From the IMG/VR virus record IMGVR_UViG_3300020469_000023, positions 1-64,000 of that record: DNA of 64,000 nucleotides; one strand, written 5' to 3'. A program made the position numbers and the translations under genes. The notes below the pieces were generated by a model. That model was not told the DNA's origin. It did no database searches and was given only the letters and a program-made list of their open reading frames with translations. Shown here piece by piece: positions 1 through 64,000 of the stretch (position 1 is its first letter; each line of letters begins with the position of its first letter). This DNA comes from a virus.

Positions 1-579
1 GGCATAACCAGCGGGTTCACCAAATCCTGCATATGCTTCTGCGACAAACCAATCTGGTATATCACGTTTAGTCCACTTTGCAAACCCAATCTTTTCATTG
101 ACATAATACGTTTGATATGCTTTAATCGAGTCCCCAGGGACTTTACAATAATCTGGCATTGCTTGTGGAGGTTCTACGAACCCATTGTCCATTATATTTT
201 TAGGTGGAGTTGCTAGTAATTTACCTAACAATTTTTCTGTAGAATGAATCTTACCATATCGCCAAGTATACTCAACACATAGATTCATAAACAAATTATA
301 TAACCATCGATAATGTGCTTTACTTTCTCTAACCCAAATATTAGAAGGGTGATTAATATGACTTGCTTTGTACAACGTATTTTCTACGTTTGAATCTGCC
401 ATTTTAAATCTACGAATTCTGCGATTGTTTGCAGTTCTACCTTCATATTCTTCACCATCAAGAACACGATGAGCAGTTGATAATAACTGAGCATACTCAA
501 CTATCATTTTAACAACATGTTTATCGACATGTTGCTTTGCACATCTTTGTGTGTGGTGGTCTAAATAAAAAACATTCAT
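1..579 (-). CDS. Pyrimidine-dimer glycosylase-like phage protein (3' part cut by window)
   Basis: An open frame starts at an ATG at 579 and runs off the window edge without a stop, giving at least 193 residues. The N-terminus (MNVFYLD, then CAKQHVDKHVVKM and YAQLLSTAHR) resembles a family common in T4-like phages that is often annotated as pyrimidine dimer DNA glycosylase-related. The conserved His/Lys-rich start is visible, but I cannot confirm catalysis. Its ATG overlaps the stop of the upstream gene (ATGA), so the two are probably translationally coupled. The family call is from memory; a DNA-repair role is inference. Confidence 0.7.
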   Translation of the reverse strand, partial: MNVFYLDHHTQRCAKQHVDKHVVKMIVEYAQLLSTAHRVLDGEEYEGRTANNRRIRRFKMADSNVENTLYKASHINHPSNIWVRESKAHYRWLYNLFMNLCVEYTWRYGKIHSTEKLLGKLLATPPKNIMDNGFVEPPQAMPDYCKVPGDSIKAYQTYYVNEKIGFAKWTKRDIPDWFVAEAYAGFGEPAGYA

Positions 580-809
580 GTATTATCACCTTCTGTATAT
601 GTAGTTCTTTGTTTATCGAACTGCCCTGCACCAGTGAGTGGTGGTTTATTACTGATAGAAACACCAGGTCTATCTTCTCTTTTTTCTGGTAAACTGTCAA
701 TATGCTTTTTTATTTTTCTTTTTTCAACTGCATCTTTATAGAATAAAAAACCAGCATAAATTCCGAAAGATATAAATGCAATAACAATTATATAATCAAT
801 GTACATCAT
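576..809 (-). CDS. Small membrane-anchored protein
   Basis: A 77-residue product with one N-terminal hydrophobic segment (about residues 3-22), then a charged cytoplasmic-type tail rich in Lys, Arg and Glu. I chose the ATG at 809 rather than the longer frame from 896. A GGGGAT ribosome-binding sequence lies just upstream of 809, and the sigma70-like promoter at 840-868 would fall inside the longer version. The function is not recognised. Confidence 0.65.
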   Translation of the reverse strand: MMYIDYIIVIAFISFGIYAGFLFYKDAVEKRKIKKHIDSLPEKREDRPGVSISNKPPLTGAGQFDKQRTTYTEGDNT

Positions 810-839
810 TATACTATCCCCATGTAACTTAAGATTAGT

Positions 840-868
840 ATTATATACAATGAAACAAAAATTGTCAA
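840..868 (-). promoter_or_regulatory. Early sigma70-like promoter
   Basis: Minus-strand TTGACA (863-868), 17 bp, TATAAT (840-845), both boxes perfect. It sits about 30 bp upstream of the small membrane protein gene. After the -35 box it shows the AATTTTTG variant of the AATTCTTG extension found at several other early promoters here. Confidence 0.75.
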
Positions 869-870
869 GA

Positions 871-1056
871 CTACTTGTGTATAACCCATGGTTCACCTCT
901 CAATATTGCTTCTGCTTGATGTGGCCCATAGCGATAACAGTTTAACTGAATCACTTCACCACTCTCTCTTTCAATCAAATATCTTTTTGACAAGGGTTCT
1001 TTTTGTTCAACCCTTGATAAGATATCACCTTTGTATGTTTTTAAAACAAGTTTCAT
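871..1056 (-). CDS. Small early phage protein, unknown function
   Basis: A 61-residue protein with mixed charge, no membrane segment and no motif I recognise. A GAGGTG ribosome-binding sequence precedes the ATG at 1056 by about 6-9 bases. It lies between two tightly packed minus-strand genes. Its second half (IQLNCYRYGPHQAEAILRGE) looks globular. The coding strand and spacing support a real gene. Confidence 0.6.
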   Translation of the reverse strand: MKLVLKTYKGDILSRVEQKEPLSKRYLIERESGEVIQLNCYRYGPHQAEAILRGEPWVIHK

Positions 1057-1060
1057 ATTA

Positions 1061-1627
1061 TCACACCTCTATGTTTACTATTTTATCACCATATTTCTTT
1101 TCGACTTTTTGCCCTAAGACTTTAGAAATAACTTTGTACTTTGAAAAAGGTACACCTCTTTTATAACAGTAGTACCCTAAATCTACTTGACCAGTATTGC
1201 CATACATGACATCTGCATTTATAATGTTTTCTTCTAATGCTTTTTTCAAAGGAATATTAAAATACTCTGCATGGTCAACAATTTCTTTTCTAAGATTTAC
1301 CCATGCACGTCTTTCTTCTCTTCGTTCCATTTCTGCAACTTCTTTTGCTTCTTCTGAAACATCGTCAATCATTTCTTCAAGTTCGTTTACAGTATACTCT
1401 AAAAAGTTAAATCTAGGTCTAAACCCACGAGCATCTTTATGTATGTCTGAATACGTACCATAAAGTTCCCATTTGATAGCATCTTCAAGAGTATACACAC
1501 CAGCATCGTTGTAAAATTCTATTTCACAACTGACTGTTGACCAACCTTTTTCTTTATATTCTGCAGTTTTCTTTTCGCAATACTCTTCTAGAGTTTTACA
1601 ATCTGTCAAAATTACACCGTCTATCAT
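1061..1627 (-). CDS. Conserved-looking phage protein, unknown
   Basis: A 188-residue, acidic, probably soluble protein. The middle part (residues 75-110) is a Glu-rich stretch predicted to be helical (ELEEMIDDVSEEAKEVAEME). The C-terminal part contains several aromatic residues. Its ATG overlaps the stop of the preceding gene (ATGA at 1624-1627), indicating one operon. No family recognised. Confidence 0.65.
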   Translation of the reverse strand: MIDGVILTDCKTLEEYCEKKTAEYKEKGWSTVSCEIEFYNDAGVYTLEDAIKWELYGTYSDIHKDARGFRPRFNFLEYTVNELEEMIDDVSEEAKEVAEMERREERRAWVNLRKEIVDHAEYFNIPLKKALEENIINADVMYGNTGQVDLGYYCYKRGVPFSKYKVISKVLGQKVEKKYGDKIVNIEV

Positions 1628-2034
1628 ATGATTTCAGGCCTCATAACATTACATGATGCACCTCTAACTGTTTTCAAAGTTTGTTCAGGTTCATAGTCAT
1701 AAAGATAAAATTCTTTCCAAGTCGCAAGTCTTTGTATCCAAATTAATCTAGTTAAATTGTTTTTAAATGAAAAAACAAAACGAGTTTCATCTTTACACTC
1801 AAAATAAAAATACTTGATAATATCTTCTTGCGGAGAAAAATCACTAAGATTACCATGACCTAAAGAGTCAAGGTGTTCGTTATGATATCTTAAGAACACT
1901 TTGAATATAAGAGCATCACTCATATATCTTTTTTGCATTGTATAAGGAAGTTTATTATAAAGTTTAAGAAAAAACTTTCTCTCTTTCTCACCTCTCAAAA
2001 GTTTTAATACTTGTGATAATTTTTTGTTTGTCAT
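1624..2034 (-). CDS. Phage protein, unknown
   Basis: A 136-residue basic protein, rich in Lys, Phe and Tyr, without signal peptide or membrane segment. It sits in an early operon that begins at the promoter at 2258-2286, and it overlaps the next gene by four bases. No recognised motif. Confidence 0.6.
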   Translation of the reverse strand: MTNKKLSQVLKLLRGEKERKFFLKLYNKLPYTMQKRYMSDALIFKVFLRYHNEHLDSLGHGNLSDFSPQEDIIKYFYFECKDETRFVFSFKNNLTRLIWIQRLATWKEFYLYDYEPEQTLKTVRGASCNVMRPEII

Positions 2035-2036
2035 TT

Positions 2037-2234
2037 TTACCTCTCTGTTAATTCGTCAATTCTTTTTTGAACTACTAAATCAATTAAATCATCATAAACA
2101 AACTTCTCTTCATATGCTTCTTGATAAGTCATTTGCAGTTCATCTAATAAATTTTCAAATGAATAATTTGCACTCTCTATTAAAAAATGCATTTCGATTT
2201 GTTCGTGAATTTTTTCGTTATGTTGACTTGACAT
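2037..2234 (-). CDS. Small acidic early protein
   Basis: A 65-residue acidic, mostly helical-looking protein and the first gene after the strong promoter at 2258-2286. Its leader contains GAGGTATAA directly before the ATG, the same ribosome-binding arrangement as other early genes here. Small acidic first-in-operon proteins are often host-takeover factors in T-even-like phages, but that role is only inference here. Confidence 0.65.
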   Translation of the reverse strand: MSSQHNEKIHEQIEMHFLIESANYSFENLLDELQMTYQEAYEEKFVYDDLIDLVVQKRIDELTER

Positions 2235-2257
2235 TTATACCTCTAATTTATGTTGTT

Positions 2258-2286
2258 ATTATAACAAGACTAACAACATTTGTCAA
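2258..2286 (-). promoter_or_regulatory. Early sigma70-like promoter (shared extended type)
   Basis: Minus-strand TTGACA (2281-2286), 17 bp, TATAAT (2258-2263). The CTTGT before the -10 box and AACAACATAAATTA after it recur almost exactly at the promoters at 27715-27743 and 51601-51629. These three therefore form a repeated early-promoter cassette. Confidence 0.85.
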
Positions 2287-2289
2287 CCA

Positions 2290-2646
2290 TTATCTTCGCA
2301 TTTTTGCAATATCTTTTGCAAGTTGTTTGTTATCTTCAAAGATAGGTACTGCATTAGACTTATGCATAGTTGCAATACCCATGAGTTTTCTTTCACCAGA
2401 ATAGACTTTCTTATCTTGTTTAGTATTGTCACATACAGACTTTCTGAGTCTATCAAAGAAGTCCTGCTTTGCAAGTTCTCGTTCTTCTTGTTTTCGTTTG
2501 ATTTCTTTTGTTACTTCTAAAGAGACTTGTTTCTGCTTTGCGAGTATTTTATTGGGTTTTTTTACTGGATTTGCTAGATGATTCTTACGTTTTTTACCCT
2601 TCATGTCATACCGTAGGGAACCACCTCGATTAAATATTTGAGTCAT
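2290..2646 (-). CDS. Lys-rich phage protein ending in an IATMHKSN-type domain
   Basis: A 118-residue, very basic protein. The C-terminal segment (GIATMHKSNAVP, then a helix ending AKMRR) matches a short domain I remember from many marine T4-like phages, of unknown function. The start is uncertain. The ATG at 2646 lies only about 9 bases below the -10 box of the promoter at 2655-2683, so it would be nearly leaderless. An internal ATG at 2604 is the alternative. The conserved-looking FNRGGSLRYD before the second Met favours the longer form. Confidence 0.7.
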   Translation of the reverse strand: MTQIFNRGGSLRYDMKGKKRKNHLANPVKKPNKILAKQKQVSLEVTKEIKRKQEERELAKQDFFDRLRKSVCDNTKQDKKVYSGERKLMGIATMHKSNAVPIFEDNKQLAKDIAKMRR

Positions 2647-2654
2647 TGTTTACA

Positions 2655-2683
2655 ATTATACGTGGTCATACAGATAATGTCAA
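2655..2683 (-). promoter_or_regulatory. Early sigma70-like promoter, divergent from a late promoter
   Basis: Minus-strand TTGACA (2678-2683), 17 bp, TATAAT (2655-2660), both perfect. Its -35 box is one base from the plus-strand TATAAATA at 2685-2692, so the two promoters are packed back to back and probably cannot be occupied together. Confidence 0.8.
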
Positions 2684-2684
2684 G

Positions 2685-2692
2685 TATAAATA
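2685..2692 (+). promoter_or_regulatory. T4-type late promoter box
   Basis: Exact TATAAATA on the plus strand, 20 bp upstream of the ATG at 2713, with an AAGGAGAG ribosome-binding site between them. This is the consensus -10 element of T4-like late promoters (gp55/gp33 dependent). It should drive the plus-strand cassette 2713-4466. Confidence 0.75.
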
Positions 2693-2712
2693 CTACATTA
2701 AAGGAGAGAAAC

Positions 2713-2841
2713 ATGGACATAGATTTTGGTGCATTAGAACAACTATTAACTAATACTGGTTGGGGTGAAGGCATAATTTATGTGATAGGTGGATTATTTG
2801 TATATACAGTAATCCGATATATAAATAAATGGACAAGGTAA
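2713..2841 (+). CDS. Small single-pass membrane protein
   Basis: A 42-residue product starting at the ATG after AAGGAGAGAAAC. It has an amphipathic N-terminus and one hydrophobic segment (about residues 18-34), followed by a short basic tail (NKWTR), a typical N-out/C-in small membrane protein. It is the first gene behind the late promoter at 2685-2692. It could be a virion or lysis-associated peptide; nothing in the sequence decides this. Confidence 0.6.
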   Translation: MDIDFGALEQLLTNTGWGEGIIYVIGGLFVYTVIRYINKWTR

Positions 2842-2845
2842 TATT

Positions 2846-3109
2846 ATGGCAGAAGAAATATTTGATTTTGGATTTACATTAGTAGACGAAGACGAACTAG
2901 ATACAGTACAAGAGATTGAACAAAAAGTATCTGAAACATCATCAACTATAGAGGCAACTCAAGATAAACTTGATAAACTATTTAGTGCAATACAACCACT
3001 ACTAAACAATTTAAAAGCGAACCCTGAAAAAGAATTAATTAAATGGCCTAATCGTTTAGAAAAGATTGAGGCATTTGAAGACTTAATACAAGGAATATAT
3101 AAAGGTTGA
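2846..3109 (+). CDS. Conserved phage coiled-coil protein
   Basis: An 87-residue acidic protein. The start (MAEEIFDFGFTLVDEDEL) resembles a short conserved protein I recall from marine T4-like phages. Residues 20-60 form a likely coiled coil, followed by a Trp-containing C-terminal helix. It follows the membrane peptide by four bases and precedes the 364-residue gene by one base, so the three are co-transcribed from the late promoter. The function is unknown; a structural role is plausible. Confidence 0.7.
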   Translation: MAEEIFDFGFTLVDEDELDTVQEIEQKVSETSSTIEATQDKLDKLFSAIQPLLNNLKANPEKELIKWPNRLEKIEAFEDLIQGIYKG

Positions 3110-3110
3110 T

Positions 3111-4205
3111 ATGAAAACAGCGGTGTTAAGTAATTTTGATGGAGACGAATTTAGTTATCAATATCTTAATTTAGATACTATGAATAGTGATACAAATGAG
3201 TTACATGAAAAATTAGAATATTATTGTAATACGAATGCATCTTGGTTAGACCCAAATGCTATACCAAATAATATAATTGCTAGAGTTATGTATCGAGGTA
3301 GTCATATTCCACATCAAATGTTATTATCTCTAGCAAATACTATTGGTGGAAACAATATGTTAATTATACCTAATTGGAATGACAGGAAACATAACCATTT
3401 ATATAATAGAGACCATACAACAATACCTTATTTAAATACAACATCAGATGTATTTTGTCCAACACATACTTTAGTTCAACATTTTGCTCCTGTCTGGCAA
3501 AAGTTATTAACTTGTCCTTTAAATTTATATGTAGCAATGCCGCCTGGTAACAGTCTGTTTCATTATTTGTATGGACAATATGGTGTAAAAATGGTTAGTG
3601 CATCAAAACAATATACTCTTGGTGAAAATGTTTTTTCTGGTTATACTATTGATGTTCCTTCAAATATTAAATTTGATGCGGTTATGTTACTCAACCATGA
3701 TAGACCAGATGAAGGTTTAACTTATAAAGCATCTGATATTAAAAAAGACTTTGCACAATATTGTAAACCAAACTTTGTACTTCAAGATTTATATTCTCCT
3801 CCTGGGCCATTACCTATGCTTGTGGAACAAGGTCTACTGACTTATCGAGGTATTACTAGTGACATACCAGAAAGTTTAGAAGGAAAAAATAACTATGAAA
3901 AAGTAAGTCAATCTATGTTAGTAGGTAGAAGTGGTGATGGTTTAGTGCCTTCTAGCACTATGAATGAAGGAAGATTAACAGGAGATTCAGGTTCAGATTT
4001 AGAAGGAAATTTAACTGCAGAAAGATTTAGAGGTGGTGCAGTAACTCCAGTTTTTTGGAGTACGGTTGATTCAAATGGTGAGAAAGTAAGTGTTCATGAT
4101 TTAGTTGAAAAAGTAGGTTTAGAAGAGACATTTAAAATGCAACATAAGAATTTATCAGACATGGTAAATAAAAATAATTTCTCAGATATGATTAAAATCT
4201 GGTAG
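3111..4205 (+). CDS. Large uncharacterised late protein
   Basis: A 364-residue soluble protein I cannot assign. There is no signal peptide or membrane segment. Residues 1-240 look like an alpha/beta globular domain. The C-terminal third (about 255-330) is Gly/Ser-rich and lower in complexity (for example SMLVGRSGDGLVPSSTMNEG), then a short helical end. Its place in a late-promoter cassette with a small membrane protein and a coiled-coil protein fits a virion component, but this is inference. Confidence 0.65.
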   Translation: MKTAVLSNFDGDEFSYQYLNLDTMNSDTNELHEKLEYYCNTNASWLDPNAIPNNIIARVMYRGSHIPHQMLLSLANTIGGNNMLIIPNWNDRKHNHLYNRDHTTIPYLNTTSDVFCPTHTLVQHFAPVWQKLLTCPLNLYVAMPPGNSLFHYLYGQYGVKMVSASKQYTLGENVFSGYTIDVPSNIKFDAVMLLNHDRPDEGLTYKASDIKKDFAQYCKPNFVLQDLYSPPGPLPMLVEQGLLTYRGITSDIPESLEGKNNYEKVSQSMLVGRSGDGLVPSSTMNEGRLTGDSGSDLEGNLTAERFRGGAVTPVFWSTVDSNGEKVSVHDLVEKVGLEETFKMQHKNLSDMVNKNNFSDMIKIW

Positions 4206-4234
4206 AAAATACAGTTTGTATATATAGTAATGTC

Positions 4235-4268
4235 AATGATTTTTTACGTCTAAGAAATCATTATTTTT
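4235..4268 (+). terminator. Weak AT-rich hairpin
   Basis: AATGATTT (4235-4242) pairs with AAATCATT (4255-4262) around a 12-base loop and is followed by a run of five T. It lies 30 bp after the 364-residue gene. The stem is AT-only apart from one pair, so it may be a weak or partial terminator that lets some transcription reach the small gene at 4299. Confidence 0.4.
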
Positions 4269-4298
4269 ATAACGTAAAGTAATAAGAGGAAAGTCACT

Positions 4299-4466
4299 AT
4301 GACTACTGCACAACTAAGGTTTGGTGCGAAGATTGTAGTGCAAAAAATTGAAAACCTAAAAGATAATGACACCGTGTGCCATGTCTGTGAAGTCTGTAAA
4401 TTCGTAGCATTCTTAATCGGACCAATTACAATACCATTTGTGATAATGCATCTTTCGATGTACTAG
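4299..4466 (+). CDS. 55-residue Cys-rich membrane-like peptide
   Basis: A small gene starting at an ATG preceded by AGAGGAAAG. The product has two close CxxC-type pairs (CHVCEVC) at about residues 27-33, followed by a hydrophobic C-terminal segment (about 34-53) rich in Phe, Ile and Val. It could be a membrane-tethered metal or redox peptide. It is the last plus-strand gene before the strong hairpin at 4480-4506. The ribosome-binding site and clean reading frame support it. Confidence 0.55.
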   Translation: MTTAQLRFGAKIVVQKIENLKDNDTVCHVCEVCKFVAFLIGPITIPFVIMHLSMY

Positions 4467-4479
4467 AACTATGGACAAG

Positions 4480-4506
4480 AAGGAATCAACCTTGCTTTGA
4501 TTCCTT
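4480..4506. terminator. Strong bidirectional hairpin between convergent genes
   Basis: Perfect 10-bp stem AAGGAATCAA (4480-4489) / TTGATTCCTT (4497-4506) with a 7-base loop. It separates the plus cassette from the minus-strand island and overlaps the last codons of the minus gene ending at 4486. Both arms can terminate converging transcripts. Confidence 0.65.
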
Positions 4507-5118
4507 ACTTGTTGTCACAACAATTTCTACATTATCTGATTGTATCGGAATCTTTATATTATTGTGAGTATGATACAAGAAGAAAGTAGTATCTGGAAAT
4601 TCTTTGAACATTTCCGTCCAGATTGGACGCCAGTTTTGAGCAAGTCTAACTGTATTCTCTGTACTTCTATCAGATTCTAATATTGTATCTGTCCAAGAAG
4701 TTAAATCCATTTCAAAGATAGAATCAAATCCATAAATGTGAACTTCATCTGCATTCATTTGATTACATGCATAGTGAACAGCAAAGTGTCCACAATTAAA
4801 GTTTGTGGCATTACCAGCATACTTGGGAACATGTGGGTAAAAACCTCTTACTTTATGAGAGTATTTTAAATAGAAACTACCCTGCATCTCCATCCAATGT
4901 CTTGGTCTAGTACCTAGAATCCAGTCGTATTGGTCAAGAGCAAACTTACCTTCTTGAAGTGCTTTCATCATTTTGTAATCTACCATACATGTTGCATAAA
5001 CTTCATTTGGTGGTATTTCCATGGGTGGCATATTACAGATAAGTAAAGTCCCAGGCGAACCTCTACGATAGAGACCCGCATGATTACCATTCCCTAGAAC
5101 ATTAATTCTTTTTGTCAT
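4486..5118 (-). CDS. Phage glycosyltransferase-like protein (DUF115/GT29-like), uncertain
   Basis: A 210-residue protein opening with a nucleotide-binding-like strand-loop (INVLGNGNHAGLYRRG). Later blocks include DWILGTRPRHW, FNCGHFAVHYACNQ and ADEVHIYGFDSIF. This layout occurs in phage proteins distantly similar to sialyltransferase/6-hydroxymethylpterin pyrophosphokinase-like MAF proteins. Its location as the last gene of a glycosyltransferase island fits a role in sugar transfer. Family placement is from memory and should be treated as tentative. It overlaps the nuclease gene by four bases. Confidence 0.6.
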   Translation of the reverse strand: MTKRINVLGNGNHAGLYRRGSPGTLLICNMPPMEIPPNEVYATCMVDYKMMKALQEGKFALDQYDWILGTRPRHWMEMQGSFYLKYSHKVRGFYPHVPKYAGNATNFNCGHFAVHYACNQMNADEVHIYGFDSIFEMDLTSWTDTILESDRSTENTVRLAQNWRPIWTEMFKEFPDTTFFLYHTHNNIKIPIQSDNVEIVVTTSKESKQG

Positions 5119-5537
5119 TCATCATGTCCAAATAAAGTTTGGTGGTCAATGAGTTCTCTATTTTGTAAATGTTGTTCTGCAATATCTTCTTTGGATTGTC
5201 CAAAGTATGCAACTGCAAGATGAGTTTCAACCATAACTTGATTGATGTTCACACCATCACATATAATTTCACCAAGTATTCTACCATACTTACCTTTTGC
5301 ATCTTTATATGTTCTTAGTGATACTACTTCTGCATCTTTAATTGCATCTTCTAAGAAGTTTCCTGCCATTTTACCATACTTCTTTTCTTCTAAATCTCTT
5401 GTTCTGGATTCTGGTGTATCAATACCATATAATCTAATTCTCTGCTTCTTTAACCAAGTAGAGAAACCTAAATCTATATCTACATCAACAGTATCGCCAT
5501 CAACAACTCTTAAAACGTCTATTTTATATTCGTGCAT
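5115..5537 (-). CDS. Staphylococcal nuclease-like endonuclease (SNase)
   Basis: A 140-residue SNase-fold nuclease. Visible motifs are VVDGDTVDVDI near residue 11 and IRLYGIDTPESR (about 34-45), which holds the catalytic Arg and Glu. YGRILGEI (about 84-91) holds the second catalytic Arg. There is no clear signal peptide, so it probably acts in the cytoplasm on host or phage DNA/RNA. It is within the glycosyltransferase island and overlaps both neighbours by a few bases. SNase homologs are frequent in marine myophages. Confidence 0.9.
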   Translation of the reverse strand: MHEYKIDVLRVVDGDTVDVDIDLGFSTWLKKQRIRLYGIDTPESRTRDLEEKKYGKMAGNFLEDAIKDAEVVSLRTYKDAKGKYGRILGEIICDGVNINQVMVETHLAVAYFGQSKEDIAEQHLQNRELIDHQTLFGHDE

Positions 5538-6171
5538 TTATTTGCTCCTTTATCACATCGTCTCCTTTCTTTCCTGTATGATGTATTATTTTTGGGTTTT
5601 TTACATCTATCTTATCTATGTAGTCTAGGCGTAACGTATTGTATTCATGTGGTAAAGGATTGATTGCACCAAGTTTTCTGATTGCATTACCTTCCATCAT
5701 TAAATATAAAACTTCTTGGTCACCTTGCTGTGGGTTATGAATACATTGTTTTTCCCAATCTCGAAGTACTAATGGTATACCTTGAATTAAAATAACACCA
5801 CTATTATACCATTCACCCATTTCTGGTCTTCTTTTACTCCATGGTCTATCTTCAATCATACCAAGTTTATCTGGTTCAGCATAATTAAATATACTTGAGA
5901 TATCTTCTAGTACTTGACAATCTGTGTCTAACCAACAAACTTTACTATGACCTAGTTCAGCAACTTTAATAAGACTAGAAGGTTTTTTAAACCAACCTTT
6001 TGCTTTATTTTTTGACATATCAATACAAGTATAATCACCATCAGGGTAATTCATCATACCAAAGTCAGCAATAACTAATTGCGTATCGTTGTATTTTTTA
6101 AAGTTTTCGATAAACCAAGGTAATTGCCATTCTGTTTTGTGGTCACACCCTGTTACAAAAACATTAGACAT
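5524..6171 (-). CDS. GT8-like glycosyltransferase
   Basis: A GT-A-fold transferase of about 215 residues. The central CWLDTDCQVLED holds the DxD-type metal/nucleotide-sugar motif. A later GEWYNSGVILI and a His-rich IIHHTGKKG near the end match the usual GT8 plan. I chose the ATG at 6171 (MSNVFVTGCD) because the longer frame adds a low-complexity Thr/Lys leader inside the upstream gene. It probably transfers a sugar to a surface or DNA substrate of host or virion. Confidence 0.75.
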   Translation of the reverse strand: MSNVFVTGCDHKTEWQLPWFIENFKKYNDTQLVIADFGMMNYPDGDYTCIDMSKNKAKGWFKKPSSLIKVAELGHSKVCWLDTDCQVLEDISSIFNYAEPDKLGMIEDRPWSKRRPEMGEWYNSGVILIQGIPLVLRDWEKQCIHNPQQGDQEVLYLMMEGNAIRKLGAINPLPHEYNTLRLDYIDKIDVKNPKIIHHTGKKGDDVIKEQINARI

Positions 6172-6823
6172 CTGAGACTTCGTAGTTTTCGTTGTAGTTA
6201 TGTTTTGCAAGACAACCATTTACATTTTGAATAGTTGTAAAGTTATCTCTTGCTTCTACTGGCCATGGATAATATTCTTGAAGAAACTTAAATCTATCTA
6301 GATGTAAAAACGTGTCAGTTGGTCCAGCATCTATCTTTGCTTGGTCAATTAGTATTTTTGCACCTGCTGGTTTAATGCCATATGCATGTGCGCCAGGAAA
6401 ATATCTTTTACTTGTCAATGGATTTAGTCCTAATATTCCTGGTGTATTAAAGTTGCCATAACTAGGTTTACCAAAACTACAGACAAAAGTATAAGGCACA
6501 TTTGGTATAGGTGCAGTTAATACTGCATCGTGTTCAAAGATAAGTATCTCTTCATTTAACTCTACACATTTTTTCCATAAAGAATAATGTGAACAAAATG
6601 CAGATATACAATTTAAATTACGAGAGTATTGTTCTTCAAAACCTGCTTCGGGTATGCCTTCTTGTTCTAAAAACGTTAGTGGTTCGTCTCTCGGTGTGAT
6701 TGCTTCGAATCTTTTTATGTCTAAGTCATACTTATAACCAGATTCCATGCATCTCCAAGAAGTCTCTAGACTACCTTGATGGTGCATTATAGTAATAACA
6801 AATGCTTTCATATTATATCTCAT
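6164..6823 (-). CDS. GT25-like glycosyltransferase
   Basis: About 219 residues. MKAFVITI at the start, then a central LIFEHDAVL carrying the EHD motif of family GT25 (LPS-type glycosyltransferases). Later FPGAHAYGIKPAGAKILID matches the family's G-x-x-AY element. Met5 at 6811 is an alternative start preceded by GAGAT. The ATG at 6823 overlaps the preceding stop (ATGA). It is paralogous in plan to the next gene and to 17694-18374. Confidence 0.75.
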   Translation of the reverse strand: MRYNMKAFVITIMHHQGSLETSWRCMESGYKYDLDIKRFEAITPRDEPLTFLEQEGIPEAGFEEQYSRNLNCISAFCSHYSLWKKCVELNEEILIFEHDAVLTAPIPNVPYTFVCSFGKPSYGNFNTPGILGLNPLTSKRYFPGAHAYGIKPAGAKILIDQAKIDAGPTDTFLHLDRFKFLQEYYPWPVEARDNFTTIQNVNGCLAKHNYNENYEVSDV

Positions 6824-7548
6824 TGAGTTGTAGTACTCTTAAGTCCTTGTTGTATAGTAGTGTAGTAAGGATAAACGACTTGTAAAGATGGAAACAATTG
6901 CTTACACATCAATGCATCATTTGGCCACATACCAACTTCTTTTGTTTTAAGTAATAATTCTTCTGCAGTTTTTGGTGTCATAATATATGCAGAATTGCCT
7001 GCAAGTCCTTGAGGATAATCTTTTGATTCATCAACATAAGGTACATCTTGCACACCTTGTTGTTTTGATATCAAGTCGTGATACACTTGAGATTTACGAG
7101 TCATACCTCTAGGGTCATTTAGACCAACAACTTCACCTTTCCATTTATGACTTTTATTAATGTCTTCTTCAATAAACTGTCGAGTAAAAAGTGCATCGTG
7201 TTCTAGTATAATAATCTTATCTCCTGAGTTAATACACTCTTGCCATAATCTCATATGCGATATCATACATGCAATTCTATTCTTTATATCACCAGTCTCA
7301 TATGCACGAAGTCTGAGTCCAGTTGCTATGTCATACTTCTCACCGACTTGTGGATAACTATATTGTAAGAATTCTGCATCTATAGTCGTTATCTTTCTTA
7401 AATCTTCTTTAACAGTATCTGGTGTAGTCGCAGGAAAGATTAATGGGTCTATTTCAGACTTAGTTTCTTTGATAGAACCAATTACTTGTCTACTTGCTAA
7501 TGTAGATTCATGATTGTTTATCATTGTTATAATATAACCCTTTATCAT
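6820..7548 (-). CDS. GT25-like glycosyltransferase
   Basis: About 242 residues starting at MIKGYIITMI. The IIILEHDALF motif and LAGNSAYIMTPKTAEELL follow the GT25 order. The start at 7548 gives an ATGA overlap with the methyltransferase stop; the longer frame to 7581 lacks support. Three GT25-like genes in this island suggest sequential addition of different sugars, or alternative substrates. Confidence 0.75.
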   Translation of the reverse strand: MIKGYIITMINNHESTLASRQVIGSIKETKSEIDPLIFPATTPDTVKEDLRKITTIDAEFLQYSYPQVGEKYDIATGLRLRAYETGDIKNRIACMISHMRLWQECINSGDKIIILEHDALFTRQFIEEDINKSHKWKGEVVGLNDPRGMTRKSQVYHDLISKQQGVQDVPYVDESKDYPQGLAGNSAYIMTPKTAEELLLKTKEVGMWPNDALMCKQLFPSLQVVYPYYTTIQQGLKSTTTQ

Positions 7549-8072
7549 TGCTTTTGTCCTACAAATATGTGGTCTCTCCATTTACCTGACCTCTGGTCAC
7601 CTGAATGAAAAAGGTCTATATAATCATTTATAATTTTAATATCGTATTTGCTTTCTTCTGTTATACCTTCAAATGCATCGTCCATAAATCTAAAGTAATC
7701 TTTTTTATCATGTCTGGGGCCTGCACTTGGGACTATGATAACAATAATACCATTGGGTTTTAACACACGACATAGTTCTTCAAATATTTTAAATGGGTTT
7801 GCAATATGTTCTAATGTTTGTCCTGAGACCACAATGTCAAATGCTTCATCAATTGCGGGTATAGTATATTTTTCTTTCATAAAATGTGTCACACTCGGTG
7901 CATCTACAATATCTGCAATCCAGTAATGTTTAGTCCAATCTTTCCAAAGTAATTCATAACTTCTTTCAAGTTTACCACCACCCCCTAAATCTAAGATTTC
8001 ATTTTCTTTTTCTAAATATGGTGTAAGTTCTTGTATGACCTTTTCCATATTGTCTAGTGAACTTTGATGCAT
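7545..8072 (-). CDS. Class I SAM-dependent methyltransferase
   Basis: 175 residues. The SAM-binding loop ILDLGGGGK (about 26-34) is followed by DEAFDIVVSGQTLEHIANP (motifs II/III, Methyltransf_11 type) and a VLKPNGIIVIIVPSAGP strand-turn. The substrate is unknown. Its place among glycosyltransferases suggests methylation of a sugar or of an attached small molecule, which would be capsule- or O-antigen-like remodelling. Overlaps the next gene by four bases. Confidence 0.85.
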   Translation of the reverse strand: MHQSSLDNMEKVIQELTPYLEKENEILDLGGGGKLERSYELLWKDWTKHYWIADIVDAPSVTHFMKEKYTIPAIDEAFDIVVSGQTLEHIANPFKIFEELCRVLKPNGIIVIIVPSAGPRHDKKDYFRFMDDAFEGITEESKYDIKIINDYIDLFHSGDQRSGKWRDHIFVGQKQ

Positions 8073-8639
8073 TTAGTTTACTACTCCCGCAATACAATAT
8101 CTATAACCTTTTAACTGCACTGGTTTTGTTTCATGCATAACATGACCTCTAAACAAAAGTAGTCTACCATGTTTTATAGGTATTTCTACTTCTGCATCGG
8201 TAATCCATAATCCTTGTGCATTTTCTGGTGGGTCGATATAATAGGTAAATGCCCATCTTGCAGGCCAATGATTATGTGGTATAGTAATTTCTTCTTTTTC
8301 ATATCTGGTGCCCCATATTGCCACGACTCTAGAATTTTTAATAAATGTATTATAATTAGACATTTGACTTCTTCTATAATGATTAGGAGATTGATACATA
8401 TTTTCTTTTTCTGCACACTCAATTGCAAACTTAGAAATTATTTCACATAATGTTTTAATTTCAGGATATTCTAGTTCTTTACCAAGAAATGTTCCAGTGG
8501 TTAATGCTTTAACATTAGATAAAAAATGATTTTCATCTCCAGTTGAATCTATACGTGCAACTAATCTTGTATTCATATCTTCATTATCAATGTCTAAAGT
8601 ATAGATACGTTCTGTTAGTTTGGTTTCAACTGTATGCAT
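8073..8639 (-). CDS. 2OG-Fe(II) oxygenase-like protein
   Basis: 188 residues. The C-terminal half shows the double-stranded beta-helix pattern: IPHNHWPARWAFTYYIDPP, then GRLLLFRGHVMHETKPV and GYRYCIAGVV. The first and last metal-binding His are plausible (H of HNH, H of MHE) and the trailing Arg could bind 2-oxoglutarate. No HxD is exact, so the metal set is uncertain. Its neighbour 8615-9319 looks like a second member of the superfamily. Confidence 0.6.
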   Translation of the reverse strand: MHTVETKLTERIYTLDIDNEDMNTRLVARIDSTGDENHFLSNVKALTTGTFLGKELEYPEIKTLCEIISKFAIECAEKENMYQSPNHYRRSQMSNYNTFIKNSRVVAIWGTRYEKEEITIPHNHWPARWAFTYYIDPPENAQGLWITDAEVEIPIKHGRLLLFRGHVMHETKPVQLKGYRYCIAGVVN

Positions 8640-9319
8640 TTATCTCTACTACTTTTTTTAATTTTATTCCAAGTATTTGCAGTTGCAGTACCTGTAATTT
8701 GTAATGCAGGTCTTTTTTTCCATGAACCATTCCATGTTGCATGTGGTAAAGTTGACCACTCCCAAGTGACAACTTCTCCTGCTTTCCATTGTGTATGTAT
8801 ATGATTACCAAATTGAAATATCTGCCCTGGTTCCCAATCTGCAAGAAAGACTAGAAATCTTACTTTGTCTTTAGCATATTGAAATTCTTTACTTTCGATT
8901 CGTTCTTTTCTTGGTTCACCTGGTAGATTGTCTATATGAAACATTAACTGTTGATTTGGTTTTTGGTCATGAAACTTCCATGTTTGATTTTTAGTTTTGT
9001 CTAATTCAAACCACTCTGCAATTCTTCTAAAGTTAATAAATCTATTATCATCATTATATCTGTATGCATCAAACATTTCTGCATCAGGTTGACCAGCATA
9101 ATTATCTGCATCTTCAATTGCATGATAAACATCATTTACTACAGATGCTTTATTGTTTGCATAATTATATGGTTGTTCATTAAATAATTTTGTTTTCATT
9201 TGTGTTGTTCTTGCAATTGTAATCTCTTGAGTAAAGTCAATATCGAATCGACCAACTATTTTAAAGTAGTCTCCTTCTTTATCTTTCTTCCATTTGTCAA
9301 AATGATAATCTTCAAACAT
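8615..9319 (-). CDS. 2OG-Fe(II) oxygenase / cupin-like protein
   Basis: 234 residues. The second half has an HxD (MFHIDNLPG) and, further on, GQIFQFGNHIHTQWKAGEV and TLPHATWNGSWKKRPALQITG. This is the order expected for a double-stranded beta-helix oxygenase (H-x-D ... H ... R). The N-terminal half is unassigned. It overlaps the next gene by 25 bases. Hydroxylation of a surface glycan or peptide is inferred from context only. Confidence 0.6.
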   Translation of the reverse strand: MFEDYHFDKWKKDKEGDYFKIVGRFDIDFTQEITIARTTQMKTKLFNEQPYNYANNKASVVNDVYHAIEDADNYAGQPDAEMFDAYRYNDDNRFINFRRIAEWFELDKTKNQTWKFHDQKPNQQLMFHIDNLPGEPRKERIESKEFQYAKDKVRFLVFLADWEPGQIFQFGNHIHTQWKAGEVVTWEWSTLPHATWNGSWKKRPALQITGTATANTWNKIKKSSRDKCIQLKPN

Positions 9320-9918
9320 TACACTCTTATAATAAACTGAGTTTTACCTCGTCTTTCTTTAAATAACATGTTTGTTTTTATGAAAGTATCAACTGCATCG
9401 GTGACACCTCTTTTACCATACTTTGCTTTTGGCCAGTAATAATCATCACCCATAATCATACCACCAGGTTTGACAACTTTCAAAGAGTTTTCTAAATCTT
9501 TTAAACAACCTTCATAACCATGGTCACCGTCTACATATATCCAATCTAATTTTTCTGGTTTAGAATCAAACCATTCATCTGAGGTCATACGATGAATTCT
9601 CACTCTTGGGTCCATTCCACACGTTGCACGTACTTCTGAATAGATTGCATCGTAATATTCTTGAAAATCTACATCTTTCTTTTTTATGTTAAGTATGTTA
9701 GAATATTTTGTTAAATACTCGTCATAACTTTTATACTCTTTAGATTTTTTATAGGGTTCTACTGACCATGGGTCAATCATATGTAGTTCAGAAATATTTA
9801 ATCGTAAGAATTGCAATGAGGTGTTTCCTACCCAAATACCTATTTCAGCGCCTTTTGAATTAGGTGGTATATCTTTCAATATACTTTTAGAATCTTTATT
9901 TACTCTAGATGCCATCAT
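9319..9918 (-). CDS. Class I SAM-dependent methyltransferase (Methyltransf_24-like)
   Basis: 199 residues. The SAM loop GAEIGIWVGNTS, an acidic residue at the end of strand 2 (LHMIDPW), LDWIYVDGDHGYEGCLKDL and VVKPGGMIMGDDY match the CalS/TylF-like or cephalosporin-hydroxylase-like Methyltransf_24 group. These often O-methylate sugars. Context in a glycosyltransferase island agrees. Confidence 0.85.
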   Translation of the reverse strand: MMASRVNKDSKSILKDIPPNSKGAEIGIWVGNTSLQFLRLNISELHMIDPWSVEPYKKSKEYKSYDEYLTKYSNILNIKKKDVDFQEYYDAIYSEVRATCGMDPRVRIHRMTSDEWFDSKPEKLDWIYVDGDHGYEGCLKDLENSLKVVKPGGMIMGDDYYWPKAKYGKRGVTDAVDTFIKTNMLFKERRGKTQFIIRV

Positions 9919-10264
9919 GAGACTTTTTCTCCGTTATTTCACTACCGCATACATTATCTATGAGTCTCTTAACTCTTGCTCTTTCATCGTTTAGTAGATA
10001 AACAAGTCTCGACAATTCTTGAAATTTAATATCAAAGTTTTGTTCTTTTTCGTAAGTTCTTTTTTCGTCTTCAATAGTCCACAATAGGCCATTGATGTGT
10101 TTTAGTAAACTAAAAAGTCTATATGTTATTTCATTTCCATATCCTACAAAAGTTGGATTTAGTTTATCTAATTCAGTTTCTACGTCTAAACCTTTTTCTT
10201 TTTTTATTGCTAGTATTGATACTTTATCGAACAATTCACCAACACTTACTTGTATTTCAGGCAT
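9905..10264 (-). CDS. DUF6165-like protein
   Basis: 119 residues. The start VSVGELFDKVSILAIKKEKG, a DKLNP segment and a helical C-terminus match the DUF6165 family found beside glycosyltransferases in bacteria and phages. Function unknown, probably an accessory protein of glycan synthesis. It overlaps both neighbours by a few bases. Confidence 0.7.
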   Translation of the reverse strand: MPEIQVSVGELFDKVSILAIKKEKGLDVETELDKLNPTFVGYGNEITYRLFSLLKHINGLLWTIEDEKRTYEKEQNFDIKFQELSRLVYLLNDERARVKRLIDNVCGSEITEKKSHDGI

Positions 10265-11033
10265 TATATATTTTTACTCCTCTCGCTTTTGCACGAACAA
10301 AGTGGTGAGAAATATATCCACCAGTTGTGTATAAATGTATGTCTTCTGGTTTGTGATATAGATTTGCCATATGTAAAAATCCACTATCGATACCAATGTG
10401 TCCATCTGCTTTTCCCATAGCATAACCTATCGTTTGTATACTATCATTCATATCTGGTATGCTGGCATTACCTCCAACAGTAACTATTTCATATCCTTGC
10501 TCTTTATATCTATTCTCAATCACGTTAATTTCTGCTTCTGGTATACTTCTACCGGGGTCGGTAGTGTCCCATTGAGCAGTTACAAATTTACTAGGAACAA
10601 ATACTGCATGTTCTTTTTTTACTTGAAGCAAAGGATAATCTTTAAGTAATAATTCTGAAATGTCTAGTGGTAAAGGTATCGATGTTGGTGGGTCATTTGG
10701 GTGCATTTCTACAGTATCTTTATAGTAATAAGTTTCTGCATCATAACCACTTTCTTTTAAATATGCTAACCATTCATTTTCTGGTAAGTCTTGAACATCA
10801 TGGTTTTTATATGTGACAGTATCAGGAAACAAACTAATGATTTCTGGCCATGATTGTTGCTTTCTTGGTTTATCATTTTTATCAGCAGTAAGATGTATTG
10901 TTACTTTGTCATCGTGTAATAAACTATAAAGATGTCCTAACAACACACTATGTATTCTATCACCAAGTCCTGGTGTAGTAAATGGTCTGTCACCATTTCG
11001 CATACTTTTAGACCTCAATGCTAAGTGTTTCAT
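10257..11033 (-). CDS. GT9-like (heptosyltransferase-like) glycosyltransferase
   Basis: 258 residues of GT-B plan. GLGDRIHSVLLGHLYSL at residues 22-38 is the acceptor-side loop. Near the end GKADGHIGIDSGFLHMANLY matches the nucleotide-sugar binding D-S-G-x-x-H/H-x-A element of GT9. The protein is shorter than full heptosyltransferases (about 320-350), so parts of the N-domain are reduced. Likely involved in a surface glycan; the substrate is unknown. Confidence 0.7.
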   Translation of the reverse strand: MKHLALRSKSMRNGDRPFTTPGLGDRIHSVLLGHLYSLLHDDKVTIHLTADKNDKPRKQQSWPEIISLFPDTVTYKNHDVQDLPENEWLAYLKESGYDAETYYYKDTVEMHPNDPPTSIPLPLDISELLLKDYPLLQVKKEHAVFVPSKFVTAQWDTTDPGRSIPEAEINVIENRYKEQGYEIVTVGGNASIPDMNDSIQTIGYAMGKADGHIGIDSGFLHMANLYHKPEDIHLYTTGGYISHHFVRAKARGVKIYNA

Positions 11034-11461
11034 AACGAATCAATGTATGCTTGTAAATTCTCCATGTCTTGAGTTGATAAGTTTGCGGCCTGTCCCCACA
11101 TTAAAGCGGATTGAGGACCTCGTGTCTCACCATTTTTATATTGTTGTAGCATTGAAACTATTGAAGTACTACCTGCTAATTTAGGGCCGATACCACCTTC
11201 TCCTGCTTGACCATGACACATTGCACAATTAACATAAGTCTTTGCACCTTTATCTGCTGGACTTTCTCCTTGCATTGCAACTCGTTTTGCTTCCATCTGC
11301 TCTGCAAACGTTCCATATTTCTTAGTATACTCTACATAACATTCTCCGAAACAACTGTGTATACGTGAATAGTCTTTAACATCTGCTGTTTGATATGCAC
11401 CATAAAGTAATCCTGAAATTCCTGTGACTGCAATTAGTATTGGTAAAAGTACTTCTTTCAT
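11030..11461 (-). CDS. Membrane-anchored class I cytochrome c
   Basis: 143 residues. A hydrophobic N-terminal segment (about 4-22) acts as membrane anchor or uncleaved signal. The heme-attachment site is CAMCH (79-83), followed by GIGPKLAG (the conserved Pro loop) and a candidate axial Met in ALMWGQAANLS (Met121). An extra Cys pair (CFGEC, 37-41) lies before the heme domain. Expected to carry electrons in the periplasm. It is the third gene after an internal sigma70 promoter that also covers the alternative oxidase, so the two are probably co-expressed early. Confidence 0.88.
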   Translation of the reverse strand: MKEVLLPILIAVTGISGLLYGAYQTADVKDYSRIHSCFGECYVEYTKKYGTFAEQMEAKRVAMQGESPADKGAKTYVNCAMCHGQAGEGGIGPKLAGSTSIVSMLQQYKNGETRGPQSALMWGQAANLSTQDMENLQAYIDSL

Positions 11462-11462
11462 T

Positions 11463-12140
11463 TTATCTCTCCCATTTTACGTAAAGTCTTGCTCCATCGG
11501 GCATAACTTCTGTAACGTTATAATTATATTTATCAGCAAATTCAAATGACTTTGCCACTGTCCATGGATAAAAGTTTGGCATTGCTAATAAACCTTGTTT
11601 TCTTAAATCTTTTCTTGATTCATTTAAATCTTTACCTAATTGTCTAAGTGAGTTAGTCTCATATAATTTAGGACTTCTGACATAGACTTCTTTTAGTTTA
11701 CCAAAATGGTCTGCATTACCTGGATTTAATCTCCAGAAAATAGTAGACTTTTCTTTCATATGTAATACTAAGTTTTCTACTTGTTTTGATATCAAGTCTT
11801 CACTACCAAAGTTAATACTACCTAAACAAAGTGCAACATCGAATCTTTCATTCGATTTAAAATCTTCAATTGCAACAACTTCATCTGCACCAATATCTGT
11901 TATGTCAATACCATAGACATTATTAAGATACTGCTTCATTGGTTGTTCACCACAACCAACATCTAATACTTTAGCATCTTTATCAATTTGAGTAGATAAT
12001 CTTTCTGGTCTTGTCCAATTTATTCTCCACTCATAGTCTTCTTTTGGTTGTTGCTGTCTAGCAATATCTAACATTTTCTGAGTCTTTGGCCAAACATGAG
12101 TAAAATATTGTGTTAACTGTTCTCTTTCACTACTATCCAT
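11463..12140 (-). CDS. SAM-dependent methyltransferase
   Basis: 226 residues. SAM loop AKVLDVGCGEQPMKQYL, then YGIDITDIGADEV, FDVALCLGSINFGS (motifs II/III) and STIFWRLNPGN. I chose the ATG at 12140 because AGGAGA lies six bases upstream; the longer frame from 12179 would run deep into the oxidase gene. It sits between the oxidase and cytochrome c genes. It could methylate a quinone (UbiE/UbiG-like role) or a glycan; the sequence does not decide. Confidence 0.8.
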   Translation of the reverse strand: MDSSEREQLTQYFTHVWPKTQKMLDIARQQQPKEDYEWRINWTRPERLSTQIDKDAKVLDVGCGEQPMKQYLNNVYGIDITDIGADEVVAIEDFKSNERFDVALCLGSINFGSEDLISKQVENLVLHMKEKSTIFWRLNPGNADHFGKLKEVYVRSPKLYETNSLRQLGKDLNESRKDLRKQGLLAMPNFYPWTVAKSFEFADKYNYNVTEVMPDGARLYVKWER

Positions 12141-12738
12141 TCTTTCTCCTGAATGATGTAAGTCCATTTGCAAATCCATGATTTACTTCACTATGATGCA
12201 TTTCATCTGCTCTTACTTTAATTATTAAATCAGATAGTTTTGCAGATTTCTTCATCTTATAATATTTGATTGCTAGTTCTGGTGCTGGTACGTTTTCTAC
12301 TTCTCCATTCTCTACCATTGCTAGATAATCAGTATAACTTCGTACTGCTTCTTCTTCGAAGTAACCAATCATTCGATGAGCAGTTTTATAATCTATCATG
12401 TATAAAAACATATAGAAAATAAAAAACATTGCTTGAGCAATTAACACTAAGTATCTTTCAAACCAATTAGGGTTTGCTATCTCAATAAAAAACATTAAAT
12501 GCATTCTTTCGTTTTCTGCTTCTGCTAACAGTTCACGAATATCTGGTCCATAACCTGTCTTCATCTTACGTAAACTCTTCATATGTAACCACATTCCACC
12601 AACCATCCCTGGCACGCCAGCAACTGTTTCCAGAACTACGGCACGATGTCCATATCGTTTAGCGAAAAAAGTGTCAGCAAAGAATCTAAAAAACTTTGTC
12701 ATTGACATTGCAAGTGTGTTTCTTATTTTTTCAACCAT
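12133..12738 (-). CDS. aox: Alternative (ubiquinol) oxidase, AOX/PTOX family
   Basis: 201 residues with all six di-iron ligands of the family. Glu37 is in LETVAGVPG, Glu77 and His80 in ENERMH, a Glu in YFEEEAV (about 128-130), and Glu179 and His182 in RADEMHHSEVNH. Hydrophobic helices (about 92-118) fit interfacial membrane binding. The reaction is quinol oxidation with reduction of O2 to water, without proton pumping. It is shorter than plant AOX because it lacks the transit region. A perfect sigma70 promoter lies 290 bp upstream inside the preceding gene. It probably keeps the quinone pool oxidised while the infected cell's respiration is disturbed. Confidence 0.93.
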   Translation of the reverse strand: MVEKIRNTLAMSMTKFFRFFADTFFAKRYGHRAVVLETVAGVPGMVGGMWLHMKSLRKMKTGYGPDIRELLAEAENERMHLMFFIEIANPNWFERYLVLIAQAMFFIFYMFLYMIDYKTAHRMIGYFEEEAVRSYTDYLAMVENGEVENVPAPELAIKYYKMKKSAKLSDLIIKVRADEMHHSEVNHGFANGLTSFRRKNG

Positions 12739-13367
12739 AAGTATACCTTTGTATCGTTCTCTTCATAAAAATTATACTGTCCTTTAGTATGTGAAAATAT
12801 ATCATCAGGTCTACTTATATCTATATTATCACATAGTTCATACGGGTTGTTACATTTAGTTATATGCGATTTGTTATAATGTAAGAATCTTTGTATTTCT
12901 GCACATTGGTTTTCTATTTCTAGAAATAACATATCATCATCTACATAATGCTTATAGTTAGGATATTTAATATTCCAACCACCCGCTTCATGCCACCATT
13001 CAAAACAATCGACTGGTGAACGAGAGACTATTATAATAGGTTGAGCATATTTTGTCAAGTGTTCTAGTTGATATGCAAAGTCATGCGACTTGATTATCTT
13101 GATACCTTCACTATCTTTTTTAAATGGTTTATCCCATTCGTCTCGTTGAACACCATATTTTTGACCAGTGCCAAAGTATGTTGCAAAGTGATTTGGTTTC
13201 TTTTCATCATCTAGTTTATCATCTTTATTGAAATAGAATTCGTTCTTTTTTCGATAATCTGTTTGATTAATATCTGCAGAATAGTATATACCTTTAATAA
13301 CACCTGACCATCTGCTACCTGGGGCACCTGTTGCAAGTATGTAATCAAAGTTCTGGTGCCTTGTCAT
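12723..13367 (-). CDS. Sulfotransferase-like P-loop protein, uncertain
   Basis: 214 residues. The N-terminus ILATGAPGSRWSGVIKG resembles the 5'-phosphosulfate binding loop region of sulfotransferases. IIIVSRSPVDCFEWW resembles the 3'-phosphate binding R-x-P element. The protein is short and the rest unassigned. It contains the promoter for the oxidase module in its coding sequence. A role in sulfating a glycan would fit the island, but is inference. Confidence 0.5.
   Translation of the reverse strand: MTRHQNFDYILATGAPGSRWSGVIKGIYYSADINQTDYRKKNEFYFNKDDKLDDEKKPNHFATYFGTGQKYGVQRDEWDKPFKKDSEGIKIIKSHDFAYQLEHLTKYAQPIIIVSRSPVDCFEWWHEAGGWNIKYPNYKHYVDDDMLFLEIENQCAEIQRFLHYNKSHITKCNNPYELCDNIDISRPDDIFSHTKGQYNFYEENDTKVYLWLKK
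13030..13058 (-). promoter_or_regulatory. Internal early promoter for the oxidase-cytochrome module
   Basis: Minus-strand TTGACA (13053-13058), 17 bp, TATAAT (13030-13035), both perfect, inside the preceding coding sequence. It is the nearest upstream promoter to the alternative oxidase, methyltransferase and cytochrome c genes. Confidence 0.65.
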
Positions 13368-13539
13368 CTTCTATTTTAAATTTTGCTATTTTATAATTAC
13401 CTTTTCGAACTGCTTTTTCAAAAAGAAAATCATACATCTTACCAGCACCTGCAGTTATGCCAATTTTATATCCATGATAATATGCACCTATTACTACAAT
13501 AGCATAAATAATTAATTGAATGAAAAGTGTATCTGTCAT
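13345..13539 (-). CDS. Small single-pass membrane protein beside tctC
   Basis: 64 residues with an N-terminal membrane segment (about 5-30, including a Gly-rich HGYKIGITAGAG) and a basic C-terminal tail. It follows tctC by one base. The third TTT subunit, TctB, normally has four membrane helices, so this protein is too small to be a standard TctB. Whether it replaces TctB is unknown. Confidence 0.6.
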   Translation of the reverse strand: MTDTLFIQLIIYAIVVIGAYYHGYKIGITAGAGKMYDFLFEKAVRKGNYKIAKFKIEDDKAPEL

Positions 13540-13540
13540 G

Positions 13541-14641
13541 TTAACCTCTTATTATCATGTCACCATAAGTTGGTATTTGTGGTTTAATTAAATCTTCTGG
13601 TATTTCTGTATAAATCAACTCTTCTTTATATACTGATTTTAAATCAAGTGCTTTTTGATTAAACTCTACTAGATTTTTAAGTGCATCTTCTGTAATAAAC
13701 GACATTAAAGTATCTCTCATACCATCGCCTTCGTCACCAATTACCCAATCGTAGTCACCTACCTTTTGCATAATTCTGTTTGTTGATTCAGGATTATTTG
13801 TCATTCTTCTTAATGCTTCGATAAGTTTATCTTTATTAGGATTACCAGCATTTACCCATAATGCTTTTTGCAAACCATCACGAAATGATTTTGTTAGTTT
13901 ATATGCATCATAGAATTCACCTTCTGGTGCTTTACCATATTTCTGTTCATAGAGTAATTCAAACTGAACATTTGGATAGTTGATATCATCTTCATGAAAA
14001 CCTAAGTCATTTAGTATACCATGAGTAAACCAAACTTCTGCTCCAGCAAATGATTCAACGTGTTTCTTGTATGCCGCTGGATTTTCTCTTGTAACGTTTA
14101 ACTCACCTCTTTTAAATGCAAGTCTACGTTCATTACCTTTCATGCCTTTAACCCAAGTCACATTGTCTCTAAAACAATCAATTGCTTGTTCAGTATCTTT
14201 AACACTTGGTTCACCACAAATTAACATACTCATTGCCATTGCCTCAGGTACTTGACCAGAACCAAATGCAAATTTTATTTTATCGTTGTTGTCTTTCAAT
14301 CTACCAACAATAATGTTTAGATTCATCAACCCAATTGATTCGTAGTCAGCATAATTATACTCGACATTCTCTTGTAGAAAAGACACACCATTACCACCAT
14401 GTGATACCATAATAGTTTTGTCATCGAATCTTAAGTTGTTATGAAACTTATTAAATCCACCAATACCTCTTGCACTCGGTATGTGAACTAATCTAATTTT
14501 TTCATCTAATTGTTTTTCAAGTTCTTTTGCAACAATAGATGCCCAGACAGATGTACCACCACCTACTTTTTGTGGTATCACCATTGTGTAATCTGCGAAT
14601 ACTGGTGCAGATACGAGCATTAATATTAAAAGTTTTTTCAT
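13541..14641 (-). CDS. tctC: TctC-family solute-binding protein (TTT transporter)
   Basis: 366 residues. A clear signal peptide (MKKLLILMLVSAPVFA, cleavage near residue 16) leads into YTMVIPQKVGGGTSVWASIVAKEL, the diagnostic start of the TctC/Bug family. A periplasmic-binding fold continues to the end. It should bind a carboxylate or related small organic acid and hand it to TctA, whose gene overlaps its start by four bases. Unusual cargo for a phage; SAR11-type hosts rely on many such transporters. Confidence 0.88.
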   Translation of the reverse strand: MKKLLILMLVSAPVFADYTMVIPQKVGGGTSVWASIVAKELEKQLDEKIRLVHIPSARGIGGFNKFHNNLRFDDKTIMVSHGGNGVSFLQENVEYNYADYESIGLMNLNIIVGRLKDNNDKIKFAFGSGQVPEAMAMSMLICGEPSVKDTEQAIDCFRDNVTWVKGMKGNERRLAFKRGELNVTRENPAAYKKHVESFAGAEVWFTHGILNDLGFHEDDINYPNVQFELLYEQKYGKAPEGEFYDAYKLTKSFRDGLQKALWVNAGNPNKDKLIEALRRMTNNPESTNRIMQKVGDYDWVIGDEGDGMRDTLMSFITEDALKNLVEFNQKALDLKSVYKEELIYTEIPEDLIKPQIPTYGDMIIRG

Positions 14642-16080
14642 GTATACTCCATAATTGTTTTCTTATTTAGACCATATATAAGTACTGCCACTATTATAGT
14701 ACAAAGTATTATGAATAGTGGTCGTGTTATTAATGTATCTAAATTATATAACGTTGTCATTTGAATAGTTAATCCTTCAATTCTATCACTTAATATAAAC
14801 CCAATTAATAATGCGGGTCTACTAAATTTTCCATATTTACATATCAATCCAATAATACTCATGATTGCAAGTACTACGTAATCTTCCCAACCACCAGTAT
14901 ATTGAACTGCTGTCCATATTACTAATGCAGTAAGAGGTATTGCATAGTACACAAATGGTACTTTTGTAATCCTCGCAATCTGTTTATTACAAGATAAACA
15001 AATAAAACAGACGAGTATTGTAGCACAAAGAAATCCAAATGTCAAGTGAAAAATAAACTTTTCGTCTTCTAATAAGTCTGGTGTACCTAATTCAAAGTTT
15101 AGATAAGCGAATAATGCCATAAGCATTGCGGCATACTTCGCACCGGGTATACCAAATAACATTGTTGTTATCATTGATGTTGCTTTTTGAGAATTGTTTG
15201 CACCTTCAGGACCAATCACTCCTTTAATGTTACCTTTACCAAATGGGATTCTTTCGTTAGGGTTAGTTGCAACTGTCTGACCATATGCAATCCAATCTGC
15301 AATTGTACCACCAAGACCTGGTAATAAACCAATAACTGCACCAATAAATCCACCTCTAAGTGACAACCAACGATTTTTCCAGACTTCTATAAATGCTTCT
15401 TTTGTTTGTCCTGTTGTGTGTCCGAAAGTATAGTCTGTAAGTGCTTTGTTTCTCAACCCTGCAATAATTTCTGGTATTGCAAATAGACCAACTGCAACAG
15501 GTACAATTTGTACACTATCAGCGAGATAGTACCAACCAAAAGTAAATCTATCAGATGCATCATATGGATTAATACCAATCATGCCTAGAAAAATACCAAA
15601 TGCAAGTGCAATTAAACCACGTACCCACCATTTACTTGATATGAAAACAACAAAAGTAAATGCAAGAAGTGTAAATGCCCATAACTCTGGTATGCCCATA
15701 TATAAGACAATGTTTTTATAATATGGTATAAGTAAGAATGTTAAACAACCCCATATAAGTCCATTTACTGTTGATGAAATAATTGCAGACGATAATGCCA
15801 GATTTGCTTTACCTTGACGTGCAAGAGGATATCCATCAAGCATTGTTGTTGCGGCCGAGTTAGCACCAGGAATATTTAATAACACACTAGCATATGAATC
15901 ACCTGTTGTCGATGCGGCAACTAATGCCATGCAGAATAGTACTGCTAGATACGGGTCAGGAAAGAAATGTAAAAACGAAAATGTAATTACGAGACCAGTT
16001 GTAGCACCAGCAGTTGGAATTATACCTATTAGTAAACCATAGAACGTGCCTAATAATAGTACTGTAATTATCTCTAACAT
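14638..16080 (-). CDS. tctA: TctA-family large membrane subunit (TTT transporter)
   Basis: 480 residues with about ten to twelve hydrophobic segments. Family signatures include GLLIGIIPTAGATTG near the start, LLNIPGANSAATTMLDGYPL, and the second half copy GAVIGLLPGLGGTIADW followed by GPEGANNSQKA. The length is close to the normal 500. It would couple substrate import to the proton or sodium gradient. TctC follows in the operon, but no standard four-helix TctB is present in this window. Confidence 0.92.
   Translation of the reverse strand: MLEIITVLLLGTFYGLLIGIIPTAGATTGLVITFSFLHFFPDPYLAVLFCMALVAASTTGDSYASVLLNIPGANSAATTMLDGYPLARQGKANLALSSAIISSTVNGLIWGCLTFLLIPYYKNIVLYMGIPELWAFTLLAFTFVVFISSKWWVRGLIALAFGIFLGMIGINPYDASDRFTFGWYYLADSVQIVPVAVGLFAIPEIIAGLRNKALTDYTFGHTTGQTKEAFIEVWKNRWLSLRGGFIGAVIGLLPGLGGTIADWIAYGQTVATNPNERIPFGKGNIKGVIGPEGANNSQKATSMITTMLFGIPGAKYAAMLMALFAYLNFELGTPDLLEDEKFIFHLTFGFLCATILVCFICLSCNKQIARITKVPFVYYAIPLTALVIWTAVQYTGGWEDYVVLAIMSIIGLICKYGKFSRPALLIGFILSDRIEGLTIQMTTLYNLDTLITRPLFIILCTIIVAVLIYGLNKKTIMEYT
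15017..15045 (-). promoter_or_regulatory. Candidate internal early promoter upstream of tctC
   Basis: Minus-strand TTGACA (15040-15045), 17 bp, TACAAT (15017-15022), one mismatch in the -10 box, inside tctA about 380 bp upstream of tctC. It could raise expression of the binding protein above the membrane subunit. Confidence 0.4.
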
Positions 16081-16916
16081 AAGTCGATATCTAAAAAGAA
16101 CTTATCAAGTAGTTCTGTATTTTTTTTAAAATATTTTGCCGATTTGTTTTTGTGATTATCGAACTCTGTATTTGTATCTTTACCTTTAAGTAAATCATCA
16201 TATGAAACTACTTTGACTTCTGTGTACTGTTTTAACTCTGCAATGTTTGAGTCTAATATTTCGTATTCTTTTAATCCTATCGCATACGTTTTTGTTTGAT
16301 ACTCATGATGTAAATGATTTAAAAAATCTTCGGCATTCCAATTATATCTATCTGTATCTTTTAGTGCAAAATATTTTAATCCTACTGTCGATAGTGGGTC
16401 AAGAAATTCTGAAATAGATTTTACCATTCGTTGAAAATTATTCCATGATTGAATCTTTTCTTGATTGCTTGGTACACTCCAAAATATTTTTTCATATGCT
16501 CGTTGATTTCTATTTAACATCATCATCATAAAATATGGAGTCATATGATAACAAGAGTTTGCAGTTACTTTTTTAAAAAATACTAAATCATCAATATAGT
16601 CTTTTTGTCCAGTTGGATTAATTATATAAGTTATTGGACACTCACAATGATTTTTAAAAAACTCTATAGGTGAAAATCTTTTACCAAGTAAAATCGTGTT
16701 TTCATTCCAATTAGGAAAGTCACTAAACTTTACATGAAGTTTGTAATCATCAATTCGAAAAGAATTGGGACTACCAGCATATTCATTTGTTTTCGAACAT
16801 CTATTGTTATCTTTATTTTGTGTTCCTTCTACTGACCAATTATCATCTAATAATTCAGTAAAGTATGCCCCACCTGCACCAGATGGTGCCAGCATTGTAA
16901 AATTAATTGATTGCAT
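16074..16916 (-). CDS. Uncharacterised protein with sulfotransferase-like loop
   Basis: 280 residues. The N-terminal MLAPSGAGGAYFTELLDD is a Gly-rich turn similar in layout to that of 39311-40099 (YLGGNGGEFLASYL). It may be a degenerate nucleotide-binding loop of the sulfotransferase or kinase type. The rest is aromatic and Lys/Asn-rich without a recognised domain. It overlaps tctA by seven bases and the next gene by fourteen. Confidence 0.5.
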   Translation of the reverse strand: MQSINFTMLAPSGAGGAYFTELLDDNWSVEGTQNKDNNRCSKTNEYAGSPNSFRIDDYKLHVKFSDFPNWNENTILLGKRFSPIEFFKNHCECPITYIINPTGQKDYIDDLVFFKKVTANSCYHMTPYFMMMMLNRNQRAYEKIFWSVPSNQEKIQSWNNFQRMVKSISEFLDPLSTVGLKYFALKDTDRYNWNAEDFLNHLHHEYQTKTYAIGLKEYEILDSNIAELKQYTEVKVVSYDDLLKGKDTNTEFDNHKNKSAKYFKKNTELLDKFFLDIDLC

Positions 16917-17691
16917 TCATTAACTCTTCAACGTTCTCGCCTTTGTTTGGTAGTTTGTCTTTTAAAAAGAAATGTACAAAATGACATTCATCTATTTGAT
17001 TGTTTGCAGTAAATAAACCATTCCATTTCCAATGCATCTTTTGTAAAGGTATGCGATACTTTTTAACAAAGTAGTTAAGTAATGTTTGGTCAGTTGACCA
17101 TTTCCATGCACCCACACCATCAACAAAATCTTTAAACTCAGTTCTCATAAGAAAGTCTTTTGGTGATTGCCCTTGTAAGTATGGTTTAAACTTTGTTGAA
17201 TTCAATACTATCATACCCATATTACAAAACTCAAACCCTAATTCATTTGGTCTAAAGTCTAATTCATTACAATGCAATTGTCCATATTGCATTTGTGAAT
17301 AATTAATTATCTTTCTTTTATACCAGTCATCAATAGGCATATCTCGTTCTATTACAGCACCAAAGGCCGCATCTTCACTTACTTCATCAAAGATATTGGG
17401 TGAATCTGGTCTAATATAAATGTCAGCATCAACAATAGCAATTTGGTCAAAGTCATCAATGTATTCAAATGCATTTTCTTTTTCATAAATTGGTAAGAAT
17501 CCACCATATTTCATATAAGATTCTTCACTTCGACCTGATGTGAATGGGTCAGGTTTAATAAACAGTTTAGGTGAATCAAAAACAAAATGTGTAATGTCAT
17601 GTTTAAGACAATATTGACGAACAGACTCAATACAATGCTCGTATAATTTTGATTGTGGTCCTACTGCGACTTGAAATATCATTCTATCCAT
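16903..17691 (-). CDS. GT-A fold glycosyltransferase
   Basis: 262 residues. QIAIVDADIYIRPD (about 83-96) carries the D-x-D motif on a hydrophobic strand. Later LGFEFCNMGMIVLN and WSTDQTLLNYFVKKY match GT8/GT34-type nucleotide-sugar transferases, and a C-terminal HFVHFFLK supplies the late His. It follows an internal promoter at 17760-17788, so it may be transcribed separately from its upstream neighbour. Confidence 0.75.
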   Translation of the reverse strand: MDRMIFQVAVGPQSKLYEHCIESVRQYCLKHDITHFVFDSPKLFIKPDPFTSGRSEESYMKYGGFLPIYEKENAFEYIDDFDQIAIVDADIYIRPDSPNIFDEVSEDAAFGAVIERDMPIDDWYKRKIINYSQMQYGQLHCNELDFRPNELGFEFCNMGMIVLNSTKFKPYLQGQSPKDFLMRTEFKDFVDGVGAWKWSTDQTLLNYFVKKYRIPLQKMHWKWNGLFTANNQIDECHFVHFFLKDKLPNKGENVEELMNAIN

Positions 17692-17693
17692 AA

Positions 17694-18374
17694 TTAAAAT
17701 CCCCCTTGTCCGTGGTCAATTGTATTCCCAACTTTATGATTAATAATTGGTTTCGTGTAATTATACACGGATTCTTTTACTTTGTCAAGCGAATTATCAC
17801 ACTCTTTTTCTAATTTATATTTTAATAGTAAATCATCTGCAAACCCTTTAAAAACTACAGGTTGAAGCATTGTTAATAATTCTGTTGCTATTTTAGGTGT
17901 TAGTGTATATGCATGAGTAAAAGGAACTAATTTATTTCGATGTCCCCAATATGGGTGTAAAGTAAATCTGTTAGCATAATGTTTCCATTCTGATTCATTA
18001 TCATAATTACCAAATACATTTAATCCACGTTTTTCAAAGTCTAATGGGGCAACACATTCTACATCATGTTCAATAATCGCAATATCTTTATTTTCCATTG
18101 CACATTTAATCCATAATAATGAATGACTATACCAAGTTGCTTTTTCTGATTTATATAGAGGTCGACTTAGTAGTGCTTTATCATATTTGTTCAGCACTTC
18201 ATACTTATCAAATGTTAAATAGTCGTATTCATGTAGTGTATCACTCCATACACAATCAAACATATTAACATAATATCCAAATTTATCCCAACTAGGTAAA
18301 ACTAAATCAGTATAATATTTTGAAACTTTGTCTTTTGGATTCTGAATCATCCAAATGTTATCATCTATATTCAT
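17694..18374 (-). CDS. GT25-like glycosyltransferase
   Basis: 226 residues. DIAIIEHDVECVAPL holds the EHD motif. VPFTHAYTLTPKIATELLTML follows the family's A-Y-x-L/I-T-P-K element seen also in 6820-7548. It overlaps the radical SAM gene by fourteen bases. Substrate unknown. Confidence 0.7.
   Translation of the reverse strand: MNIDDNIWMIQNPKDKVSKYYTDLVLPSWDKFGYYVNMFDCVWSDTLHEYDYLTFDKYEVLNKYDKALLSRPLYKSEKATWYSHSLLWIKCAMENKDIAIIEHDVECVAPLDFEKRGLNVFGNYDNESEWKHYANRFTLHPYWGHRNKLVPFTHAYTLTPKIATELLTMLQPVVFKGFADDLLLKYKLEKECDNSLDKVKESVYNYTKPIINHKVGNTIDHGQGGF
17760..17788 (-). promoter_or_regulatory. Internal early promoter
   Basis: Minus-strand TTGACA (17783-17788), 17 bp, TATAAT (17760-17765), both perfect, inside the last 100 bp of the GT25-like gene and about 70 bp upstream of the next glycosyltransferase. 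Confidence 0.65.
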
Positions 18375-19341
18375 TTAAATCAAACTCCGTACCATGCATT
18401 TTATATAAATCTCTTTCGTGGTTAGTCCAAACTAATACTTCGGGGTCATCTAATAAAAAATCACATGACTTGCAATAATCAGGGTAATTACCAGAAGTAT
18501 GATTACTTCTTAATTCTGTATATGCTGGTCCATTCCATATTTCTTCTATAGTGTTTTCACTTGTATGTCCTAAAACTGCTTCTTCGTCTCTACCTAAAAC
18601 TTGACAACATGGTGCAACAGCACCTTTCTTTCCGTCTAAACCGCCAGCACGTATAACGACATCAGGACTAAAAGGACGACCACAAGTTTTAATCTTACCT
18701 GTTCGTTTATCTTTATTATCATATACACCACTCCAGTTATGCATTCTCCATATCTCACTTTTTACACCGAGTTTTTTAACAAGTTCTTTATATCCTTCAA
18801 GTTCTTCTTCTTGATTATCATTATCAGTAATCAAATGATAAGTTGCGACAACACAATTGCTTCCTGATTCTTCTACGTAATCTTGCATTCGCATTATGTT
18901 TTCACATATCATATCAAAGTTACTGAAATGTGGTGGTGTTTTCTCTTGTATTCTATTATACATCCATTTTCTATATTGCTCTTGATTGTGTCCAATAAAA
19001 GAAAATCGATAGAAATCTAATCCAGCATCAACACATCTTTTCATGAATCTACCGAACATTCGATATCCATTTGAAAAACAAAATGCTTTTGCATTGTATT
19101 TCTTTACTATTTTTATATATTCATCTAAGTTCGCATTCAATGTGGGTTCACCACTACCTTCTAAGTTGACAACATTGAGTCCATGTTTTGCACAATCTCT
19201 GACATTATCTTCAAACTCTATAAGAGTCATTTTTTGTAAAAATCTTTTGTCACGTCCACCAGTTCGCATATCTTGTGGACACATAGAACATGAGTAATTA
19301 CACCCACCATTTACTTCTATTACTGCTCTATCAATCTTCAT
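18361..19341 (-). CDS. Radical SAM / SPASM-domain enzyme
   Basis: 326 residues. The radical SAM cluster motif CNYSCSMC lies at residues 14-21, with the GGE-like NLEGSGEPTLN. The C-terminal third has a Cys-rich SPASM-like set (CGRPF, APCCQVLG, YCKSCDF) for auxiliary Fe-S clusters. Such enzymes modify peptides or sugars by radical chemistry. No obvious small precursor peptide is adjacent, so a sugar or cofactor substrate is as likely as a peptide. It lies between glycosyltransferases. Confidence 0.88.
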   Translation of the reverse strand: MKIDRAVIEVNGGCNYSCSMCPQDMRTGGRDKRFLQKMTLIEFEDNVRDCAKHGLNVVNLEGSGEPTLNANLDEYIKIVKKYNAKAFCFSNGYRMFGRFMKRCVDAGLDFYRFSFIGHNQEQYRKWMYNRIQEKTPPHFSNFDMICENIMRMQDYVEESGSNCVVATYHLITDNDNQEEELEGYKELVKKLGVKSEIWRMHNWSGVYDNKDKRTGKIKTCGRPFSPDVVIRAGGLDGKKGAVAPCCQVLGRDEEAVLGHTSENTIEEIWNGPAYTELRSNHTSGNYPDYCKSCDFLLDDPEVLVWTNHERDLYKMHGTEFDLNEYR

Positions 19342-20128
19342 AATACTTTACTAATGTCTTATGATATTTTTTTGCTCTATCTTGCACACCAGTTATTCTT
19401 GTTGGTAAGTCTGAGTTAAACCACTCTAAAAACTTTGGTCTGCTTGATAAGAGTTTTACTTGTGGTGTATTTGAAAATGTGACTTTTTCTGGCGATTGTA
19501 TTGCGATTGCTTTTGCAAAATTTCTTGCAATACCATGCCACATGCCTTCGTAACTTATAATATAGTCAGCATCTTTTATTAATCTAAATGCTTCTGCTAC
19601 TGGTGTTCGATAGGTAAGTTCTGTCACGTGACTTAATTTATCTAGTTCTGTTACAACATGATTCCAGTCTGCTTTAGTTAATTGTCTTTTCCAGACTTTT
19701 GGTGGTTCACTATTATGTCTTGGTGTCCAGATAACTGCAAAGTCTTTGTTAAAAGTTGGTTCTGGTAATTCTTTATATACCCAATCACGATATGGTCCGA
19801 TATCTACGTTAGGTCTATTGTCAGGAAATATCCATCGTGTTTTTGATTGATAGTCTTGTGTATATGGTATATCGTACTTGAATAAACTTGTATTGAAAAC
19901 ATGAGAAACTTTTACTCTGTCATTTTGATAATACTGTTTATGTAACCAAGACATTCTTTCAACAATAGTTTCTGGGTCACATTCATGCTCTTTGTAATCT
20001 TCGTCATGATTCCAGTGCATTTCTAATTCGACTAAGACATCGTGTGTACGAGAATAATTATGTGCAACATTTAATGCCATACAAACATCACCAACACCCC
20101 AGGTGCCTCTCCATTTAAATTGTTTCAA
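19331..20128 (-). CDS. GT9/GT-B-like glycosyltransferase
   Basis: 265 residues. RGTWGVGDVCMALNVAHNY at the start is a GT-B acceptor loop. FAVIWTPRHNSEPPKVWKRQL opens the second domain, and YIISYEGMWHGIARNFAKAIAI stands where heptosyltransferases have the D/E-G-x-x-H nucleotide-sugar site. It overlaps the carbamoyltransferase by four bases; the two may act on the same glycan. Confidence 0.65.
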   Translation of the reverse strand: MKQFKWRGTWGVGDVCMALNVAHNYSRTHDVLVELEMHWNHDEDYKEHECDPETIVERMSWLHKQYYQNDRVKVSHVFNTSLFKYDIPYTQDYQSKTRWIFPDNRPNVDIGPYRDWVYKELPEPTFNKDFAVIWTPRHNSEPPKVWKRQLTKADWNHVVTELDKLSHVTELTYRTPVAEAFRLIKDADYIISYEGMWHGIARNFAKAIAIQSPEKVTFSNTPQVKLLSSRPKFLEWFNSDLPTRITGVQDRAKKYHKTLVKYYED

Positions 20129-21690
20129 AATATTCTCACGTTGTATTCACTTTGCCAGTCTTTAACATCTTGTTCATCATTTAACATAGGTTGACCTTTA
20201 ATATTTAACGAAGTATTAAGTAGCATTGGCACACCTGTTCGTTCATAGTACTCTTCTAGTATTTGTCTGAGTACACTTTGGCAATCTTTCTTTACCACTT
20301 GACATCTAGAAGTACCATCAATATGAATAACAGAATTGTAATCATGTTTTGCTTTACAAGTGTATTGCATGTACTCGTTCTTATATCCATCAAAGTAATC
20401 ATCTGCATATTCTTCTAGTATTGCTGGTGCAAATGGTCTAAATCTTTCTCGTTTCTTTATATCGTTTACTGTATCTTTGACATCATATCTTACATCTGCA
20501 ATGAGACTTCGATTACCCAATGCTCTTGGTCCAAACTCTGCTTTACCATTTGCAATACCACAGACTCGTTTTGATAATAAGTAATCAACTACTTCTTTTG
20601 GATTAATTTTATTTTTTATATTATATCCAAGATATGGTGACCATTTTAATCTAGTCCCACCTGTTTCTTCTGCCCATGTTTTTGCGGCACACCCTAAAGA
20701 ACTACCTGAATCATTAGGTGAAATTGCAATATGCATATCATCAAACATATCTCTTATCTTTGAATTCGCAACAATATTCTGTGCGACACCACCAGAATAA
20801 ATTAATTTACTTCCGTGCTTTCTTGCAGTTTGCATAATTTCTAATATTTTGTTTTCTGCAAATTCTTGAACTGATGCCGCAATGACTTTTGCATCATGTG
20901 TTTGTTTTACTTTCCAAAGTTTTTTTATAAATCTTTTTTCTAAATCAGCAATCATTGTTGGATATCTATGATATAGAAATCCCATACTTGATTTTTTTCG
21001 TTCTGGGTTACTTGTGTCTAAAGTATATTTTAATCTTAAAAATTCTTCTCTGGTATATTGACTATACGATTCATAATAATCTGTAAAAAATTTCACTAGA
21101 TTTTTATCAGGTTCTGCATATGCAGATAAACCCATAACAATGTATTCGTGTTCTAGTGGTTTGTAACCTAATATTTTAGTTGTATAACTATAAATTTTGC
21201 CAATAGATTGTGGGTCATGAACATCATCTATGACATTAAAATTAGAGTCATAGATTACAGATGTTTGTTCTTCTCCAGCACCATCAATTGATACCATAAC
21301 TATATCATCATTTGTTTTCCATGGGCAAGTATATAAACCTTGTGCAACGTGTGACTCATGATGCATATGACACTTATCAAATGTTCCTTCATCTTCTTCT
21401 GGAAAATATCCAATTATTCCACCACGAGTTAAACTTTCACTCATTTTATTTAAATCATCAGGAAATATCTCTTTACGAAGATTGTGCATCTTGCTTCTTA
21501 TTGATGTATCTTCATAAAATGTAACAACATCATCATCTTTAATGAGTTCCATTAATTCAAATGCTATTCTAGGGTCGTATTTTATTTTTGAATATCTTTC
21601 TGAATGTGATGCAAACGATACTGAACCATCTTCTTCAATGATTGATAGTCCAGCATCATGAAACTGGTTTGAATAACCTACGTATCTCAT
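20125..21690 (-). CDS. Carbamoyltransferase (NodU/TobZ/CmcH family)
   Basis: 521 residues. The N-terminal actin/YrdC-like kinase-type domain begins VGYSNQFHDAGLSIIEEDG and has the metal-binding MHHESHVAQGLY. IYSGGVAQNIVANSKI is the ATP-binding turn. The C-terminal domain has GKAEFGPRALGNRSLIADVR and FRPFAPAIL, then the LNTSLNIKGQPM element. The reaction transfers a carbamoyl group from carbamoyl phosphate with ATP to a hydroxyl of a sugar or small molecule. The length is near the family norm (about 540-570). Carbamoyltransferases are recurrent in marine T4-like phages. Confidence 0.92.
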   Translation of the reverse strand: MRYVGYSNQFHDAGLSIIEEDGSVSFASHSERYSKIKYDPRIAFELMELIKDDDVVTFYEDTSIRSKMHNLRKEIFPDDLNKMSESLTRGGIIGYFPEEDEGTFDKCHMHHESHVAQGLYTCPWKTNDDIVMVSIDGAGEEQTSVIYDSNFNVIDDVHDPQSIGKIYSYTTKILGYKPLEHEYIVMGLSAYAEPDKNLVKFFTDYYESYSQYTREEFLRLKYTLDTSNPERKKSSMGFLYHRYPTMIADLEKRFIKKLWKVKQTHDAKVIAASVQEFAENKILEIMQTARKHGSKLIYSGGVAQNIVANSKIRDMFDDMHIAISPNDSGSSLGCAAKTWAEETGGTRLKWSPYLGYNIKNKINPKEVVDYLLSKRVCGIANGKAEFGPRALGNRSLIADVRYDVKDTVNDIKKRERFRPFAPAILEEYADDYFDGYKNEYMQYTCKAKHDYNSVIHIDGTSRCQVVKKDCQSVLRQILEEYYERTGVPMLLNTSLNIKGQPMLNDEQDVKDWQSEYNVRIF

Positions 21691-22013
21691 TTTCCTACTG
21701 TCATTTTTCCACCACGACTACCAGTTCCAGCGTAGAGACCAAACCAAGCGGCACCAGCACCGACAACAACAGATATTAAACCTGCTTGAGCAGTATTGGG
21801 TTCGGGTAAAGTCATAAACCAAACAGTTGATTTATACAATAGAACGATATAAGTAGTGATAAAAAGACGAGGAAAGATTCTCCATGCATCAACCGCATCT
21901 GCTAAATCTATCAACCATTGATATTTATTAACTTTTGGTGATTTTAAAGTTGGGTCGATTTCTAATTCAACTGCAACTTTCTTTTGCACTATATTTAAAG
22001 TATCTTCTGCCAT
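21687..22013 (-). CDS. Two-helix membrane protein, holin candidate
   Basis: 108 residues. A soluble N-terminus is followed by WRIFPRLFITTYIVLLYKST and a second Gly/Ala-rich helix (GLISVVVGAGAAWFGLYAG). This arrangement is common in marine T4-like phages, where the protein is sometimes called holin. A GGAG ribosome-binding site precedes the ATG. The neighbours (M15 endolysin at 22851) support a lysis role, but 34098-34595 is a stronger holin candidate. Confidence 0.65.
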   Translation of the reverse strand: MAEDTLNIVQKKVAVELEIDPTLKSPKVNKYQWLIDLADAVDAWRIFPRLFITTYIVLLYKSTVWFMTLPEPNTAQAGLISVVVGAGAAWFGLYAGTGSRGGKMTVGK

Positions 22014-22037
22014 AATTACTCCTTATAAAAGAACTAT

Positions 22038-22634
22038 TTATGCAGATGCTAAATCTTCGTAGATAGATTTCCAGGTGGGATATTTTTTGAATTGTTCGTT
22101 ATCCATATTGAACCCATGTTCAAACAGTACTGAGTCTAAACCATATTTCAGACCACATTCAGCATTGTCAACTTTGTCTTCAATCCATAGATAACCACTA
22201 TCTTGATATTCTGTTAGAATTCTATCTTTGTCTTCACCAGTATCTAAACAAATAATCTTTTCAAAACAAGTATCGCCAAAAATCTTTTCTAAGTTTTGTT
22301 TACGTAATTGTTGAGCAGAATAATCTTTTGATAAAGAAGTGATACAATGAAATACATACCCAAGTTCTTTGTGAATTTTTGGTACCCAATGTGCGGCATC
22401 ACGTAATGCTGGTAAGAAACCTATTGCGGCAGACTGATTAAATGTTCTAATGTGTTGTTTTGCTTCTTGTTTACTAATGTAAAAGTTATCTGCAACATTG
22501 TAAGAACCCCAACCTTCTTGTCGTTTTTCTTCACCTTGTTGTTGCATGTAGATACTAAAAGCATATCCCCAATTTAAGAGAACACCATCACAATCAGTAA
22601 GAATAACTTTGTTGTAAGGGTCTTTGTTCAGCAT
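22038..22634 (-). CDS. HAD-superfamily phosphatase
   Basis: 198 residues. The nucleophile motif ILTDCDGVLLNWG is at residues 11-23, with motif II in HCITSLS and motif III/IV near LWIEDKVDNAECG. It resembles phage 5'(3')-deoxyribonucleotidase-like HAD proteins and may act in nucleotide metabolism. Its ATG is seven bases below the -10 box of the promoter at 22641-22669, so the mRNA could be leaderless. Confidence 0.85.
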   Translation of the reverse strand: MLNKDPYNKVILTDCDGVLLNWGYAFSIYMQQQGEEKRQEGWGSYNVADNFYISKQEAKQHIRTFNQSAAIGFLPALRDAAHWVPKIHKELGYVFHCITSLSKDYSAQQLRKQNLEKIFGDTCFEKIICLDTGEDKDRILTEYQDSGYLWIEDKVDNAECGLKYGLDSVLFEHGFNMDNEQFKKYPTWKSIYEDLASA

Positions 22635-22640
22635 GTAAGT

Positions 22641-22669
22641 ATTATAACAAATACTACATGGAATGTCAA
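22641..22669 (-). promoter_or_regulatory. Early sigma70-like promoter
   Basis: Minus-strand TTGACA (22664-22669), 17 bp, TATAAT (22641-22646), both perfect. The -35 box overlaps the TGA stop of the upstream membrane-protein gene. A normal start point would be at or next to the A of the HAD gene's ATG (22634). Confidence 0.75.
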
Positions 22670-22848
22670 GTAACTAAAGAAATTAAATAGAAGTTCAGAC
22701 CCATGAAAAGTATTGTTCCTACTTGTAAAATTGATGCATAGATTACAAACTTAAGTGCATTGTCCGCCCACCAATCTCGGTCATTCTTTTGCCATCTTGC
22801 TTGTTCTTCTGGAGTGGCGTCTCTGTATGTATATTGTTTTTTACTCAT
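22666..22848 (-). CDS. Small membrane protein
   Basis: 60 residues. The charged N-terminal half contains three Trp, including NDRDWWADN. A C-terminal hydrophobic segment (about 33-57) forms one membrane helix. It lies between the M15 endolysin and the HAD gene. An accessory lysis role is possible but not shown. Confidence 0.6.
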   Translation of the reverse strand: MSKKQYTYRDATPEEQARWQKNDRDWWADNALKFVIYASILQVGTILFMGLNFYLISLVT

Positions 22849-22850
22849 AA

Positions 22851-23339
22851 TTAATTGTTGATAATAAATTCTTTTGCTACCTGATAAATTGTTTTCTTGC
22901 CATCTTTTAATGCAATCAAATTTCTTTTTCTATTTTGCGATAAGTCTGCTTTACATGAGGCATGTACCCACCCACTATTTGGTCCATCTGCTGGATTAAA
23001 GAATTCTAAAATGACTTGGTCATACTCACAATTATCTGTAATCCAATCTGCGACTTCTAAGTTAGACACACCATCTATTTCTAAATCAAGTGCTTCACCT
23101 TTACTGTGTTGTGATTTTGTTGAACCACCAATTGCTTCGTTTAGTGCTAATGACCTATAACCACTATTGATTCTTACTGGTTTGCCAAAGTGGTCTCTCA
23201 GTGGTTGTGCAATTTCATCAACTACGACTTGCAAATTATCATAATGTTCGCTATTAATAGGCATATTATTAATACCTAACTTTTTTGCTGTAGCACTTCT
23301 TATTAGTTCTTCAAGACTAAAGTTTTTGCTAAGTTTCAC
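22851..23339 (-). CDS. M15-family peptidase, endolysin candidate
   Basis: 162 residues. The zinc site of the Peptidase_M15_3/D-Ala-D-Ala carboxypeptidase-like fold is visible: RINSGYRS, SQHSKGEALDLE (His and Asp ligands) and SGWVHAS (third His). It has no signal peptide, so it would need a holin to reach peptidoglycan. Expected to cut peptide stems of the cell wall. It is grouped with several small membrane proteins. Confidence 0.88.
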   Translation of the reverse strand: MKLSKNFSLEELIRSATAKKLGINNMPINSEHYDNLQVVVDEIAQPLRDHFGKPVRINSGYRSLALNEAIGGSTKSQHSKGEALDLEIDGVSNLEVADWITDNCEYDQVILEFFNPADGPNSGWVHASCKADLSQNRKRNLIALKDGKKTIYQVAKEFIINN

Positions 23340-23736
23340 AAACTCTCCTTCTTAAATCACTTGTAGAAAATCTGTGGTCACGATTATTAAAATACAATTC
23401 TATATCTCGTTTTCTACAGATATCTCTACCAGTAAATGGTTTATCTCTATACTCTTCGCCGAGTATTCTTACGTCTATTGTATATAGACTTAACAAGTCT
23501 TCTAAATCTTTCTCTGTTGCATATGGGATAATTTCATCAACGTATTTAATACCTTTTAACTGAGTATATCTTTCAACGATGGTTTGTATCGGTGCATTCT
23601 TTTCTGCTCTGTCAACGCTTGGGTCCATCTGGAGTGCAACGATTAAATAGTCACATTGCTCTTTTGCATCACGAAGCATTTGTACATGACCAGCATGAAG
23701 TAAATCAAACGTACTGCAAGTAAAACCTATTCTCAT
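23329..23736 (-). CDS. Cytidylyltransferase-like nucleotidyltransferase (TagD/GCT type)
   Basis: 135 residues from the ATG at 23736, which overlaps the previous stop (ATGA). GFTCSTFDLLHAGHVQML has the HxGH motif. The C-terminal RFSTSDLRRR matches the R-x-x-x-I/L-S-T-S-x-I/L element that contacts CTP. The product would be an activated CDP-alcohol or CDP-sugar precursor for glycan decoration. It sits apart from the main glycosyltransferase island. Confidence 0.88.
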   Translation of the reverse strand: MRIGFTCSTFDLLHAGHVQMLRDAKEQCDYLIVALQMDPSVDRAEKNAPIQTIVERYTQLKGIKYVDEIIPYATEKDLEDLLSLYTIDVRILGEEYRDKPFTGRDICRKRDIELYFNNRDHRFSTSDLRRRVCET

Positions 23737-23963
23737 TGTAATCTTTTCCATGTTGAATGTAAAACATAAAACCAAACACCATTGATTGCTGGTTCGACAA
23801 GTGCAACTACACCTGCTTCCCATAAACTTGCACCTGTCATTACAGATACCACTGTCATTGCAATAATGACATGACCAGCAGTATAAATTAGTGCTAACGT
23901 TAAACTAGACTTCTTAAGAAGACTATTAAATGCACCTTGAATACCAGTTGTAAATTCTGTCAT
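23733..23963 (-). CDS. DUF2061-like small membrane protein
   Basis: 76 residues with two hydrophobic helices. SSLTLALIYTAGHVIIAMTV and EAGVVALVEPAINGVWFYVLH match the DUF2061 pattern of paired helices ending in a Tyr/Leu-His element. Function unknown. It overlaps both neighbours by four bases. Confidence 0.75.
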   Translation of the reverse strand: MTEFTTGIQGAFNSLLKKSSLTLALIYTAGHVIIAMTVVSVMTGASLWEAGVVALVEPAINGVWFYVLHSTWKRLQ

Positions 23964-24247
23964 TTCATATTACCATCTTTTGCTTCTTTAAATACATAGT
24001 TTGTTATCATAATAGGAACAAGAACTGCAATATGTATTATGATTGAAGTGACAATATTATAATTTTGCCAGTCTAACCAGACAATTGCAATTATTCCAAA
24101 ATAACAAGACCACATTACAAACAATGCTAATGTAAAATAACTTTGAATACTTGGGTCTTTAATATAACTTAGTGGATTGTATCGATTGTCCATGACACTT
24201 CGCCAACAAGTCAATACCCATTCAATCAATTTCATTACTATCTTCAT
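23960..24247 (-). CDS. Membrane protein, unknown
   Basis: 95 residues with two or three hydrophobic segments (about residues 37-56 and 62-84), rich in Trp and Ile. It is probably co-translated with PhoH upstream (ATGA overlap) and the DUF2061 protein downstream. No family recognised. Confidence 0.65.
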   Translation of the reverse strand: MKIVMKLIEWVLTCWRSVMDNRYNPLSYIKDPSIQSYFTLALFVMWSCYFGIIAIVWLDWQNYNIVTSIIIHIAVLVPIMITNYVFKEAKDGNMK

Positions 24248-24900
24248 TTTTTCTCCAACATTTCTTTTGTCATAATATAGTCACGTACAAAATCAGAACG
24301 AACTATATCTTTCCAATCAAACTCTATAACCGAAAAACTGTTTAGATGTTCAATTATATTAATAAACTCAATAATGCCTGCTTTATCTTTTGCTTGTTTA
24401 AAATCACTTTGATAGTAATCACCACAAAATATAATTCGACAATTATGACCAACTCGTGTGATTATACTATCTAATTCATGAAATGTCAAGTTCTGACATT
24501 CATCTATTATAAGAATAGAATCATTAAACGTGGTACCACGAATATAAGATGTTGATAGAAACTCTATCTGGTGCTTAGTCTTAAGTGTTTCATAAGAGTT
24601 TTTATCTTTAAATAATTCTGTACACATTTGTTGATAAGGTGTTTCGAATGCAGATAACTTTTCTTCTACTGTTCCTGGTAAAAACCCTAAGTCTCTTGTT
24701 GGTACAACACTTCTTATGATAACAAGTTTCTTATGATTTGACTTACCAAAGACTTCATTTAGTCCAAGATATAAAGACATAAATGTTTTACCTGTACCAG
24801 CACTACCATTTAAGACTAAATTATCTCCAACATTCCATGCAGAAAATGTTTCTTCTTGATGTTTAGTTATGGGTTTTATATCAATCGATTTTAATTTCAT
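24244..24900 (-). CDS. phoH: PhoH-like ATPase
   Basis: 218 residues. Walker A is GSAGTGKT (32-39), VIIRSVVPTRDLGFLPG follows, and Walker B is ILIIDECQN. A sensor-like IIFCGDYYQSD follows; all are in the order of PhoH. PhoH is a common marine phage gene; it has been linked to phosphate stress and RNA metabolism, but its role in phage is not settled. A perfect sigma70 promoter lies within its coding sequence. Confidence 0.92.
   Translation of the reverse strand: MKLKSIDIKPITKHQEETFSAWNVGDNLVLNGSAGTGKTFMSLYLGLNEVFGKSNHKKLVIIRSVVPTRDLGFLPGTVEEKLSAFETPYQQMCTELFKDKNSYETLKTKHQIEFLSTSYIRGTTFNDSILIIDECQNLTFHELDSIITRVGHNCRIIFCGDYYQSDFKQAKDKAGIIEFINIIEHLNSFSVIEFDWKDIVRSDFVRDYIMTKEMLEKK
24461..24489 (-). 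promoter_or_regulatory. Internal early promoter inside phoH
   Basis: Minus-strand TTGACA (24484-24489), 17 bp, TATAAT (24461-24466), both perfect. It would transcribe the membrane-protein, cytidylyltransferase and M15 peptidase genes downstream. Confidence 0.6.
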
Positions 24901-25126
24901 CTATGCTAGACAATTCAATGTCTTCAAATTTATTATCATCTACTAACCAAACTACTATCTTATTACTTTCTCTTTGATTTATTTTAATTCTCTGTTCAGT
25001 ATGTTGAAGAGTACAAGTTTTAGTAAATATTTTATCACTAGACAAACTTTTATAGGTAATAATTACATTACCTTCTTGAAGATGTTTTTTTAGTGAATCA
25101 AATGTCATGTGCGGGTATATGTGCAT
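24881..25126 (-). CDS. DUF2693-like small beta-barrel protein
   Basis: 81 residues. The pattern VIITYKSLSSDKIFTKTCTL, then VVWLVDDNKFEDIELSSI, is typical of a short SH3-like phage family (DUF2693 type) that I remember from cyanophages. Possibly a nucleic-acid-binding regulator; the function is not established. It overlaps phoH by twenty bases. Confidence 0.6.
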   Translation of the reverse strand: MHIYPHMTFDSLKKHLQEGNVIITYKSLSSDKIFTKTCTLQHTEQRIKINQRESNKIVVWLVDDNKFEDIELSSIDEIKID

Positions 25127-25473
25127 TAATGGTTACGTTTACCATCAAAGACACAAACAAAATATAAGTCTTCTTCGGTATCATTATAAACTCGGTGAAA
25201 AGCACCGTCAGGAATCAAAACTACTGTCCCTGGTTTGACATCGATTTCCTGATTATCAACTGTCATAAAACCTGTTCCTTTCACAAATAAATAAACTTCT
25301 TCTTGACCAGAATGATTATGTCCTGTTGTTTGTTTATTTGCACGAAGTAATGTTGAACTCAAAACAAGATTGTTAAGAGTTTTATTATCTTTGAGTAAAT
25401 AGATTTCATTGTCTTTGACAACTTCACCACCTATATCATCAATCGTGAATTGTATTTCTTTTTGAGAGTCCAT
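25126..25473 (-). CDS. Cupin-2 domain protein
   Basis: 115 residues. Cupin motif 1 is GHNHSGQEEVYLFVKGTG, motif 2 PGTVVLIPDGAFHRVYN. The metal ligands His, His, Glu and the last His are all present. The protein is a single beta-barrel. It may be a sugar or small-molecule isomerase/dioxygenase or a binding protein. No neighbour identifies the substrate. It overlaps the next gene by 35 bases. Confidence 0.88.
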   Translation of the reverse strand: MDSQKEIQFTIDDIGGEVVKDNEIYLLKDNKTLNNLVLSSTLLRANKQTTGHNHSGQEEVYLFVKGTGFMTVDNQEIDVKPGTVVLIPDGAFHRVYNDTEEDLYFVCVFDGKRNH

Positions 25474-25708
25474 GTTTTACTGCTACTTCACTATTACCAC
25501 CAGCACCTTTTTTTATCTTACCAAGTAAATCTTTCCAATCACTACTCGTTCTACTTAACGTAGACCCTGCTTGTGATATTGTAGATGGTGCAGATATTCT
25601 TTTTTCAAGGTGTGGATTGTCTGCTTTAAATTTATCTAAGTCTTTATAAGACATTCGATGTTCTTCTGTCTCTTCTGTTTTAGTGTTGTAAAATTCATAT
25701 GTTATCAT
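25439..25708 (-). CDS. Conserved marine T4-like phage protein
   Basis: 89 residues. The start ITYEFYNTKTEETEEHRMS, followed by DLDKFKADNPHLEKR, is a pattern I recall as recurrent in marine T4-like phages; it resembles an FmdB-type N-terminus without its zinc Cys. The remainder is Ser/Gly-rich. A TATAAATA late box ends seven bases upstream of the ATG, leaving no room for a ribosome-binding site. Confidence 0.7.
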   Translation of the reverse strand: MITYEFYNTKTEETEEHRMSYKDLDKFKADNPHLEKRISAPSTISQAGSTLSRTSSDWKDLLGKIKKGAGGNSEVAVKHGLSKRNTIHD

Positions 25709-25715
25709 AATATAT

Positions 25716-25723
25716 TATTTATA
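25716..25723 (-). promoter_or_regulatory. T4-type late promoter box
   Basis: Exact TATAAATA on the minus strand, 7 bp upstream of the ATG at 25708. With normal T4 late spacing the transcript would start within one or two bases of the ATG. Confidence 0.6.
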
Positions 25724-25731
25724 ATTAACGT

Positions 25732-25749
25732 AAGGGGGAACTCCCCCCT
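25732..25749 (-). terminator. GC-rich hairpin
   Basis: GGGGG / CCCCC stem with an AACT loop, flanked by further A-T pairs, in an AT-rich background. It lies between the 54-residue gene and the late box at 25716-25723, so it can end the upstream minus-strand early transcript before the late promoter. It lacks a strong T-run. Confidence 0.5.
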
Positions 25750-25767
25750 ACGAGATAAGACCACCCC

Positions 25768-25932
25768 CTATTGTGTTTCGTTATAAGAATCACATATAGA
25801 TTGCTTAAGGAATCCACGTTTCAACGTTAGTTTTCGGACTAGATTATCTTTACCTTGTTTTTTCAATCGATAAATTCTATTATCTAATTCTCTTTCATCT
25901 TTCCTTAAACGTTCTACTTGTGCCAATGTCAT
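25768..25932 (-). CDS. 54-residue basic helical protein
   Basis: A small gene starting at an ATG preceded by AAGGAGGG, the strongest ribosome-binding sequence in the window. The product (MTLAQVERLRKDERELDN at the start) is Arg/Lys-rich and wholly helical by appearance, with a basic C-terminal half (RKLTLKRGFLKQS). It could be a small nucleic-acid-binding or regulatory protein. It ends just before the hairpin at 25732-25749. Confidence 0.6.
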   Translation of the reverse strand: MTLAQVERLRKDERELDNRIYRLKKQGKDNLVRKLTLKRGFLKQSICDSYNETQ

Positions 25933-25992
25933 ACATTGCCCTCCTTAAGTGTCATAACGAAACTGGGAGTCAAGTTCTTTAAAGTTCCCTAC

Positions 25993-26427
25993 TTATGCAT
26001 CAAACCCAGAACCTTTAATCAAACCGGGGAATGCCTCTTTCGCAAGACCCTCTGTAAGATATTTGCAGGGTTGTTCTTTGTTTATCATTTTAATAACAAT
26101 CTCTGCATCTTCGGCATGAATAGATTCTAGTAACTGTACGAATCTTCGTTCTATTTTGAATTGAGGTATACCTTGAGATTTTCTACCACGTACAAAATCA
26201 CCAAATTGTCTATGCAATCTTCTTAATGAAGATGGCGTACTTTCTGGTCTATTGGGTGTATATGGTGGAGTACCTGCAGGTAGTAAAAATACAAGAGTAC
26301 TATCGTAACAACCTCTAACCACATCTTTCAATGCTGGTATAGAGTTGTCTTGTAAAAATTTAACTCTTTCGTTCTTACTCTTTATCTTTTCAAAACGTTC
26401 AAAAATTTCAAATAGTTCTAATTCCAT
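25993..26427 (-). CDS. DUF6433-family phage protein
   Basis: 144 residues. LVFLLPAGTPPYTPNRPEST followed by LRRLHRQFGDFVRG and a C-terminal EAFPGLI match a family conserved in T4-like phages (DUF6433). There is a helical N-terminus. The function is unknown; conservation suggests a core infection role. The 61 bp downstream to the next gene hold no further frame. Confidence 0.75.
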   Translation of the reverse strand: MELELFEIFERFEKIKSKNERVKFLQDNSIPALKDVVRGCYDSTLVFLLPAGTPPYTPNRPESTPSSLRRLHRQFGDFVRGRKSQGIPQFKIERRFVQLLESIHAEDAEIVIKMINKEQPCKYLTEGLAKEAFPGLIKGSGFDA

Positions 26428-26452
26428 AATTATATCCTATAAAGTTATATAT

Positions 26453-26476
26453 AAAAATCACTCTCTTTACGAGAGT
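26453..26476 (-). terminator. Rho-independent terminator
   Basis: On the minus strand ACTCTC-GTAAA-GAGAGT (stem arms 26471-26476 and 26460-26465), followed closely by TTTTT (26453-26457). It lies 25 bp after the stop of the early gene ending at 26501. Confidence 0.65.
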
Positions 26477-26500
26477 AATTTCACCAATTCAACTATTTAG

Positions 26501-26788
26501 TTATGATTTAAAAGCATCTAAAAGAATGCTCTTATTTTCCTGAGAAACCCCAGGCATATCTGTGATTAGTTGACCATCACTATCGCAACACTCCATATCA
26601 AACTTTGTTTGAATGAAGTCTGCTTGTTGTTCGACATATTTTATAAAAGATGAATATTCTTTCTCACCATGTGCCCTTCTTTCAGCACAATTATTTGCAT
26701 ACATTAATCTAGCAAATGCATCTAAATCAGATAAGTATTCTTCTGAGTGGTCACCAGACCAATATGGTTCGCTTCTAATATTACTCAT
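26501..26788 (-). CDS. Small early phage protein
   Basis: About 95 residues, acidic and soluble, with a CC pair (MECCDSDG) and a Trp-containing N-terminus. An upstream ATG at 26794 is the alternative start. It is the last gene of the early operon from the promoter at 27039-27067 and is followed by a terminator. Function not recognised. Confidence 0.6.
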   Translation of the reverse strand: MSNIRSEPYWSGDHSEEYLSDLDAFARLMYANNCAERRAHGEKEYSSFIKYVEQQADFIQTKFDMECCDSDGQLITDMPGVSQENKSILLDAFKS

Positions 26789-27011
26789 TTTCAATTCTTA
26801 TGTTTTCAATAAAATAATTTTCAAGTAAACTTTCATTCTCTTGAATATCACCATTTAACTGCATTCTGTTTTCTACAGATTGACATGCTAAGTCATAACA
26901 TTTCGTGTCAGACGATGCAAACAATTGACACTCTTTACTGTTAAGTGCAATCGTTACAGGATAACCAGTCGCTATATGCTCTAGTTCTACGTAATTTTTT
27001 AACTCTATCAT
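26781..27011 (-). CDS. Small acidic early protein
   Basis: 76 residues, acidic, with three Cys. It is the first complete gene after the promoter at 27039-27067, with GAGAGGTATAA just before the ATG. No motif recognised. The position and leader match other strong early genes here. Confidence 0.65.
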   Translation of the reverse strand: MIELKNYVELEHIATGYPVTIALNSKECQLFASSDTKCYDLACQSVENRMQLNGDIQENESLLENYFIENIRIENE

Positions 27012-27182
27012 TTATACCTCTCTATTAGTTAAGTTATTATTATACTTGGTTTTACAAGAATTGTCAAGTGTTTTGAAGAACTCGTCTAATTCTTTTTGTT
27101 CTTTTTCGGTGGGTTTAAAGTGTGGGTTTAAGAAGTACTCTTGTAGAAGAGTACCTCTTTTATAACCTCCGGTGCCTCGCAC
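27012..27182 (-). CDS. 56-residue protein with GTG start (tentative)
   Basis: The open frame begins at a GTG that overlaps the previous stop as TAGTG, with GAGG six bases upstream. It runs to a TAA directly before the next ATG. The product is basic-aromatic at first (GYKRGTLLQEYFLNPHFKP) and then helical (KEQKELDEFFKTL). The last third is encoded across the promoter at 27039-27067 and is Asn-rich, so the protein may be real only in its first 40 residues. Confidence 0.45.
   Translation of the reverse strand: MRGTGGYKRGTLLQEYFLNPHFKPTEKEQKELDEFFKTLDNSCKTKYNNNLTNREV
27039..27067 (-). promoter_or_regulatory. Early sigma70-like promoter
   Basis: Minus-strand TTGACA (27062-27067), 17 bp, TATAAT (27039-27044). 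The first bases of the spacer, ATTCTTG, match the consensus extension seen at 53292-53320. Confidence 0.8.
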
Positions 27183-27358
27183 TAGGCAACCTCGTCAACT
27201 AAAATTAATTTTCTTTTGCCAATTTTTATGTAACCTTTTTCTCTATCTACATAAACATCTTTGTATTTTGTAAAATCTCTAACTTTGTACTGTGTATTTT
27301 TCATTAAAGTATCGTACACGTCATCTAAGAAATTTTTATCTACTTGTTGCATTGCCAT
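27182..27358 (-). CDS. 58-residue small early protein
   Basis: ATG at 27358 overlaps the previous stop (TAATG). The product (MAMQQVDKNFLDDVYDTL at the start) has a helical N-terminus and a beta-like, Lys-rich second half (KGYIKIGKRKLILVDEV). Translational coupling to the ArdC-N-like gene is likely. No known family. Confidence 0.6.
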   Translation of the reverse strand: MAMQQVDKNFLDDVYDTLMKNTQYKVRDFTKYKDVYVDREKGYIKIGKRKLILVDEVA

Positions 27359-27681
27359 TATGCGGCCTCTTTAATTTCTTGAGACTGAGCAATAACGTTG
27401 TTCTTGTAAACTTCAAGAATTTCATTGTAAGAAAACACTTTAAAGTAGTAAGGCACTTTTGTCACTTTACCATCAGCATCTTCTTTTTCTCTCATCATCA
27501 TAAGAGTAGCAAATGCTTTAGCACCTTTAAGATATTTACCAGCAATTGTTTTGCCATTACTATCTTTTACTTTAAGCATTTGTTTGAATGTACCGAACTT
27601 GTCACCTTCTTCGGCCCCACTTGCGAGTAAGATATCAAAGTTCTGACCTGTATACTCTCTTTTTGTTAAAACATTAATCAT
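27358..27681 (-). CDS. ArdC N-terminal (ssDNA-binding)-like early protein
   Basis: 107 residues. REYTGQNFDILLASG, then DKFGTFKQML, KYLKGAKAFATLM and finally VPYYFKVFSYNEI follow the order of the N-terminal ssDNA-binding domain of ArdC antirestriction proteins (Y-x-G-x-N, W/F-x-T-F-x-Q, K-G, Y-x-V-F-x-x-x-Q/E-I). The C-terminal metalloprotease domain of ArdC is absent. It lies directly behind an extended early promoter with a GAGAGGTAAAA leader. The family match is by eye; an anti-restriction or ssDNA-protective role is inference. Confidence 0.6.
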   Translation of the reverse strand: MINVLTKREYTGQNFDILLASGAEEGDKFGTFKQMLKVKDSNGKTIAGKYLKGAKAFATLMMMREKEDADGKVTKVPYYFKVFSYNEILEVYKNNVIAQSQEIKEAA

Positions 27682-27714
27682 TTTTACCTCTCTAATTAAT
27701 TAATTTATGTTGTT

Positions 27715-27743
27715 ATTATAACAAGTGAATCAAGTATTGTCAA
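27715..27743 (-). promoter_or_regulatory. Early sigma70-like promoter (shared extended type)
   Basis: Minus-strand TTGACA (27738-27743), 17 bp, TATAAT (27715-27720), with the CTTGT / AACAACATAAATTA flanks repeated at 2258-2286 and 51601-51629. It overlaps the stop of the ANL-like gene ending at 27730. Confidence 0.85.
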
Positions 27744-28977
27744 GTCTTTTTTTCACATTTTTTATATGTCCACGAAGTTGTTCCATATTAATCTTAGTAT
27801 CGTAATCAAATAAACTTAAATCTATAGGTTCTGGACATGACTTAATTAGGTCATCTAAGTGAATAGTTTCGATTCTACCTTTTAATATGTATTGACTATT
27901 GACTATTTCTAGAATATCATCCATGTCACGTTTCTGAGTCCACATGGAGTTGTTGACAGAAACATGCCCAGTAGATGATACATCTATGTCGTAAAAATCG
28001 TCTGGTGAGACTCCTAGAGAGTCTGGTATGCATTCAGAATTACCACTTATGTAGTTTACTAGTAATGGAATTGCTGTATCTACACTACCATAGTGTGAAA
28101 TAAATTCGATGTCATACTCTTTACACATGTCTATATGTTTTTGTGTCATTGTAAATCCACACATAACTAATATTGTACCTTTTTGTAGTCCACCATTTTT
28201 ATCAAAGAATTCAATAAACCAATCTAGCATTTTTTCATTTGGTATCATTACGTGATTAAAGTTAATTAAATTAAGACCTTTGACTTGCCATTCAGTAAAC
28301 TCTGCCATTGTAAACGACCTATGTTTTTTAACTACCATAAGTGACGGCAATAGTGTACATAACATTGCACTAACATGGTGCATATTTTTACTATGTAATA
28401 TTTTAGTATCTGGTTTTAATTTAAAAATATCTATATTTCTTTTTGCTATTGCATATACTTCTTTATGTGTGAATTCAATTTTACGAGAAGGTTTAGTAGA
28501 ACCAGATGTAGAACTAATTAAAAATACATCATCTTCTGATACTTCACTAATGTAGTCCATACCTGTCGGTACTTTTAATTTAAGTTCTCGTGCATCAATT
28601 AGTTCTTTACTATATTCACGAATCATTTTACCATGCAAACCACCATAAAGTTCATCGCCTTTAAAAGCATTATGAATTAAATAATCGACAGGACCATGAA
28701 GTGCGAGTTTAGTATAAGGTAAAGACTCTTTGGTTGCAGGCGCATCAATCAAAAATATTTTTAAACCTAACTCGGCACATGCAATAATAGATGTTAAATG
28801 TAAATGATTTACATCTAGAATACCAATAGCAATTGTTTCTCCTTTGCGAACATTGTAGTTCTCTTTGAGTAACATTTTCCATTGTCTTATTTCATAAACA
28901 AGTTCTGCTTTTGATTTATTGGCATCAAAGTTTATTTCGTCATTGATAATGTTACGACTAATTTTGTTTTCCGACAT
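27730..28977 (-). CDS. ANL-superfamily (AMP-forming ligase-like) protein
   Basis: About 415 residues. The adenylation-core P-loop-like motif appears as FLISSTSGSTKPSRKIEFTH, followed by MHHVSAMLCTLLPSLMVV. FISHYGSVDTAIPLL stands at the YGxTE position. The C-terminal domain is short and the usual catalytic Lys region is not obvious, so the product may form an acyl-adenylate only or be inactive. The start at 28977 (MSENKISRN) is preferred over the longer frame. It pairs with the upstream ANL-like gene. Confidence 0.7.
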   Translation of the reverse strand: MSENKISRNIINDEINFDANKSKAELVYEIRQWKMLLKENYNVRKGETIAIGILDVNHLHLTSIIACAELGLKIFLIDAPATKESLPYTKLALHGPVDYLIHNAFKGDELYGGLHGKMIREYSKELIDARELKLKVPTGMDYISEVSEDDVFLISSTSGSTKPSRKIEFTHKEVYAIAKRNIDIFKLKPDTKILHSKNMHHVSAMLCTLLPSLMVVKKHRSFTMAEFTEWQVKGLNLINFNHVMIPNEKMLDWFIEFFDKNGGLQKGTILVMCGFTMTQKHIDMCKEYDIEFISHYGSVDTAIPLLVNYISGNSECIPDSLGVSPDDFYDIDVSSTGHVSVNNSMWTQKRDMDDILEIVNSQYILKGRIETIHLDDLIKSCPEPIDLSLFDYDTKINMEQLRGHIKNVKKRLDNT

Positions 28978-29899
28978 CATATACAATTTTGTGTGTAAAA
29001 GGTTCTGTAATTTTACTTTTAAAAAACTCAAGTGATTCTGAGTCAGGAAATAGTATTCTCTCTATTTCATGTTCACGAACTGCCTTAACTGCATAGTCTG
29101 TAATGTATTCATAAACAGGTGCTTCTTCGGGGCGTTCAGTATGGTCCATCAAAGTAATATTAAATATTTCTTCACAATTCATTAGTGCTGGTAAAAAGTA
29201 GTAATCAATACATCTATTGTGATGAATTGGTCTAGACATTGCACAATTTTTATAAGGAAATGGATATTGTTTTGTAGATTCGATAATTTGTTTATGTGTA
29301 AAGTAATCAGGGTGCCACCATTCATCAATTTCTTTTATGTCCATACATGGGTCAATAGACATAACTGCATACGAATCTTCACTTACTTCCCAGGGTTGGA
29401 TAGGTGTACCGGGATATGGTGCAACATCGTCCATCAACATAACATTGTTTGTGCCTTGTTCGTTTTCCCAATGATTATATAAATTTATTACATCGGCATA
29501 GAGACCATCTTTTAAATCCATACGAGTCAGACCACCTGAATTGTTTGGGTCTAATGGTTTATTTAAATCATGTACACAAAATTCTTGATAACCACGAAAA
29601 TACTTACTGTGAATAGTAATCATATATTGAACAGCATCTAACATATGTTTTGCATCTTTTCTTGTTTTTAATATTCTATCTGAGCAAGTAATAACTTTAA
29701 ATCCAAGTTCCCATGCCGCAAACAAGGCCGCATAGTAATCATTTGGACAATTTAATGTTGTGACACTAATACTATCATTCTTTTTTATACCTTTATCAAG
29801 ATACATATGTTTGAACTTGTTGATTCTATGGCATATTTTTTCATATGATGTGCCATTTATGATGATATTAGGATTTATTAGTTCTCTTGAAATAATCAT
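28958..29899 (-). CDS. ANL N-domain-like partner protein
   Basis: 313 residues. The first 80 residues (IINGTSYEKICHRINKF, then YYAALFAAWELGFKVITC) match the N-terminal subdomain of AMP-forming ligases (A1/A2 region). No SGTTG-type motif follows; the rest is divergent (for example WWHPDYFTHKQIIES). It overlaps the second ANL-like gene by twenty bases, so the two are coupled and could form a complex. Substrate unknown. Confidence 0.55.
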   Translation of the reverse strand: MIISRELINPNIIINGTSYEKICHRINKFKHMYLDKGIKKNDSISVTTLNCPNDYYAALFAAWELGFKVITCSDRILKTRKDAKHMLDAVQYMITIHSKYFRGYQEFCVHDLNKPLDPNNSGGLTRMDLKDGLYADVINLYNHWENEQGTNNVMLMDDVAPYPGTPIQPWEVSEDSYAVMSIDPCMDIKEIDEWWHPDYFTHKQIIESTKQYPFPYKNCAMSRPIHHNRCIDYYFLPALMNCEEIFNITLMDHTERPEEAPVYEYITDYAVKAVREHEIERILFPDSESLEFFKSKITEPFTHKIVYDVGKQN

Positions 29900-30308
29900 T
29901 TTTCATTTCTTTTATAAATTTAGAATGTATCTTACACCCAATAAACTCATTGAAGTAATCGTTTCTTAATAGAACGTCATTTTCAAATTGAAGTTTTGTT
30001 TCATAGTAAGAACACTCGCCTTTTGTTCGACATAATTGTAATATTTTTCTGTCAAAATGAAATCCTTGTTCGACAAGTTGTTTAACTTCTGCAGACGAAC
30101 CATGATAAATTTTCCAATCAGATTGGACTCTAGTAATAACTTTACGTTTTCTTGATTTATTTTTAGGTAAAACTTTCTTTTTCCAAAAGAATTTCTTACC
30201 GATATATTTCATACCAGTTTCAAGTTCTGTTACTTCGTAGACGAAACCTTGATAGTTTTCAAGTTCTTCTTCATTCATATCGAATGGTTCATCATTATAA
30301 TACCACAT
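29868..30308 (-). CDS. SegE-like GIY-YIG nuclease-domain protein
   Basis: 146 residues. GFVYEVTELETGMKYIGKKFF matches the GIY-YIG core. SDWKIYHGSSAEVKQLVEQG and LCRTKGECSYYETKLQ (with the Glu of the family) complete the SegE-like phage version. It may be a host-DNA nuclease or a domesticated homing endonuclease fold. It is not inserted into a recognisable gene. The upstream AATAAATA box ends five bases before the ATG. Confidence 0.75.
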   Translation of the reverse strand: MWYYNDEPFDMNEEELENYQGFVYEVTELETGMKYIGKKFFWKKKVLPKNKSRKRKVITRVQSDWKIYHGSSAEVKQLVEQGFHFDRKILQLCRTKGECSYYETKLQFENDVLLRNDYFNEFIGCKIHSKFIKEMKNDYFKRTNKS

Positions 30309-30313
30309 AATTC

Positions 30314-30321
30314 TATTTATT
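30314..30321 (-). promoter_or_regulatory. Late-promoter-like box (one mismatch)
   Basis: AATAAATA on the minus strand, five bases upstream of the ATG at 30308. It differs from the T4 late consensus at the first base but has the same unusual placement as several exact boxes. Confidence 0.4.
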
Positions 30322-30851
30322 TATTCTTTATCATGTAGTGCCTGAACTCTAGATTCATCATTACCCCACCATGTAATTAGTGCTAATCTTACTCCGTCTG
30401 TAACTTCTGTTACAGAATGTAATGCATCACCTGGTATTAAAAGAGTTTCATTTGCTTTTATTTTAATTTTTTGCCTTTGATATGGAGATTCTGAATTAGC
30501 ATATTCATTAATATAAAAGTCGCCACCTTTAAATTCATTTGGTTCAGATATTAATGTTGTTGTTGAAATAAGACTAAATGCATCTTCGTGTTTATGTGGA
30601 GTTGCAAGAGCACCTTCTTGATATTCTATAAAATACCAAGATTGTAAATTTAAATCTATTTTAAAATGTTTTTTTATTTTATCTGTAAATTTATTTGGTA
30701 TATTAGATGCAGTTTTAAAAATTGAAATTAAATATTTGTATATGTGAATACTATTCTTTGGTACTATGGGTTTGTATTCTAGAGTTTTAGACAACTCTTT
30801 TAATTCTTTAAATTCTGTATCTGTAAATATAGTATCAAGATTTAATTTCAT
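30321..30851 (-). CDS. 2OG-Fe(II) oxygenase (prolyl-4-hydroxylase-like)
   Basis: 176 residues. ATPHKHEDAFSLISTTTLI carries the HxD-type metal pair (His-Lys-His-Glu-Asp region). FKGGDFYINE is the conserved GGxF turn. LLIPGDALHSVTEVTDGVRLALITWW gives the distal His and the 2OG-binding Arg. It is a single-domain oxygenase, likely to hydroxylate a protein, sugar or nucleobase. Related proteins are common in marine T4-like phages. Confidence 0.8.
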   Translation of the reverse strand: MKLNLDTIFTDTEFKELKELSKTLEYKPIVPKNSIHIYKYLISIFKTASNIPNKFTDKIKKHFKIDLNLQSWYFIEYQEGALATPHKHEDAFSLISTTTLISEPNEFKGGDFYINEYANSESPYQRQKIKIKANETLLIPGDALHSVTEVTDGVRLALITWWGNDESRVQALHDKE

Positions 30852-30867
30852 CGTGAACTATTTAGAC

Positions 30868-31017
30868 TTAATTTAACAGTTCAGTTACGATAGCATCTGC
30901 ACCACACATTGGGCAAAAAACAGGTTCTTCGTTTTCTCCTTCTTCAACGATAACATGTGTATCGACACCACACACGTCACATCTTATTTCGTATTCTCTT
31001 TCTATCGAGTCTAACAA
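30868..31017 (-). CDS. 49-residue zinc-ribbon (rubredoxin-like) protein, TTG start
   Basis: The open frame starts at a TTG one base after the nrdB stop and ends at 30868. Two CxxC pairs are present (RCDVCGVD and FCPMCGAD, 22 residues apart), a zinc ribbon/rubredoxin pattern. No ATG is available upstream in frame. Small zinc-ribbon proteins occur at this position next to nrdB in marine T4-like phages, from memory. Function unknown; possibly an RNR or transcription accessory. Confidence 0.65.
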   Translation of the reverse strand: MLDSIEREYEIRCDVCGVDTHVIVEEGENEEPVFCPMCGADAIVTELLN

Positions 31018-31018
31018 A

Positions 31019-32041
31019 CTAACAACCTACATTTGCTATTGCTTCATCTAATTTATCTTCGATACGTTCTAATGATTGAGGTGTGTCAACACTTTCCCAA
31101 CCCCACTCACCTTCAAGACCATTGACAGAATACTCTGTAACTCTTTTCTCAAAGAAGTTATCATGTGATGCACCATTGAGTACCCAATCTAACCACGGGA
31201 GTGGATTGTCTTTTGCATTGAAGTTTGGTTTCATACCAAGTTGAAGAAGTCTTCGGTCTGCAATATGTCTTATGTATTGTTTGACATCTTCTTTCTTAAG
31301 ACCTTCTATTTCGTGGTCGTTGTATGCAAGGTCAATAAACTTGTCTTCTAACTTAACAACATCTTTTGCAATCTTGTAGATTTTAGATTTAAGTTCATCT
31401 GTGACTATACGTGTGTGTTCACCACAAAAATCTCGAAATAGTTTTGCATTACCTTGCACGTGTAAAGTTTCGTCACGAATTGACCACTCAACAATTGTTC
31501 CCATACCTTTCATTTTACCATAACGTTGAAAGTTTAATAACATGACAAACGATGCAAAGACAGAAAGACCTTCATTGAATACTGATTGTGCAAGTGCTAA
31601 TGCTAAACCTGTGTGAGTTGAAATATCACCATCTTTCATAAAGTCAATCTTATCTGCCATTTCTTTGTATTCTAGAAATGCACTAAAGTCTTCGTCTGGT
31701 AAACCAAGAGTATCATTAAGTAATGCATATGCACGTTGATGAACACCTTCTCTGTTTGCAAAAGAAGATAACATATTTCTTACTTCGTTATTCTTGAACT
31801 TTGGTATTAACAGTTCGTGATAGTTTTCACCTACTTGGACATCACTTTGGGTGAAAAGTCTTAGTACTTGAGTAATGAATAATTTTTCGTCTTCGCTGAG
31901 TTTGGTTCTCCAATCCTGTACGTCTTCTGACAGTTCCGCTTCGTCTTCTATCCAATGTATTTCCTCGTGTTTTTTGGTTAGTTCAACTGCCCATGGGTAG
32001 ATGAAAGGTTTGTATGTTTTTGAAAATTCTAATAATGCCAT
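31019..32041 (-). CDS. nrdB: Ribonucleotide reductase class I beta subunit
   Basis: 340 residues, the usual size. Metal ligands are visible in NREGVHQRAYA (Glu, His, and a Tyr at the radical-Tyr spacing), NEGLSVFASF and WSIRDETLHVQGN. The C-terminal tail needed for docking to the alpha subunit is present. It forms the diferric-tyrosyl cofactor and supplies the radical to NrdA, encoded two bases upstream. Confidence 0.95.
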   Translation of the reverse strand: MALLEFSKTYKPFIYPWAVELTKKHEEIHWIEDEAELSEDVQDWRTKLSEDEKLFITQVLRLFTQSDVQVGENYHELLIPKFKNNEVRNMLSSFANREGVHQRAYALLNDTLGLPDEDFSAFLEYKEMADKIDFMKDGDISTHTGLALALAQSVFNEGLSVFASFVMLLNFQRYGKMKGMGTIVEWSIRDETLHVQGNAKLFRDFCGEHTRIVTDELKSKIYKIAKDVVKLEDKFIDLAYNDHEIEGLKKEDVKQYIRHIADRRLLQLGMKPNFNAKDNPLPWLDWVLNGASHDNFFEKRVTEYSVNGLEGEWGWESVDTPQSLERIEDKLDEAIANVGC

Positions 32042-32043
32042 TG

Positions 32044-34032
32044 TTATCCTTCACATGCTTTACACTCTTCCGAGTCTTCTGTTTCTGTTTTGTCAAATAG
32101 TTCCATAAGTTCATCATAACCACCCACATATTCACCTTGTAAATATATTTGTGGAACTGTTTTAACACCTTTTCGACCCGTTACTTCTCTTGCAGTTTTA
32201 CCAATCTCTTCAAGATTAATCTCATCGTATGGTATACCACGAAGTTTCAGTTCTTCTTTTGCAAGTTGACAGAAAGGACAATTGGGTTTTGAATAGACAA
32301 TTGTACTTGTGTCACTTTGGAGTGCGACTCTCTCTACTTTTTCAGAAACATTCTCAGCACGAGACTTTGCTTCTGTTCGCAAATAATATAATCCTTTCAG
32401 ACCTGAACTCCATGCACGTAAGTGGACTTTGTTCACATATGATTTATCTGCTGTACCAGGAAAGAATAAGTTAACAGACTGTCCTTGACAGATATACTGT
32501 TGCCTATCTCCTGCATGACGAACTACCCAGTTTTGGTCTAATTCATCTGCTGTTTTATATATACTTTTTTCACCTTCTGTAAGAAACGAAAGATGCTGAA
32601 CAGACCCCTTATTCGTAATGATAGAACTCCAAATGCTATCATTATTCATTTCTTTTGTTTCAAGTAGTTCTTCTAGATATTTGTTCTTGACAAGAAAACT
32701 ACCAGCACGAGTTCTGTGTGTGTATGCATTTGCTTTAAGTGGTTCTATTGAAGGACTTGTTCCAAGAATAACACCACTAGATGCATTTGGGGCAATCGCA
32801 AGTAAATGAGAGTTTCTTTTACCACTCTTTGGTCCATCTAAATATGCACCACGTTCTTCTGCAAGTTGCTCTGTTTCTGCATGTGCTTCATCATGAATGA
32901 ACTTAAATACTTGGTCGTTAATATCTTTTGCAAGTTCAGATTCCCATGCAACACCATGCTTATGTAAAAGGGAGTGAAATCCCATTGCACCAAGACCTAA
33001 ACTTCTTTCTCTTGATGCAGAATACTTTGCACGAGCAATCGAGTCTGGTGCATTGTGTATGAAGTACTCCAGCACATTATCTAACATTCGTATTAAATCT
33101 CTTACGATTGTAGTATCTTTCCATTCATCATAGTATTCTAGATTTAATGATGATAAACAACAGACTGCAGTTCGTTCGGCACTTGTAGGTAAATGTATTT
33201 CATTACATAGATTACTTCCATGTATTTTAAGTCCTGCATCTTTCAGTGGTTGAGGTAAACCTTTGTTTGCAGTATCAATAAAGTTTAAATATGGTTCACC
33301 AGTTCTAAATCTAATTTCAAGTATTCTTTCCCATAACTTTCTTGCTTTGACAGTTTCTTTTGTACTACCATCATTTGGGTCAATTAAATTAAAATCACTA
33401 TTTGTCATAACTGCTTCCATAAACTTATCTGTTATGTTAATCGCATTGTGTATGTTTAGTGCTTTACGTTGCACATCACCAGTAGGTATACGAATGTTTA
33501 GAAACTCCATAATGTCTGGGTGGTCAACATTCATGTATGCCGCATAACTACCTTTACGTGTTTTACCTTGACGATATGCAATCATATCAGCATCTACTGT
33601 ATGCAGAAATGGTATTGGACCAGGGGCAATATCAGATACAGTTCTTACATCTGACCAATGACCACCTACACCACCACCCATGATAGATAACCATCTAAGT
33701 TCAGATGAATGGTCAATTAAACCTTCAAGTGTGTCTGGTACATAAGTAAGAAAACAAGATATTGGCATACCTTTTGATTTACTTTCTTGCCCATTGGGTG
33801 CATTTGATAAAACAGGACTTGCAAACATAAACCACTTATTACTTACATAATCATAGAGTCTTTGTGCGAGTTCTTTATCTGTCTTACCATCGTATTTTGA
33901 CCATGCTAAACTGGCACGTGCAAATCCTTCTTGTGGTGATTTTTCATAATTTGTGAGATAAAAATCTTTCAGCATTCCAACTGAATAATCTTCTAATAGT
34001 TTATCTCTTTTTTTGTCAATGTTTAAGTCCAA
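32044..34032 (-). CDS. nrdA: Ribonucleotide reductase class I alpha subunit fused to glutaredoxin
   Basis: 662 residues. The catalytic barrel has Cys93 (PISCFLT), the N-x-C-x-E triad NLCNE (274-278), the second redox Cys in TAVCCLSS (291/292), PNASSG and the YLRTEAKS radical-transfer end. There is no N-terminal ATP-cone. After the barrel, about residues 575-650 form a complete glutaredoxin (CPFC near 585-588, TVPQIY, GGYDEL). The C-terminal redox tail CKAC (657-660) follows. The glutaredoxin therefore sits between the active-site barrel and its own swinging tail, which could let the enzyme recycle itself with glutathione. A perfect early promoter precedes it. Confidence 0.95.
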   Translation of the reverse strand: MDLNIDKKRDKLLEDYSVGMLKDFYLTNYEKSPQEGFARASLAWSKYDGKTDKELAQRLYDYVSNKWFMFASPVLSNAPNGQESKSKGMPISCFLTYVPDTLEGLIDHSSELRWLSIMGGGVGGHWSDVRTVSDIAPGPIPFLHTVDADMIAYRQGKTRKGSYAAYMNVDHPDIMEFLNIRIPTGDVQRKALNIHNAINITDKFMEAVMTNSDFNLIDPNDGSTKETVKARKLWERILEIRFRTGEPYLNFIDTANKGLPQPLKDAGLKIHGSNLCNEIHLPTSAERTAVCCLSSLNLEYYDEWKDTTIVRDLIRMLDNVLEYFIHNAPDSIARAKYSASRERSLGLGAMGFHSLLHKHGVAWESELAKDINDQVFKFIHDEAHAETEQLAEERGAYLDGPKSGKRNSHLLAIAPNASSGVILGTSPSIEPLKANAYTHRTRAGSFLVKNKYLEELLETKEMNNDSIWSSIITNKGSVQHLSFLTEGEKSIYKTADELDQNWVVRHAGDRQQYICQGQSVNLFFPGTADKSYVNKVHLRAWSSGLKGLYYLRTEAKSRAENVSEKVERVALQSDTSTIVYSKPNCPFCQLAKEELKLRGIPYDEINLEEIGKTAREVTGRKGVKTVPQIYLQGEYVGGYDELMELFDKTETEDSEECKACEG

Positions 34033-34065
34033 GTCTTCTCCTTGTTTGTGAAGTTAAAGTGGACT

Positions 34066-34094
34066 ATTATACTCTACTTAGAAAGTATTGTCAA
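34066..34094 (-). promoter_or_regulatory. Early promoter of the nrdAB operon
   Basis: Minus-strand TTGACA (34089-34094), 17 bp, TATAAT (34066-34071), both perfect, about 34 bp upstream of the nrdA ATG with AAGGAGAAG as ribosome-binding site. Confidence 0.85.
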
Positions 34095-34097
34095 TGA

Positions 34098-34595
34098 TTA
34101 TTTTTTTGCTTTACGATTCTTGTCGATTGCTCTAGACCCAAACCAGAATGATATTATTGCGGCAAAGATTGCTTTTGTATCTTCGTCCCACAATATATTA
34201 ATCGCTTCTTGAAAGTCTGTTCCTGCCTGTATTGCGCCATATAGAAGTGTGCCCTCTATAACTGCGAATAAAAGAAAGAATGCATATGTAATGATTGGTC
34301 GTACTGACCTCGCTAATCCACCTATAAATCCTGTACCTGATTGCAACACTATATCGTGTTGAATTAATCTTTCGTGTTCTTTGTCTTTTGCTTGTGCTTC
34401 GAATAAATTAAGTGTTTGTTTGCCTAATTCTTTTTGGAGTTTTGCTTGAACTTGGAGTTGTTCTGATTGTATTTTTGCTTGGACTTCTAACTTTTTGAGT
34501 TCGAATTTTTGGTCTGATTTTTCTTTGAAACTGTCTAAGATACCTGGGATTATGGACCCACCGAAACCTAATAAACTACCTAATAAACTCAACAT
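34098..34595 (-). CDS. 3TM holin-like protein
   Basis: 165 residues. A Gly-rich hydrophobic N-terminus (about 1-20), then a long charged coiled coil of Gln/Lys/Glu repeats (25-80). Two closing membrane segments follow (RPIITYAFFLLFAVIEGTLL and AIFAAIISFWFGSRAIDK). RPxxxYAFF and FWFGSR match the GTA_holin_3TM group. Expected to permeabilise the inner membrane at lysis. Confidence 0.75.
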   Translation of the reverse strand: MLSLLGSLLGFGGSIIPGILDSFKEKSDQKFELKKLEVQAKIQSEQLQVQAKLQKELGKQTLNLFEAQAKDKEHERLIQHDIVLQSGTGFIGGLARSVRPIITYAFFLLFAVIEGTLLYGAIQAGTDFQEAINILWDEDTKAIFAAIISFWFGSRAIDKNRKAKK

Positions 34596-34637
34596 AATTT
34601 TCTCCTATTCTTATATATACAATTAAAATTTTAGAGT

Positions 34638-34943
34638 TTAATTGTCAACTTTTGCACTTGCTCTCCACTGATAACATGACCAATATCGTGCTTTCCATTT
34701 AGGACCAGGATTGTCGCAATTGTGTCTTGCTCGAAAAGATGCTCGTCTTCCTGGGTCATCACGTTTAATTTCCATATTCGGGTCACCGAAACCTACTTTC
34801 ACAACATTACCTTTCTCGTTCTTAACGTAGACATAGAACTTTTTCTTGCCATCGCTAGACCTAGTTGGGTTATTTAATGTAACTTTTCTACCTTGATACT
34901 CTGCGGCCTCTTGTAGTAAGTCTTCACAATTACATTTCTTCAT
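34638..34943 (-). CDS. Conserved phage protein with FGDPNMEIKRDDP domain
   Basis: 101 residues. The block VKVGFGDPNMEIKRDDPGRR and the downstream ARHNCDNPGPKWKARYWSC match a domain I recall from many T4-like phages, alone or joined to larger head proteins. Four conserved-looking Cys suggest metal binding. Probably a late structural or head-assembly protein; function unknown. A GATAAATA box ends five bases before the ATG. Confidence 0.75.
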   Translation of the reverse strand: MKKCNCEDLLQEAAEYQGRKVTLNNPTRSSDGKKKFYVYVKNEKGNVVKVGFGDPNMEIKRDDPGRRASFRARHNCDNPGPKWKARYWSCYQWRASAKVDN

Positions 34944-34947
34944 AGTT

Positions 34948-35958
34948 CTATTTATCTTTTACTGGTTCTTCAGGTTCTCTGTCTTTATTATCTAAGTCTC
35001 CAGCATCACCTTTTACCATTTGTCGCATCTTACCAAATAATTTATTTGCTAAATTAGTATTACCTGCTTTCTTGGCACCAGTATATGCCGCGGCCATCAT
35101 CAAACCTCTTCTACCACCTGCCCAAATAGTTGACATACCACCTGTAGCAATACCTGCCGCGAGTAGACCCATACCTTTAACACCAGCAGGTGTTGCCAAT
35201 ACTTCTGTGAATCCTATATTACCTGCAATTGCTTCTGGTATACTAGATAAGTCATAGTCACTATCTAAGTTACCTGAGAATGACATTTGTAACCACTGAT
35301 ATGTTAAAAATCCTGCTATTCCTACACCAGCAACTGTTTTTAATTTAGGGTACTTATTAAGAAACTCATCAACTTTTATTGTACCTTTTTGTAATCCTTG
35401 TACCATTTGTGTGGCCGCTACTTTATCTGAGGCAAAGTTTACTGCACTATCTACTGTTTTAAGACCATCAAGTGCAACTTTACCACCACCCATACCAACT
35501 GCCTTAACTGCTTTGAAGACACTTTTTTCTTTGATTGCATTTACGAGTTCGTCTCGTGCAACACCTAAATCTTTTGTAATCTGATTTACTTCACTACTAA
35601 GTGCTTTCTTTAATGTTGGGTGTTTACTGAGAGGTTCGTTATATCTTTTCGGGTCTGGTGTATCTGCATCTGCAGAACTTGTTTTGACATCAACACTTTT
35701 ATTAGTATCAGTAGTGGGTGTGTCTTTAGTTGATAGATAAGACCTCATTGCTTTTGCAGTATCAGATTGTGGATTCTTTTTAATATAGTCTTGTTGAAAC
35801 TTTTCACCTTTGTCTTGCCACCAAGGTGTCTTTTCGTCTTCTAATAACATACACCAGTCATTGTATGTACATTCATTCAGTTCACGATTTACTTGTTGTT
35901 CAAACAAGAATGTGCCTTCTGTTAGTTCTTGGTGATTGACGTAAGTTGTAAACTTCAC
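34948..35958 (-). CDS. Late virion-type protein with hydrophobic central segments
   Basis: 336 residues. The N-terminus (MKFTTYVNHQELTEGTFLFE) resembles the short targeting-like starts of neighbouring capsid-interior proteins. A charged linker follows, then Gly/Ala-rich helices and hydrophobic segments at about 210-225 and 255-295 (GLLAAGIATGGMSTIWAG). The tail is charged. Membrane-active segments in a late protein would fit an ejected internal protein, which is inference. Confidence 0.6.
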   Translation of the reverse strand: MKFTTYVNHQELTEGTFLFEQQVNRELNECTYNDWCMLLEDEKTPWWQDKGEKFQQDYIKKNPQSDTAKAMRSYLSTKDTPTTDTNKSVDVKTSSADADTPDPKRYNEPLSKHPTLKKALSSEVNQITKDLGVARDELVNAIKEKSVFKAVKAVGMGGGKVALDGLKTVDSAVNFASDKVAATQMVQGLQKGTIKVDEFLNKYPKLKTVAGVGIAGFLTYQWLQMSFSGNLDSDYDLSSIPEAIAGNIGFTEVLATPAGVKGMGLLAAGIATGGMSTIWAGGRRGLMMAAAYTGAKKAGNTNLANKLFGKMRQMVKGDAGDLDNKDREPEEPVKDK

Positions 35959-36560
35959 TTAGTTATATCTCCTGTAGTCACATACATTTTTTGATTACTA
36001 TGCAAATGAATTGCAGTATATATGTCAAGTCCTAAAACTTCATCTACAGGAGTTGATTCTTCTTCAAGAATTCTTATTTGGTCATCTTTATGTGTATCAG
36101 TATAAATGCAAGTCATACTGTCATGTTTCATTCTATAGACACCAGGAGATAATTGTTTGTCTTCTAACATAAACCATTGTGTATCTTCTGCAAGTACATC
36201 TAGTATATCAATACCAGTTGCTTCGTGAATCTTGCGAAGATTCTTATCTGATAATTCACCATGCTCTTTGATAAGTGCTAATGCGGCACCATATCTTGCA
36301 ACAAATGATTTACCACCAGGGACTTTTGCTAATAAAGATTTAAGTCTAATAACAAGACGTAGAAATGTCGTGTAATGTGTTGACAATTCCATTCTACCAT
36401 CCATTGTTAATTTAAGTTCTTCTTTCTTTTTCTTATCTACTTTACCTTCTTTATCGATGAGACCAATCTCATATGCACCTAATTTTTCAAAAGGTGTAGT
36501 TAACAACTTTAAAAATCGAAGTGTATATACCAGGTCTGCGGCAGATTTTAGAATTCCCAT
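35955..36560 (-). CDS. Conserved late phage protein
   Basis: 201 residues. The helical start GILKSAADLVYTLRFLKLLTTPFEKLGAYEIGLID and the LLAKVPGGKSFVARYGAAL segment match a protein I recall from marine T4-like phages, of unknown function. The C-terminal half is beta-rich. A TATAAATA box ends five bases upstream of the ATG. Confidence 0.7.
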   Translation of the reverse strand: MGILKSAADLVYTLRFLKLLTTPFEKLGAYEIGLIDKEGKVDKKKKEELKLTMDGRMELSTHYTTFLRLVIRLKSLLAKVPGGKSFVARYGAALALIKEHGELSDKNLRKIHEATGIDILDVLAEDTQWFMLEDKQLSPGVYRMKHDSMTCIYTDTHKDDQIRILEEESTPVDEVLGLDIYTAIHLHSNQKMYVTTGDITK

Positions 36561-36565
36561 ACGTC

Positions 36566-36573
36566 TATTTATA
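36566..36573 (-). promoter_or_regulatory. T4-type late promoter box abutting a start codon
   Basis: Exact TATAAATA on the minus strand, five bases upstream of the ATG at 36560. It overlaps the stop codon of the upstream gene. With T4 spacing (-13 to -6) transcription would start at the A of the ATG. Confidence 0.6.
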
Positions 36574-36925
36574 TCTCTCGAAGTTTCTCGACAACATTTT
36601 TATCCATTTCTATGTTGGTATACTCTTCGTTTTTAATTGTTTTAAGAAAAATAAGAAAGGGTTTGATAACTGGCCAGTATTCTAGTTCTAGTTTAAGTTC
36701 AAGAATATTAAGACCTGCTTCAATGTCAAAGACATTAAAGATTACAATAAGATGATTTAGTATAAGACGTTCAGAAAGAACACCACTATCTCTGTAACGA
36801 TTAAGTAATCGTTTGATGTATTTAAAACGTTTTAAATCTTCAAGAAAATCGTCTGTGTCAATACACTTTGGATTGTAGTAATTCTGAGCGGCATAGACTA
36901 ATAGATTATCTTTCGTTAACTTCAT
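36569..36925 (-). CDS. Conserved T4-like phage protein (DUF7207-like)
   Basis: 118 residues, helical. RFKYIKRLLNRYRDSG followed by LILNHLIVIFNVFDIEAGLNIL matches a short family I associate with T4-like phage head/neck regions. Function unknown. A perfect 7-bp inverted repeat (36926-36945) lies immediately upstream of the ATG. Confidence 0.65.
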   Translation of the reverse strand: MKLTKDNLLVYAAQNYYNPKCIDTDDFLEDLKRFKYIKRLLNRYRDSGVLSERLILNHLIVIFNVFDIEAGLNILELKLELEYWPVIKPFLIFLKTIKNEEYTNIEMDKNVVEKLREI

Positions 36926-36950
36926 GATATACTATTATGTATATCAATTC

Positions 36951-37256
36951 TTAACTAAAAAGTTCTTTTACAGTTTGTAGTAGTGTTGCTTTTGATTTTC
37001 TTCTATCTAACTCAACACCTTTTTCTCTAGCAAGTGATTCAAGTTCTAACTTATTCATTTGGTCTAGACCTTTGTTATTAGCAGGTGCTTCTGTTAACAC
37101 TTGTGCTTTTTTAGGTTTAGCACCAAAAAATAAATCTATTTCTTCTGTAGTAAATCCGGCACTTACATAAAGTTCGCCTGTGTCAGGGTCTTCCCAACCG
37201 TTCGCAGTAGGTACTGCATTTTCACACCAACCTGGTGCAACTGGTTTAATCGCCAT
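36951..37256 (-). CDS. Small protein with C-terminal SAP/HeH-like helix
   Basis: 101 residues. The N-terminal GWEDPDTGELYVSAGFTTEE is a block I recall from several marine T4-like phages. The C-terminal MNKLELESLAREKGVELD plus KATLLQTVKEL is a SAP/HeH-like helix-extended-loop-helix found in DNA-bound head proteins. Its last base overlaps the stop-start region of the next gene. A late capsid-associated role is likely but unproven. Confidence 0.65.
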   Translation of the reverse strand: MAIKPVAPGWCENAVPTANGWEDPDTGELYVSAGFTTEEIDLFFGAKPKKAQVLTEAPANNKGLDQMNKLELESLAREKGVELDRRKSKATLLQTVKELFS

Positions 37257-38944
37257 TATTTTTCTCCTTTAGTCTTTGGTAATTCTTTTGGTTGCATAGG
37301 TAAATCTTTTGGGTCATTGTCTTTAACCATTGTACCTTTATCACCATTCTTTCTTTTTGCCATTCTTTCTAAAAATGACTTAGCATCTTTAGTTCGTGCA
37401 TCAAAAGGATTTCTGTTATCTTCTTTAGCACTAGCAACTATCTTTCTCATTTCAGGTACATTTTTACCTGATAATGCCTTAATTGCTAAGTCCATAAGAG
37501 TATTTTCAGTTTTAATTGATTTCTTACCTTCACCTTCTTTAGGTTCTTTTTCACCTTTAACAGGTGCTTCTGTAGATTTAATAGGTTTAGAGTCGCCTTT
37601 TGCTTGTTGTTGTTTGACATGTTTGCCTTGTTTAGTGTCTTTAGCAGTTTTAGAAGTGTCGTCTATTGCTTTTTCACCATCAACAACTACGTCTTTTTTA
37701 CCATGTGCATCTACAAAGTCTGTCTCACCTTCAGGATTGTTCTCACCTTTTTCTTCTGGTTCAGAACCATCTTTCTCTTTTTTCTTCTTACCAACAGCAT
37801 CAACTGCCATTAGTTCGTTTAAGAGATTAGTAAAGTCTGATACTTGTGCGGCCTCACTCAATTCTTTTTGTACATCTTTAATAGTTTTTGCCTTAGCACT
37901 AACTCCTAAATTTCCCTTAGCGAATTTAATAAGTACAGCATCTGGACCTGACATTTGAACATTGTCACCGCCAAATGGACTAGAACTAATTTTTTTAATT
38001 TTAATACCAAGTTTTTTTGCATTTCGTCCGCCGGCGCTAGAACCTTCATAGTCATCAACTTTTATTGTACCTTCACCAATTTTAGAGATTTCTGCTTCTT
38101 TTTCACCAGCATTACCAGAAGTTTTCTTTTTCTTTTTGTCTTCAGGTTTTTCTACGCCAACTTTTGGTTTGTCTTCTTCTGCATCATCTTCACTAGGTTT
38201 GTCTGCATCAGGTACCATAGGTTTCTTTTTCTTCTTCATTGGGTTTTCATCTGAGTCCATCATTTTTGGTTCTTCTTCTTCTTCGTCCTCTTCTTTCATT
38301 TTTTTCTTTTGACTCTTAATCATTTTGTCATCGTCTTTGTGGACTTTTTCTTTGTGTGCTTCTGTTTGAAGAATTTGCATGTCTTCTGCAGGGACTTCTT
38401 TTTCTATACCATGAGCAAACTCAACATCATACCAGTCAACAGAACCGTCATCGTTTGGTATTGCATGAGATTCGTATACTGGTTTACCAAGTCCAAACTC
38501 TGGGTGGTCAACGTAAGTTGCACAATCGTGGTCTTTAGAATGACACATTTCACGAATGTCATCTAAACTAAATGATTCTTTTTGAAGTTTGTTTAATTCT
38601 GATTGAACATCATATTCTTTATCACCAACTTTAAATTTCTTTTCACCTTTTTCTTTTGCGGCCATTAATGCTTTACTAAATGCATTGCCTTCTTTTTCCA
38701 TTGCTTTTGAAACTGCTTTACGTCTTTTGTGAAGGAATTTATCAGAAGAGTCAACATCGCCATCGTTATCAATGTCTTTGTCTTTTCTATCGTCAAATTT
38801 CTTTTTAACTGCTTTAGGTTGAACTGCATCTAACCCATCGCCATCATCTGACTTATCGTTCTTGTTTGTTTCGTCAAGAACTTCTTCTTTTTGTTCGTAC
38901 ATACTTCTGTATGCATTTTTAATATTCTGATTTATGTCTGCCAT
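37256..38944 (-). CDS. Large charged capsid-interior candidate protein with Ca-binding loop
   Basis: About 562 residues from the ATG at 38944 (GGGGA upstream), extremely rich in Lys, Glu and Asp. Residues 55-80 hold a dockerin/EF-hand-like calcium loop (DIDNDGDVDSSD) followed by LHKRRKAVSKA. A central small globular part (CATYVDHPEFGLG) is followed by acidic and basic low-complexity blocks. The composition and place among T4-like internal head proteins suggest packaging with DNA. Low complexity makes homology weak. Confidence 0.7.
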   Translation of the reverse strand: MADINQNIKNAYRSMYEQKEEVLDETNKNDKSDDGDGLDAVQPKAVKKKFDDRKDKDIDNDGDVDSSDKFLHKRRKAVSKAMEKEGNAFSKALMAAKEKGEKKFKVGDKEYDVQSELNKLQKESFSLDDIREMCHSKDHDCATYVDHPEFGLGKPVYESHAIPNDDGSVDWYDVEFAHGIEKEVPAEDMQILQTEAHKEKVHKDDDKMIKSQKKKMKEEDEEEEEPKMMDSDENPMKKKKKPMVPDADKPSEDDAEEDKPKVGVEKPEDKKKKKTSGNAGEKEAEISKIGEGTIKVDDYEGSSAGGRNAKKLGIKIKKISSSPFGGDNVQMSGPDAVLIKFAKGNLGVSAKAKTIKDVQKELSEAAQVSDFTNLLNELMAVDAVGKKKKEKDGSEPEEKGENNPEGETDFVDAHGKKDVVVDGEKAIDDTSKTAKDTKQGKHVKQQQAKGDSKPIKSTEAPVKGEKEPKEGEGKKSIKTENTLMDLAIKALSGKNVPEMRKIVASAKEDNRNPFDARTKDAKSFLERMAKRKNGDKGTMVKDNDPKDLPMQPKELPKTKGEK

Positions 38945-38946
38945 TT

Positions 38947-39243
38947 TTATCCCCAAAGAGCATTACTTATTACACTTGCTATAACTGTTGCACAAGAAAC
39001 TATTACTATCCAAAAAACTCGATGAATTACCATAACAGTTTGAGCATTTGATTGAACTTGTGCCTCTATAGCATCAAGTTTCACACCATGATTGTTCATT
39101 CTGTCGTGGCCATTCGATAGTTGATTTTCAATACTCACTATCTTCTCTTCGACTCTTGCCAATGAAACGATAGCATCTGACAGTTTATCGATTTTATCTT
39201 CGATTCTGTCTAAACGAGTGGTTGAAGTTTCCTTTGCGACCAT
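38947..39243 (-). CDS. Coiled-coil protein with C-terminal membrane anchor (XhlA-like)
   Basis: 98 residues. Heptad-like N-terminal helices (RLDRIEDKIDKLSDAIVSL) lead into a C-terminal hydrophobic anchor (FWIVIVSCATVIASVI). This is the layout of XhlA/holin-associated proteins and of many small phage membrane proteins. A TATAAATA box lies 30 bp upstream with a GGGA ribosome-binding sequence between. Confidence 0.65.
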   Translation of the reverse strand: MVAKETSTTRLDRIEDKIDKLSDAIVSLARVEEKIVSIENQLSNGHDRMNNHGVKLDAIEAQVQSNAQTVMVIHRVFWIVIVSCATVIASVISNALWG

Positions 39244-39273
39244 TTTTTCCCATTTAAGTAAAATTTATACTTT

Positions 39274-39281
39274 TATTTATA
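39274..39281 (-). promoter_or_regulatory. T4-type late promoter box
   Basis: Exact TATAAATA on the minus strand, 30 bp upstream of the ATG at 39243, with a normal leader. It contrasts with the boxes that abut start codons. Confidence 0.55.
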
Positions 39282-39310
39282 CAAATTAATTTCTAGACAT
39301 TGAGTATGAC

Positions 39311-40099
39311 TTAAGAAAAACCTTTATTTTTGTGTAGTTTTTTATTGTCTTGCATGTATTTTTCACATAATAACATACCTAAATCAACTATTGAGTAGTC
39401 AAAACCTAAATAATCAAAAATTTTTATTAATTGTTCTTCTCTTTCATCTTCATCTTCTGTATGTAATAACTTCATTGGGTCTATATGTAACCAATCGTGG
39501 GGTTCTGGTATCCAGTCTTTATATCGTTGTGTAGTAAATAAATTAAATTCTAATGGAGTTTCCCAGATATCACCAATATTGTTTAAACCGAACTCTTGTA
39601 ATAAAGGAGTAAGTTTATTTATTGCAATTCCTTCTGGTTGATTGAATGCCGCAGTTTCTGACATAGTGTGAGTACCTTTACCAAACACTTTTATTTGTGC
39701 TAAGTCTCGACAAAACTTTGAACCTTTAAGTTCTGTTGTATTTAAAATAATAGTCTTCGATACATTCCAATCTGAGTATAAACCTTTTATCCATTGGTCT
39801 TCTTGTACTACATATCCATAACAGTGGTCAATTCGTAATGTCCACTTATCGTTTGAAGTTGTCCAAAGTTCTTCAAAAAACTCTTTTGGACTGTAATCAA
39901 CAAGGCATTTGTGTGTGCCTAAACCTAAATAAAGATGAGAATGATGGTCGAATCTGTCTCTTTTAAATTCGTATTTAGTAATATTATCTATTTTGTCAGT
40001 TTCATGTTGATTGAATTCATGATGGCGTTGTAGATATGATGCTAAGAATTCACCACCATTTCCACCTAAATAATGTATATTTAATAATTTATGTCTCAC
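39311..40099 (-). CDS. Uncharacterised protein with sulfotransferase-like N-terminal loop
   Basis: 262 residues with a GTG start; an in-frame stop lies just upstream and no ATG is nearby. LNIHYLGGNGGEFLASYLQRH is a Gly-rich turn after a strand, comparable to 16074-16916. There are many His and Trp, and a long helical C-terminus. A nucleotide or PAPS-binding transferase is possible but not established. An AATAAATA box ends six bases upstream of the GTG. Confidence 0.5.
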   Translation of the reverse strand: MRHKLLNIHYLGGNGGEFLASYLQRHHEFNQHETDKIDNITKYEFKRDRFDHHSHLYLGLGTHKCLVDYSPKEFFEELWTTSNDKWTLRIDHCYGYVVQEDQWIKGLYSDWNVSKTIILNTTELKGSKFCRDLAQIKVFGKGTHTMSETAAFNQPEGIAINKLTPLLQEFGLNNIGDIWETPLEFNLFTTQRYKDWIPEPHDWLHIDPMKLLHTEDEDEREEQLIKIFDYLGFDYSIVDLGMLLCEKYMQDNKKLHKNKGFS

Positions 40100-40105
40100 A
40101 AAAAG

Positions 40106-40113
40106 TATTTATT
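40106..40113 (-). promoter_or_regulatory. Late-promoter-like box (one mismatch)
   Basis: AATAAATA on the minus strand, six bases upstream of the GTG start at 40099 and overlapping the end of the preceding gene. Confidence 0.4.
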
Positions 40114-40447
40114 TAGTTTTTACGTACAGTCTATTTTTTGCTTGTTTTGTATTATCAAATGACATACCATACATTTTACCTATTCTATTGAGTTGTATGA
40201 CTCTTTGATTGCTAGGCATGTTCATTAATTGTTTTTGCATTGTACCAAATAGTTTTTTCATTGCATCTATTTCAGTAGTAACCATTTGTCCTTCTTCTAC
40301 ATTTTCACCACGAGCATTCTTAAAATCTTGGGCCGAAGGTGCGCCTTTCTCACCAGGTTTTCTCATCTTCTTACCACTTTTTCGTTTCTTATGGATATTG
40401 GCCCATAAAGACTCGTTTGAAGAAGCGAATTGTTTAAATGATTTCAT
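40109..40447 (-). CDS. Basic capsid-interior candidate protein
   Basis: 112 residues. It begins MKSFKQFASSNES, the targeting-like start shared by several neighbours and similar to T4 internal proteins (MKTYQEF..E). The block LWANIHKKRKSGKKMRKPGEK is strongly basic, for DNA contact. EIDAMKKLFGTMQKQL is echoed inside the 903-residue protein encoded next to it (EVDAMKKLSKDMQKVL). The first Met overlaps the neighbour's stop. Confidence 0.7.
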   Translation of the reverse strand: MKSFKQFASSNESLWANIHKKRKSGKKMRKPGEKGAPSAQDFKNARGENVEEGQMVTTEIDAMKKLFGTMQKQLMNMPSNQRVIQLNRIGKMYGMSFDNTKQAKNRLYVKTK

Positions 40448-43155
40448 TTTCCGAGTAGTCTTTTTAGACCTTGAACTGTCATTTTCTTATCGTTCATTGC
40501 AGTTTGAACTTTAAGTCTGTCTTGTGGTTTACGAATTGCATCAAACTTTTTCATCATCATCTTAGCATCTGCTGGTTTCAACATTACTTTTTTACCATTT
40601 CGTAATTCTATTTGTGCAGGTCTTTGTAAATCTGTAACTTTTCTTATTTGCATAACAACATTTTTATCTGCGGCCTTTCTGTCATCTTTAGTTGCAACAC
40701 CGTAACCATCATCGTCTTTATCTTTACGTTTACCCATATCTCTCATTGCATCTGCTTTTGCACGAGACATAGATTCTGTATTTATTGCCTTTTCTAAATC
40801 ATCTGCCTGTTTTGCATGAGTCTTAGAACCACCTCTTAACTTCTTAACTAAGTCTTTGACAAATGGTTTGTCTTTGGCATCTAATGCTTCTGACTTAGGT
40901 TTCTCATGAGTATAACCCATTTTACCAAACTTCATATGGTCAGCATATGTATTTGCCATGACTTCTTTATCACCCTTATACATTTTATGTGGTTTAAAGT
41001 CTTTCTCATCTGCACATTCATTCTTAGGTTTCTCACCTCGTTCTTTCTTAGAGATTGCAATTGCGGCCTGTTGTGCGGGAGATACTGCTTCTATTTTATA
41101 TTTTTTACCATAATTAGTCATAAGTGTTTTTAATGCTTTTAAATCTCTTTTGTCATAGGCATTTCCCAAAGCAAGATAAAGTGTAGAATCAATTTGTCCT
41201 TTTGGTTTAACAATCTTAGCAATTTTTTCTTGTTCTGCTTTACCCAATCTAGGGAATCTTTCTTTAACTCTTTGTAATATTGCTTTTTGGTTAGGTGATA
41301 CTGCTTCTTTTTGCATTAACATTTTAGTATTAAGAGTTCCAATCATTTTAAGGATTGAGTCTCTTGCATCTAAAACTTTTTTATAGTCTTTGTTATGTCT
41401 TGTATCTTTTAATTCTTTATCACCTATAGTTGCAATCTTTTGATAAGTTTGTAAAACCTTTTGCATGTCTTTGGAGAGTTTTTTCATTGCATCTACTTCT
41501 TGTCTTGTGACTTCTTGTAAATCAGTTGACTCTTTTCTTGATTTACCAGCAACTTTCATTGTAAGATTAACAAGTCCTGGTAATTTAAGTGTGTCCATTC
41601 TTTTCTTGTTCTGTGAATTAACTTTGTCATATACAGATGCTATCATACTTGCAGTTGTTAAGTCAAGTTGCATACCGTCTATTTTCATCATAGATTTTTT
41701 CTTAACTACTTGACGAACCTTCTTCATAGTTGCAGACTCTTCGTTAAGTGGTGTACCTGATTTATAACCTTCGTATATCAAACTGAATATTAATCCATTA
41801 CTTGCTTGTAAAATAACTTCATAAACATCGTCCCTAATTGCAGTATCTAAATCTGCAAACAAGTTTAATTCTTTAGGGTCTCTCATTATCTTTTTACCCT
41901 TTTTAGTAATAGTCATTCCTTTTGAGATTACATCAATTATCTTCTTAATTTTTGGGGCGTCCATTTCATCTCTCGGTTCACCTTTACCAAAAGCGGCGCC
42001 TTTCTTAGCGGCACCTCTTCTATCTTGGTTCATTATTCTTGCAAGTGACCTAACAATAAGAGAAGTATTCGGGTCTTTTATTTTATGTTTACCGTCTTTC
42101 TTTTTCTGAAGCATGTCCATGACATCATCATGTTCCATTGCTGGACCCGATGCTCTAGATTTTTTGAATTTGGTTCTAATTTTTCGTTCAAGACCGTCTT
42201 GGCCTGGTTTTAGTGCAAATTGTTTTTCTAACAAGTCAAGTTGTTCTTCAAGAGAGTTTAGTTGTGCAAGTACATCTTCTGTTGCAGTATCTTTAGTTCT
42301 TTGTATTTCGTCTTTCTCTTGTTCTGCTTCTCTTTTATGTTTTGCTTTTAAGTCTGCCATTTCTTTTGCTCTTTCAACTGCATCTTCAATTAAAGACGGG
42401 TCTCCATAAGATGATTTACCTCTTGCCACTGCATCAAAGTCTCTTAACTGTTTCTTATTGCCACTCATAGTTACAAGAGTATCATTACCTTTTTTCTTAA
42501 ATGCTACTTTCAACTTCATTAACTTTGCAGATGAATTAAACTTGTCCATTTCAGGTTTTTGTATACCTTTAACTCGGTAAGTCATCGTATTTTCATTTAT
42601 CGATTCTTTCATAGCAGGTAGTTCACCCATTTTAATCGCCATTCTTGAGAAACCTTTTGGATTTTGTTTCTGCATTGACTGTAAAACTTTAACACTAGTC
42701 ATGTTCATAAGATTTGCAATACCGTCTATCTCTTTTCTATTTCTAGTTTTGAATAGTTTACCCAACTTATCTTCCATAGACTCTTCAAGGTCTTTTCTTT
42801 TTAAAACTTTAGTTTTCTTTACTTTACCAAGTGGTATACCATCTGGCATTGCAACAGAAGTTGTGCTTGTCATATCTTCGTTTGCAGTTTTAAGTGCTTG
42901 TTGAACAACAGGCATCTTTGAAAGACCTCTTTTAAGTTTTTCTATTTCTTTACTTGCGAGAGTATAATTACCACCTAAATCAAGTGCAAGTTCAATTGCT
43001 TTCTTAACTGTCTTGTCTTTAGCGGCCATTTTTGCTTTAGGATTATCTTTATAATACTTTGCAACTTCTTGACCCGTAAGTTTAGACTTACCCATTTTAG
43101 ATAATGGGTCTAACTTACCACCTTTAACTCTTTCAGATATGTCTCTGAACTTCAT
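40444..43155 (-). CDS. 903-residue Lys-rich internal-head polyprotein candidate
   Basis: Very basic and almost wholly helical. Recurring blocks suggest a string of modules: EAVSPNQKAI and EAVSPAQQAA, EVDAMKKLSKDMQ, and several E-[AS] junctions in short disordered linkers (for example DLEESMEDKL, LNEESATMKK). T4-like prohead proteases cut internal head proteins after Glu in such contexts, so this may be processed into several DNA-bound peptides in the capsid. No enzyme motif is visible. AGGAG lies upstream of the ATG. Confidence 0.65.
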   Translation of the reverse strand: MKFRDISERVKGGKLDPLSKMGKSKLTGQEVAKYYKDNPKAKMAAKDKTVKKAIELALDLGGNYTLASKEIEKLKRGLSKMPVVQQALKTANEDMTSTTSVAMPDGIPLGKVKKTKVLKRKDLEESMEDKLGKLFKTRNRKEIDGIANLMNMTSVKVLQSMQKQNPKGFSRMAIKMGELPAMKESINENTMTYRVKGIQKPEMDKFNSSAKLMKLKVAFKKKGNDTLVTMSGNKKQLRDFDAVARGKSSYGDPSLIEDAVERAKEMADLKAKHKREAEQEKDEIQRTKDTATEDVLAQLNSLEEQLDLLEKQFALKPGQDGLERKIRTKFKKSRASGPAMEHDDVMDMLQKKKDGKHKIKDPNTSLIVRSLARIMNQDRRGAAKKGAAFGKGEPRDEMDAPKIKKIIDVISKGMTITKKGKKIMRDPKELNLFADLDTAIRDDVYEVILQASNGLIFSLIYEGYKSGTPLNEESATMKKVRQVVKKKSMMKIDGMQLDLTTASMIASVYDKVNSQNKKRMDTLKLPGLVNLTMKVAGKSRKESTDLQEVTRQEVDAMKKLSKDMQKVLQTYQKIATIGDKELKDTRHNKDYKKVLDARDSILKMIGTLNTKMLMQKEAVSPNQKAILQRVKERFPRLGKAEQEKIAKIVKPKGQIDSTLYLALGNAYDKRDLKALKTLMTNYGKKYKIEAVSPAQQAAIAISKKERGEKPKNECADEKDFKPHKMYKGDKEVMANTYADHMKFGKMGYTHEKPKSEALDAKDKPFVKDLVKKLRGGSKTHAKQADDLEKAINTESMSRAKADAMRDMGKRKDKDDDGYGVATKDDRKAADKNVVMQIRKVTDLQRPAQIELRNGKKVMLKPADAKMMMKKFDAIRKPQDRLKVQTAMNDKKMTVQGLKRLLGK

Positions 43156-43163
43156 TGATACTC

Positions 43164-43430
43164 CTATCTAAATGCTACTGAAACTCCAAGAACTGCCGCG
43201 TTTGCCGCAAATATCTCGTCTGTCTTACCTTTTCTTACGTATATCTCTTGATTACCAGCAAGTGTAAAAGTTCCTATTGCCACTCCAGCAGAAGTTTCAA
43301 CTGTAACTAATCTTGCAGTACCACCACTATTAATAAGGCGAACTAATCCTGCTTTACCAAAATTACTACCATTAGTAGTCGATGTACCACATGCGGCCTC
43401 TGTTCCTAATACTTGAATATATCTTGCCAT
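43164..43430 (-). CDS. Small beta-rich structural protein
   Basis: 88 residues. MARYIQVLGTEAACGTSTTNG followed by alternating hydrophobic strands and Gly/Ala (ARLVTVETSAGVAIGTFTLAG) matches a marine T4-like phage family I remember, likely a decoration or virion protein. AGGAGAAAAAC precedes the ATG. Confidence 0.7.
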   Translation of the reverse strand: MARYIQVLGTEAACGTSTTNGSNFGKAGLVRLINSGGTARLVTVETSAGVAIGTFTLAGNQEIYVRKGKTDEIFAANAAVLGVSVAFR

Positions 43431-43439
43431 GTTTTTCTC

Positions 43440-43685
43440 CTAACCTAAATCTTGGTCGTGATTTAATTTAATACCTTTCTTTTTCTTAGTAATGAAGGCA
43501 TTAACTCTTGCCATACCCCATTGTGCTGGAGTTGTCCCTGGTCTATGACCAGTTCTCCATGCGGCAACACCTCTATCGAATACTTTTTTTAAAGTTTTAA
43601 ATGCAAATCCAGACTTTGATGCCTTGTTTTGAAGACCTTTAGTCGAACTTTCTTCTATTTCTGCATATTCTTTAAAAGATATCAT
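43440..43685 (-). CDS. DUF5824-like capsid-interior protein
   Basis: 81 residues from MISFKEYAEIEESS, which fits the shared targeting start; the long upstream frame is the shadow of the neighbour gene. The rest (KTLKKVFDRGVAAWRTGHRP followed by TTPAQWGMARVNAFITK) is the DUF5824 domain found in phage proteins. TATAAATA ends five bases upstream of the chosen ATG. Confidence 0.75.
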   Translation of the reverse strand: MISFKEYAEIEESSTKGLQNKASKSGFAFKTLKKVFDRGVAAWRTGHRPGTTPAQWGMARVNAFITKKKKGIKLNHDQDLG

Positions 43686-43690
43686 GTTTC

Positions 43691-43698
43691 TATTTATA
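43691..43698 (-). promoter_or_regulatory. T4-type late promoter box abutting a start codon
   Basis: Exact TATAAATA on the minus strand, five bases from the ATG at 43685. It falls in the short gap before the nucleotidyltransferase stop, so it is not explained by coding constraint. Confidence 0.6.
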
Positions 43699-43701
43699 CT
43701 A

Positions 43702-44940
43702 TTAGTCATCGCCAAACATTTGTTTGTATGATTTCGTATGTTTACTAAGTTTTGTTCCTTTCTTTCTTGCCTTTTTGTCTCCAGGTGCATCTTTGTATGC
43801 AGATGGATTATCATCGTCCATCTTACCATGTTTAGCAAAATGTGATGCTCTAGAACTTTTCGTTTTCTTTGCTACACCTTTATAGTAAACAGATGGTTGC
43901 GAACCTTCTTTATCTTTGACATCTTTATCTTGAGCAACTCTTGCCTTTTCTTTTTCCATGATAGTCGCAACGTCATCAACAATTTTTTCTGCAACACGTT
44001 TAGCAGTAGCAGTAGCAATTGCCATTTTTTTACTCATGTCCATTTTAGGGTTATCTTTTTCAATTGCTTTTGCTATCTCTTCTCTTTTCTTAAGTTCTGC
44101 TGGTGTTAGTTTCTTTTCAACAAGTTCTATTGCATCTAACCATTTACGTACTTTCTTTTTATCACTTGTTTCAATAATAACATAATTAGAACCTAATACT
44201 GTAATAACACCAACTTCTTCTGATTCTTTGATAACAACAGTATCGCCTATTTCATAAAGACTACCTTTGATGTAGTTCTCTCGAAGTTCGTTTAATTTAC
44301 CAAGGTCAACATGACGTTTGAACTTTTTCTCTTCTTTAAGTCCCATGCCTTTACGAACATCATTAAATAACTTACGAGTATCTTTATCATTCATTGTGCT
44401 TGGTACACCTTGAGAGAATGCAGTATAATCATTTTGTTGAGCATTTGCTCTTTGTTTTGATGCAGACATACCAGCAACTCCTTCAGCATCTGGGTCACGT
44501 TCACCTGCAGACAATACATTAATTGATTCAAAGTTGTAGAAACCATGTCTACCTTTGACACCATTATACTTTTTCAATAGTGTGTCAAACTCTCTAACTC
44601 TATCAGAACCAACAATCATATTTACTTTACGATATCCTTGGTCATATAGTTCTGTTACAGCATCAAAGGCAGTTCTTATCTTTTTATTAATGATAATACT
44701 TCTACCATGTTTTGGAAACATTTTTCGCATATGTTTGATTTTATCTGAGTAAGATAGTGGGTCTTTCTTTGGATTAGATACTTGTGAAGTAAAAACTTTA
44801 TAGTCATTTCTACCAGATTTCTTTGCTAAATTTTCAAGTACTTTACCATGTCCAATAGTAGGTGGATTCATTCTACCAAACGTGAAGAATACCTCTCTTT
44901 CTGCTTCAATTAAATATTGTGAAAAGTTTTTGATTGCCAT
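43702..44940 (-). CDS. Nucleotidyltransferase with capsid-targeting-like N-terminus
   Basis: 412 residues. The first dozen residues (MAIKNFSQYLIEAER) fit a cleavable targeting peptide. Then FFTFGRMNPPTIGHGKVL gives the HxGH-type motif (here HGK after G) of the NMN/cytidylyltransferase superfamily. VNMIVGSDRVREFDTLL and ISKQR-like SASKQRANA complete the core (about 15-190). A KOW-like segment and a basic C-terminal tail follow. Substrate (NMN, phosphopantetheine or a sugar phosphate) is not determined. An enzyme carried within the head is inferred. Confidence 0.8.
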   Translation of the reverse strand: MAIKNFSQYLIEAEREVFFTFGRMNPPTIGHGKVLENLAKKSGRNDYKVFTSQVSNPKKDPLSYSDKIKHMRKMFPKHGRSIIINKKIRTAFDAVTELYDQGYRKVNMIVGSDRVREFDTLLKKYNGVKGRHGFYNFESINVLSAGERDPDAEGVAGMSASKQRANAQQNDYTAFSQGVPSTMNDKDTRKLFNDVRKGMGLKEEKKFKRHVDLGKLNELRENYIKGSLYEIGDTVVIKESEEVGVITVLGSNYVIIETSDKKKVRKWLDAIELVEKKLTPAELKKREEIAKAIEKDNPKMDMSKKMAIATATAKRVAEKIVDDVATIMEKEKARVAQDKDVKDKEGSQPSVYYKGVAKKTKSSRASHFAKHGKMDDDNPSAYKDAPGDKKARKKGTKLSKHTKSYKQMFGDD

Positions 44941-44946
44941 GATATA

Positions 44947-45309
44947 TTACTTATCTTCTTTAGATTTCTTTTTCTTTGCTAACTCATCTTTCCTTACTTG
45001 TGGTAAAATCTTTACAGCAAACTTTTTAATCTTATTTTTCATTTTGTCAAGTTTTTTCTCAATCTCATTTCTTCGAGCAAGAGATACTTGTTGAGGTGCT
45101 TGACCTTTAGTTATTTTCTTAAAGAACTTTAGACGTGCTTTTTTCAATGCACGTTTCTTTAGTTTCTCAGGTGATGCTATTTTACGGGCCGCTTTCTTTC
45201 GACCCATTGCGATTTTTGCCTTGATTTTTTTGAATTGACGAGACCTCTTCAACCTTTGTTGAACTGTCATTGCTTCGTCTGTAGTTGTGAACTCTTTAAA
45301 TGATTTCAT
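44947..45309 (-). CDS. Very basic capsid-interior protein
   Basis: 120 residues. Starts MKSFKEFTTTDEA, matching the targeting signature with a possible cut before Ala. The remainder is Lys/Arg-rich (MTVQQRLKRSRQFKKIKAK and RKKAARKIASPEKLKKR), consistent with a packaged DNA-binding protein. It recalls a block found in other marine T4-like phages. Confidence 0.7.
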   Translation of the reverse strand: MKSFKEFTTTDEAMTVQQRLKRSRQFKKIKAKIAMGRKKAARKIASPEKLKKRALKKARLKFFKKITKGQAPQQVSLARRNEIEKKLDKMKNKIKKFAVKILPQVRKDELAKKKKSKEDK

Positions 45310-45310
45310 T

Positions 45311-47557
45311 TTACCTCGGTTTATCCCATCCTTTCAATATATTAGCAGAAAAGTTATTATAAGAAAATTCTAATCTATCAACTAACTTAACTGCACCACC
45401 ACCTAACTTATCAATAGCAACATATCCTTCTGCACCTGTTGTTTTATAACCATTTCTTGTTTTTACAAATGCATCTATATTGCTAATGTTGTTTAATCTA
45501 TTTATAAGTTTTAGTTTTGCGAGAACTATATTCTTCTGTAAATCAAACATATTGACAAGCGAAACTCTATTTTGTGGTGAAAAGAACTTTAAAATTGTGT
45601 CTAATTTATCTTGTTGTGTTTGTTTTCCTTTTGCAGTTTTACGTTTGTCCATTTCTTTTTTATATTTATTCTCAATCCAACGTATCAATCTTGCAGTATG
45701 TTTCTTACTGTCTGGTAACATTTGCCCTGCTCTAACAAAAGTATTATTGTATTGTTCGATTAATTGTGCAAGTTCTGGATTCTTTTCTAGTTCTCGAAGT
45801 GTATCACCAGCGACTTTGTTAAAAAGAAAACCAGCAGTACTTAAATAACCTGTAACTTCTGTTGTTTCTTTTTCATTCATTGTTGCCTCACCAGCGCCAC
45901 TTAGTTCTGCATCTTGCGACCAAACTGCTGGAGAAGATGGTATCTTTTTCACACCATACGATGCTTTCATTGATGCAAAGTCTTTACCTTTATATGTTGT
46001 ATGCCAAACTATACCAATCTGTGACTTAGTAATACGTTTGGCCGCTTCTGTACCTGATTCAACTGCATAGACAATTGTGTTTGGGTGAAATGTAATATAC
46101 TGCTTACCATCTATTTTAGTTTTACTTAAGTCTTGTTTTGAGTATAAGAAGTCTCCTTGTATGACATCTTTAATACCAAGATTCTTTAAATGCTTCAATG
46201 CAAGTTTTAGTTTCTCTGCTAAATCGCCTGAAGTATCAGCATCAATATCAGCATTTGATTTATATACTTTTGGATTCTTAGCAAAGATACCTTTCTTAGC
46301 AACAAAGAACTTACCATCACTTGGGTCTTCACCACAGAAGATTGCTGGTGCACCATCCCACTTAACTGACATCTTAGTTGATGATTTACCTGCTAACATA
46401 TCACGTATACTTCTCAAGGCATTGATTGCCTCTCTTGTACCTTTGACTCCACCATACAAAACTTTATCTTCTATATGTGTCATGTGTGTATTCTTTTCTT
46501 CTGGTAAGAAAAGACTTTTGTAAGATTCTGTCTGAAATGGTGTCAACTTACGATACTTTTTATTGTTCTTCGGGTGATATTCCATGTAGTCTTCGTTTCT
46601 TTCTTTAGTTTTCTTTTTCATCTTATTAATATATGTACGATAGATTGCCGCTTCTGCAGATTTACCCATTTCTTTTGCACGTTGTTCCATAGCAACTGCC
46701 GCTTGGATTTTGTGTGCATGTTTTTTACCAGAGTTTTCTATCTTCTTAACACTTGCTCTTGCAGTTTCAACGTCTTTAAATCCTAATCCATGTATTGTAC
46801 CTTTAGGGTTTTCATCTGTATATAAATCAGAATGTTTTTTAGAGTTAGCGGGTTGACCTTTCTTTCTAGGTATTCTAGGGTTTGTCTCTTCTTTCTGAGT
46901 CTTTATCCACTTTTGTGCAATTGGATTCATAGGTTTCTTGTCTGCAAATTGTTTTATTATTCTAAATGCTCTAGTTGTTTCTTTATTATAGTCTTTTCCA
47001 TCTGAGTTGTCAACTATTGTCAATCTACTTTTAAATGCTCTTTGATATTTACCAACGTTTCTTTGAACATTGTCCCACATCTTTGCAACTTCTTTCGGGT
47101 CTAGTTTTCTTGCTCTTTCCATATTTCTACGTAAAGCAGTTTCTTTATCTGTGTTGACAAATATCATTGCAGTAGAATAACCTAATTCTTTTAGTTTTTC
47201 ATTCTGTCTAATTATTTTATCTGCATCACGCCCTGTACCATCAATGACTAAACCAAGTCTGCCTTTCATATACATCATTTGTTGTTTTGCAGTCAACTCT
47301 TTTGCTTTAGTTCTTATATCTTGACCACCAACAGAAAAAATATTATCAGGGTTCATTTCTAGACCTGCTTGATTCATTGCACGTTCAAATGCAGTATCAG
47401 AATTTACAACTTTAAAACCTAAAGATGTAAGTCCTGTTTTACCAACAATAAATGATTTACCACTACCTGGTCCACCAGCAAGAAAGATTGCTTTGAAGAT
47501 TGCAGGGTCATTAACACCTTCTTCAACTTCTGCTATGTGTTCATTAAAACTTAACAT
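45311..47557 (-). CDS. P-loop kinase fused to ligase-like nucleotidyltransferase (DUF6321/DUF6267-like)
   Basis: 748 residues. A targeting-like start (MLSFNEHIAEVEEG) is followed by a kinase domain (Walker A GGPGSGKS 28-35, LVIDGTGR near 103-110) of the PNK/zeta type. A linker domain (about 225-315; HSDLYTDENPKGTIHGLG) resembles DUF6321. The C-terminal half has SVKWDGAPAIF with the K-x-D-G of covalent nucleotidyltransferases at 399-402. A later EGYV (near 710) and VKLVDR could be motifs IV and V. Together these suggest a nucleic-acid end-healing and sealing enzyme. The ligase assignment is my reading of the motifs, not a known annotation. Confidence 0.7.
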   Translation of the reverse strand: MLSFNEHIAEVEEGVNDPAIFKAIFLAGGPGSGKSFIVGKTGLTSLGFKVVNSDTAFERAMNQAGLEMNPDNIFSVGGQDIRTKAKELTAKQQMMYMKGRLGLVIDGTGRDADKIIRQNEKLKELGYSTAMIFVNTDKETALRRNMERARKLDPKEVAKMWDNVQRNVGKYQRAFKSRLTIVDNSDGKDYNKETTRAFRIIKQFADKKPMNPIAQKWIKTQKEETNPRIPRKKGQPANSKKHSDLYTDENPKGTIHGLGFKDVETARASVKKIENSGKKHAHKIQAAVAMEQRAKEMGKSAEAAIYRTYINKMKKKTKERNEDYMEYHPKNNKKYRKLTPFQTESYKSLFLPEEKNTHMTHIEDKVLYGGVKGTREAINALRSIRDMLAGKSSTKMSVKWDGAPAIFCGEDPSDGKFFVAKKGIFAKNPKVYKSNADIDADTSGDLAEKLKLALKHLKNLGIKDVIQGDFLYSKQDLSKTKIDGKQYITFHPNTIVYAVESGTEAAKRITKSQIGIVWHTTYKGKDFASMKASYGVKKIPSSPAVWSQDAELSGAGEATMNEKETTEVTGYLSTAGFLFNKVAGDTLRELEKNPELAQLIEQYNNTFVRAGQMLPDSKKHTARLIRWIENKYKKEMDKRKTAKGKQTQQDKLDTILKFFSPQNRVSLVNMFDLQKNIVLAKLKLINRLNNISNIDAFVKTRNGYKTTGAEGYVAIDKLGGGAVKLVDRLEFSYNNFSANILKGWDKPR
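46985..47013 (-). promoter_or_regulatory. Internal sigma70-like promoter
   Basis: Minus-strand TTGACA (47008-47013), 17 bp, TATAAT (46985-46990), both perfect, inside the kinase-domain coding sequence. Its purpose in a late gene is unclear; it may be fortuitous. Confidence 0.4.
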
Positions 47558-48644
47558 TTCTTTTTACTCTAATATCTGGTATCGCACCAAGAAAAGATGT
47601 AAGTTGTCTCAAACCTTTTTTAAAAAAGTTTGTAACTTTACTCCATGTTTTACTTACAAATGATTTAACTTTATTTAATATGTTAAATTCAACTAATGTT
47701 TCTTTTTCATTTGTATCTAATTCTTCTGTCATAGAGTCTACTATTAATGAAATTACTGACCAGAAAAAATATTCTCCAGTTCCACCTTTTTCATTAGTCG
47801 GAGATACAAGTTCTTTTTTAGTTCGTTGTGATGTTTTAAACCTTGTTTGAAGTTTCATTGCAGTTGCTATTTTTTCACAATAACTATCATCATTAACATC
47901 ATGAATTTCTACTTTTCCACCGTCAGCAGTAGAGACCAACATTAAGTCTGCAGATGCTGGACTACTTTTACCAAATTTTTCATAACCTGACATTGCTTCT
48001 CTGGCAAATTCTATTTTAAATTCTTTAGACTGATTAAATAAATTACCAAGTTCTTTCATACAATCTTTGTGTGCTTTTTCCGCGGCATTAACTACTTTGT
48101 TTGTACCCGCTTTAATTAAAGGTCTAATTTTTGAAGGTGCTAATGTATTTTTTACAAAACCTTCTAATACTTGATTTGTTTTTTTATATTGTGGACTTTT
48201 TACTAAATCTGAATTAGAATTTTTAACTGCCGCTTGAAACGTTGCAGTTGATTCTGCTTTACCGCCAGACATTAGTTGTGCTAAACCTATTTTAACTGAA
48301 AAGTTTTTATCACCTATTTTTACATCTGTTTTTGGTGTAGTATCAGAAGCATCATATGATTTCCAAAAATCTGTTAAACTAGATTTTGTTCTACCAAATA
48401 CTTCTGCTTTTTTATTTTTTAGTTGTGGGTAATCTTTTAGTATTTTTGTTGCAATTAATTCACCTGTTTTTTTGGCACTTGGAGTATTTTCTATTTTATC
48501 GTAAAGTTGTTGTTTAATACCATAATCTTCTGTAGATTCCATTACTCTTTTAGTTACAGTATAAAAACCCATAACTATTGCCGCTTCATAATCTTCTGCT
48601 TTTAATTTTGCTTCTGTCAAAAAATTATTTTTAAATGAATGCAT
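47544..48644 (-). CDS. Capsid-interior candidate, possible PD-(D/E)XK-like nuclease
   Basis: 366 residues. The start MHSFKNNFLTEAK fits the targeting signature (cut possible at TE/A). A central stretch FGRTKSSLTDFW, then TPKTDVKIGDKNFSVKIG, has the D-(x)n-K spacing of a PD-(D/E)XK active site, although the Glu/Gln before the last Lys is missing. The C-terminal 60 residues are amphipathic and basic (VSKTWSKVTNFFKKGLRQL), possibly membrane- or DNA-binding. Nuclease function is tentative. It overlaps the kinase-ligase gene by 14 bases. Confidence 0.6.
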   Translation of the reverse strand: MHSFKNNFLTEAKLKAEDYEAAIVMGFYTVTKRVMESTEDYGIKQQLYDKIENTPSAKKTGELIATKILKDYPQLKNKKAEVFGRTKSSLTDFWKSYDASDTTPKTDVKIGDKNFSVKIGLAQLMSGGKAESTATFQAAVKNSNSDLVKSPQYKKTNQVLEGFVKNTLAPSKIRPLIKAGTNKVVNAAEKAHKDCMKELGNLFNQSKEFKIEFAREAMSGYEKFGKSSPASADLMLVSTADGGKVEIHDVNDDSYCEKIATAMKLQTRFKTSQRTKKELVSPTNEKGGTGEYFFWSVISLIVDSMTEELDTNEKETLVEFNILNKVKSFVSKTWSKVTNFFKKGLRQLTSFLGAIPDIRVKRNVKF

Positions 48645-48816
48645 ATCCGAACTCTGTTAATATCTGTTGTTTATCTATTGCTTCATCAAGAGGCAATCTC
48701 TGTATTGTTGATGTAAAGTTGAAAAATTCTGTGATGATTACAGTATCATCTTCTAGAATTGAAAAGTTGACGAAGTGTCCTTCGTCTTCCATTGTTCCTG
48801 CCCAACATTGTGTCAT
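48631..48816 (-). CDS. Small late protein, unknown
   Basis: 61 residues, acidic, beta-rich by appearance (HFVNFSILEDDTVIITEFFN). TATAAATA ends six bases upstream of its ATG. It overlaps the following gene by 14 bases. No family recognised. Confidence 0.6.
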   Translation of the reverse strand: MTQCWAGTMEDEGHFVNFSILEDDTVIITEFFNFTSTIQRLPLDEAIDKQQILTEFGYAFI

Positions 48817-48822
48817 AACTAC

Positions 48823-48830
48823 TATTTATA
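48823..48830 (-). promoter_or_regulatory. T4-type late promoter box close to a start codon
   Basis: Exact TATAAATA on the minus strand, six bases upstream of the ATG at 48816, in the short gap after the exonuclease gene. It should start transcription of the capsid-interior gene block running down to 34948. Confidence 0.65.
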
Positions 48831-48834
48831 ATAG

Positions 48835-49527
48835 TTAAAATTTGACACTAGTGTTTTCTTCGTTCCATTGAGCAATTACTGATTTTAGTGGTGTGACCCA
48901 GTTATCTCTATGTTCAATATAGACAATAGGGTCTCTGTCATCAACTGCAATTAGAGTTACGAGTTGAGTAATAGGTAATTGTGTTCGTTCTTCCCACATA
49001 ATCGCATATGCAGATTCTTGCATGAAGTAGTTATGACACCACTGTTTCTTTTTATACTTACGACTTGTTTTGAAATCAATAATAGATAGTTTGCCCTGCC
49101 ATTCTGCAACACAATCGACTCTACCTGCAACCCCTAGATAATTAGAATAAAGTGGTGCCTCTTGAGCATGAATATTGTTTATGTTTTCATCTAGAATAGG
49201 TCTTATCTTTTGAAACGTTTCTATATTGTTTGGCATTACGCCATCTAAATAATCAGCATCATTGTCTAGATACTTTTCGCAAACTGTATGAACTGCAGTA
49301 CCACGATTCGCCGCACGAGTTGATATCTTATTTGCTTCTACTTCACCGACTCTTTTACGCCACTTTGCAATACTATCTCTACTGAGTATTGATAATACTG
49401 TAGTAATCGATGGTAAGTCTATACCTTCGGGTGTGTGATACTTACGACCTTCATCTGTCGTTACAGCATTCATTTCAGTTAATTCTACTGGAATATGGTT
49501 AAAATTTTGTTTCTCTTTCATATGCAT
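48835..49527 (-). CDS. RecB-like PD-(D/E)XK exonuclease
   Basis: 230 residues. Early ITTVLSILSRDSIAKWRKRVG and ANRGTAVHTVCEKYL (the His helix), then VAGRVDCVAEWQGKLSIIDFKTSRK with the D...D-x-K catalytic set, and QESAYAIMWEE (motif after the site). This is the Cas4/RecB-like nuclease common to marine T4-like phages. It probably processes DNA ends in replication or recombination. An alternative ATG is at 49521. Confidence 0.85.
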   Translation of the reverse strand: MHMKEKQNFNHIPVELTEMNAVTTDEGRKYHTPEGIDLPSITTVLSILSRDSIAKWRKRVGEVEANKISTRAANRGTAVHTVCEKYLDNDADYLDGVMPNNIETFQKIRPILDENINNIHAQEAPLYSNYLGVAGRVDCVAEWQGKLSIIDFKTSRKYKKKQWCHNYFMQESAYAIMWEERTQLPITQLVTLIAVDDRDPIVYIEHRDNWVTPLKSVIAQWNEENTSVKF

Positions 49528-49798
49528 CTTGCTCGTCTATTTCGCCTTTGATTAATAATTGTTGTGCATGAATTAACTCATGTGCCAATGTTGTAAATCT
49601 TTCTTCATCATATCTAATGTAGATATCTAAATGTTCTAACTGTTCATCAAATTCAATATAACCTTTAGTGTTTTGTAATGAGATAGTTGGTGGTAATTTT
49701 CGAATTGAAACAATTACGTCTGCATCATCTATCTTTAGTTGCTTTACTAGTTCTATTGCTTTGTTCTGAATCTCTTTGTTTTTGCAAATAATGTTCAT
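49499..49798 (-). CDS. Small zinc metallopeptidase-like protein
   Basis: 99 residues. FTTLAHELIHAQQLLIKGE has the H-E-x-x-H zinc site (about residues 73-77), preceded by a short beta-rich half. The third ligand is probably a Glu/Asp downstream (EIDEQDAYERE). It resembles IrrE/SprT-type minimal domains. It may cleave a host regulator or serve as a scaffold; unknown. It overlaps the exonuclease gene by 29 bases. Confidence 0.75.
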   Translation of the reverse strand: MNIICKNKEIQNKAIELVKQLKIDDADVIVSIRKLPPTISLQNTKGYIEFDEQLEHLDIYIRYDEERFTTLAHELIHAQQLLIKGEIDEQDAYERETKF

Positions 49799-49880
49799 CT
49801 TGTTCTTCGATGTATTCCATATAAGGACATTTCTCTTCTTCTTCTTGTTTTGAAAATAACTTTTTAAACCAATTAATCAT
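49725..49880 (-). CDS. 51-residue small early protein (tentative)
   Basis: ATG at 49880 follows the promoter at 49894-49922 by about 14 bases. The product starts MINWFKKLFSKQEEEEKCPY and continues charged and helical, similar to short 'NW(F/L)KKLF' proteins I recall from marine T4-like phages. It overlaps the metallopeptidase frame by 74 bases and has no clear ribosome-binding site, so support is moderate. Confidence 0.5.
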   Translation of the reverse strand: MINWFKKLFSKQEEEEKCPYMEYIEEQDEHYLQKQRDSEQSNRTSKATKDR

Positions 49881-49893
49881 TTATTTTGACTAC

Positions 49894-49922
49894 ATTATAC
49901 TTAAATATGCAAGAAAAGTCAA
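49894..49922 (-). promoter_or_regulatory. Early promoter with -35 box inside a terminator stem
   Basis: Minus-strand TTGACT (49917-49922), 17 bp, TATAAT (49894-49899); one mismatch in the -35. The -35 hexamer is part of the descending arm of the hairpin at 49915-49938. TTTTCTTG follows the -35 as at the other early promoters. Confidence 0.65.
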
Positions 49923-49938
49923 CCCTTAAGTTGACTTT
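49915..49938 (-). terminator. Terminator after the DUF932 gene
   Basis: Perfect 9-bp stem AAAGTCAAC (49915-49923) / GTTGACTTT (49930-49938) with a six-base loop. On the minus strand it ends in TTTTC. It lies 16 bp after the DUF932 stop. Confidence 0.7.
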
Positions 49939-49953
49939 CCTCACTTGAAAAGA

Positions 49954-50910
49954 TTATGCCGCTTCGGCGTATTCTACTGCCTTCTCGACTGCTTTAATCT
50001 TTCTACTTTGGTTTCTACCAAACCATGCAGATGCCATTCTCGAATCTGCTTCTCTACCCATCTTGTGGTCTGTAAGATAAGTAACTGAGTTAAGTGCCTG
50101 CCACCAAGTTCCAGCACCCATTTCTGCACCCGGTTGGGTCTCAAGAACTGAGTATGCATCTTGACCTGTAGTAGATAAGTCTTCAAACTTTTCAACTGTT
50201 ACAGGTTTCTTACCTTGGTAAGTTCTAGGGAACACTTCATTGTAGTATTGAACTAATGCTTTCGCACTAAAGTTTTTACTTGCAAGAAATTGTGCCACAT
50301 CTTTGTATTGAGCAAACTTTTCACTTGCAAGACCCATAGTCTCTTTTACGTGGTTAGCATCAAACACTTTTCTGTGATTCAATTTTGTACCCTGGTTTTT
50401 AACAGATGCTAATGCCATACTTAAAGTATTATTACAAACAACTCTGATTGGAGTAAATCTAATATCAATAGACTTTCCATATTCATGTGGGTTTGCAAAC
50501 AATAGGTATGAATCTACTTGGTCATTTTTACCAATGTCAAATGATTCTTTGACTTTTGCAAGTCCCCAAACCATTTTACCATCACGTAATGAACCAGCAG
50601 TTTCCATACTCATGTCACCTGCTAAACAGTACTCTGAGAAGAATTCAAATGATTCTTCGTTTTGTACTGGGTGCCAATTCTTACCAACTTGAGTAAGAAC
50701 TTTGTTATCAGAACTTCTTACCAATGCTTCTTGCCCAGTAAGAACTTCTATTTCACCAACTCTTGCATAAGTTGGAACCTTGTTGACTTGCCAATCAAGT
50801 CCTGCTTTTACCATTATCTGGTTGGGACTCAAGTCATCGCTGACTTTCGTACCAAGGCCATGCCAAGGAACTTCTCCTGCATATGCCATACTTTCAACTG
50901 CCGCTACCAT
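49954..50910 (-). CDS. DUF932 / TIGR03299-family phage protein
   Basis: 318 residues. SMAYAGEVPWHGLGTKVSDD at the start, then EALVRSSDNKVLTQVGKNW and SFEFFSEYCLAGDMSMETAG, followed by IRFTPIRVVCNNTLSMAL, all in the family order. The family is widespread in phages and plasmids and of unknown function. GGAGG lies upstream of the ATG, and a strong terminator follows the gene, so it is probably highly expressed. Confidence 0.88.
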   Translation of the reverse strand: MVAAVESMAYAGEVPWHGLGTKVSDDLSPNQIMVKAGLDWQVNKVPTYARVGEIEVLTGQEALVRSSDNKVLTQVGKNWHPVQNEESFEFFSEYCLAGDMSMETAGSLRDGKMVWGLAKVKESFDIGKNDQVDSYLLFANPHEYGKSIDIRFTPIRVVCNNTLSMALASVKNQGTKLNHRKVFDANHVKETMGLASEKFAQYKDVAQFLASKNFSAKALVQYYNEVFPRTYQGKKPVTVEKFEDLSTTGQDAYSVLETQPGAEMGAGTWWQALNSVTYLTDHKMGREADSRMASAWFGRNQSRKIKAVEKAVEYAEAA

Positions 50911-50925
50911 ATAAACCTCCTATAG

Positions 50926-51312
50926 TTAGTCATTCCAATTGTAATCTGGTTGAACTTGACCATTGAGAATTTCCTCAATGAATTCAACCGCTTCATAACA
51001 TGTGCCACCTATGTGCCACTCGTATTCTTCTGTAGGCGTACCACCAGTTTTCCAATTGTAAACTGTCGCCTTAATAGTTTCATAATCTTTGTCACCATAT
51101 TCATCTGTAAAATAAACTTTACCGTCAATTGCCCATTGAGTTTGAACTTTGTCATATGGGTCACCTGTTGAATAAGAAGGTGTACCAAATAAGTTATATA
51201 ACTTATCATAAGTAGTAGTCACATAACTTTGTAAACTACTACCACTTTCTGGATTTTCAGCAACTTCATACTCGCAGTTTTCTGCAAGAATTTTCTCTGA
51301 TAGATAAATCAT
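50926..51312 (-). CDS. Early phage protein, unknown
   Basis: 128 residues, acidic, aromatic-rich with repeated Tyr (SYVTTTYDKLYNLFGTPSYS) and Trp segments (YEWHIGGTCYEAVEFIEE). Probably globular, without membrane segments. It may be an early moderator like those next to DUF932 in cyanophages, from memory. ATGA overlap with its upstream neighbour. Confidence 0.6.
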   Translation of the reverse strand: MIYLSEKILAENCEYEVAENPESGSSLQSYVTTTYDKLYNLFGTPSYSTGDPYDKVQTQWAIDGKVYFTDEYGDKDYETIKATVYNWKTGGTPTEEYEWHIGGTCYEAVEFIEEILNGQVQPDYNWND

Positions 51313-51569
51313 ATGTTTGCTACCTCTAACATTGAAAGAGGCACTCTGTATGCTTTACCTCTCATTTGAACAACTGCTTTCTTTTGTTTAATCTCAATGA
51401 TTGTACCAAAAGTTTTTTTAGTTTTTTGAACAACGAACACGCCGTCACCTTCTTTGAAACTTGCTTTCGCAAGGGCATCTAAAATATCTTTACCGAAATG
51501 ATAGACTTCTGCCAATTGTTCAGGTGTCTGAATCTTTGACAGTTCTTTTATTAACGTTTTACTTAACAT
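51309..51569 (-). CDS. Small early protein with KOW-like segment
   Basis: 86 residues. The N-terminal helices precede KEGDGVFVVQKTKKTFGTII and EIKQKKAVVQMRGKAYRVPL, a pair of strands like a KOW/SH3-type nucleic-acid-binding fold. It is the first gene after the extended early promoter at 51601-51629, with a GAGAGGTAAA leader. A role in host takeover is inference. Confidence 0.65.
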   Translation of the reverse strand: MLSKTLIKELSKIQTPEQLAEVYHFGKDILDALAKASFKEGDGVFVVQKTKKTFGTIIEIKQKKAVVQMRGKAYRVPLSMLEVANI

Positions 51570-51600
51570 TTTACCTCTCTGTTTATTAATTTATGTTGTT

Positions 51601-51629
51601 ATTATAACAAGTCAAACAATAATTGTCAA
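51601..51629 (-). promoter_or_regulatory. Early sigma70-like promoter (shared extended type)
   Basis: Minus-strand TTGACA (51624-51629), 17 bp, TATAAT (51601-51606), with CTTGT before and AACAACATAAATTA after the -10, as at 2258-2286 and 27715-27743. Confidence 0.85.
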
Positions 51630-51638
51630 CTCTTTTTT

Positions 51639-52094
51639 TCATATTAATTGAAATTTTTCTACCTCTGGTTGGAAGTTAAAATCCCAATCTTCAAAATTTT
51701 CACACAATGGGTGAGAAAACCAACCATCACGACTATAATTTGTACTATACCCGTCTAACCAAACTTTTACTTGTTTTTCAATAAAGTCTTCGTAAGGAAC
51801 AAAGACAAACAAAACATCGTCTCTAGAACCTTCTTTAGTATAAAATTTACGAGTATAAAATTTTATTGTTATACCTTTCTTAAAGTCATTTTTTCTAAAG
51901 TCAACATAACCCGTGACCCAAGGTAAAGACTCACCTAATTCTTCTGCTAATTTTTCATCGGTGATTTGAACTTCTTTTACATTCTGTTCATAATCACTAT
52001 GGAAAGTATATTTACCATCTTTATAATTATAATCTGTAGAATTAGACCTATAAATGTCTTCTTTTACTCTTTCAATAAATTGATTACTTTGCAT
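51639..52094 (-). CDS. Early phage protein, unknown
   Basis: 151 residues, acidic and aromatic-rich, with no signal peptide or membrane segment. The second half (VLFVFVPYEDFIEKQVKVW, then GWFSHPLCENFEDWDF) looks globular. It has its own promoter (52125-52153) and an AGAGGTAAA leader. Not recognised. Confidence 0.6.
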   Translation of the reverse strand: MQSNQFIERVKEDIYRSNSTDYNYKDGKYTFHSDYEQNVKEVQITDEKLAEELGESLPWVTGYVDFRKNDFKKGITIKFYTRKFYTKEGSRDDVLFVFVPYEDFIEKQVKVWLDGYSTNYSRDGWFSHPLCENFEDWDFNFQPEVEKFQLI

Positions 52095-52124
52095 TTTACC
52101 TCTTTTCTTATTCTTAATACAAGT

Positions 52125-52153
52125 ATTTTACAGGGTCAAACAGGAATTGTCAA
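52125..52153 (-). promoter_or_regulatory. Early sigma70-like promoter
   Basis: Minus-strand TTGACA (52148-52153), 17 bp, TAAAAT (52125-52130), one mismatch. The spacer begins ATTCCTG, close to the common ATTCTTG. Confidence 0.6.
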
Positions 52154-52189
52154 CCCTTGTAATTAAAATAAGTGTTTTGCTACGACAGA

Positions 52190-52675
52190 TTATGTCGCAT
52201 ACTTTGAAAAGAATGTAATTACAGTTCTATCTGTATTGCCATGTAAGGGGTGATGTGGTACGTTTGCATTGAAACAAACTGCACGATTGTATTTAAATGG
52301 AACTTCGTCACCATCTATCCAAGTGCCACCATTTCCTTCTAGATAAATGACACCTGAAAAGTCCCATGCTTTATCGATATGTGGCATGGGTGTAGATATG
52401 TTTTGTTCTAGTAAATGTTTGTAGAAAGTAATCCAACCAACTTTTACATCAAACATGTTTTGTATTTTATTGACGACCTCAGGAAGTTCGAACATAAGAT
52501 TTTTAGTTCGAAGTCCTGGCCATTTACCAATGGATTCGCTTTTATTATATTCTGCATATTGTTTTGCAGTATAATAATTAGAACTCTTAGAAAACTCTAA
52601 GACTTCATCTGGGTCATCAAGAAAGTTTTCAAATACTTGATATTTAGATTTTGACACTAAACTGTAAGGTTGCAT
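52190..52675 (-). CDS. 2OG-Fe(II) oxygenase-like protein
   Basis: About 161 residues from MQPYSLVSKS; MMTTILTNS at 52702 is an alternative start deeper in the neighbouring gene. STPMPHIDKAWDFSGVIYLEG has the HxD pair, GGTWIDG a Gly turn, and NANVPHHPLHGNTDRTVITFF the distal His and the Arg. A compact oxygenase similar to other phage members of the superfamily. Substrate unknown. Confidence 0.7.
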   Translation of the reverse strand: MQPYSLVSKSKYQVFENFLDDPDEVLEFSKSSNYYTAKQYAEYNKSESIGKWPGLRTKNLMFELPEVVNKIQNMFDVKVGWITFYKHLLEQNISTPMPHIDKAWDFSGVIYLEGNGGTWIDGDEVPFKYNRAVCFNANVPHHPLHGNTDRTVITFFSKYAT

Positions 52676-53261
52676 AGAGTTTGTCAGTATTGTAGTCATC
52701 ATCTACTATGTATCTAACCCCAGGTCTTATGGTGAACTTTTTACCAAACTTAATATTTAACATGATATCAGTTTGAATATCTTCAAATTCTCCATCATCT
52801 ACACCGTCTTTTGCGAATGCGAATCTAGGTGAGAAATGAACTTGTGGTGCAAAACAAACTAAGTCTGTATTACATTGAAAGTTACCTTTATACCCAAGAG
52901 TAGTTAAGACTCTAAAGTAATAAGTATCACTTTTTTTACCTTCGATATCACGATACTCTACTCTAGGTCTAAAGTAGAAACCATTATCTTGTTCAAAGAG
53001 TTTTACTGATACTCTAGGTCGGTGTTCAATTCTGCCTTTCTTTTCAATGTACTGATATGAAAAATCCCAGTTATCGAGTTTGTAACCCAATTGGTGATGT
53101 GTTTTATCAGTATCTCCAAAGTAATGTCTGTATCTCCAAGATACATTATTACCAAAACTATCTTTAGTTTGTAATTTTAAATTTAATTGTTCTCTATCCC
53201 AATTTTCTGCAGAAAATACTGATGCAGATAAGAACATTATTAATATTAAAAGGTTTTTCAT
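52644..53261 (-). CDS. Outer-membrane beta-barrel protein with signal peptide
   Basis: 205 residues. Signal peptide MKNLLILIMFLSASVFSA (cleavage near residue 18). The mature protein is built of amphipathic strands with alternating aromatic residues (VSWRYRHYFGDTDKTHHQLG; GFYFRPRVEYRDIEG; FTIRPGVRYIVDDD) and ends in a beta-signal-like LQFSVKI. About eight to ten strands, resembling DUF2490-type barrels. It has its own early promoter and is divergent from the curli-like operon. A phage-encoded barrel could alter the host surface or block receptors. Confidence 0.75.
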   Translation of the reverse strand: MKNLLILIMFLSASVFSAENWDREQLNLKLQTKDSFGNNVSWRYRHYFGDTDKTHHQLGYKLDNWDFSYQYIEKKGRIEHRPRVSVKLFEQDNGFYFRPRVEYRDIEGKKSDTYYFRVLTTLGYKGNFQCNTDLVCFAPQVHFSPRFAFAKDGVDDGEFEDIQTDIMLNIKFGKKFTIRPGVRYIVDDDYNTDKLYATLQFSVKI

Positions 53262-53291
53262 TATATTACTCCAATAATAAATTTAACAAAT

Positions 53292-53320
53292 ATTATACTC
53301 GCACTAACAAGAATTGTCAA
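53292..53320 (-). promoter_or_regulatory. Early promoter of the beta-barrel gene
   Basis: Minus-strand TTGACA (53315-53320), 17 bp, TATAAT (53292-53297), perfect, with spacer start ATTCTTG. It is 41 bp from the oppositely directed late box at 53361-53368. Confidence 0.85.
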
Positions 53321-53360
53321 TACTTGCTTAGTATATATGCTTCTTATAACTCTGTTTTCA

Positions 53361-53368
53361 TATAAATA
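53361..53368 (+). promoter_or_regulatory. T4-type late promoter of the curli-like operon
   Basis: Exact TATAAATA on the plus strand, seven bases before the ATG at 53376. No sigma70-like promoter is visible on this strand, so the operon 53376-60192 is predicted to be late. The intergenic region 53262-53375 holds only these two divergent promoters. Confidence 0.7.
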
Positions 53369-53375
53369 GACGTGT

Positions 53376-53672
53376 ATGAACAATATAATGAAATTATTAA
53401 TGGAAGTGGGTATCCCGATTGGTAGTGCAATCATCATGGGGTTCTTTATCTTTCTGACTTTAAAATACATTTTAGATAGTGTTGGTGGTTCTGTTACAGG
53501 TCTTACTAACATTATGAATGGTTTAGAGTCAAGAGTTCGTCAAATGAATAATGATATGATAAAGATTGACTTGTTAGTAAGTGAGTCTTTAGATTTAAGA
53601 CCAGACATCGATAGAGTTGCGAGAGCAGAAAACTTTATGGAAGATGGTAAGATAGACTCTAGGAGAGATTAA
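53376..53672 (+). CDS. Small membrane/coiled-coil protein A of the curli-like operon
   Basis: 98 residues. The N-terminal membrane helix (EVGIPIGSAIIMGFFIFLTLKYI, about residues 10-33) is followed by a short coiled coil (RQMNNDMIKIDLLVSE) and a charged tail. It is paralogous in plan to the next gene (EVG-x-P, MG-[FY]-F-I, then [MN]-x-ND-[LM]-I). Holin- or scaffold-like proteins have this form. As first genes of the operon they may anchor the system in the inner membrane. Confidence 0.65.
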   Translation: MNNIMKLLMEVGIPIGSAIIMGFFIFLTLKYILDSVGGSVTGLTNIMNGLESRVRQMNNDMIKIDLLVSESLDLRPDIDRVARAENFMEDGKIDSRRD

Positions 53673-54001
53673 TGAACAGCAGTAATATTAATCAAATTGT
53701 TTTGATTATTGATGAGGTTGGTTATCCAGTTTTAATGGCAATCGGTATGGGATATTTTATCTGGTATGTTTGGAAGTATGTGACGAAAGAACTAAAACCA
53801 AAAATTGGTGCTTCACATAAGACTCTTATTAAATTATTAGACCAGATTAGAATGCTTGACAATGACTTGATACGATTACAACAGAAAGTAAATACTGTAA
53901 TCGAATATAGAAAACAAGAAGAATTAAAAAAACAAGGGCAAGAAGATGAAGACAGCACAGTATATATTAATGATATGGGTAAGTCTAACGATAACAAGTA
54001 A
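53672..54001 (+). CDS. Small membrane/coiled-coil protein B of the curli-like operon
   Basis: 109 residues. A membrane helix (EVGYPVLMAIGMGYFIWYVWKYV) begins near residue 15. A coiled coil (KLLDQIRMLDNDLIRLQQK) and an acidic/Lys tail follow. Its start overlaps the stop of its paralogue by one base and its end overlaps csgF by 56 bases. The duplicate with matching layout suggests a hetero-oligomer. Confidence 0.65.
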   Translation: MNSSNINQIVLIIDEVGYPVLMAIGMGYFIWYVWKYVTKELKPKIGASHKTLIKLLDQIRMLDNDLIRLQQKVNTVIEYRKQEELKKQGQEDEDSTVYINDMGKSNDNK

Positions 54002-54428
54002 TTTGTTTGCTGACCAGATAGTTCATAAATTTAAATCTCCATCATTTAGTGGTATTGGACAATCGTCACACTATTTAACAATAGAGAATCAACAGAAGTC
54101 TCGTAGAGATAAGATTCAAGAAGATATCGAATCTGCAATTGCAAAAGCAGAACGTGAAGCAGATAGTACGACCCATGCTAAGTTCCTTAGAAACTTAGAG
54201 TCAAGAATCTATGCTCAAATATCAAAACAATTAGTTGACCAAATGTTTGGTGATGGAGTAAATGAAGGTTCAATAGAAGGTTTCTTTGATATGCTTGGTA
54301 ATACTGTAGCATACGAATTATGTACAGGTTGTGGTGATGATGGTATTGATGTAATTAGAATTACAATTACAGGCGATGATAATACAACAACAACATTAGA
54401 TGTACCAGTAGGTAGTGGAGCATTTTAG
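53946..54428 (+). CDS. csgF: CsgF-like curli assembly factor
   Basis: 160 residues. Signal peptide (MKTAQYILMIWVSLTITSNLFA, cleavage near 22). The mature start IVHKFKSPSFSGIGQSSHYL matches the CsgF N-terminus (F-x-x-P-x-F-G-G), the part that inserts into the CsgG pore. A helical middle and beta-strand end (VIRITITGDDNTTTTLDV) also follow CsgF. An insertion with two Cys (ELCTGCGDDG) is unlike E. coli CsgF. It is directly followed by csgG (TAGTG overlap), so the pore and its extracellular cap are coupled. Confidence 0.82.
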   Translation: MKTAQYILMIWVSLTITSNLFADQIVHKFKSPSFSGIGQSSHYLTIENQQKSRRDKIQEDIESAIAKAEREADSTTHAKFLRNLESRIYAQISKQLVDQMFGDGVNEGSIEGFFDMLGNTVAYELCTGCGDDGIDVIRITITGDDNTTTTLDVPVGSGAF

Positions 54429-55300
54429 TGAAAATATTTTTATTGATAGGAGTATTCGTTCTATCAAGTTGTGCTAGTATTCCTTCTTTCTCACGTATAG
54501 ATTGTGATGAAAGAGAATTAGCATGTCGAGAAAGTGCAACTATAGAAAAGTTGCCATCGACAGCAGAATTAAAAAAAGTGCCAGGTCCAAGTAATGGTAA
54601 ACCTGTAGTAGTTGCAGTTTATGGATTTACAGACAAAACTGGCCAAAGAAAAAGTAGAGATACATTTTCAGATTTTTCTACTGCAGTAACACAAGGTGCA
54701 GATTTACTTGTTATTGATGCACTTAAAACTGCAAGTAATGGAGAGTGGTTTAGAGTAGTTGAGAGAACTAATATAGATGCTCTCATAAGAGAAAGGCAAA
54801 TAATAAGAAGTTCTAGAGAAGAGTTTAAAGAAGATAAACAACTAGCATCTTTAGTATTTGCAGGGATTTTAATTGATGGTGGTGTTGTTGGGTACGACAC
54901 TAACATCGAAAGTGGTGGTCGTGGAGCAAGATACTTAGGTATCGGACACAATACATCATATAGAAGAGATTCAGTAATTGTTAGTCTAAGGGCAACCTCA
55001 ACACTAACAGGTGAAATTTTAATGAATGTTCAGGCGAAAAAAACTATTTTGTCTGTCGGTGGCGGTTATGATTTATTCCGATTCTTTGATATGGATACAA
55101 AGTTATTGGAATTTGAAGATGGTAACGGATTTAACGAAAGTGTAACGTTTGCAGTTCGCTCCGCTATTGAAGTTGCCGTATTAGAACTTATTTACCAAGG
55201 ACACGATAGAGGTTTTTGGAAAATGAAAAGTGACCATCGTCACCCACACTTAAGTGATGGGACTAACGATAAACACTTAATAACTAAGGAGAAAGAATGA
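54428..55300 (+). CDS. csgG: CsgG-like outer-membrane secretion lipoprotein
   Basis: 290 residues with a GTG start overlapping the csgF stop. Lipobox LSSC (Cys15) gives an outer-membrane lipoprotein. KPVVVAVYGFTDKTGQRKS and WFRVVERTNIDALIRERQII are CsgG signatures. Then LIDGGVVGYDTNIESGGRGARYLG spans the first transmembrane hairpin and VSLRATSTLTGEILMNVQ the second. Family role: nonameric diffusion pore that exports curli subunits across the outer membrane. A His-rich C-terminal extension is present. Confidence 0.93.
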   Translation: MKIFLLIGVFVLSSCASIPSFSRIDCDERELACRESATIEKLPSTAELKKVPGPSNGKPVVVAVYGFTDKTGQRKSRDTFSDFSTAVTQGADLLVIDALKTASNGEWFRVVERTNIDALIRERQIIRSSREEFKEDKQLASLVFAGILIDGGVVGYDTNIESGGRGARYLGIGHNTSYRRDSVIVSLRATSTLTGEILMNVQAKKTILSVGGGYDLFRFFDMDTKLLEFEDGNGFNESVTFAVRSAIEVAVLELIYQGHDRGFWKMKSDHRHPHLSDGTNDKHLITKEKE

Positions 55301-56214
55301 GAACTTTAATTCTCGCTTTATTATTAACAGCAAGTGCTTTTGCATTTGCGGATAATGAAATATATATCGAGCAAGTTGGTGAAGGTGTAGAAATTATTAT
55401 TGAACAAACAGGTAATGGAAACTTGATTGGGCAAAATACTAGCACTGGTGCTAATGCGACCGACATGAAACTGCAGATAGGTAACTCTAATGCATATTGG
55501 TTGTTTAATGGAAGTAACAACTTACTATTTGGTGATATCAACTCAGATGGTTCAAACATTGACTATAATGTTCAAGGTTCGAACAACAGAATCAATCAAT
55601 TGATTGGTACTGTAACTGGTAATACTAGTAGTAATCAAAGTGCAGATGCCATTGATATGAATGTAGATGTTCAAGGTGATTATAACCAGACAACGTTTAG
55701 GTTAGGTAATAAATCTGAAACTTACAATACACCTCATAATTTAGGTGATGGTGCATTTTTTAACAATAGTGCAGGTTTTAAAACGTATAGCAATCATACA
55801 TTTACAGGTAGTAACATCACGGGTTATGGAACTTATGGTGGTAATGCTACAAGTAACTATGGGTCAAATGCCGCATATTGGGATGCCTGGAATATTACAG
55901 AAGGTAGTGCTGATGGTGCCAACATTGACTTATTAGTTGATGGCAGTGGTGCTTCAAATACTATTGGTGCATTTATAAACTCTTCAAATGCTGTTTGGGA
56001 TTGGGACATAACTGGTTCAAATAACTGGATATTAACAACTCAAGAAGATGGAAGTGATAATAAAATATCTGTTGATTTAACAGGTGATAAAAACTATGTA
56101 TTTGTTGGTCAAAGAACAGGTACAAGTATAAGTGGTGCAGAGGCGATATTAGATGCAAGTTTTGTTACAGACGGTTCAGAAATTACGATTATTCAACAAG
56201 ATACTGGCGAGTAA
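55297..56214 (+). CDS. Curlin-repeat secreted protein 1 (CsgA/CsgB-like)
   Basis: 305 residues, about twice CsgA. Signal peptide ends AFAFA/DN at residue 18. The mature start NEIYIEQVGEGVEIIIEQTG has the Q-x-G spacing of curlin repeats. Further Asn/Gly/Ser-rich strands repeat with motifs like GSNNRINQLIG, GDYNQTTFRLGN and GDKNYVFVGQ, and the end is VTDGSEITIIQQD. Likely a beta-solenoid or amyloid substrate of CsgG/CsgF. It is non-canonical: repeats are irregular and long loops contain Trp and Tyr. AAGGAGAAAG precedes the ATG. Confidence 0.8.
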   Translation: MRTLILALLLTASAFAFADNEIYIEQVGEGVEIIIEQTGNGNLIGQNTSTGANATDMKLQIGNSNAYWLFNGSNNLLFGDINSDGSNIDYNVQGSNNRINQLIGTVTGNTSSNQSADAIDMNVDVQGDYNQTTFRLGNKSETYNTPHNLGDGAFFNNSAGFKTYSNHTFTGSNITGYGTYGGNATSNYGSNAAYWDAWNITEGSADGANIDLLVDGSGASNTIGAFINSSNAVWDWDITGSNNWILTTQEDGSDNKISVDLTGDKNYVFVGQRTGTSISGAEAILDASFVTDGSEITIIQQDTGE

Positions 56215-57304
56215 TCTTATTCTAATAGGGTCTGTTTATGCAGACTCTATTGGCGATATTCGTGAGCATACTGGTAGTGCGGCAATCGAAAGAGAATCTG
56301 GTGAAGAACTAGTTGTCTCTCCTGCTTTTTTACCTGATGTTGAAATGAATGATACTGCTATTACTGGTAATGGCAGAATGTTAATTGAATTCAAAGATAA
56401 AGAAGAATTAGCATTGACTGAACACACAAAGATTTATATTGATGAAGTATATTATGACCCTGACCCATCGCTGTCAAAGATGACTATGCGAATGGCACTT
56501 GGTACTGCTAGATTTACATCTGGTAGAGGTGAAATGATTGACAAAGCAAACATTGACATTTCAACACCAACTGCTCAGATAGGTATTCGGGGAACAGATT
56601 TTACAACTACAGTTGATGAACTCGGTAGAACGTTAGTTGTATTATTACCTGATGAAAATGGAGAATCATCTGGTGAAATATTTATTACAAATGCTGGTGG
56701 GACAATTACATTGAATGAAGCATATCAATCTATGATGCTTCAATCATTTGATGTAATGCCACAAAGAACAGTTATTCTTGAAGGCATTACGCCCGATTCA
56801 ATTAATAATATGTTTATTGTTAATCCACCAAAAGAGATAAAAGAAGTAGAAGCAGAAGGAGAAAGTAAAGAAGACGATGCTCAAGGTATTTTAGATGTAG
56901 ACTTCTTGGCATACGATGCCTTAGAAGAAGATGCTTTAGAAGATAAAGGAGAATTAGAATATACAGAACTAGATATTGACTTATTAGATGTTGAGTTTCT
57001 TCAAGACGTATTAGACATTACTGCTGACCTCGATAGAATAAATGAGATTGATAGAGAGGTTGCAGATATAGGTAATGTTAACATTGAAGGTACTCAAGTA
57101 GGGTTTGATGATGATAGTCAATATAGTACGTTTGTTAATAAAGAAGAAGAGACGATTGTTATGACTAGAGAAGTAGAAGGTGTAATTAGAATAACTCATG
57201 CGATTTATACAAATGCAGTTATTGAAACATACACTAACCAAAAACCAAGCGAGATAACTTTAGGAGATGGTTCAGATGCAAGAATCATAATAATACAAGA
57301 ATGA
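56153..57304 (+). CDS. FecR-domain periplasmic protein
   Basis: 383 residues. Signal sequence to about residue 30 (GSVYA/DS). The FecR domain is at about 34-185: ALTEHTKIYIDEV, MRMALGTARFTSGRG, and TAQIGIRGTDFTTTVDELG, the last a hallmark block. A long acidic segment (225-330, Glu/Asp-rich) and a beta-rich end follow. In bacteria FecR domains relay outer-membrane signals; stand-alone secreted FecR proteins often neighbour CHASE2 cyclases, from memory. The gene overlaps curlin 1 by 62 bases, a tight coupling. Confidence 0.88.
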   Translation: MQVLLQTVQKLRLFNKILASNLILIGSVYADSIGDIREHTGSAAIERESGEELVVSPAFLPDVEMNDTAITGNGRMLIEFKDKEELALTEHTKIYIDEVYYDPDPSLSKMTMRMALGTARFTSGRGEMIDKANIDISTPTAQIGIRGTDFTTTVDELGRTLVVLLPDENGESSGEIFITNAGGTITLNEAYQSMMLQSFDVMPQRTVILEGITPDSINNMFIVNPPKEIKEVEAEGESKEDDAQGILDVDFLAYDALEEDALEDKGELEYTELDIDLLDVEFLQDVLDITADLDRINEIDREVADIGNVNIEGTQVGFDDDSQYSTFVNKEEETIVMTREVEGVIRITHAIYTNAVIETYTNQKPSEITLGDGSDARIIIIQE

Positions 57305-58131
57305 TTAAATTTTTAAAAGAAAATACATCACCACAAGGTATAAAGACTATCGTAACAATGTGGATTTTATTTGCATTTGCTATTGGTGGTTGTGAATATG
57401 TATATGCTGATAATGAAGTATATATTACTCAAAGTGGTGAAGGTACAAAGTTGTTTATCGAACAAGAAGGTAAAGATAATAAAGTAGACTTCTCAATGCA
57501 ACATCAGGGTAATGAAGTAAAAATAATCCAGCATGGGCATAATAATAAAATAGCATATGGACATTGGGGTTCACTAACTAGTGGAGATATAGATGGAACG
57601 TTTAATTCATTAGACTTTGCACAAATATGTGGACGTGGTTCAAGTTGTAAAGAATCTGATATCGGTCTGCATATCTATGGAGACAATAACTCAATACGTT
57701 GGGGACAAGGATATATTTTAAGTTCTCCGACTTCAACTTGGACATGGGACGGAAGTGAAGGTGGTGGTCATCATCTAACTTTAGATGTTCATGGAGATAA
57801 TAATAATGTTGCGGGTAGTCAAAGAAACTCATCTGCAGGCATCTATAGTGAACACCAAGCAGATATCTATCTTTACTCTAATAACAATAGTGTTTTTTGG
57901 AGACAAAATACAGATGGTGTTAAAGATGTAAATTTATACACATATAATGATGGTAATAATATTACTGGTTATCAATCTGGTTATGCAACACATACTGCAA
58001 ATATATCTTTAACTGGGTCTAGTCCAACAACATTAAATTTAACTCAAGAAGGTAACTCTGCTCAATCATATTCACTATCACAAAACTGCCAAACTATGGG
58101 TGGTTGTAGCATTTCTGTTACACAACAATAA
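57301..58131 (+). CDS. Curlin-repeat secreted protein 2
   Basis: 276 residues. A longer signal segment (hydrophobic 18-35) ends YVYA/DNEVYI, so the mature start NEVYITQSGEGTKLFIEQEG is nearly the same as that of curlin 1. Repeats such as GNEVKIIQHGHNNKIAYG, GDNNSIRWGQG and GDNNNVAGSQRN show the curlin-type N-x-x-x-x-Q spacing. Two Cys pairs are present (ICGRGSSC, NCQTMGGC). An IGGC before the cleavage site could alternatively be a lipobox. ATGA overlap with the FecR gene. The two proteins may be a major/minor subunit pair like CsgA/CsgB. Confidence 0.78.
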   Translation: MIKFLKENTSPQGIKTIVTMWILFAFAIGGCEYVYADNEVYITQSGEGTKLFIEQEGKDNKVDFSMQHQGNEVKIIQHGHNNKIAYGHWGSLTSGDIDGTFNSLDFAQICGRGSSCKESDIGLHIYGDNNSIRWGQGYILSSPTSTWTWDGSEGGGHHLTLDVHGDNNNVAGSQRNSSAGIYSEHQADIYLYSNNNSVFWRQNTDGVKDVNLYTYNDGNNITGYQSGYATHTANISLTGSSPTTLNLTQEGNSAQSYSLSQNCQTMGGCSISVTQQ

Positions 58132-58136
58132 AGACA

Positions 58137-59966
58137 ATGTATAATTGGAAAGTTGTTCTCGTAACAATAGCATTACTTGTAAGTGTTCGTATTGCTGACC
58201 CTAAATTAGTAGAGCAGTTTCGTTTAAACTATTTTGATTCACTTCAATATTTACAAGAACCCGTAGACTCTGGTATTGTTTTAGTTGATATTGATGAAAA
58301 GTCTTTAGAGCAATTTGGACAGTTTCCATTTCCACGTGATATCTATGCACAAGAATTAAGTAAGAATGGTGCATTGTCTTTGTATGTAATGAATATGAGT
58401 TTTACAGAAGCAGATAGATTTGGTGGTGATGAAGACTTAGCAAACGTGATGAATCTTCGTGAAGTTATATTATCTTCTATTCCTACAAACGTAACAAATA
58501 AAGGCGACAAACCATTTCTTGGTTTTGGCAAACTAGGTAAAGGTAACCCAAGTAATTGGTTATATAACTACAAAGGTATTTCTACACCAATAAAAGAATT
58601 AAATCCTGTTGGAGTTGGTGTTGTAAGTGCGGCACCAAGTGTTGATGGTATAGTTCGTGAAGCACCCTTAATGGTAATTGCAAACGAACATATCTATCCT
58701 TCTCTTGCATTAGAAACTTTACGTGTTTGGAATCGTCAACCTAATTATGCAATGAAAGTAAAAGAAGCAGGTGTTGAATGGGTAAGAATGGGTAAACTAG
58801 ATAAAATGTCCACTACACCTAACTCTAATATTCAGATTGCATATTGGAATAATTTTAAACGTATTTCTTTTGGTGAACCAATGCCAGATGGGCAAATGTA
58901 TATTATAGGACTATCTGCTGGTGGATTGGTAAACCCAGTACCAACACCCATGGGTGCAATGTACCCACATGATGTTCAAGCAAACTTAATTCAAACTGTC
59001 GTGAGCGGTGTACAAATACAAAGACATTTCTTTCTTGAACAGTTAGAAATACTTGTTCTGATAATAAGTACACTATTAATACTACTTATGGTATATAGAT
59101 TGCCTACGTATTTAAGTGGTATACTATCTCTTGCAATGATTGGTGGTATAGTTGCAACAGGACTATATTATTGGTATACTGCTCTGTTACTTATTGATGT
59201 AGTTTACACGTCACTGGCATTATTCCTAGTGTTTGGACATGCATCATTTAACAAGTACTACGTCACATACAAACTTAAGGAAATGATTAAAGGACAGTTT
59301 AAAACATATCTATCGCCAGATATGGTAGATAAACTTGCAGAAGACCCAAGTCTTTTAAAACTTGGTGGTGAAAGAAGAAACATGACTTTCTTTTTTATGG
59401 ATATTGTAGGGTTTACACCAATATCAGAACACTATAAAAACAATAATGACCCCGAAGGTCTAGTGGAATTAATTAATAACTTTTTAGATAGAACATCAAA
59501 TATTATACTAAATAATGGTGGTACTATTGATAAATACATGGGTGATTGTATAATGGCGTTTTGGAATGCTCCATTAGACAACAAGTATCATGCAGAACTT
59601 GCCTGTATATCTGCAATTCAAATAGAAAAAGAAGTAGGAGAAATTCAAGATGAATTTAAAAGAAAAAATCTACCTAGCATTAATGTTGGTATTGGTATTA
59701 ATACCAGTGATTGCATATGCGGTAATCTTGGTAGTCAATCCAGATTTGATTATTCAGTCATCGGAGATGGCGTCAATCTCGCCGCACGTCTGGAAGCATT
59801 AGCGGGTAGAGGCGATTATAAAAAACATATGACTATAGTTGGACAAGATACTGTTGATTCAATAGTTGTAAATGGATATAGTCAGAAAGATGTTATGTTT
59901 AATTACATTGATGAGATACAAGTAAAAGGTAAAGAAGAAAAAATAAAAATATATTCACCGAGTTAG
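58137..59966 (+). CDS. CHASE2 sensor - class III adenylate cyclase
   Basis: 609 residues. N-terminal membrane helix (4-20), extracytoplasmic CHASE2 domain (about 35-295; VLVDIDEKSLEQFGQFPFPRD and PLMVIANEHIYPSLALE), three membrane helices (about 302-367), then the cyclase (about 410-605). Metal Asp422 (FMDIVGFT) and Asp470 (KYMGDCIMAF), the adenine-selecting Lys466, and the transition-state Asn547 and Arg551 (GDGVNLAARLE) are all present, so it should be active and make cAMP. The periplasmic sensor faces the compartment of FecR and the curli subunits. It ends the regulatory part of the operon. Confidence 0.93.
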   Translation: MYNWKVVLVTIALLVSVRIADPKLVEQFRLNYFDSLQYLQEPVDSGIVLVDIDEKSLEQFGQFPFPRDIYAQELSKNGALSLYVMNMSFTEADRFGGDEDLANVMNLREVILSSIPTNVTNKGDKPFLGFGKLGKGNPSNWLYNYKGISTPIKELNPVGVGVVSAAPSVDGIVREAPLMVIANEHIYPSLALETLRVWNRQPNYAMKVKEAGVEWVRMGKLDKMSTTPNSNIQIAYWNNFKRISFGEPMPDGQMYIIGLSAGGLVNPVPTPMGAMYPHDVQANLIQTVVSGVQIQRHFFLEQLEILVLIISTLLILLMVYRLPTYLSGILSLAMIGGIVATGLYYWYTALLLIDVVYTSLALFLVFGHASFNKYYVTYKLKEMIKGQFKTYLSPDMVDKLAEDPSLLKLGGERRNMTFFFMDIVGFTPISEHYKNNNDPEGLVELINNFLDRTSNIILNNGGTIDKYMGDCIMAFWNAPLDNKYHAELACISAIQIEKEVGEIQDEFKRKNLPSINVGIGINTSDCICGNLGSQSRFDYSVIGDGVNLAARLEALAGRGDYKKHMTIVGQDTVDSIVVNGYSQKDVMFNYIDEIQVKGKEEKIKIYSPS

Positions 59967-59970
59967 CGTT

Positions 59971-60192
59971 ATGAAAAAAGTAGAGAGGTCTTTTTCAAGT
60001 GCAGTAAGAATGCCTTATCAAGATGCAATTGCATTTGCACTAAGACTTCATGACTTTCATATCGCACAATCTATTCAAGACTCAAAAAATAAAGAGTTTC
60101 ATAAAAAACAAGCACAAAGAATGCGAGATTGGTTAACTGATATGAAAGATTTTATTATTTCGAATGAGTCTTCTCATGAACATGAAGCATAA
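59971..60192 (+). CDS. Small basic protein at the end of the curli-like operon
   Basis: 73 residues, helical (SSAVRMPYQDAIAFALRLHDF and KKQAQRMRDWLTDMKDF), soluble, His-rich C-terminus. It lies four bases after the cyclase and converges with the DUF3310 gene, overlapping it by 38 bases. Function unknown. It could belong with the cyclase, but resemblance to a general phage protein cannot be excluded. Confidence 0.6.
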   Translation: MKKVERSFSSAVRMPYQDAIAFALRLHDFHIAQSIQDSKNKEFHKKQAQRMRDWLTDMKDFIISNESSHEHEA

Positions 60193-60430
60193 TCAAAGCA
60201 TAATGAATAACTTTTAATAAGTCATCTTTATTATACCCATTCTTATTTCCATATCGCTGTGCATATTTCATTATGTTGCCGATACAAAACCCTTCGCCAT
60301 GTCCACCATCAATAATAAACTCGGTTGCTTGAAACTTGTTTTTAGAATAATGTTGATTGTAAGTTTTATCAACATAACTTTTAAGTTCTTCTAGAAATTT
60401 GTCTTCGTTGTATTTGTATGTATTTTTCAT
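60155..60430 (-). CDS. DUF3310-family protein
   Basis: 91 residues. FQATEFIIDGGHGEGFCIGN, followed by MKYAQRYGNKNGYNKDDLLK and IHYALIML, matches the DUF3310 family (proposed nucleotide-kinase-like fold) common in phages. It starts right after the promoter at 60439-60467, with almost no leader. Confidence 0.85.
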   Translation of the reverse strand: MKNTYKYNEDKFLEELKSYVDKTYNQHYSKNKFQATEFIIDGGHGEGFCIGNIMKYAQRYGNKNGYNKDDLLKVIHYALIMLHVHEKTHSK

Positions 60431-60438
60431 TGTGGTAT

Positions 60439-60467
60439 ATTATACACTATTATTCAGGCGTTGTCAA
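60439..60467 (-). promoter_or_regulatory. Early sigma70-like promoter
   Basis: Minus-strand TTGACA (60462-60467), 17 bp, TATAAT (60439-60444), perfect. The -35 lies in the last codons of the upstream gene, and the expected start point is within about two bases of the ATG at 60430. Confidence 0.75.
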
Positions 60468-61079
60468 GTCTTCAATTACTTCATTTAAGTAATTCATGTT
60501 AGTAAACTTTAGTGCCATTGTAAATCTATCGCATGAAGTATAAGCAGAATGCCAACAATGATTTTCTGGGTCATTCTCTTCACCAAAATGAAACCAACGA
60601 CATTGCCAACCTTTCTTATCTGGTATAGTGACTATTTCATTTGTTTTTTTATCTAAGTAATTAAAATACCCATCGCCTTTTAAACTATATGTAAATAGCA
60701 TTTGATATGCAGATGCATTCCAATTTGTGTGCCAACCTATAAATCCACCTGGTGGATAATAATTTAATAAAGCATTATGTTTTGCGCCAATTTCTGGTGG
60801 AAATTGATATTTGTAATATTCATAAAATTTTTTCCAGACGCTTGGATTTTTTTCAGATGCATTACTTGTAGAAGTATTATAAAATGCATCAGGGTATCCA
60901 TCGTGATTTCTTGACATAATATCATTTAAGTACTCTCTAGAGCAATAATATTCACCATTATCTAAATCACCTCTAATTGTATTATAATCCATGTTGTCGT
61001 AATCTAAAGAATAAAATTCATCTATTAAATTATTTAACTTGTTGTTATAATAAGAATTATTAATTACTATTTCTGCCAT
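60450..61079 (-). CDS. 2OG-oxygenase/cupin-like phage protein
   Basis: About 209 residues from the ATG at 61079 (MAEIVINNS); a TTG at 61088 gives a three-codon longer form. The second half LNYYPPGGFIGWHTNWNASAY, GDGYFNYLD, and CRWFHFGEENDPENHCWHSAY with TSCDRFTMALKF fits a double-stranded beta-helix with His ligands and a late Arg. The HxD is replaced by H-T-N, so activity is uncertain. Confidence 0.6.
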   Translation of the reverse strand: MAEIVINNSYYNNKLNNLIDEFYSLDYDNMDYNTIRGDLDNGEYYCSREYLNDIMSRNHDGYPDAFYNTSTSNASEKNPSVWKKFYEYYKYQFPPEIGAKHNALLNYYPPGGFIGWHTNWNASAYQMLFTYSLKGDGYFNYLDKKTNEIVTIPDKKGWQCRWFHFGEENDPENHCWHSAYTSCDRFTMALKFTNMNYLNEVIEDLTTPE

Positions 61080-61332
61080 ACCAATCAATTAATTCATCGC
61101 CTTTTAATGCTTTACCAAAAATATGAATTAATTTACCATTCTTTACTCTTTCAATTCTTTTGTCATTGAAATGAGTATCAGTAACCATTTCACCATTTGC
61201 TGTGTCTTCTGGTCTATTATCATACCACATACTGCTTAAACTATGTACGTGTACAGAATTAGTGCCTTTTGCCCACTCTTCTGCTTCAAGTAAAAGTCTC
61301 TGTCTTTCTACAGCACTATTAAATTCACCCAT
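61060..61332 (-). CDS. Small phage protein, unknown
   Basis: 90 residues, mixed charge, with a helical N-terminus (EFNSAVERQRLLLEAEEWAKG) and a beta-like C-terminus (GKLIHIFGKALKGDELIDWY). It overlaps the next gene by twenty bases and directly follows the SDR gene. No family recognised. Confidence 0.55.
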   Translation of the reverse strand: MGEFNSAVERQRLLLEAEEWAKGTNSVHVHSLSSMWYDNRPEDTANGEMVTDTHFNDKRIERVKNGKLIHIFGKALKGDELIDWYGRNSN

Positions 61333-62006
61333 TATGCACCATACATTTCTATGTTTGTGATTAAGTCCATAAAAACCGGTACTCTATCTTTCTCTTCCCA
61401 GTTTCTGTTTTGTTCAATTCCAACTTCAAACTGCTTTAAATATAATTTATTTTCTATATCTTTCCACATTCTTTTAGCAATATCATCTGGGTCTAACATG
61501 GGATAGTCTTTATGTTTTGTTGGGTCAAAATTACCAGTTTCGTCTTTGCTTGTTAAACCAGTTCTAGTTAGACCAAGACTGTAGTTTGTCCAATATATAT
61601 TTTTTGCTTCTCTATTTCTTACTTTCCACATATATGCTTCTAGTAGCAATTTTGCTTTACTGTTGGTGTAGTGCATATATGGTTGTTTTATTAAACCATC
61701 ATAAAAATCATCTAAGTTATCCACTAAAAAAGCATAAGCGAGAGCAGACCCAGTCGTAATCATAACACCTTTTTTAAATCTTTCTACAAACCAAGTAGCA
61801 ATGTTATTTTGATTGCCATATCCCCAAACATTGTTAAACAATATATCTGGTTGATATTCTTTTATAAAACCAAGAACATCTGGAAGATTATTAACAATGT
61901 CATGACCTGTTGAACGAGAAATACCTTTTACTTCATAATCACTAGGGCAATTTTCTAGTATTGCTTTACCAATACCAGAAGTATGTCCTGTGATTAGTAC
62001 TTTCAC
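61332..62006 (-). CDS. Short-chain dehydrogenase/reductase (SDR)
   Basis: 224 residues. The Rossmann loop VLITGHTSGIGKAIL (TGxxxGIG) is at residues 3-17, NNVWGYG at the NNAG position, and YTNSKAKLLLEAY gives the YxxxK pair, with Ser in TTGSALAYAF. Substrate unknown; nucleotide-sugar or small-molecule oxidoreduction is possible. It lies between small genes near the helicase. Confidence 0.85.
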   Translation of the reverse strand: MKVLITGHTSGIGKAILENCPSDYEVKGISRSTGHDIVNNLPDVLGFIKEYQPDILFNNVWGYGNQNNIATWFVERFKKGVMITTGSALAYAFLVDNLDDFYDGLIKQPYMHYTNSKAKLLLEAYMWKVRNREAKNIYWTNYSLGLTRTGLTSKDETGNFDPTKHKDYPMLDPDDIAKRMWKDIENKLYLKQFEVGIEQNRNWEEKDRVPVFMDLITNIEMYGA

Positions 62007-62275
62007 TATACTCTATCAATTATTGATGTTGCATCTTCATATGCTTTTTTAACATCTTCATGAGTATCAACTTTTAATACTACATTGCTTTTTCTAAAAT
62101 CAACTTTATCAGGTGATTCTACACTTGTTACACATACTCCTTTTGCAAATCCAAATCCTTCTTGAGATTGGATTACCATTTTAGGTTTAGATAGAGTAAT
62201 GATATCTCCACTTTCGTATGTCAATTCACCTATGTATTCTCCATAAGTTGTTACTACAGTTGTTATGTCTGCCAT
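62006..62275 (-). CDS. Small beta-rich phage protein, unknown
   Basis: 89 residues. YGEYIGELTYESGDIITLSK and KMVIQSQEGFGFAKGVCVTS look like short strands, then a helical end (THEDVKKAYEDATSII). It resembles small Sm/SH3-like phage proteins, without a firm match. GGAGAAA lies just upstream of the ATG. Confidence 0.6.
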   Translation of the reverse strand: MADITTVVTTYGEYIGELTYESGDIITLSKPKMVIQSQEGFGFAKGVCVTSVESPDKVDFRKSNVVLKVDTHEDVKKAYEDATSIIDRV

Positions 62276-62283
62276 ATTTTCTC

Positions 62284-62487
62284 CTATAATTTTATTGCTA
62301 ATACAACTAGTATTGCTAACTGTATTAATATAACTATTAACAACTCAATACCCAAGATAGTATGATACCATATCCACCTAGTTTTATATGCATTGTCAAC
62401 ACTTAATTCTTCGGGGTCTGGTTCACCAGATATACCTTTATCAGGTTGTCCCCATAATGTCTCTTTTATTTTGTTTATTATTCCCAT
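62284..62487 (-). CDS. Small C-terminal membrane-anchored protein
   Basis: 67 residues. The N-terminus MGIINKIKETLWGQPDKGI is amphipathic, an acidic linker follows, and a long hydrophobic helix (about 40-66) closes the protein. I recall similar proteins next to the helicase in marine T4-like phages. It might tether replication factors to the membrane, which is speculation. It overlaps the helicase gene by ten bases. Confidence 0.6.
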   Translation of the reverse strand: MGIINKIKETLWGQPDKGISGEPDPEELSVDNAYKTRWIWYHTILGIELLIVILIQLAILVVLAIKL

Positions 62488-63866
62488 TTGAAATCTTTAA
62501 ATTTTTCTGAACTTACTCGTTCACCTGACGTTGACTTATCAAATACTGGAACATCATCTTTATTACTAACAACACCTTGGTCATTATCATCTGCTAGTTT
62601 CATTTTGCTTCTATCAACTTTTAATGTGAATCTATTATATTTAGTCGGGTCGTTATATCTGTTTTTTAATTGCTTAACAAGTATCTTGCCCATTGTATTT
62701 AATTCTTCATTTGATATTAATGCAAACATTAAGTCAGCAGTTGCTGGCAAACCAAACGATTCAGAAGTATCTTCTAGACCAGGGTCGTCACTAGTAAACC
62801 CACTTCTGTTTGTTTGTGTTGCACTCATAATCGGGACATTAAACTCTACAGCAAGACCTCGCATTTCTTCTGCAATACTCTTGATATAAGAATAAGAGTT
62901 GATACTACCACCAATCATTTTCATTCTACTTGATGCACATATGTTTAGATAGTCAACAAAGATTATTTCTGGTACAAAATTCTTTTTAAGTTTTAATTCA
63001 TTTAACAATGCACGAAAGTGAGAAGTGTTTGCTTGACCTGTGGGATATTCTTTGATAATTAATTTACCATCTGTCTTTGCAGTTATCTGACCTACTTTAT
63101 CTCTAAACATATCTTTAGATAAATTCTCAATTTGGTCAATTGGTATATTCAATAAGTTTGCATCGATTCTTTCTGCGATTCTTTCTTCTGCCATTTCCAT
63201 AGTAATATATAAAACGTTTCTACCTTGTGCTAATATATTAGATGCACAATGACACATGAATAATGATTTACCAACACCTGTGCCTGCAAGAGCAATGTTT
63301 AGAGTTTTATTTGGTAGACCACCTTTCGTTATCTTATTAAAATTATCTAAGTCAAAAGGTATTCGTTCTTCTTGTTCATGATAAAAATCATATCGTTCAT
63401 CTACTTGTTCAAGATAATCATGCCCTACTTTAGTATCAAACGAAACACCAAGTGCTTTTGATAGAACATCAGGGATTGCATTCTTTTGAAGTGTTGCATG
63501 TTTACCATCGATGATAGATATAGACTCCATGACTGCATTATATACAGAACGGTCTTGACACCATTTCTCAGTTCTTTCAATTAACCAATCTAAATTCTCT
63601 GGTTCAGCAGTAAAGATATTGGGTAACATTTCAATTGCTTGTCGATAGTTGTCTTCACTTAATCTATTACCTTCATCAACTTCAATCTTAAATGATTCAA
63701 GTGTTGGTATCTTATTAAACTTAGATACAAACTTTGCAACTTCTTTAAATAAGTCTTTGTAAACACCTTCGAAATAATCGGGTGCTAAAAAGGGTAATAC
63801 TCTTCGTGTGTATTCTTCGTTAGTAAGAAGATTACGAAGAATCGTTTGTTCTAGATTTATATTCAT
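62478..63866 (-). CDS. 41: Replicative DNA helicase (T4 gp41 / DnaB-like)
   Basis: 462 residues. An N-terminal helical domain (1-150) is followed by the RecA-like core: Walker A GTGVGKS (195-201), the YITMEMAEERIAERIDANLL block, Walker B IIFVDYLNI, SATQTNRSGF, and the ILVKQLKNRYND arginine-finger/Q region. It unwinds the fork 5' to 3' as a hexamer with the phage primase. Its length matches gp41 (about 475). The start overlaps the upstream gene by 35 bases. Confidence 0.95.
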   Translation of the reverse strand: MNINLEQTILRNLLTNEEYTRRVLPFLAPDYFEGVYKDLFKEVAKFVSKFNKIPTLESFKIEVDEGNRLSEDNYRQAIEMLPNIFTAEPENLDWLIERTEKWCQDRSVYNAVMESISIIDGKHATLQKNAIPDVLSKALGVSFDTKVGHDYLEQVDERYDFYHEQEERIPFDLDNFNKITKGGLPNKTLNIALAGTGVGKSLFMCHCASNILAQGRNVLYITMEMAEERIAERIDANLLNIPIDQIENLSKDMFRDKVGQITAKTDGKLIIKEYPTGQANTSHFRALLNELKLKKNFVPEIIFVDYLNICASSRMKMIGGSINSYSYIKSIAEEMRGLAVEFNVPIMSATQTNRSGFTSDDPGLEDTSESFGLPATADLMFALISNEELNTMGKILVKQLKNRYNDPTKYNRFTLKVDRSKMKLADDNDQGVVSNKDDVPVFDKSTSGERVSSEKFKDFKWE

Positions 63867-64000
63867 TTTCTGCCCATGCTATATTTTCTTCTGTTGCTAG
63901 TACTTCGTGATTCTCTTTATCCCATGCCATCATCGACCCATCTGTAATTGATGCTTCAATAATATTACTTAGTATTCTCCCAGAGTACTCTTGGAATTCA
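63832..64000 (-). CDS. C-terminal part of an unidentified gene (5' end beyond window)
   Basis: An open frame enters at the window edge and ends at a TAA at 63832, overlapping the helicase start. The visible 56 residues (ending AENEYKSRTNDSS) are acidic with helical EFQEYSGRILSNIIEA. Nothing identifies the product. In T4-like genomes replication and recombination genes often stand here. Confidence 0.5.
   Translation of the reverse strand, partial: EFQEYSGRILSNIIEASITDGSMMAWDKENHEVLATEENIAWAENEYKSRTNDSS

Follow-up and report, generated by a model that had tools for sequence, protein, structure and literature searches.

Predicted T4-type capsid-targeting propeptides on six neighboring proteins of a marine relative of phage T4

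INTRODUCTION

In phage T4, the capsid-targeting sequence (CTS) MKTYQEFIAE↓A (the arrow marks the cut) has been dissected genetically, and residues 4 and 7 were assigned to targeting and residues 8 and 10 to processing (PMC9026906). The T4 internal proteins IPI, IPII, and IPIII, as well as the Alt propeptide, carry N-terminal leaders of 10 to 19 residues. T4-like phages are highly abundant in the sea. In several studies, metabolic enzymes have reportedly been detected in cyanophage virions, where cargo could not be told from contaminants. Nucleotidyltransferases of the NMNAT/cytidylyltransferase type have been published as virion proteins of the cyanophages S-SM1, S-SCSM1, S-CREM2, and S-SZBM1 with no packaging mechanism given, and the reports on S-CREM2 and S-SCSM1 themselves caution that such proteins could be lysate carry-over. 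The packaging principle is already known from T4, and its reach across the Kyanoviridae appears to be unreported; apart from a T4 history, none of the papers searched brought capsid targeting and cyanophages together.

Here, we analyzed a 64,000-nucleotide stretch (the window) of the IMG/VR record IMGVR_UViG_3300020469_000023, whose source is a marine relative of phage T4. A sequence-only reading had proposed that six nearby genes open with a T4-like signature and that their products are packaged in the head and injected with the DNA.

RESULTS

All six proposed N-termini are present in the window, every one on the minus strand (Table 1). The core described for them, [ST/N]-F-x-x-[FYH], holds for five; in the sixth, MHSFKNNFLTEA, it is F-x-x-x-F, a single extra residue displacing the second aromatic by one place, and homologues of this gene with normal spacing begin MQTFKGFLTEA and MKFKTYITEA. 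Among the other five, the second core position is Tyr in two tags and His in one, and the start MAIKNFSQY is shifted by one. The Glu followed by Ala, Ser, or Gly was found in six of six, giving predicted leaders of 11 to 13 residues. Sites for gp21 usually carry Leu or Ile two residues before Glu, and at this P3 position four tags have L, I, or V (LIE, LTE, IEE, and VEE), while TTDE↓A and SSNE↓S do not. The motif, [FY]-x-x-[FY]-[LIV]-x-E↓A, coincides in its positions with T4 CTS residues 4, 7, 8, and 10.

Table 1. Positions in the window of the tagged genes, their tags, and related features (arrows, predicted cleavage)
Feature	Position	Strand	Remarks
112-aa basic protein, opened by MKSFKQFASSNES	40109..40447	-	Tagged; phrog_16028, unknown function
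Tag MKSFKQFASSNE↓S	40412..40447	-	N-terminus of 112-aa protein
Charged 903-aa protein	40444..43155	-	Same gene cluster; N-terminus MKFRDISE↓RVKGGK, weakly tag-like
81-aa DUF5824 protein, opened by MISFKEYAEIEES	43440..43685	-	PF19141, E 4e-17
Tag MISFKEYAEIEE↓S	43650..43685	-	N-terminus of 81-aa protein
412-aa cytidylyltransferase/NMNAT-like nucleotidyltransferase, opened by MAIKNFSQYLIEA	43702..44940	-	PF01467, phrog_395/3041
Tag MAIKNFSQYLIE↓A	44905..44940	-	N-terminus of 412-aa protein
120-aa strongly basic protein, opened by MKSFKEFTTTDEA	44947..45309	-	Tagged
Tag MKSFKEFTTTDE↓A	45274..45309	-	Similar to T4 IPI start
748-aa kinase-ligase, opened by MLSFNEHIAEVEEG	45311..47557	-	Pfam: P-loop kinase and DUF6267
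Internal tag remnant SYKSLFLPE↓E	46499..46525	-	Kinase/ligase joint
Tag MLSFNEHIAEVEE↓G	47519..47557	-	N-terminus of 748-aa protein
366-aa protein, opened by MHSFKNNFLTEA	47544..48644	-	Predicted HinP1I/MspI-type nuclease, PD-(D/E)xK fold
Tag MHSFKNNFLTE↓A	48612..48644	-	Predicted cleavage after E11

Each open reading frame (ORF) N-terminus of the entire 99-kb record was scored against the T4 CTS KTYQEFIAEA with BLOSUM62, the start of the MISFKEY gene being set by hand. This genome-wide motif search, which had been suggested as a check, placed the six tagged genes at ranks 1 to 6 of 149 ORFs, with MAIKNFSQYLIE↓A as the best match to the T4 CTS. The start at 43685 of MISFKEYAEIEES falls within a longer ORF. 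The T4 IPI start MKTFKEFTSTTT..., taken from the T4 genome, is close to MKSFKEFTTTDEA. The 903-aa protein, whose homologues show MNFEDLRERVKGGK, was not among the top-ranked ORF starts of the record, and its membership in the tagged set is uncertain.

Within this single genome, the excess of tags is modest (four N-termini reach a score of 16 or higher, against an expectation of 0.6 after shuffling; P = 0.006), and the comparative evidence is decisive. The P value, taken by itself, would leave room for chance similarity or for a functionless leader duplicated among neighbor genes. Nevertheless, the tag occurs in IMG/VR in at least 120 places, compared with 16 for the reversed control pattern, and the matches fell at ORF starts in 78 of 81 cases for the tag and in 3 of 16 for the reversed pattern. 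The 78 usable tagged proteins comprise 28 unrelated bodies by BLASTP, and the tag is conserved across hosts and families. Moreover, among homologues of the 366-aa protein, all 14 distinct N-termini have Glu at P1 and L or I at P3, the [LI]xE↓[AGQE] site always abutting the invariant body (K)LKAEDYE and the spacer to the FxxF core being variable, as between T4 IPI and IPIII. Chance or duplication is thus very improbable. In near relatives of this gene, the N-terminus is just MQLLTE↓A or MQPLLE↓A, and the FxxF core is missing.

The tag is modular. Elsewhere, tagged cargo includes a SAM lyase, a GNAT acetyltransferase, and many NMNATs, and tag-free homologues also exist (the ligase and cytidyltransferase of P-HM2 and several stand-alone ligases). 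In C48C1, the homologues of the 81-aa and 120-aa proteins begin MITFKKYLEEK and MLSFKQFVSEV, and the nucleotidyltransferase homologue has KNFSQYLLE upstream of its annotated start. The cultured relatives HTVC008M and Melnitz also have ligase, basic-protein, and nuclease genes that bear the tag. An NCBIfam search returned nothing above the cut-off, and C-terminal FxxF[LIM] counts in S-CREM2 were, on their own, not above chance (2 observed versus 1.5 expected).

A comparison with the gp21 of this phage had also been called for, and the record does encode a gp21-type S77 protease (E 6.7e-41). Such a protease is present in seven of seven complete tagged phages; searches of fragmentary contigs, which are uninformative on this point, found it in 0 of 7 and 4 of 11 tagged contigs in two sets and in 1 of 9 control contigs. 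The gp23 maturation site, located by alignment to T4, reads FLTE↓A in T4, FLTE↓T in C48C1, LLTE↓A in S-CREM2, and MLFE↓A in the source phage, where the capsid protein and the tag share this kind of cleavage site.

Virion data come from phages other than the source phage and concern mainly the nucleotidyltransferase. Homologues of the 412-aa protein have been detected in the virions of S-SM1, S-SCSM1, S-CREM2, and S-SZBM1, and the tag is present on these enzymes in all four (MKKFSAFLNE↓A, MKSFLQFLKE↓A, MKNFSSFLTE↓A, and MRFRQFIIE↓A, respectively). The tag would explain the presence of such enzymes, found by mass spectrometry, in related cyanophage virions. In S-CREM2, the strict tag occurs in 4 of 219 genes, all four among the 52 virion-detected proteins and none among the 167 undetected genes (P = 0.0029, a test resting on four genes). 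Since a loose regular expression was not significant there (5 of 12 tagged in the virion, P = 0.13), we count the strict form alone as evidence. The tag is absent from many of the proteins in S-CREM2 and S-SCSM1 virions, so association with the virion does not generally depend on it. The S-CREM2 "Cas9" (gp12) had no Pfam match at E 0.01, and hence we make no packaging claim for Cas9.

These data also bear on the idea that the tag serves to dock proteins to a phage complex inside the cell, such as one for replication or repair, with the homologues in virions being contamination of CsCl preparations. The gene cluster adjoins replication genes in cyanophages, and carry-over is the very caveat raised by the S-CREM2 and S-SCSM1 authors. 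We consider this explanation improbable, however, given four independent virion proteomes with NMNAT-like proteins, the lack of strict tags among the undetected S-CREM2 genes, and the [LI]xE↓A end that the tag shares with the capsid protein.

Regarding the predicted cargo, Pfam and PHROG matches bear out the nucleotidyltransferase that had been claimed (Table 1). The 366-aa protein had no match in Pfam or PHROG; its AlphaFold2 model (pLDDT 70.7, tag disordered) aligned by VIA-align with HinP1I (2fkc; Z 10.0, 195 residues, rmsd 4.4) and MspI (1sa3; Z 9.5), the group matching at Z 9.5 to 10.0 across 178 to 198 residues and the next unrelated row at 3.4. D107, S116, and K118, candidate D...xxK residues, are invariant in 13 homologues, and the model points to a predicted HinP1I/MspI-fold nuclease.

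According to Pfam, the 748-aa protein combines an AAA_33/zeta-like P-loop kinase (residues 22 to 193) with DUF6267 (residues 356 to 738), whose nucleotidyltransferase motif KWDGAP is invariant. The DUF6267 model (residues ~50 to 203) matched Trl1, Rnl1, and an archaeal RNA ligase weakly (Z 4.7 to 5.7), unrelated helical rows being at least as good, and a ligase sequence search of the PDB gave chance matches only. The presence of the 748-aa protein in the virion is predicted from its tag alone, MLSFNEHIAEVEE, which varies in relatives as MLSFSQHITEIEEG, MISFAEHIKEIDEG, and MISFLEHIAEVEEG. At the kinase/ligase joint, L013, L014, L015, and L018 have a full tag, KTFTNFITE↓Q, and the stand-alone ligase of C48C1 has the N-terminal tag DFKNFITE↓Q at the equivalent place.

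DISCUSSION

The shared N-termini are probably T4-type capsid-targeting propeptides for core loading, cleavage, and ejection with the DNA. As the head is assembled, the F-x-x-[FY] element would bind the prohead core (scaffold), so that each tagged protein would be incorporated in it; the gp21-type S77 protease would then cleave [LI]-x-E behind its Glu, and the mature protein, thus released within the head, would leave it along with the DNA. The cargo would comprise the HinP1I/MspI-fold nuclease, the RNA-repair-like kinase-ligase, the NMNAT-like nucleotidyltransferase, the DUF5824 protein, and the two small basic proteins. For all six, we infer packaging, cutting, and injection from the tag and its comparative record, and their functions would be exerted in the host.

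Alternatively, the tag could lead to the prohead core proteins that serve as scaffold or internal packing, similar to gp67/gp68 or basic condensing proteins, instead of delivered working enzymes. Two of the six proteins are small and strongly basic, and in T4 gp21 also processes the core proteins, which remain as internal peptides. Yet an enzyme fold or domain is recognized in three of the six, conserved active-site motifs (KWDGAP, for instance) are intact, and tagged cargo elsewhere also includes enzymes, among them the SAM lyase, the GNAT acetyltransferase, and the numerous NMNATs, which makes mere packing unlikely.

Beyond the propeptide reading, we tentatively propose, with somewhat less than even confidence, that marine T4-like phages may generally use F-x-x-F-[LIM] as a signal for docking to the core, at either protein end and also at the maturation-protease C-terminus. 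The injected enzyme set could then be read from a genome, which in the present case would mean delivery of a restriction-type nuclease together with an RNA-repair kinase-ligase and an NMNAT before phage gene expression. A readable packaging tag would provide both a mechanism and a prediction of the proteins that each phage delivers at infection, and the unknown tagged proteins (28 families in one scan) are candidate host-takeover or counter-defense factors.

The comparison with T4 internal proteins made in the sequence-only reading holds on nearly every feature that sequences can address: the key T4 residues, the protease gene, the capsid cleavage site, the unrelated bodies, and the tagged orthologues in cyanophage virions. 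Like the marine tag, the T4 CTS has aromatics at positions 4 and 7, otherwise unrelated carriers, and an encoded gp21/S77 protease, and its [LI]xE↓A site has a counterpart, with L, I, or V at P3, in four of the six tags. Unlike it, the marine tag comes from Kyanoviridae and from marine T4-like phages that are unclassified, has NMNAT-like enzymes as its commonest cargo, and also occurs inside a protein, at a fusion joint, and as C-terminal copies, its processing being predicted. The cyanophage virion NMNAT/cytidylyltransferases are also close counterparts, being homologous to the nucleotidyltransferase described here and bearing the same N-terminal tag. T4 Pnkp with RNA ligase 1, and fungal Trl1, likewise pair a kinase with a nucleotidyltransferase ligase in RNA repair, but their order and sequence are unlike those of the present protein, whose activity is predicted; neither T4 enzyme is known to be packaged in the head. 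Finally, SPN3US and phiKZ-like giant phages have ejection proteins in the head from which a gp21-related protease likewise removes an N-terminal propeptide by cleaving behind Glu, although those propeptides mostly exceed 100 residues and have an A-x-E motif and no FxxF core.

Six tagged genes and the phage's gp21-type protease

Six neighbouring genes of this phage open with short N-terminal leaders of the T4 capsid-targeting (CTS) type (a slash below marks the predicted cut after Glu). The sequence-only reading had described them by the pattern [ST/N]-F-x-x-[FYH] plus a Glu before Ala, Ser or Gly; all six N-termini are present, but the pattern is inexact for MHSFKNNFLTEA, in which one additional residue separates the two aromatics. 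When the N-termini of all 149 ORFs of the 99,095-bp IMG/VR record (its first 64 kb being the window) were scored against the T4 CTS KTYQEFIAEA, the six genes occupied ranks 1 to 6. Four N-termini reached a score of at least 16, whereas shuffling gave an expectation of 0.6 (P = 0.006). The phage also encodes the gp21 with which a comparison had been proposed.

Coordinates of the features discussed, with other genes in the window
Feature	Sequence	Position	Observation
Six tagged genes	window	40,109-48,644, minus strand	reported peptides read from sequence
MISFKEY start (81-aa protein)	window	43,685	internal to a longer ORF
S77 (gp21) protease	record, outside window	88,412-89,071	sole copy, E 6.7e-41; C-terminal core cargo-tag-like, as in gp21 genes of L205-L212; example REFKNFLSLIKS
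Homologue of tagged C48C1 protein	window	34638-34943	MKKCNCEDLLQE/AAEYQGKKVTL
TctA, tripartite tricarboxylate transporter	window	13541-16080	E 6e-92; phage-borne, beside a gene for a secreted solute-binding-like protein
CsgF and CsgG	window	53946-55300	phage-borne curli secretion genes
Curlin-repeat-like proteins	window	55297-58131	follow CsgF/CsgG; Pfam does not call curlin
C48C1 cytidyltransferase	L004	15001-15063	upstream tag KNFSQYLLEEEREVYFTFGR left out by annotated start
S-CREM2 gp12	L033	7704-10313	tag-like sequences close to both ends
S-SCSM1 gp279	L034	11627-11836	small virion protein; tag-like C-terminus KKKRTFKEFLEYIE
Tagged small protein	L057	3736-4529	YHGTPESSADKIKKSGF
Tagged small protein	L079	1211-1858	AHYTSASNKENILKTGF

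The S77 protease is present in all seven complete phages with tags. The cut of the capsid protein gp23 itself, as placed by alignment to T4 (FLTE/A in T4, FLTE/T in C48C1, LLTE/A in S-CREM2, MLFE/A in this phage), is of the same sequence type as the tags FLTE/A and YLIE/A. Among homologues of the 366-aa gene, all 14 distinct N-termini have Glu at P1 and Leu or Ile at P3 (last and third-last residues before the cut), and the cut site directly precedes the invariant body (K)LKAEDYE; the FxxF core is found in 11 of the 14, with a core-to-cut spacing of 3 to 9 residues that likewise varies in the T4 IPI/IPIII pair.

The 366-aa protein had no match in a family search, and its predicted structure, in which the tag is disordered, resembles HinP1I and MspI (Z 9.5-10; next row 3.4). 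Pfam shows a P-loop kinase joined to DUF6267 in the 748-aa protein, whose KWDGAP motif is invariant in five sequences; several RNA ligases align to this region of the protein's model at low Z (4.7-5.7). By Pfam, the 412-aa protein resembles NMNATs and cytidylyltransferases and the 81-aa one belongs to DUF5824; the remaining pair are small basic proteins. In the light of T4 biology, this cargo may reasonably be read as serving RNA repair, metabolism of NAD or nucleotides, and attack or defence at the DNA level as the phage enters.

The tag as a module

A DNA pattern for MK[ST]FxxF[ILVMF]xEA occurred at at least 120 places in IMG/VR, with 78 of 81 examined lying at ORF starts, versus 16 places for the reversed control pattern (3 of 16 at ORF starts). 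The 78 tagged proteins fell into 28 groups whose bodies have no mutual BLASTP similarity, the largest being cytidylyltransferase-like and the others including DUF6267, DUF5661, P-loop kinases, DUF6321, GNAT, DPBB and unknowns. The small tagged proteins of L057 and L079 give only an impression, from sequence, of ADP-ribosyltransferase-type folds, as possible T4 Alt analogues.

Homologues of the same genes carry variants nearer T4 in C48C1 (DFKNFITE, SFKQFVSE, NFSQYLLE, TFKKYLEE, KFKQYIDE), as do Melnitz (FKTFLSE, FSKYITE) and DLP6 (FTQFLAE). In public records, tags may be concealed by the choice of annotated start. The tag system is not universal, since P-HM2 homologues are without it. The tag appears degraded in the window homologue of a C48C1 protein with intact MKKFKQYIDEG. 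The stand-alone C48C1 ligase is tagged at its N-terminus, and the joint of four kinase-ligase fusions (L013, L014, L015, L018) holds a full tag, KTFTNFITE/Q. The joint in the window reads SYKSLFLPE/E, with an extra residue as in MHSFKNNFLTE; a cut there would separate kinase from ligase, or alternatively the sequence may be a relic.

Tagged proteins in virions

In S-CREM2, 52 of 219 products were found in purified virions (PMC10665884). All four genes with a strict tag are virion-detected (Fisher P = 0.0029): a SAM lyase (MKDFDSFLEE), an APH-like kinase ((GTG)KRFDAFLTE), gp136 (MQTFSMFFSE) and a cytidylyltransferase (MKNFSSFLTE/A). Near-matches among the virion-detected products are gp13 (DLHSFLTE) and gp12 (RFASFMAE/A, 3' of the annotated start); a Pfam search of gp12, published as a virion-associated Cas9, gave no domain at E 0.01. 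Cytidylyltransferase/NMNAT has also been reported from virions of S-SM1 (PMC3037559), S-SCSM1 (PMC9602691) and S-SZBM1 (PMC9146016), with N-termini MKKFSAFLNE/A, MKSFLQFLKE/A and MRFRQFIIE/A, respectively. Carry-over was left open by the S-CREM2 and S-SCSM1 authors; the tag argues for genuine cargo over carry-over for these cyanophage virion enzymes.

The gp21 C-terminus is F-x-x-F-[LIM] in most examined phages (EFKNFLSL in this phage and C48C1; FAKFLSK, FEKFMRK, FENFISK, FNDFLNS, FEAFLKS), deviating in T4, S-CREM2 and the compared sequences G011 and G014. S-SCSM1 gp279 ends in RTFKEFLEYIE, and in S-CREM2 the C-terminal core is confined to gp12 and gp154, both N-terminally tagged too. Together with the cleavage of T4 Alt at both ends (PMC9026906), these C-termini suggest, from small counts, that the F-x-x-F core could be a general scaffold-binding signal, the binding being putative.

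Comparison with T4

Read off the T4 genome, IPII and IPIII begin MKTYQEFIAEA and IPI begins MKTFKEFTSTTTPVSTITEA. According to a review of T4 head work (PMC9026906), the T4 CTS is 10-19 residues long, targeting depends on residues 4 and 7 and processing on residues 8 and 10, and foreign proteins fused to it enter the head and then the host. Marine tags conserve these identical positions ([FY]4, [FY]7, [LIV]8, E10), bearing out the proposed likeness to T4 internal-protein starts; in this phage the Glu is present in all six tags and Leu, Ile or Val at P3 in four. The idea of T4-type capsid targeting holds: a shared motif carried by unrelated proteins, the protease gene, a capsid cut site of matching type and tagged orthologues in virions of other phages are all in evidence, and we infer packaging of the six proteins, cleavage and injection in this phage. 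In the open-access papers searched, the reach of the tag across marine T4-like phages appears unreported, as do the cargo list and the proposal that the tag probably accounts for the enzymes seen in cyanophage virions; the mechanism is the one already known from T4.

Follow-up and report, generated by a model that had tools for sequence, protein, structure and literature searches.

The repair of RNA by phages has been documented in detail (PMC7824862, PMC9503650), and the passages found in these two articles make no mention of DUF6267 or of a head-tagged kinase-ligase. In phage T4, tRNA is repaired by Pnkp and Rnl1 (PseT and gene 63), a 5'-kinase partnered with a ligase. T4 Rnl2 and the Naegleria RNA ligase (PF09414) are further enzymes with a nucleotidyltransferase core. 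T4 also has internal head proteins (IPI-III and Alt). IPII and IPIII both begin with MKTYQEFIAE/A (slashes mark cuts throughout), and this tag is an established capsid-targeting sequence that is cut off by gp21 (see also PMC3012670). The IPs are small proteins, IPI being an inhibitor; Alt is an ADP-ribosyltransferase. To our knowledge, no T4 internal head protein is a kinase or a ligase. Multidomain proteins that are presumed to travel in the virion and to be injected are known as polyvalent proteins (Iyer et al. 2017, PMC5512222); T4-type tags, cleavage between domains and DUF6267, all of which concern us here, are not described in the passages of that article that were read.

The window, the whole stretch of DNA analysed here, covers 64 kb of an IMG/VR record, 99,095 bases long, of a T4-like marine myovirus. 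On its minus strand, positions 45311-47557 form an intact open reading frame (ORF) of 748 amino acids, with an ATG start and zero internal stops. The predicted protein resembles the T4 Pnkp-Rnl1 pair in that a 5'-kinase, by fold and profile match, is partnered with a putative ligase, and its C-terminal half shares with Rnl1 the motif order KxDG, EGYV, K and a common, non-significant EGYVA segment. Unlike that pair, it is one fused protein with a head tag and an internal protease site, has no 3'-phosphatase half, and does not match the Rnl1 sequence family. It resembles the T4 internal head proteins in its tag, which has the pattern MxxFxx[FYH][IL]xE/, and in the presence of a gp21-type protease.

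Fused architecture and neighbouring genes

The features of the ORF are listed in Table 1. The Walker A, KWDG, EGYV and VKLVDR motifs proposed in an earlier note on this DNA were all confirmed in the 748-residue frame, as that note had stated. The same kinase-DUF6267 fusion occurs in independent IMG/VR contigs (L001-L006, L008-L010 and L013), at 97% and 75-89% identity, and purifying selection was detected on either half of the fused protein (dN/dS 0.06-0.23). The joining of the two domains therefore did not arise through misassembly. The module that links the two halves is also present in other phage proteins (the upstream proteins of L081, L083 and L094) and is absent from the fused relatives L008-L010 and L013. 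In 14 loci, the kinase and DUF6267 are encoded by separate genes that lie near each other, within 4 kb. At the level of sequence, the architecture is modular, and its domain junctions keep protease-like sites. Sequenced phages with DUF6267 account for at least 368 records, and hundreds of marine viral contigs also encode it. The earlier note's remark that the C-terminal family appears to have no published function holds: no publication naming DUF6267 (PF19782) was found in the literature searched.

Table 1. Positions in the window of features of the kinase-DUF6267 protein and of two neighbouring genes
Feature	Residues	Position	Strand	Basis
N-terminal head-targeting tag MLSFNEHIAE/VEE/G, candidate prohead-protease sites IAE/ and VEE/	1-13	47519..47557	-	likeness to T4 IPII/IPIII
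P-loop kinase domain	14-225	46883..47518	-	Pfam matches; AF2 pLDDT 83; structure matches; hhalign to T4 Pnk
Walker A GGPGSGKS	28-35	47453..47476	-	
Linker module, phrog_727-like	226-327	46577..46882	-	phrog_727 E 4e-7
Candidate internal protease site LPE/E	351-354	46496..46507	-	[LIVAFM]xE kept in fused relatives
DUF6267 domain, predicted covalent nucleotidyltransferase core	356-738	45344..46492	-	PF19782 E 2e-102; AF2 pLDDT 90
Motif I K399-W-D-G	399-402	46352..46363	-	K, D, G in 102/102
Motif Ia-like VAKKG		46289..46303	-	K422 in 102/102; T4 Rnl2 alignment (CAKRTG there)
Motif III-like Q467-G-D469, on strand	467-469	46151..46159	-	Q, D in 102/102; ligases have G-E
Motif IIIa-like strand NTIVYAV, invariant Y497	493-499	46061..46081	-	alignment; AF2 model
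Helical insertion (128 residues) between motifs IIIa and IV	562-689	45491..45874	-	AF2 model
Motif IV E710-G-Y-V	710-713	45419..45430	-	E, G, V in 101/101
Motif V V-K724-L-V-D-R728, single Lys	723-728	45374..45391	-	K in 101/101; R in 100/101
Cytidylyltransferase/NMNAT-like neighbour, tag MAIKNFSQYLIE/A		43702..44940	-	phrog_3041, phrog_395; homologues with same kind of tag in virions of three cyanophages
Tagged 366-aa protein MHSFKNNFLTE/A, directly upstream		47544..48644	-	38% identical to HTVC008M gene upstream of its DUF6267

Other joinings were also seen. In L088, a single ORF (positions 3164-5251) encodes a cytidylyltransferase, the kinase (after a VEE/GVDDP site) and DUF5824. Because it joins what the window has separate or differently joined, these modules are shuffled among phages. 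The protein encoded directly upstream of the fusion matched none of the Pfam or PHROGs families; by eye, its conserved TPKTD..IG...S.K.G.AQLMSGG segment (TPKTDVKIG...SVK) possibly resembles a PD-(D/E)XK nuclease active site. Between the tagged genes lies a 903-aa lysine-rich protein with no family match (40444-43155, minus strand), which could be another head-internal polyprotein. Elsewhere on the minus strand, the window encodes a protein weakly matching AMP-forming acyl-CoA ligases (27730-29031; menE, E 5e-7), which T4-like phages do not usually have, and the alpha subunit of a ribonucleotide reductase, which ends in a glutaredoxin domain (32044-34032).

The kinase half

In an alignment of thirty kinase relatives, the Walker A motif, N52, D54, a D-x-T motif (D106 and T108) and R148 were conserved. 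In the window protein, residues 22-193 matched Zeta_toxin, AAA_33 and AAA_17 above the Pfam cut-offs. An hhalign comparison with the kinase domain of T4 Pnk gave a probability of 94.5 (E 8e-8) and aligned K34/S35, D54 and R148 with T4 Pnk K15/S16, D35 and R126; these are the Walker A residues, the catalytic Asp and the lid Arg expected of a P-loop kinase fold. When the kinase profile was searched against the PDB, seryl-tRNA(Sec) kinase (1.1e-4) and T4 Pnk (0.003) were matched, and in a structure comparison with VIA the Z scores were 16.2 for O-phosphoseryl-tRNA kinase (PSTK), 15.3 for the CthPnkp kinase, 13.4 for T4 Pnk and 13.1 for zeta toxin. Foldseek against the PDB placed zeta toxin (3q8x, 6e-7) first, with the CthPnkp kinase (4mde, 6.5e-7) tied with it and adenylate kinases scoring similarly; an adenylate kinase was rejected since these fold scores come with no acceptor evidence. 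These sequence and model comparisons class the N-terminal half among P-loop kinases as polynucleotide-kinase/PSTK-like, and they favour a polynucleotide or a tRNA as its probable acceptor. Arg38 is important at the acceptor site of T4 Pnk, and its counterpart in the window kinase family is an invariant Phe57. The proposal of a 5'-end kinase is supported by fold and profile, but the acceptor-site arginine is replaced, and kinases of other small molecules score close by.

One such kinase is the zeta type. Zeta_toxin (PF06414) was the best Pfam match (3.6e-12, 46.6 bits versus a cut-off of 22.3) and, as noted, its structure came first in Foldseek. If the kinase acted on UDP-GlcNAc or another small molecule, it would be an effector against host metabolism, and the ligase half would be unrelated cargo on the polyprotein. 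We consider this improbable: the Pfam family is broad, polynucleotide kinases tie with zeta toxin in Foldseek, and both PSTK and CthPnkp rank above it by VIA.

The gene neighbourhood brings in a different kinase substrate. The bacterial NadR architecture, in which an NMNAT is joined to a ribosylnicotinamide kinase, is described in PMC9503650. The same order, a nucleotidyltransferase followed by a P-loop kinase, is found in L088, and the kinase of L076 and L090 follows a similar C-terminal tail. NMNAT-like neighbours are also packaged (see below). A packaged nicotinamide-riboside kinase could thus work with its NMNAT-like neighbour to refill NAD+ drained by host defences, with DUF6267 separate from this, for example in another adenylyl transfer. 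However, the family signal of the window kinase appears to differ from that of NadR: the NadR-type AAA_28 was matched weakly in 4 of the 30 members (best E 0.014), compared with AAA_33 and Zeta_toxin in 30/30, and no NadR chain was among the structure and profile matches listed. NAD+ repletion would also leave the kinase-DUF6267 fusion unexplained, and we regard it as unlikely.

The kinase was also found in the middle of a 778-aa protein of Agrobacterium phage Atu_ph07 (AUZ94865; L246, positions 3485-5821), preceded by SEVTE/GVND. By eye, the N-terminal part of that protein (YRGM...STS) looks like a possible ADP-ribosyltransferase, the activity that T4 Alt has; it had no Pfam match.

The DUF6267 half

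DUF6267 was aligned using 102 relatives from viral and genome contigs, 101 of which reach motifs IV and V. In addition to the motif residues counted in Table 1, P404, N493, Y497, H519, T520 and K681 were invariant in all 102. The conserved segments succeed one another just as motifs I, Ia, III, IIIa, IV and V do in covalent nucleotidyltransferases, for which the T4 Rnl2 equivalents are KIHG, CAKRTG, FGE, FDI, AEGYV and IKCK. A KxDG motif with an invariant lysine, EGxV and a downstream lysine on strands, and an acidic motif III residue on a strand are all present; the x of KxDG varies among distant members (W, Y, I or M). Thus, the proposed fit to motifs I, IV and V holds beyond chance, and the earlier note had missed the candidates for motifs Ia (K422), III (Q467-G-D469) and IIIa (Y497). 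In contrast to Rnl2 and the Naegleria enzyme, with which it shares the motif order and a predicted nucleotidyltransferase core, DUF6267 has Asp for Glu in motif III and one lysine in motif V; the second lysine of KxK (here K724-L-V726) is never present in the alignment. Only about 20 residues follow motif V, with no OB domain or Rnl-type C-terminal domain among them, and the helical insertion before motif IV is found instead; it is much shorter in 295-aa cyanophage forms (L244 and L245).

Searches by sequence did not place DUF6267 in a ligase family. With phmmer and profile searches of the PDB, zero ligases were found; RNA-ligase families were absent among the matches listed in a Pfam scan of the 102 members; and hhalign against six Rnl2 proteins, T4 Rnl1 and the ligase-like protein of Atu_ph07 gave no significant match, the best short segments, themselves non-significant, being motifs IV-V (EGYVAV..FK) and the motif IIIa strand (QPNTVVY). 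By sequence profile, DUF6267 is thus a member of neither Rnl1 (PF09511) nor Rnl2 (PF09414). SWI2_SNF2 matches in 24 members (best 1.5e-4) cover domain residues 150-191, a region of strands, and were judged to be due to chance.

The AlphaFold2 model of the domain (pLDDT 90.0, pTM 0.84) is built around a beta core, and the motifs lie within strands or where strands end. With VIA, RNA ligases came first: Naegleria Rnl (NgrRnl) had a Z of 8.0 over 181 residues at 4.0 A, followed by T4 Rnl1 and T4 Rnl2 (both 7.3), Trl1 (7.2) and TbREL1 (6.9), with DNA ligases at about 6; the ligase alignments span 160-200 residues at an rmsd of about 4 A. A Z of 7-8 lies in a grey zone that unrelated folds also reach, and the ligase margin is small because unrelated helical DnaK rows reach 7.0 in the same list. 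Foldseek against the PDB was non-significant (best E 0.17), although ligases recur among its matches. When the uncharacterised and cytidyltransferase-fused proteins of the DUF6267 family itself are set aside, the top annotated BFVD match was an RNA ligase of Agrobacterium phage Atu_ph07 (E 4.7e-3, prob 0.99); a protein of the same length from that phage, probably the same one, weakly matches Pfam RNA_ligase (E 0.002). The check that could have refuted the earlier note's ligase reading, a predicted fold unlike the ligase nucleotidyltransferase domain, did not refute it: RNA ligases are the best VIA matches, but their Z values are in the grey zone and the PDB search lacks significance. On the model, DUF6267 probably has a ligase-type fold, and the prospect that it actually seals ends is slightly better than even.

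The departures listed above, namely the aspartate in motif III, the single motif V lysine and the missing C-terminal domain, together with the grey-zone Z, would also suit a partial resemblance, in which DUF6267 seals nothing and instead transfers adenylyl or guanylyl groups to a protein, to RNA ends or to a small molecule, or binds nucleic acid without catalysis. However, all nucleotide-contacting motif residues are invariant and purifying selection is strong, which argues for catalysis, and we hold a non-sealing role to be very improbable.

If the domain seals ends, the ends could be those of DNA: it would close nicks or breaks of the incoming phage genome after the kinase had healed 5'-OH DNA ends. 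DNA ligases also match the model, the window's contig showed no RNA-ligase Pfam domain, and tagged proteins share the head with DNA. Yet DNA ligases score below RNA ligases, there is no OB domain, and restriction cuts leave 5'-phosphates, on which the kinase would be idle; DNA sealing is decidedly unlikely. Two points make RNA the likelier substrate: the folds closest to the model are those of RNA ligases, and the kinase would be needed only for 5'-OH ends made by ribonucleases.

Head targeting, virion proteomes and a proposed pathway

The idea that the protein is packaged is supported by its T4-type tag and by a gp21-type prohead protease encoded in the same contig (Peptidase_S77, E 6.7e-41; G000:C1:88574-89002). 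The full tag pattern occurs at 3.7% of the internal Met positions of the window ORFs, which gives the background rate; two proteins of the cluster, at 40109 and 44947, do not fit it, having MKSFK.F without the hydrophobic residue. Standalone relatives of both halves carry comparable N termini. Standalone DUF6267 proteins start, for example, with MNFKEFITEQ/KNTHM or MKKFNQYIIEA/KNTHM. By the strict pattern, a (hydrophobic)-x-acidic or x-E site is kept within two residues of KN in 80 of the 111 non-redundant ones, with the whole tag pattern in 67 of those 80; in many of the remainder, it lies a few residues upstream of this range. Pelagibacter phage HTVC008M and Methylophilales phage Melnitz are among the tagged phages, and cyanophage P-HM2, like S-SZBM1, is untagged. 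Standalone kinases begin with MLRFKQFLDE/GVNDP, and [LIVAFM]xE[GA] stands just before the kinase in 50/50 complete relatives, including six with the kinase inside a longer protein.

The fused proteins keep a site of this kind at the inner junction. Before DUF6267, [LIVAFM]xE is present in all 10 of the non-redundant fusions scored, and some have a complete second tag there (TFTNFITE/Q). Given this conservation, the phage's own prohead protease probably releases the two enzymes from each other within the head. The protein had been called self-contained; this is doubtful because the internal protease site means that the halves are probably separated, and no 3'-end phosphatase was found.

Published virion proteomes of relatives were consulted. 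The cytidylyltransferase neighbour was detected by mass spectrometry in virions of S-SZBM1 (PMC9146016), S-SCSM1 (PMC9602691) and S-CREM2 (PMC10665884), and its tags in these phages are MRFRQFIIE/A, MKSFLQFLKE/A and MKNFSSFLTE/A, respectively. The DUF6267 proteins of the same phages are untagged (N termini MAKNTHLEH, MQNKHQEH and MNKATKPLTHIEH) and are neither listed nor marked as virion proteins in these proteomes. The tagless DUF6267 protein of S-SZBM1, S-SZBM1_141, is absent from the mass spectrometry list though its neighbours are present. The virion proteins S-SCSM1_89 and _90 were tested as DUF6267 candidates and are not members; the real ones lie elsewhere and are untagged. The sample is small, but all three tagged and all three untagged cases agree with the prediction of the tag hypothesis. 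Since untagged cyanophage DUF6267 proteins are not in the virion lists, DUF6267 in most cyanophages probably acts without packaging. No tagged DUF6267 or tagged kinase was itself detected in the published virion proteomes, and none of those located came from a phage whose DUF6267 is tagged.

Taken as a whole, the best reading is a virion-packaged two-enzyme polyprotein that heals and seals nucleic-acid ends, and we judge its chances to be even. The architecture, the motifs, the tag and the protease gene are present in the sequence; from these, we infer the packaging of the window protein, its cutting, its substrates and sealing as follows. The N-terminal tag would send the protein into the prohead core, as in T4 internal proteins, a step that the relatives support. 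The gp21-type protease would then cut at IAE/VEE and LPE, removing the tag and splitting the kinase from the ligase domain, and the two would enter the cell together with the DNA. There, as its fold and the D54 and R148 equivalents suggest, the kinase may phosphorylate 5'-OH ends, and the DUF6267 domain may take AMP on K399 and seal nicks, more probably in RNA such as cut tRNA than in DNA. No 3'-phosphatase or cyclic phosphodiesterase was seen, and this missing 3'-end healer is the main gap in the healing and sealing reading. More tentatively, marine T4-like phages may deliver RNA repair from the capsid: a kinase and a ligase, with DUF6267 an unrecognised RNA-ligase family, would be packed as a single tagged polyprotein, cut apart in the head by the prohead protease and injected, so that host-cut tRNAs are mended before phage gene expression.

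If the ligase-type assignment is true, it gives a testable activity to a gene that is common both in cyanophages and in the phages that infect heterotrophic marine bacteria. If the tag is read correctly, T4-like phages would inject repair enzymes in addition to inhibitors and ADP-ribosyltransferases, and the presence or absence of a tag predicts which phages carry the DUF6267 protein in the virion.
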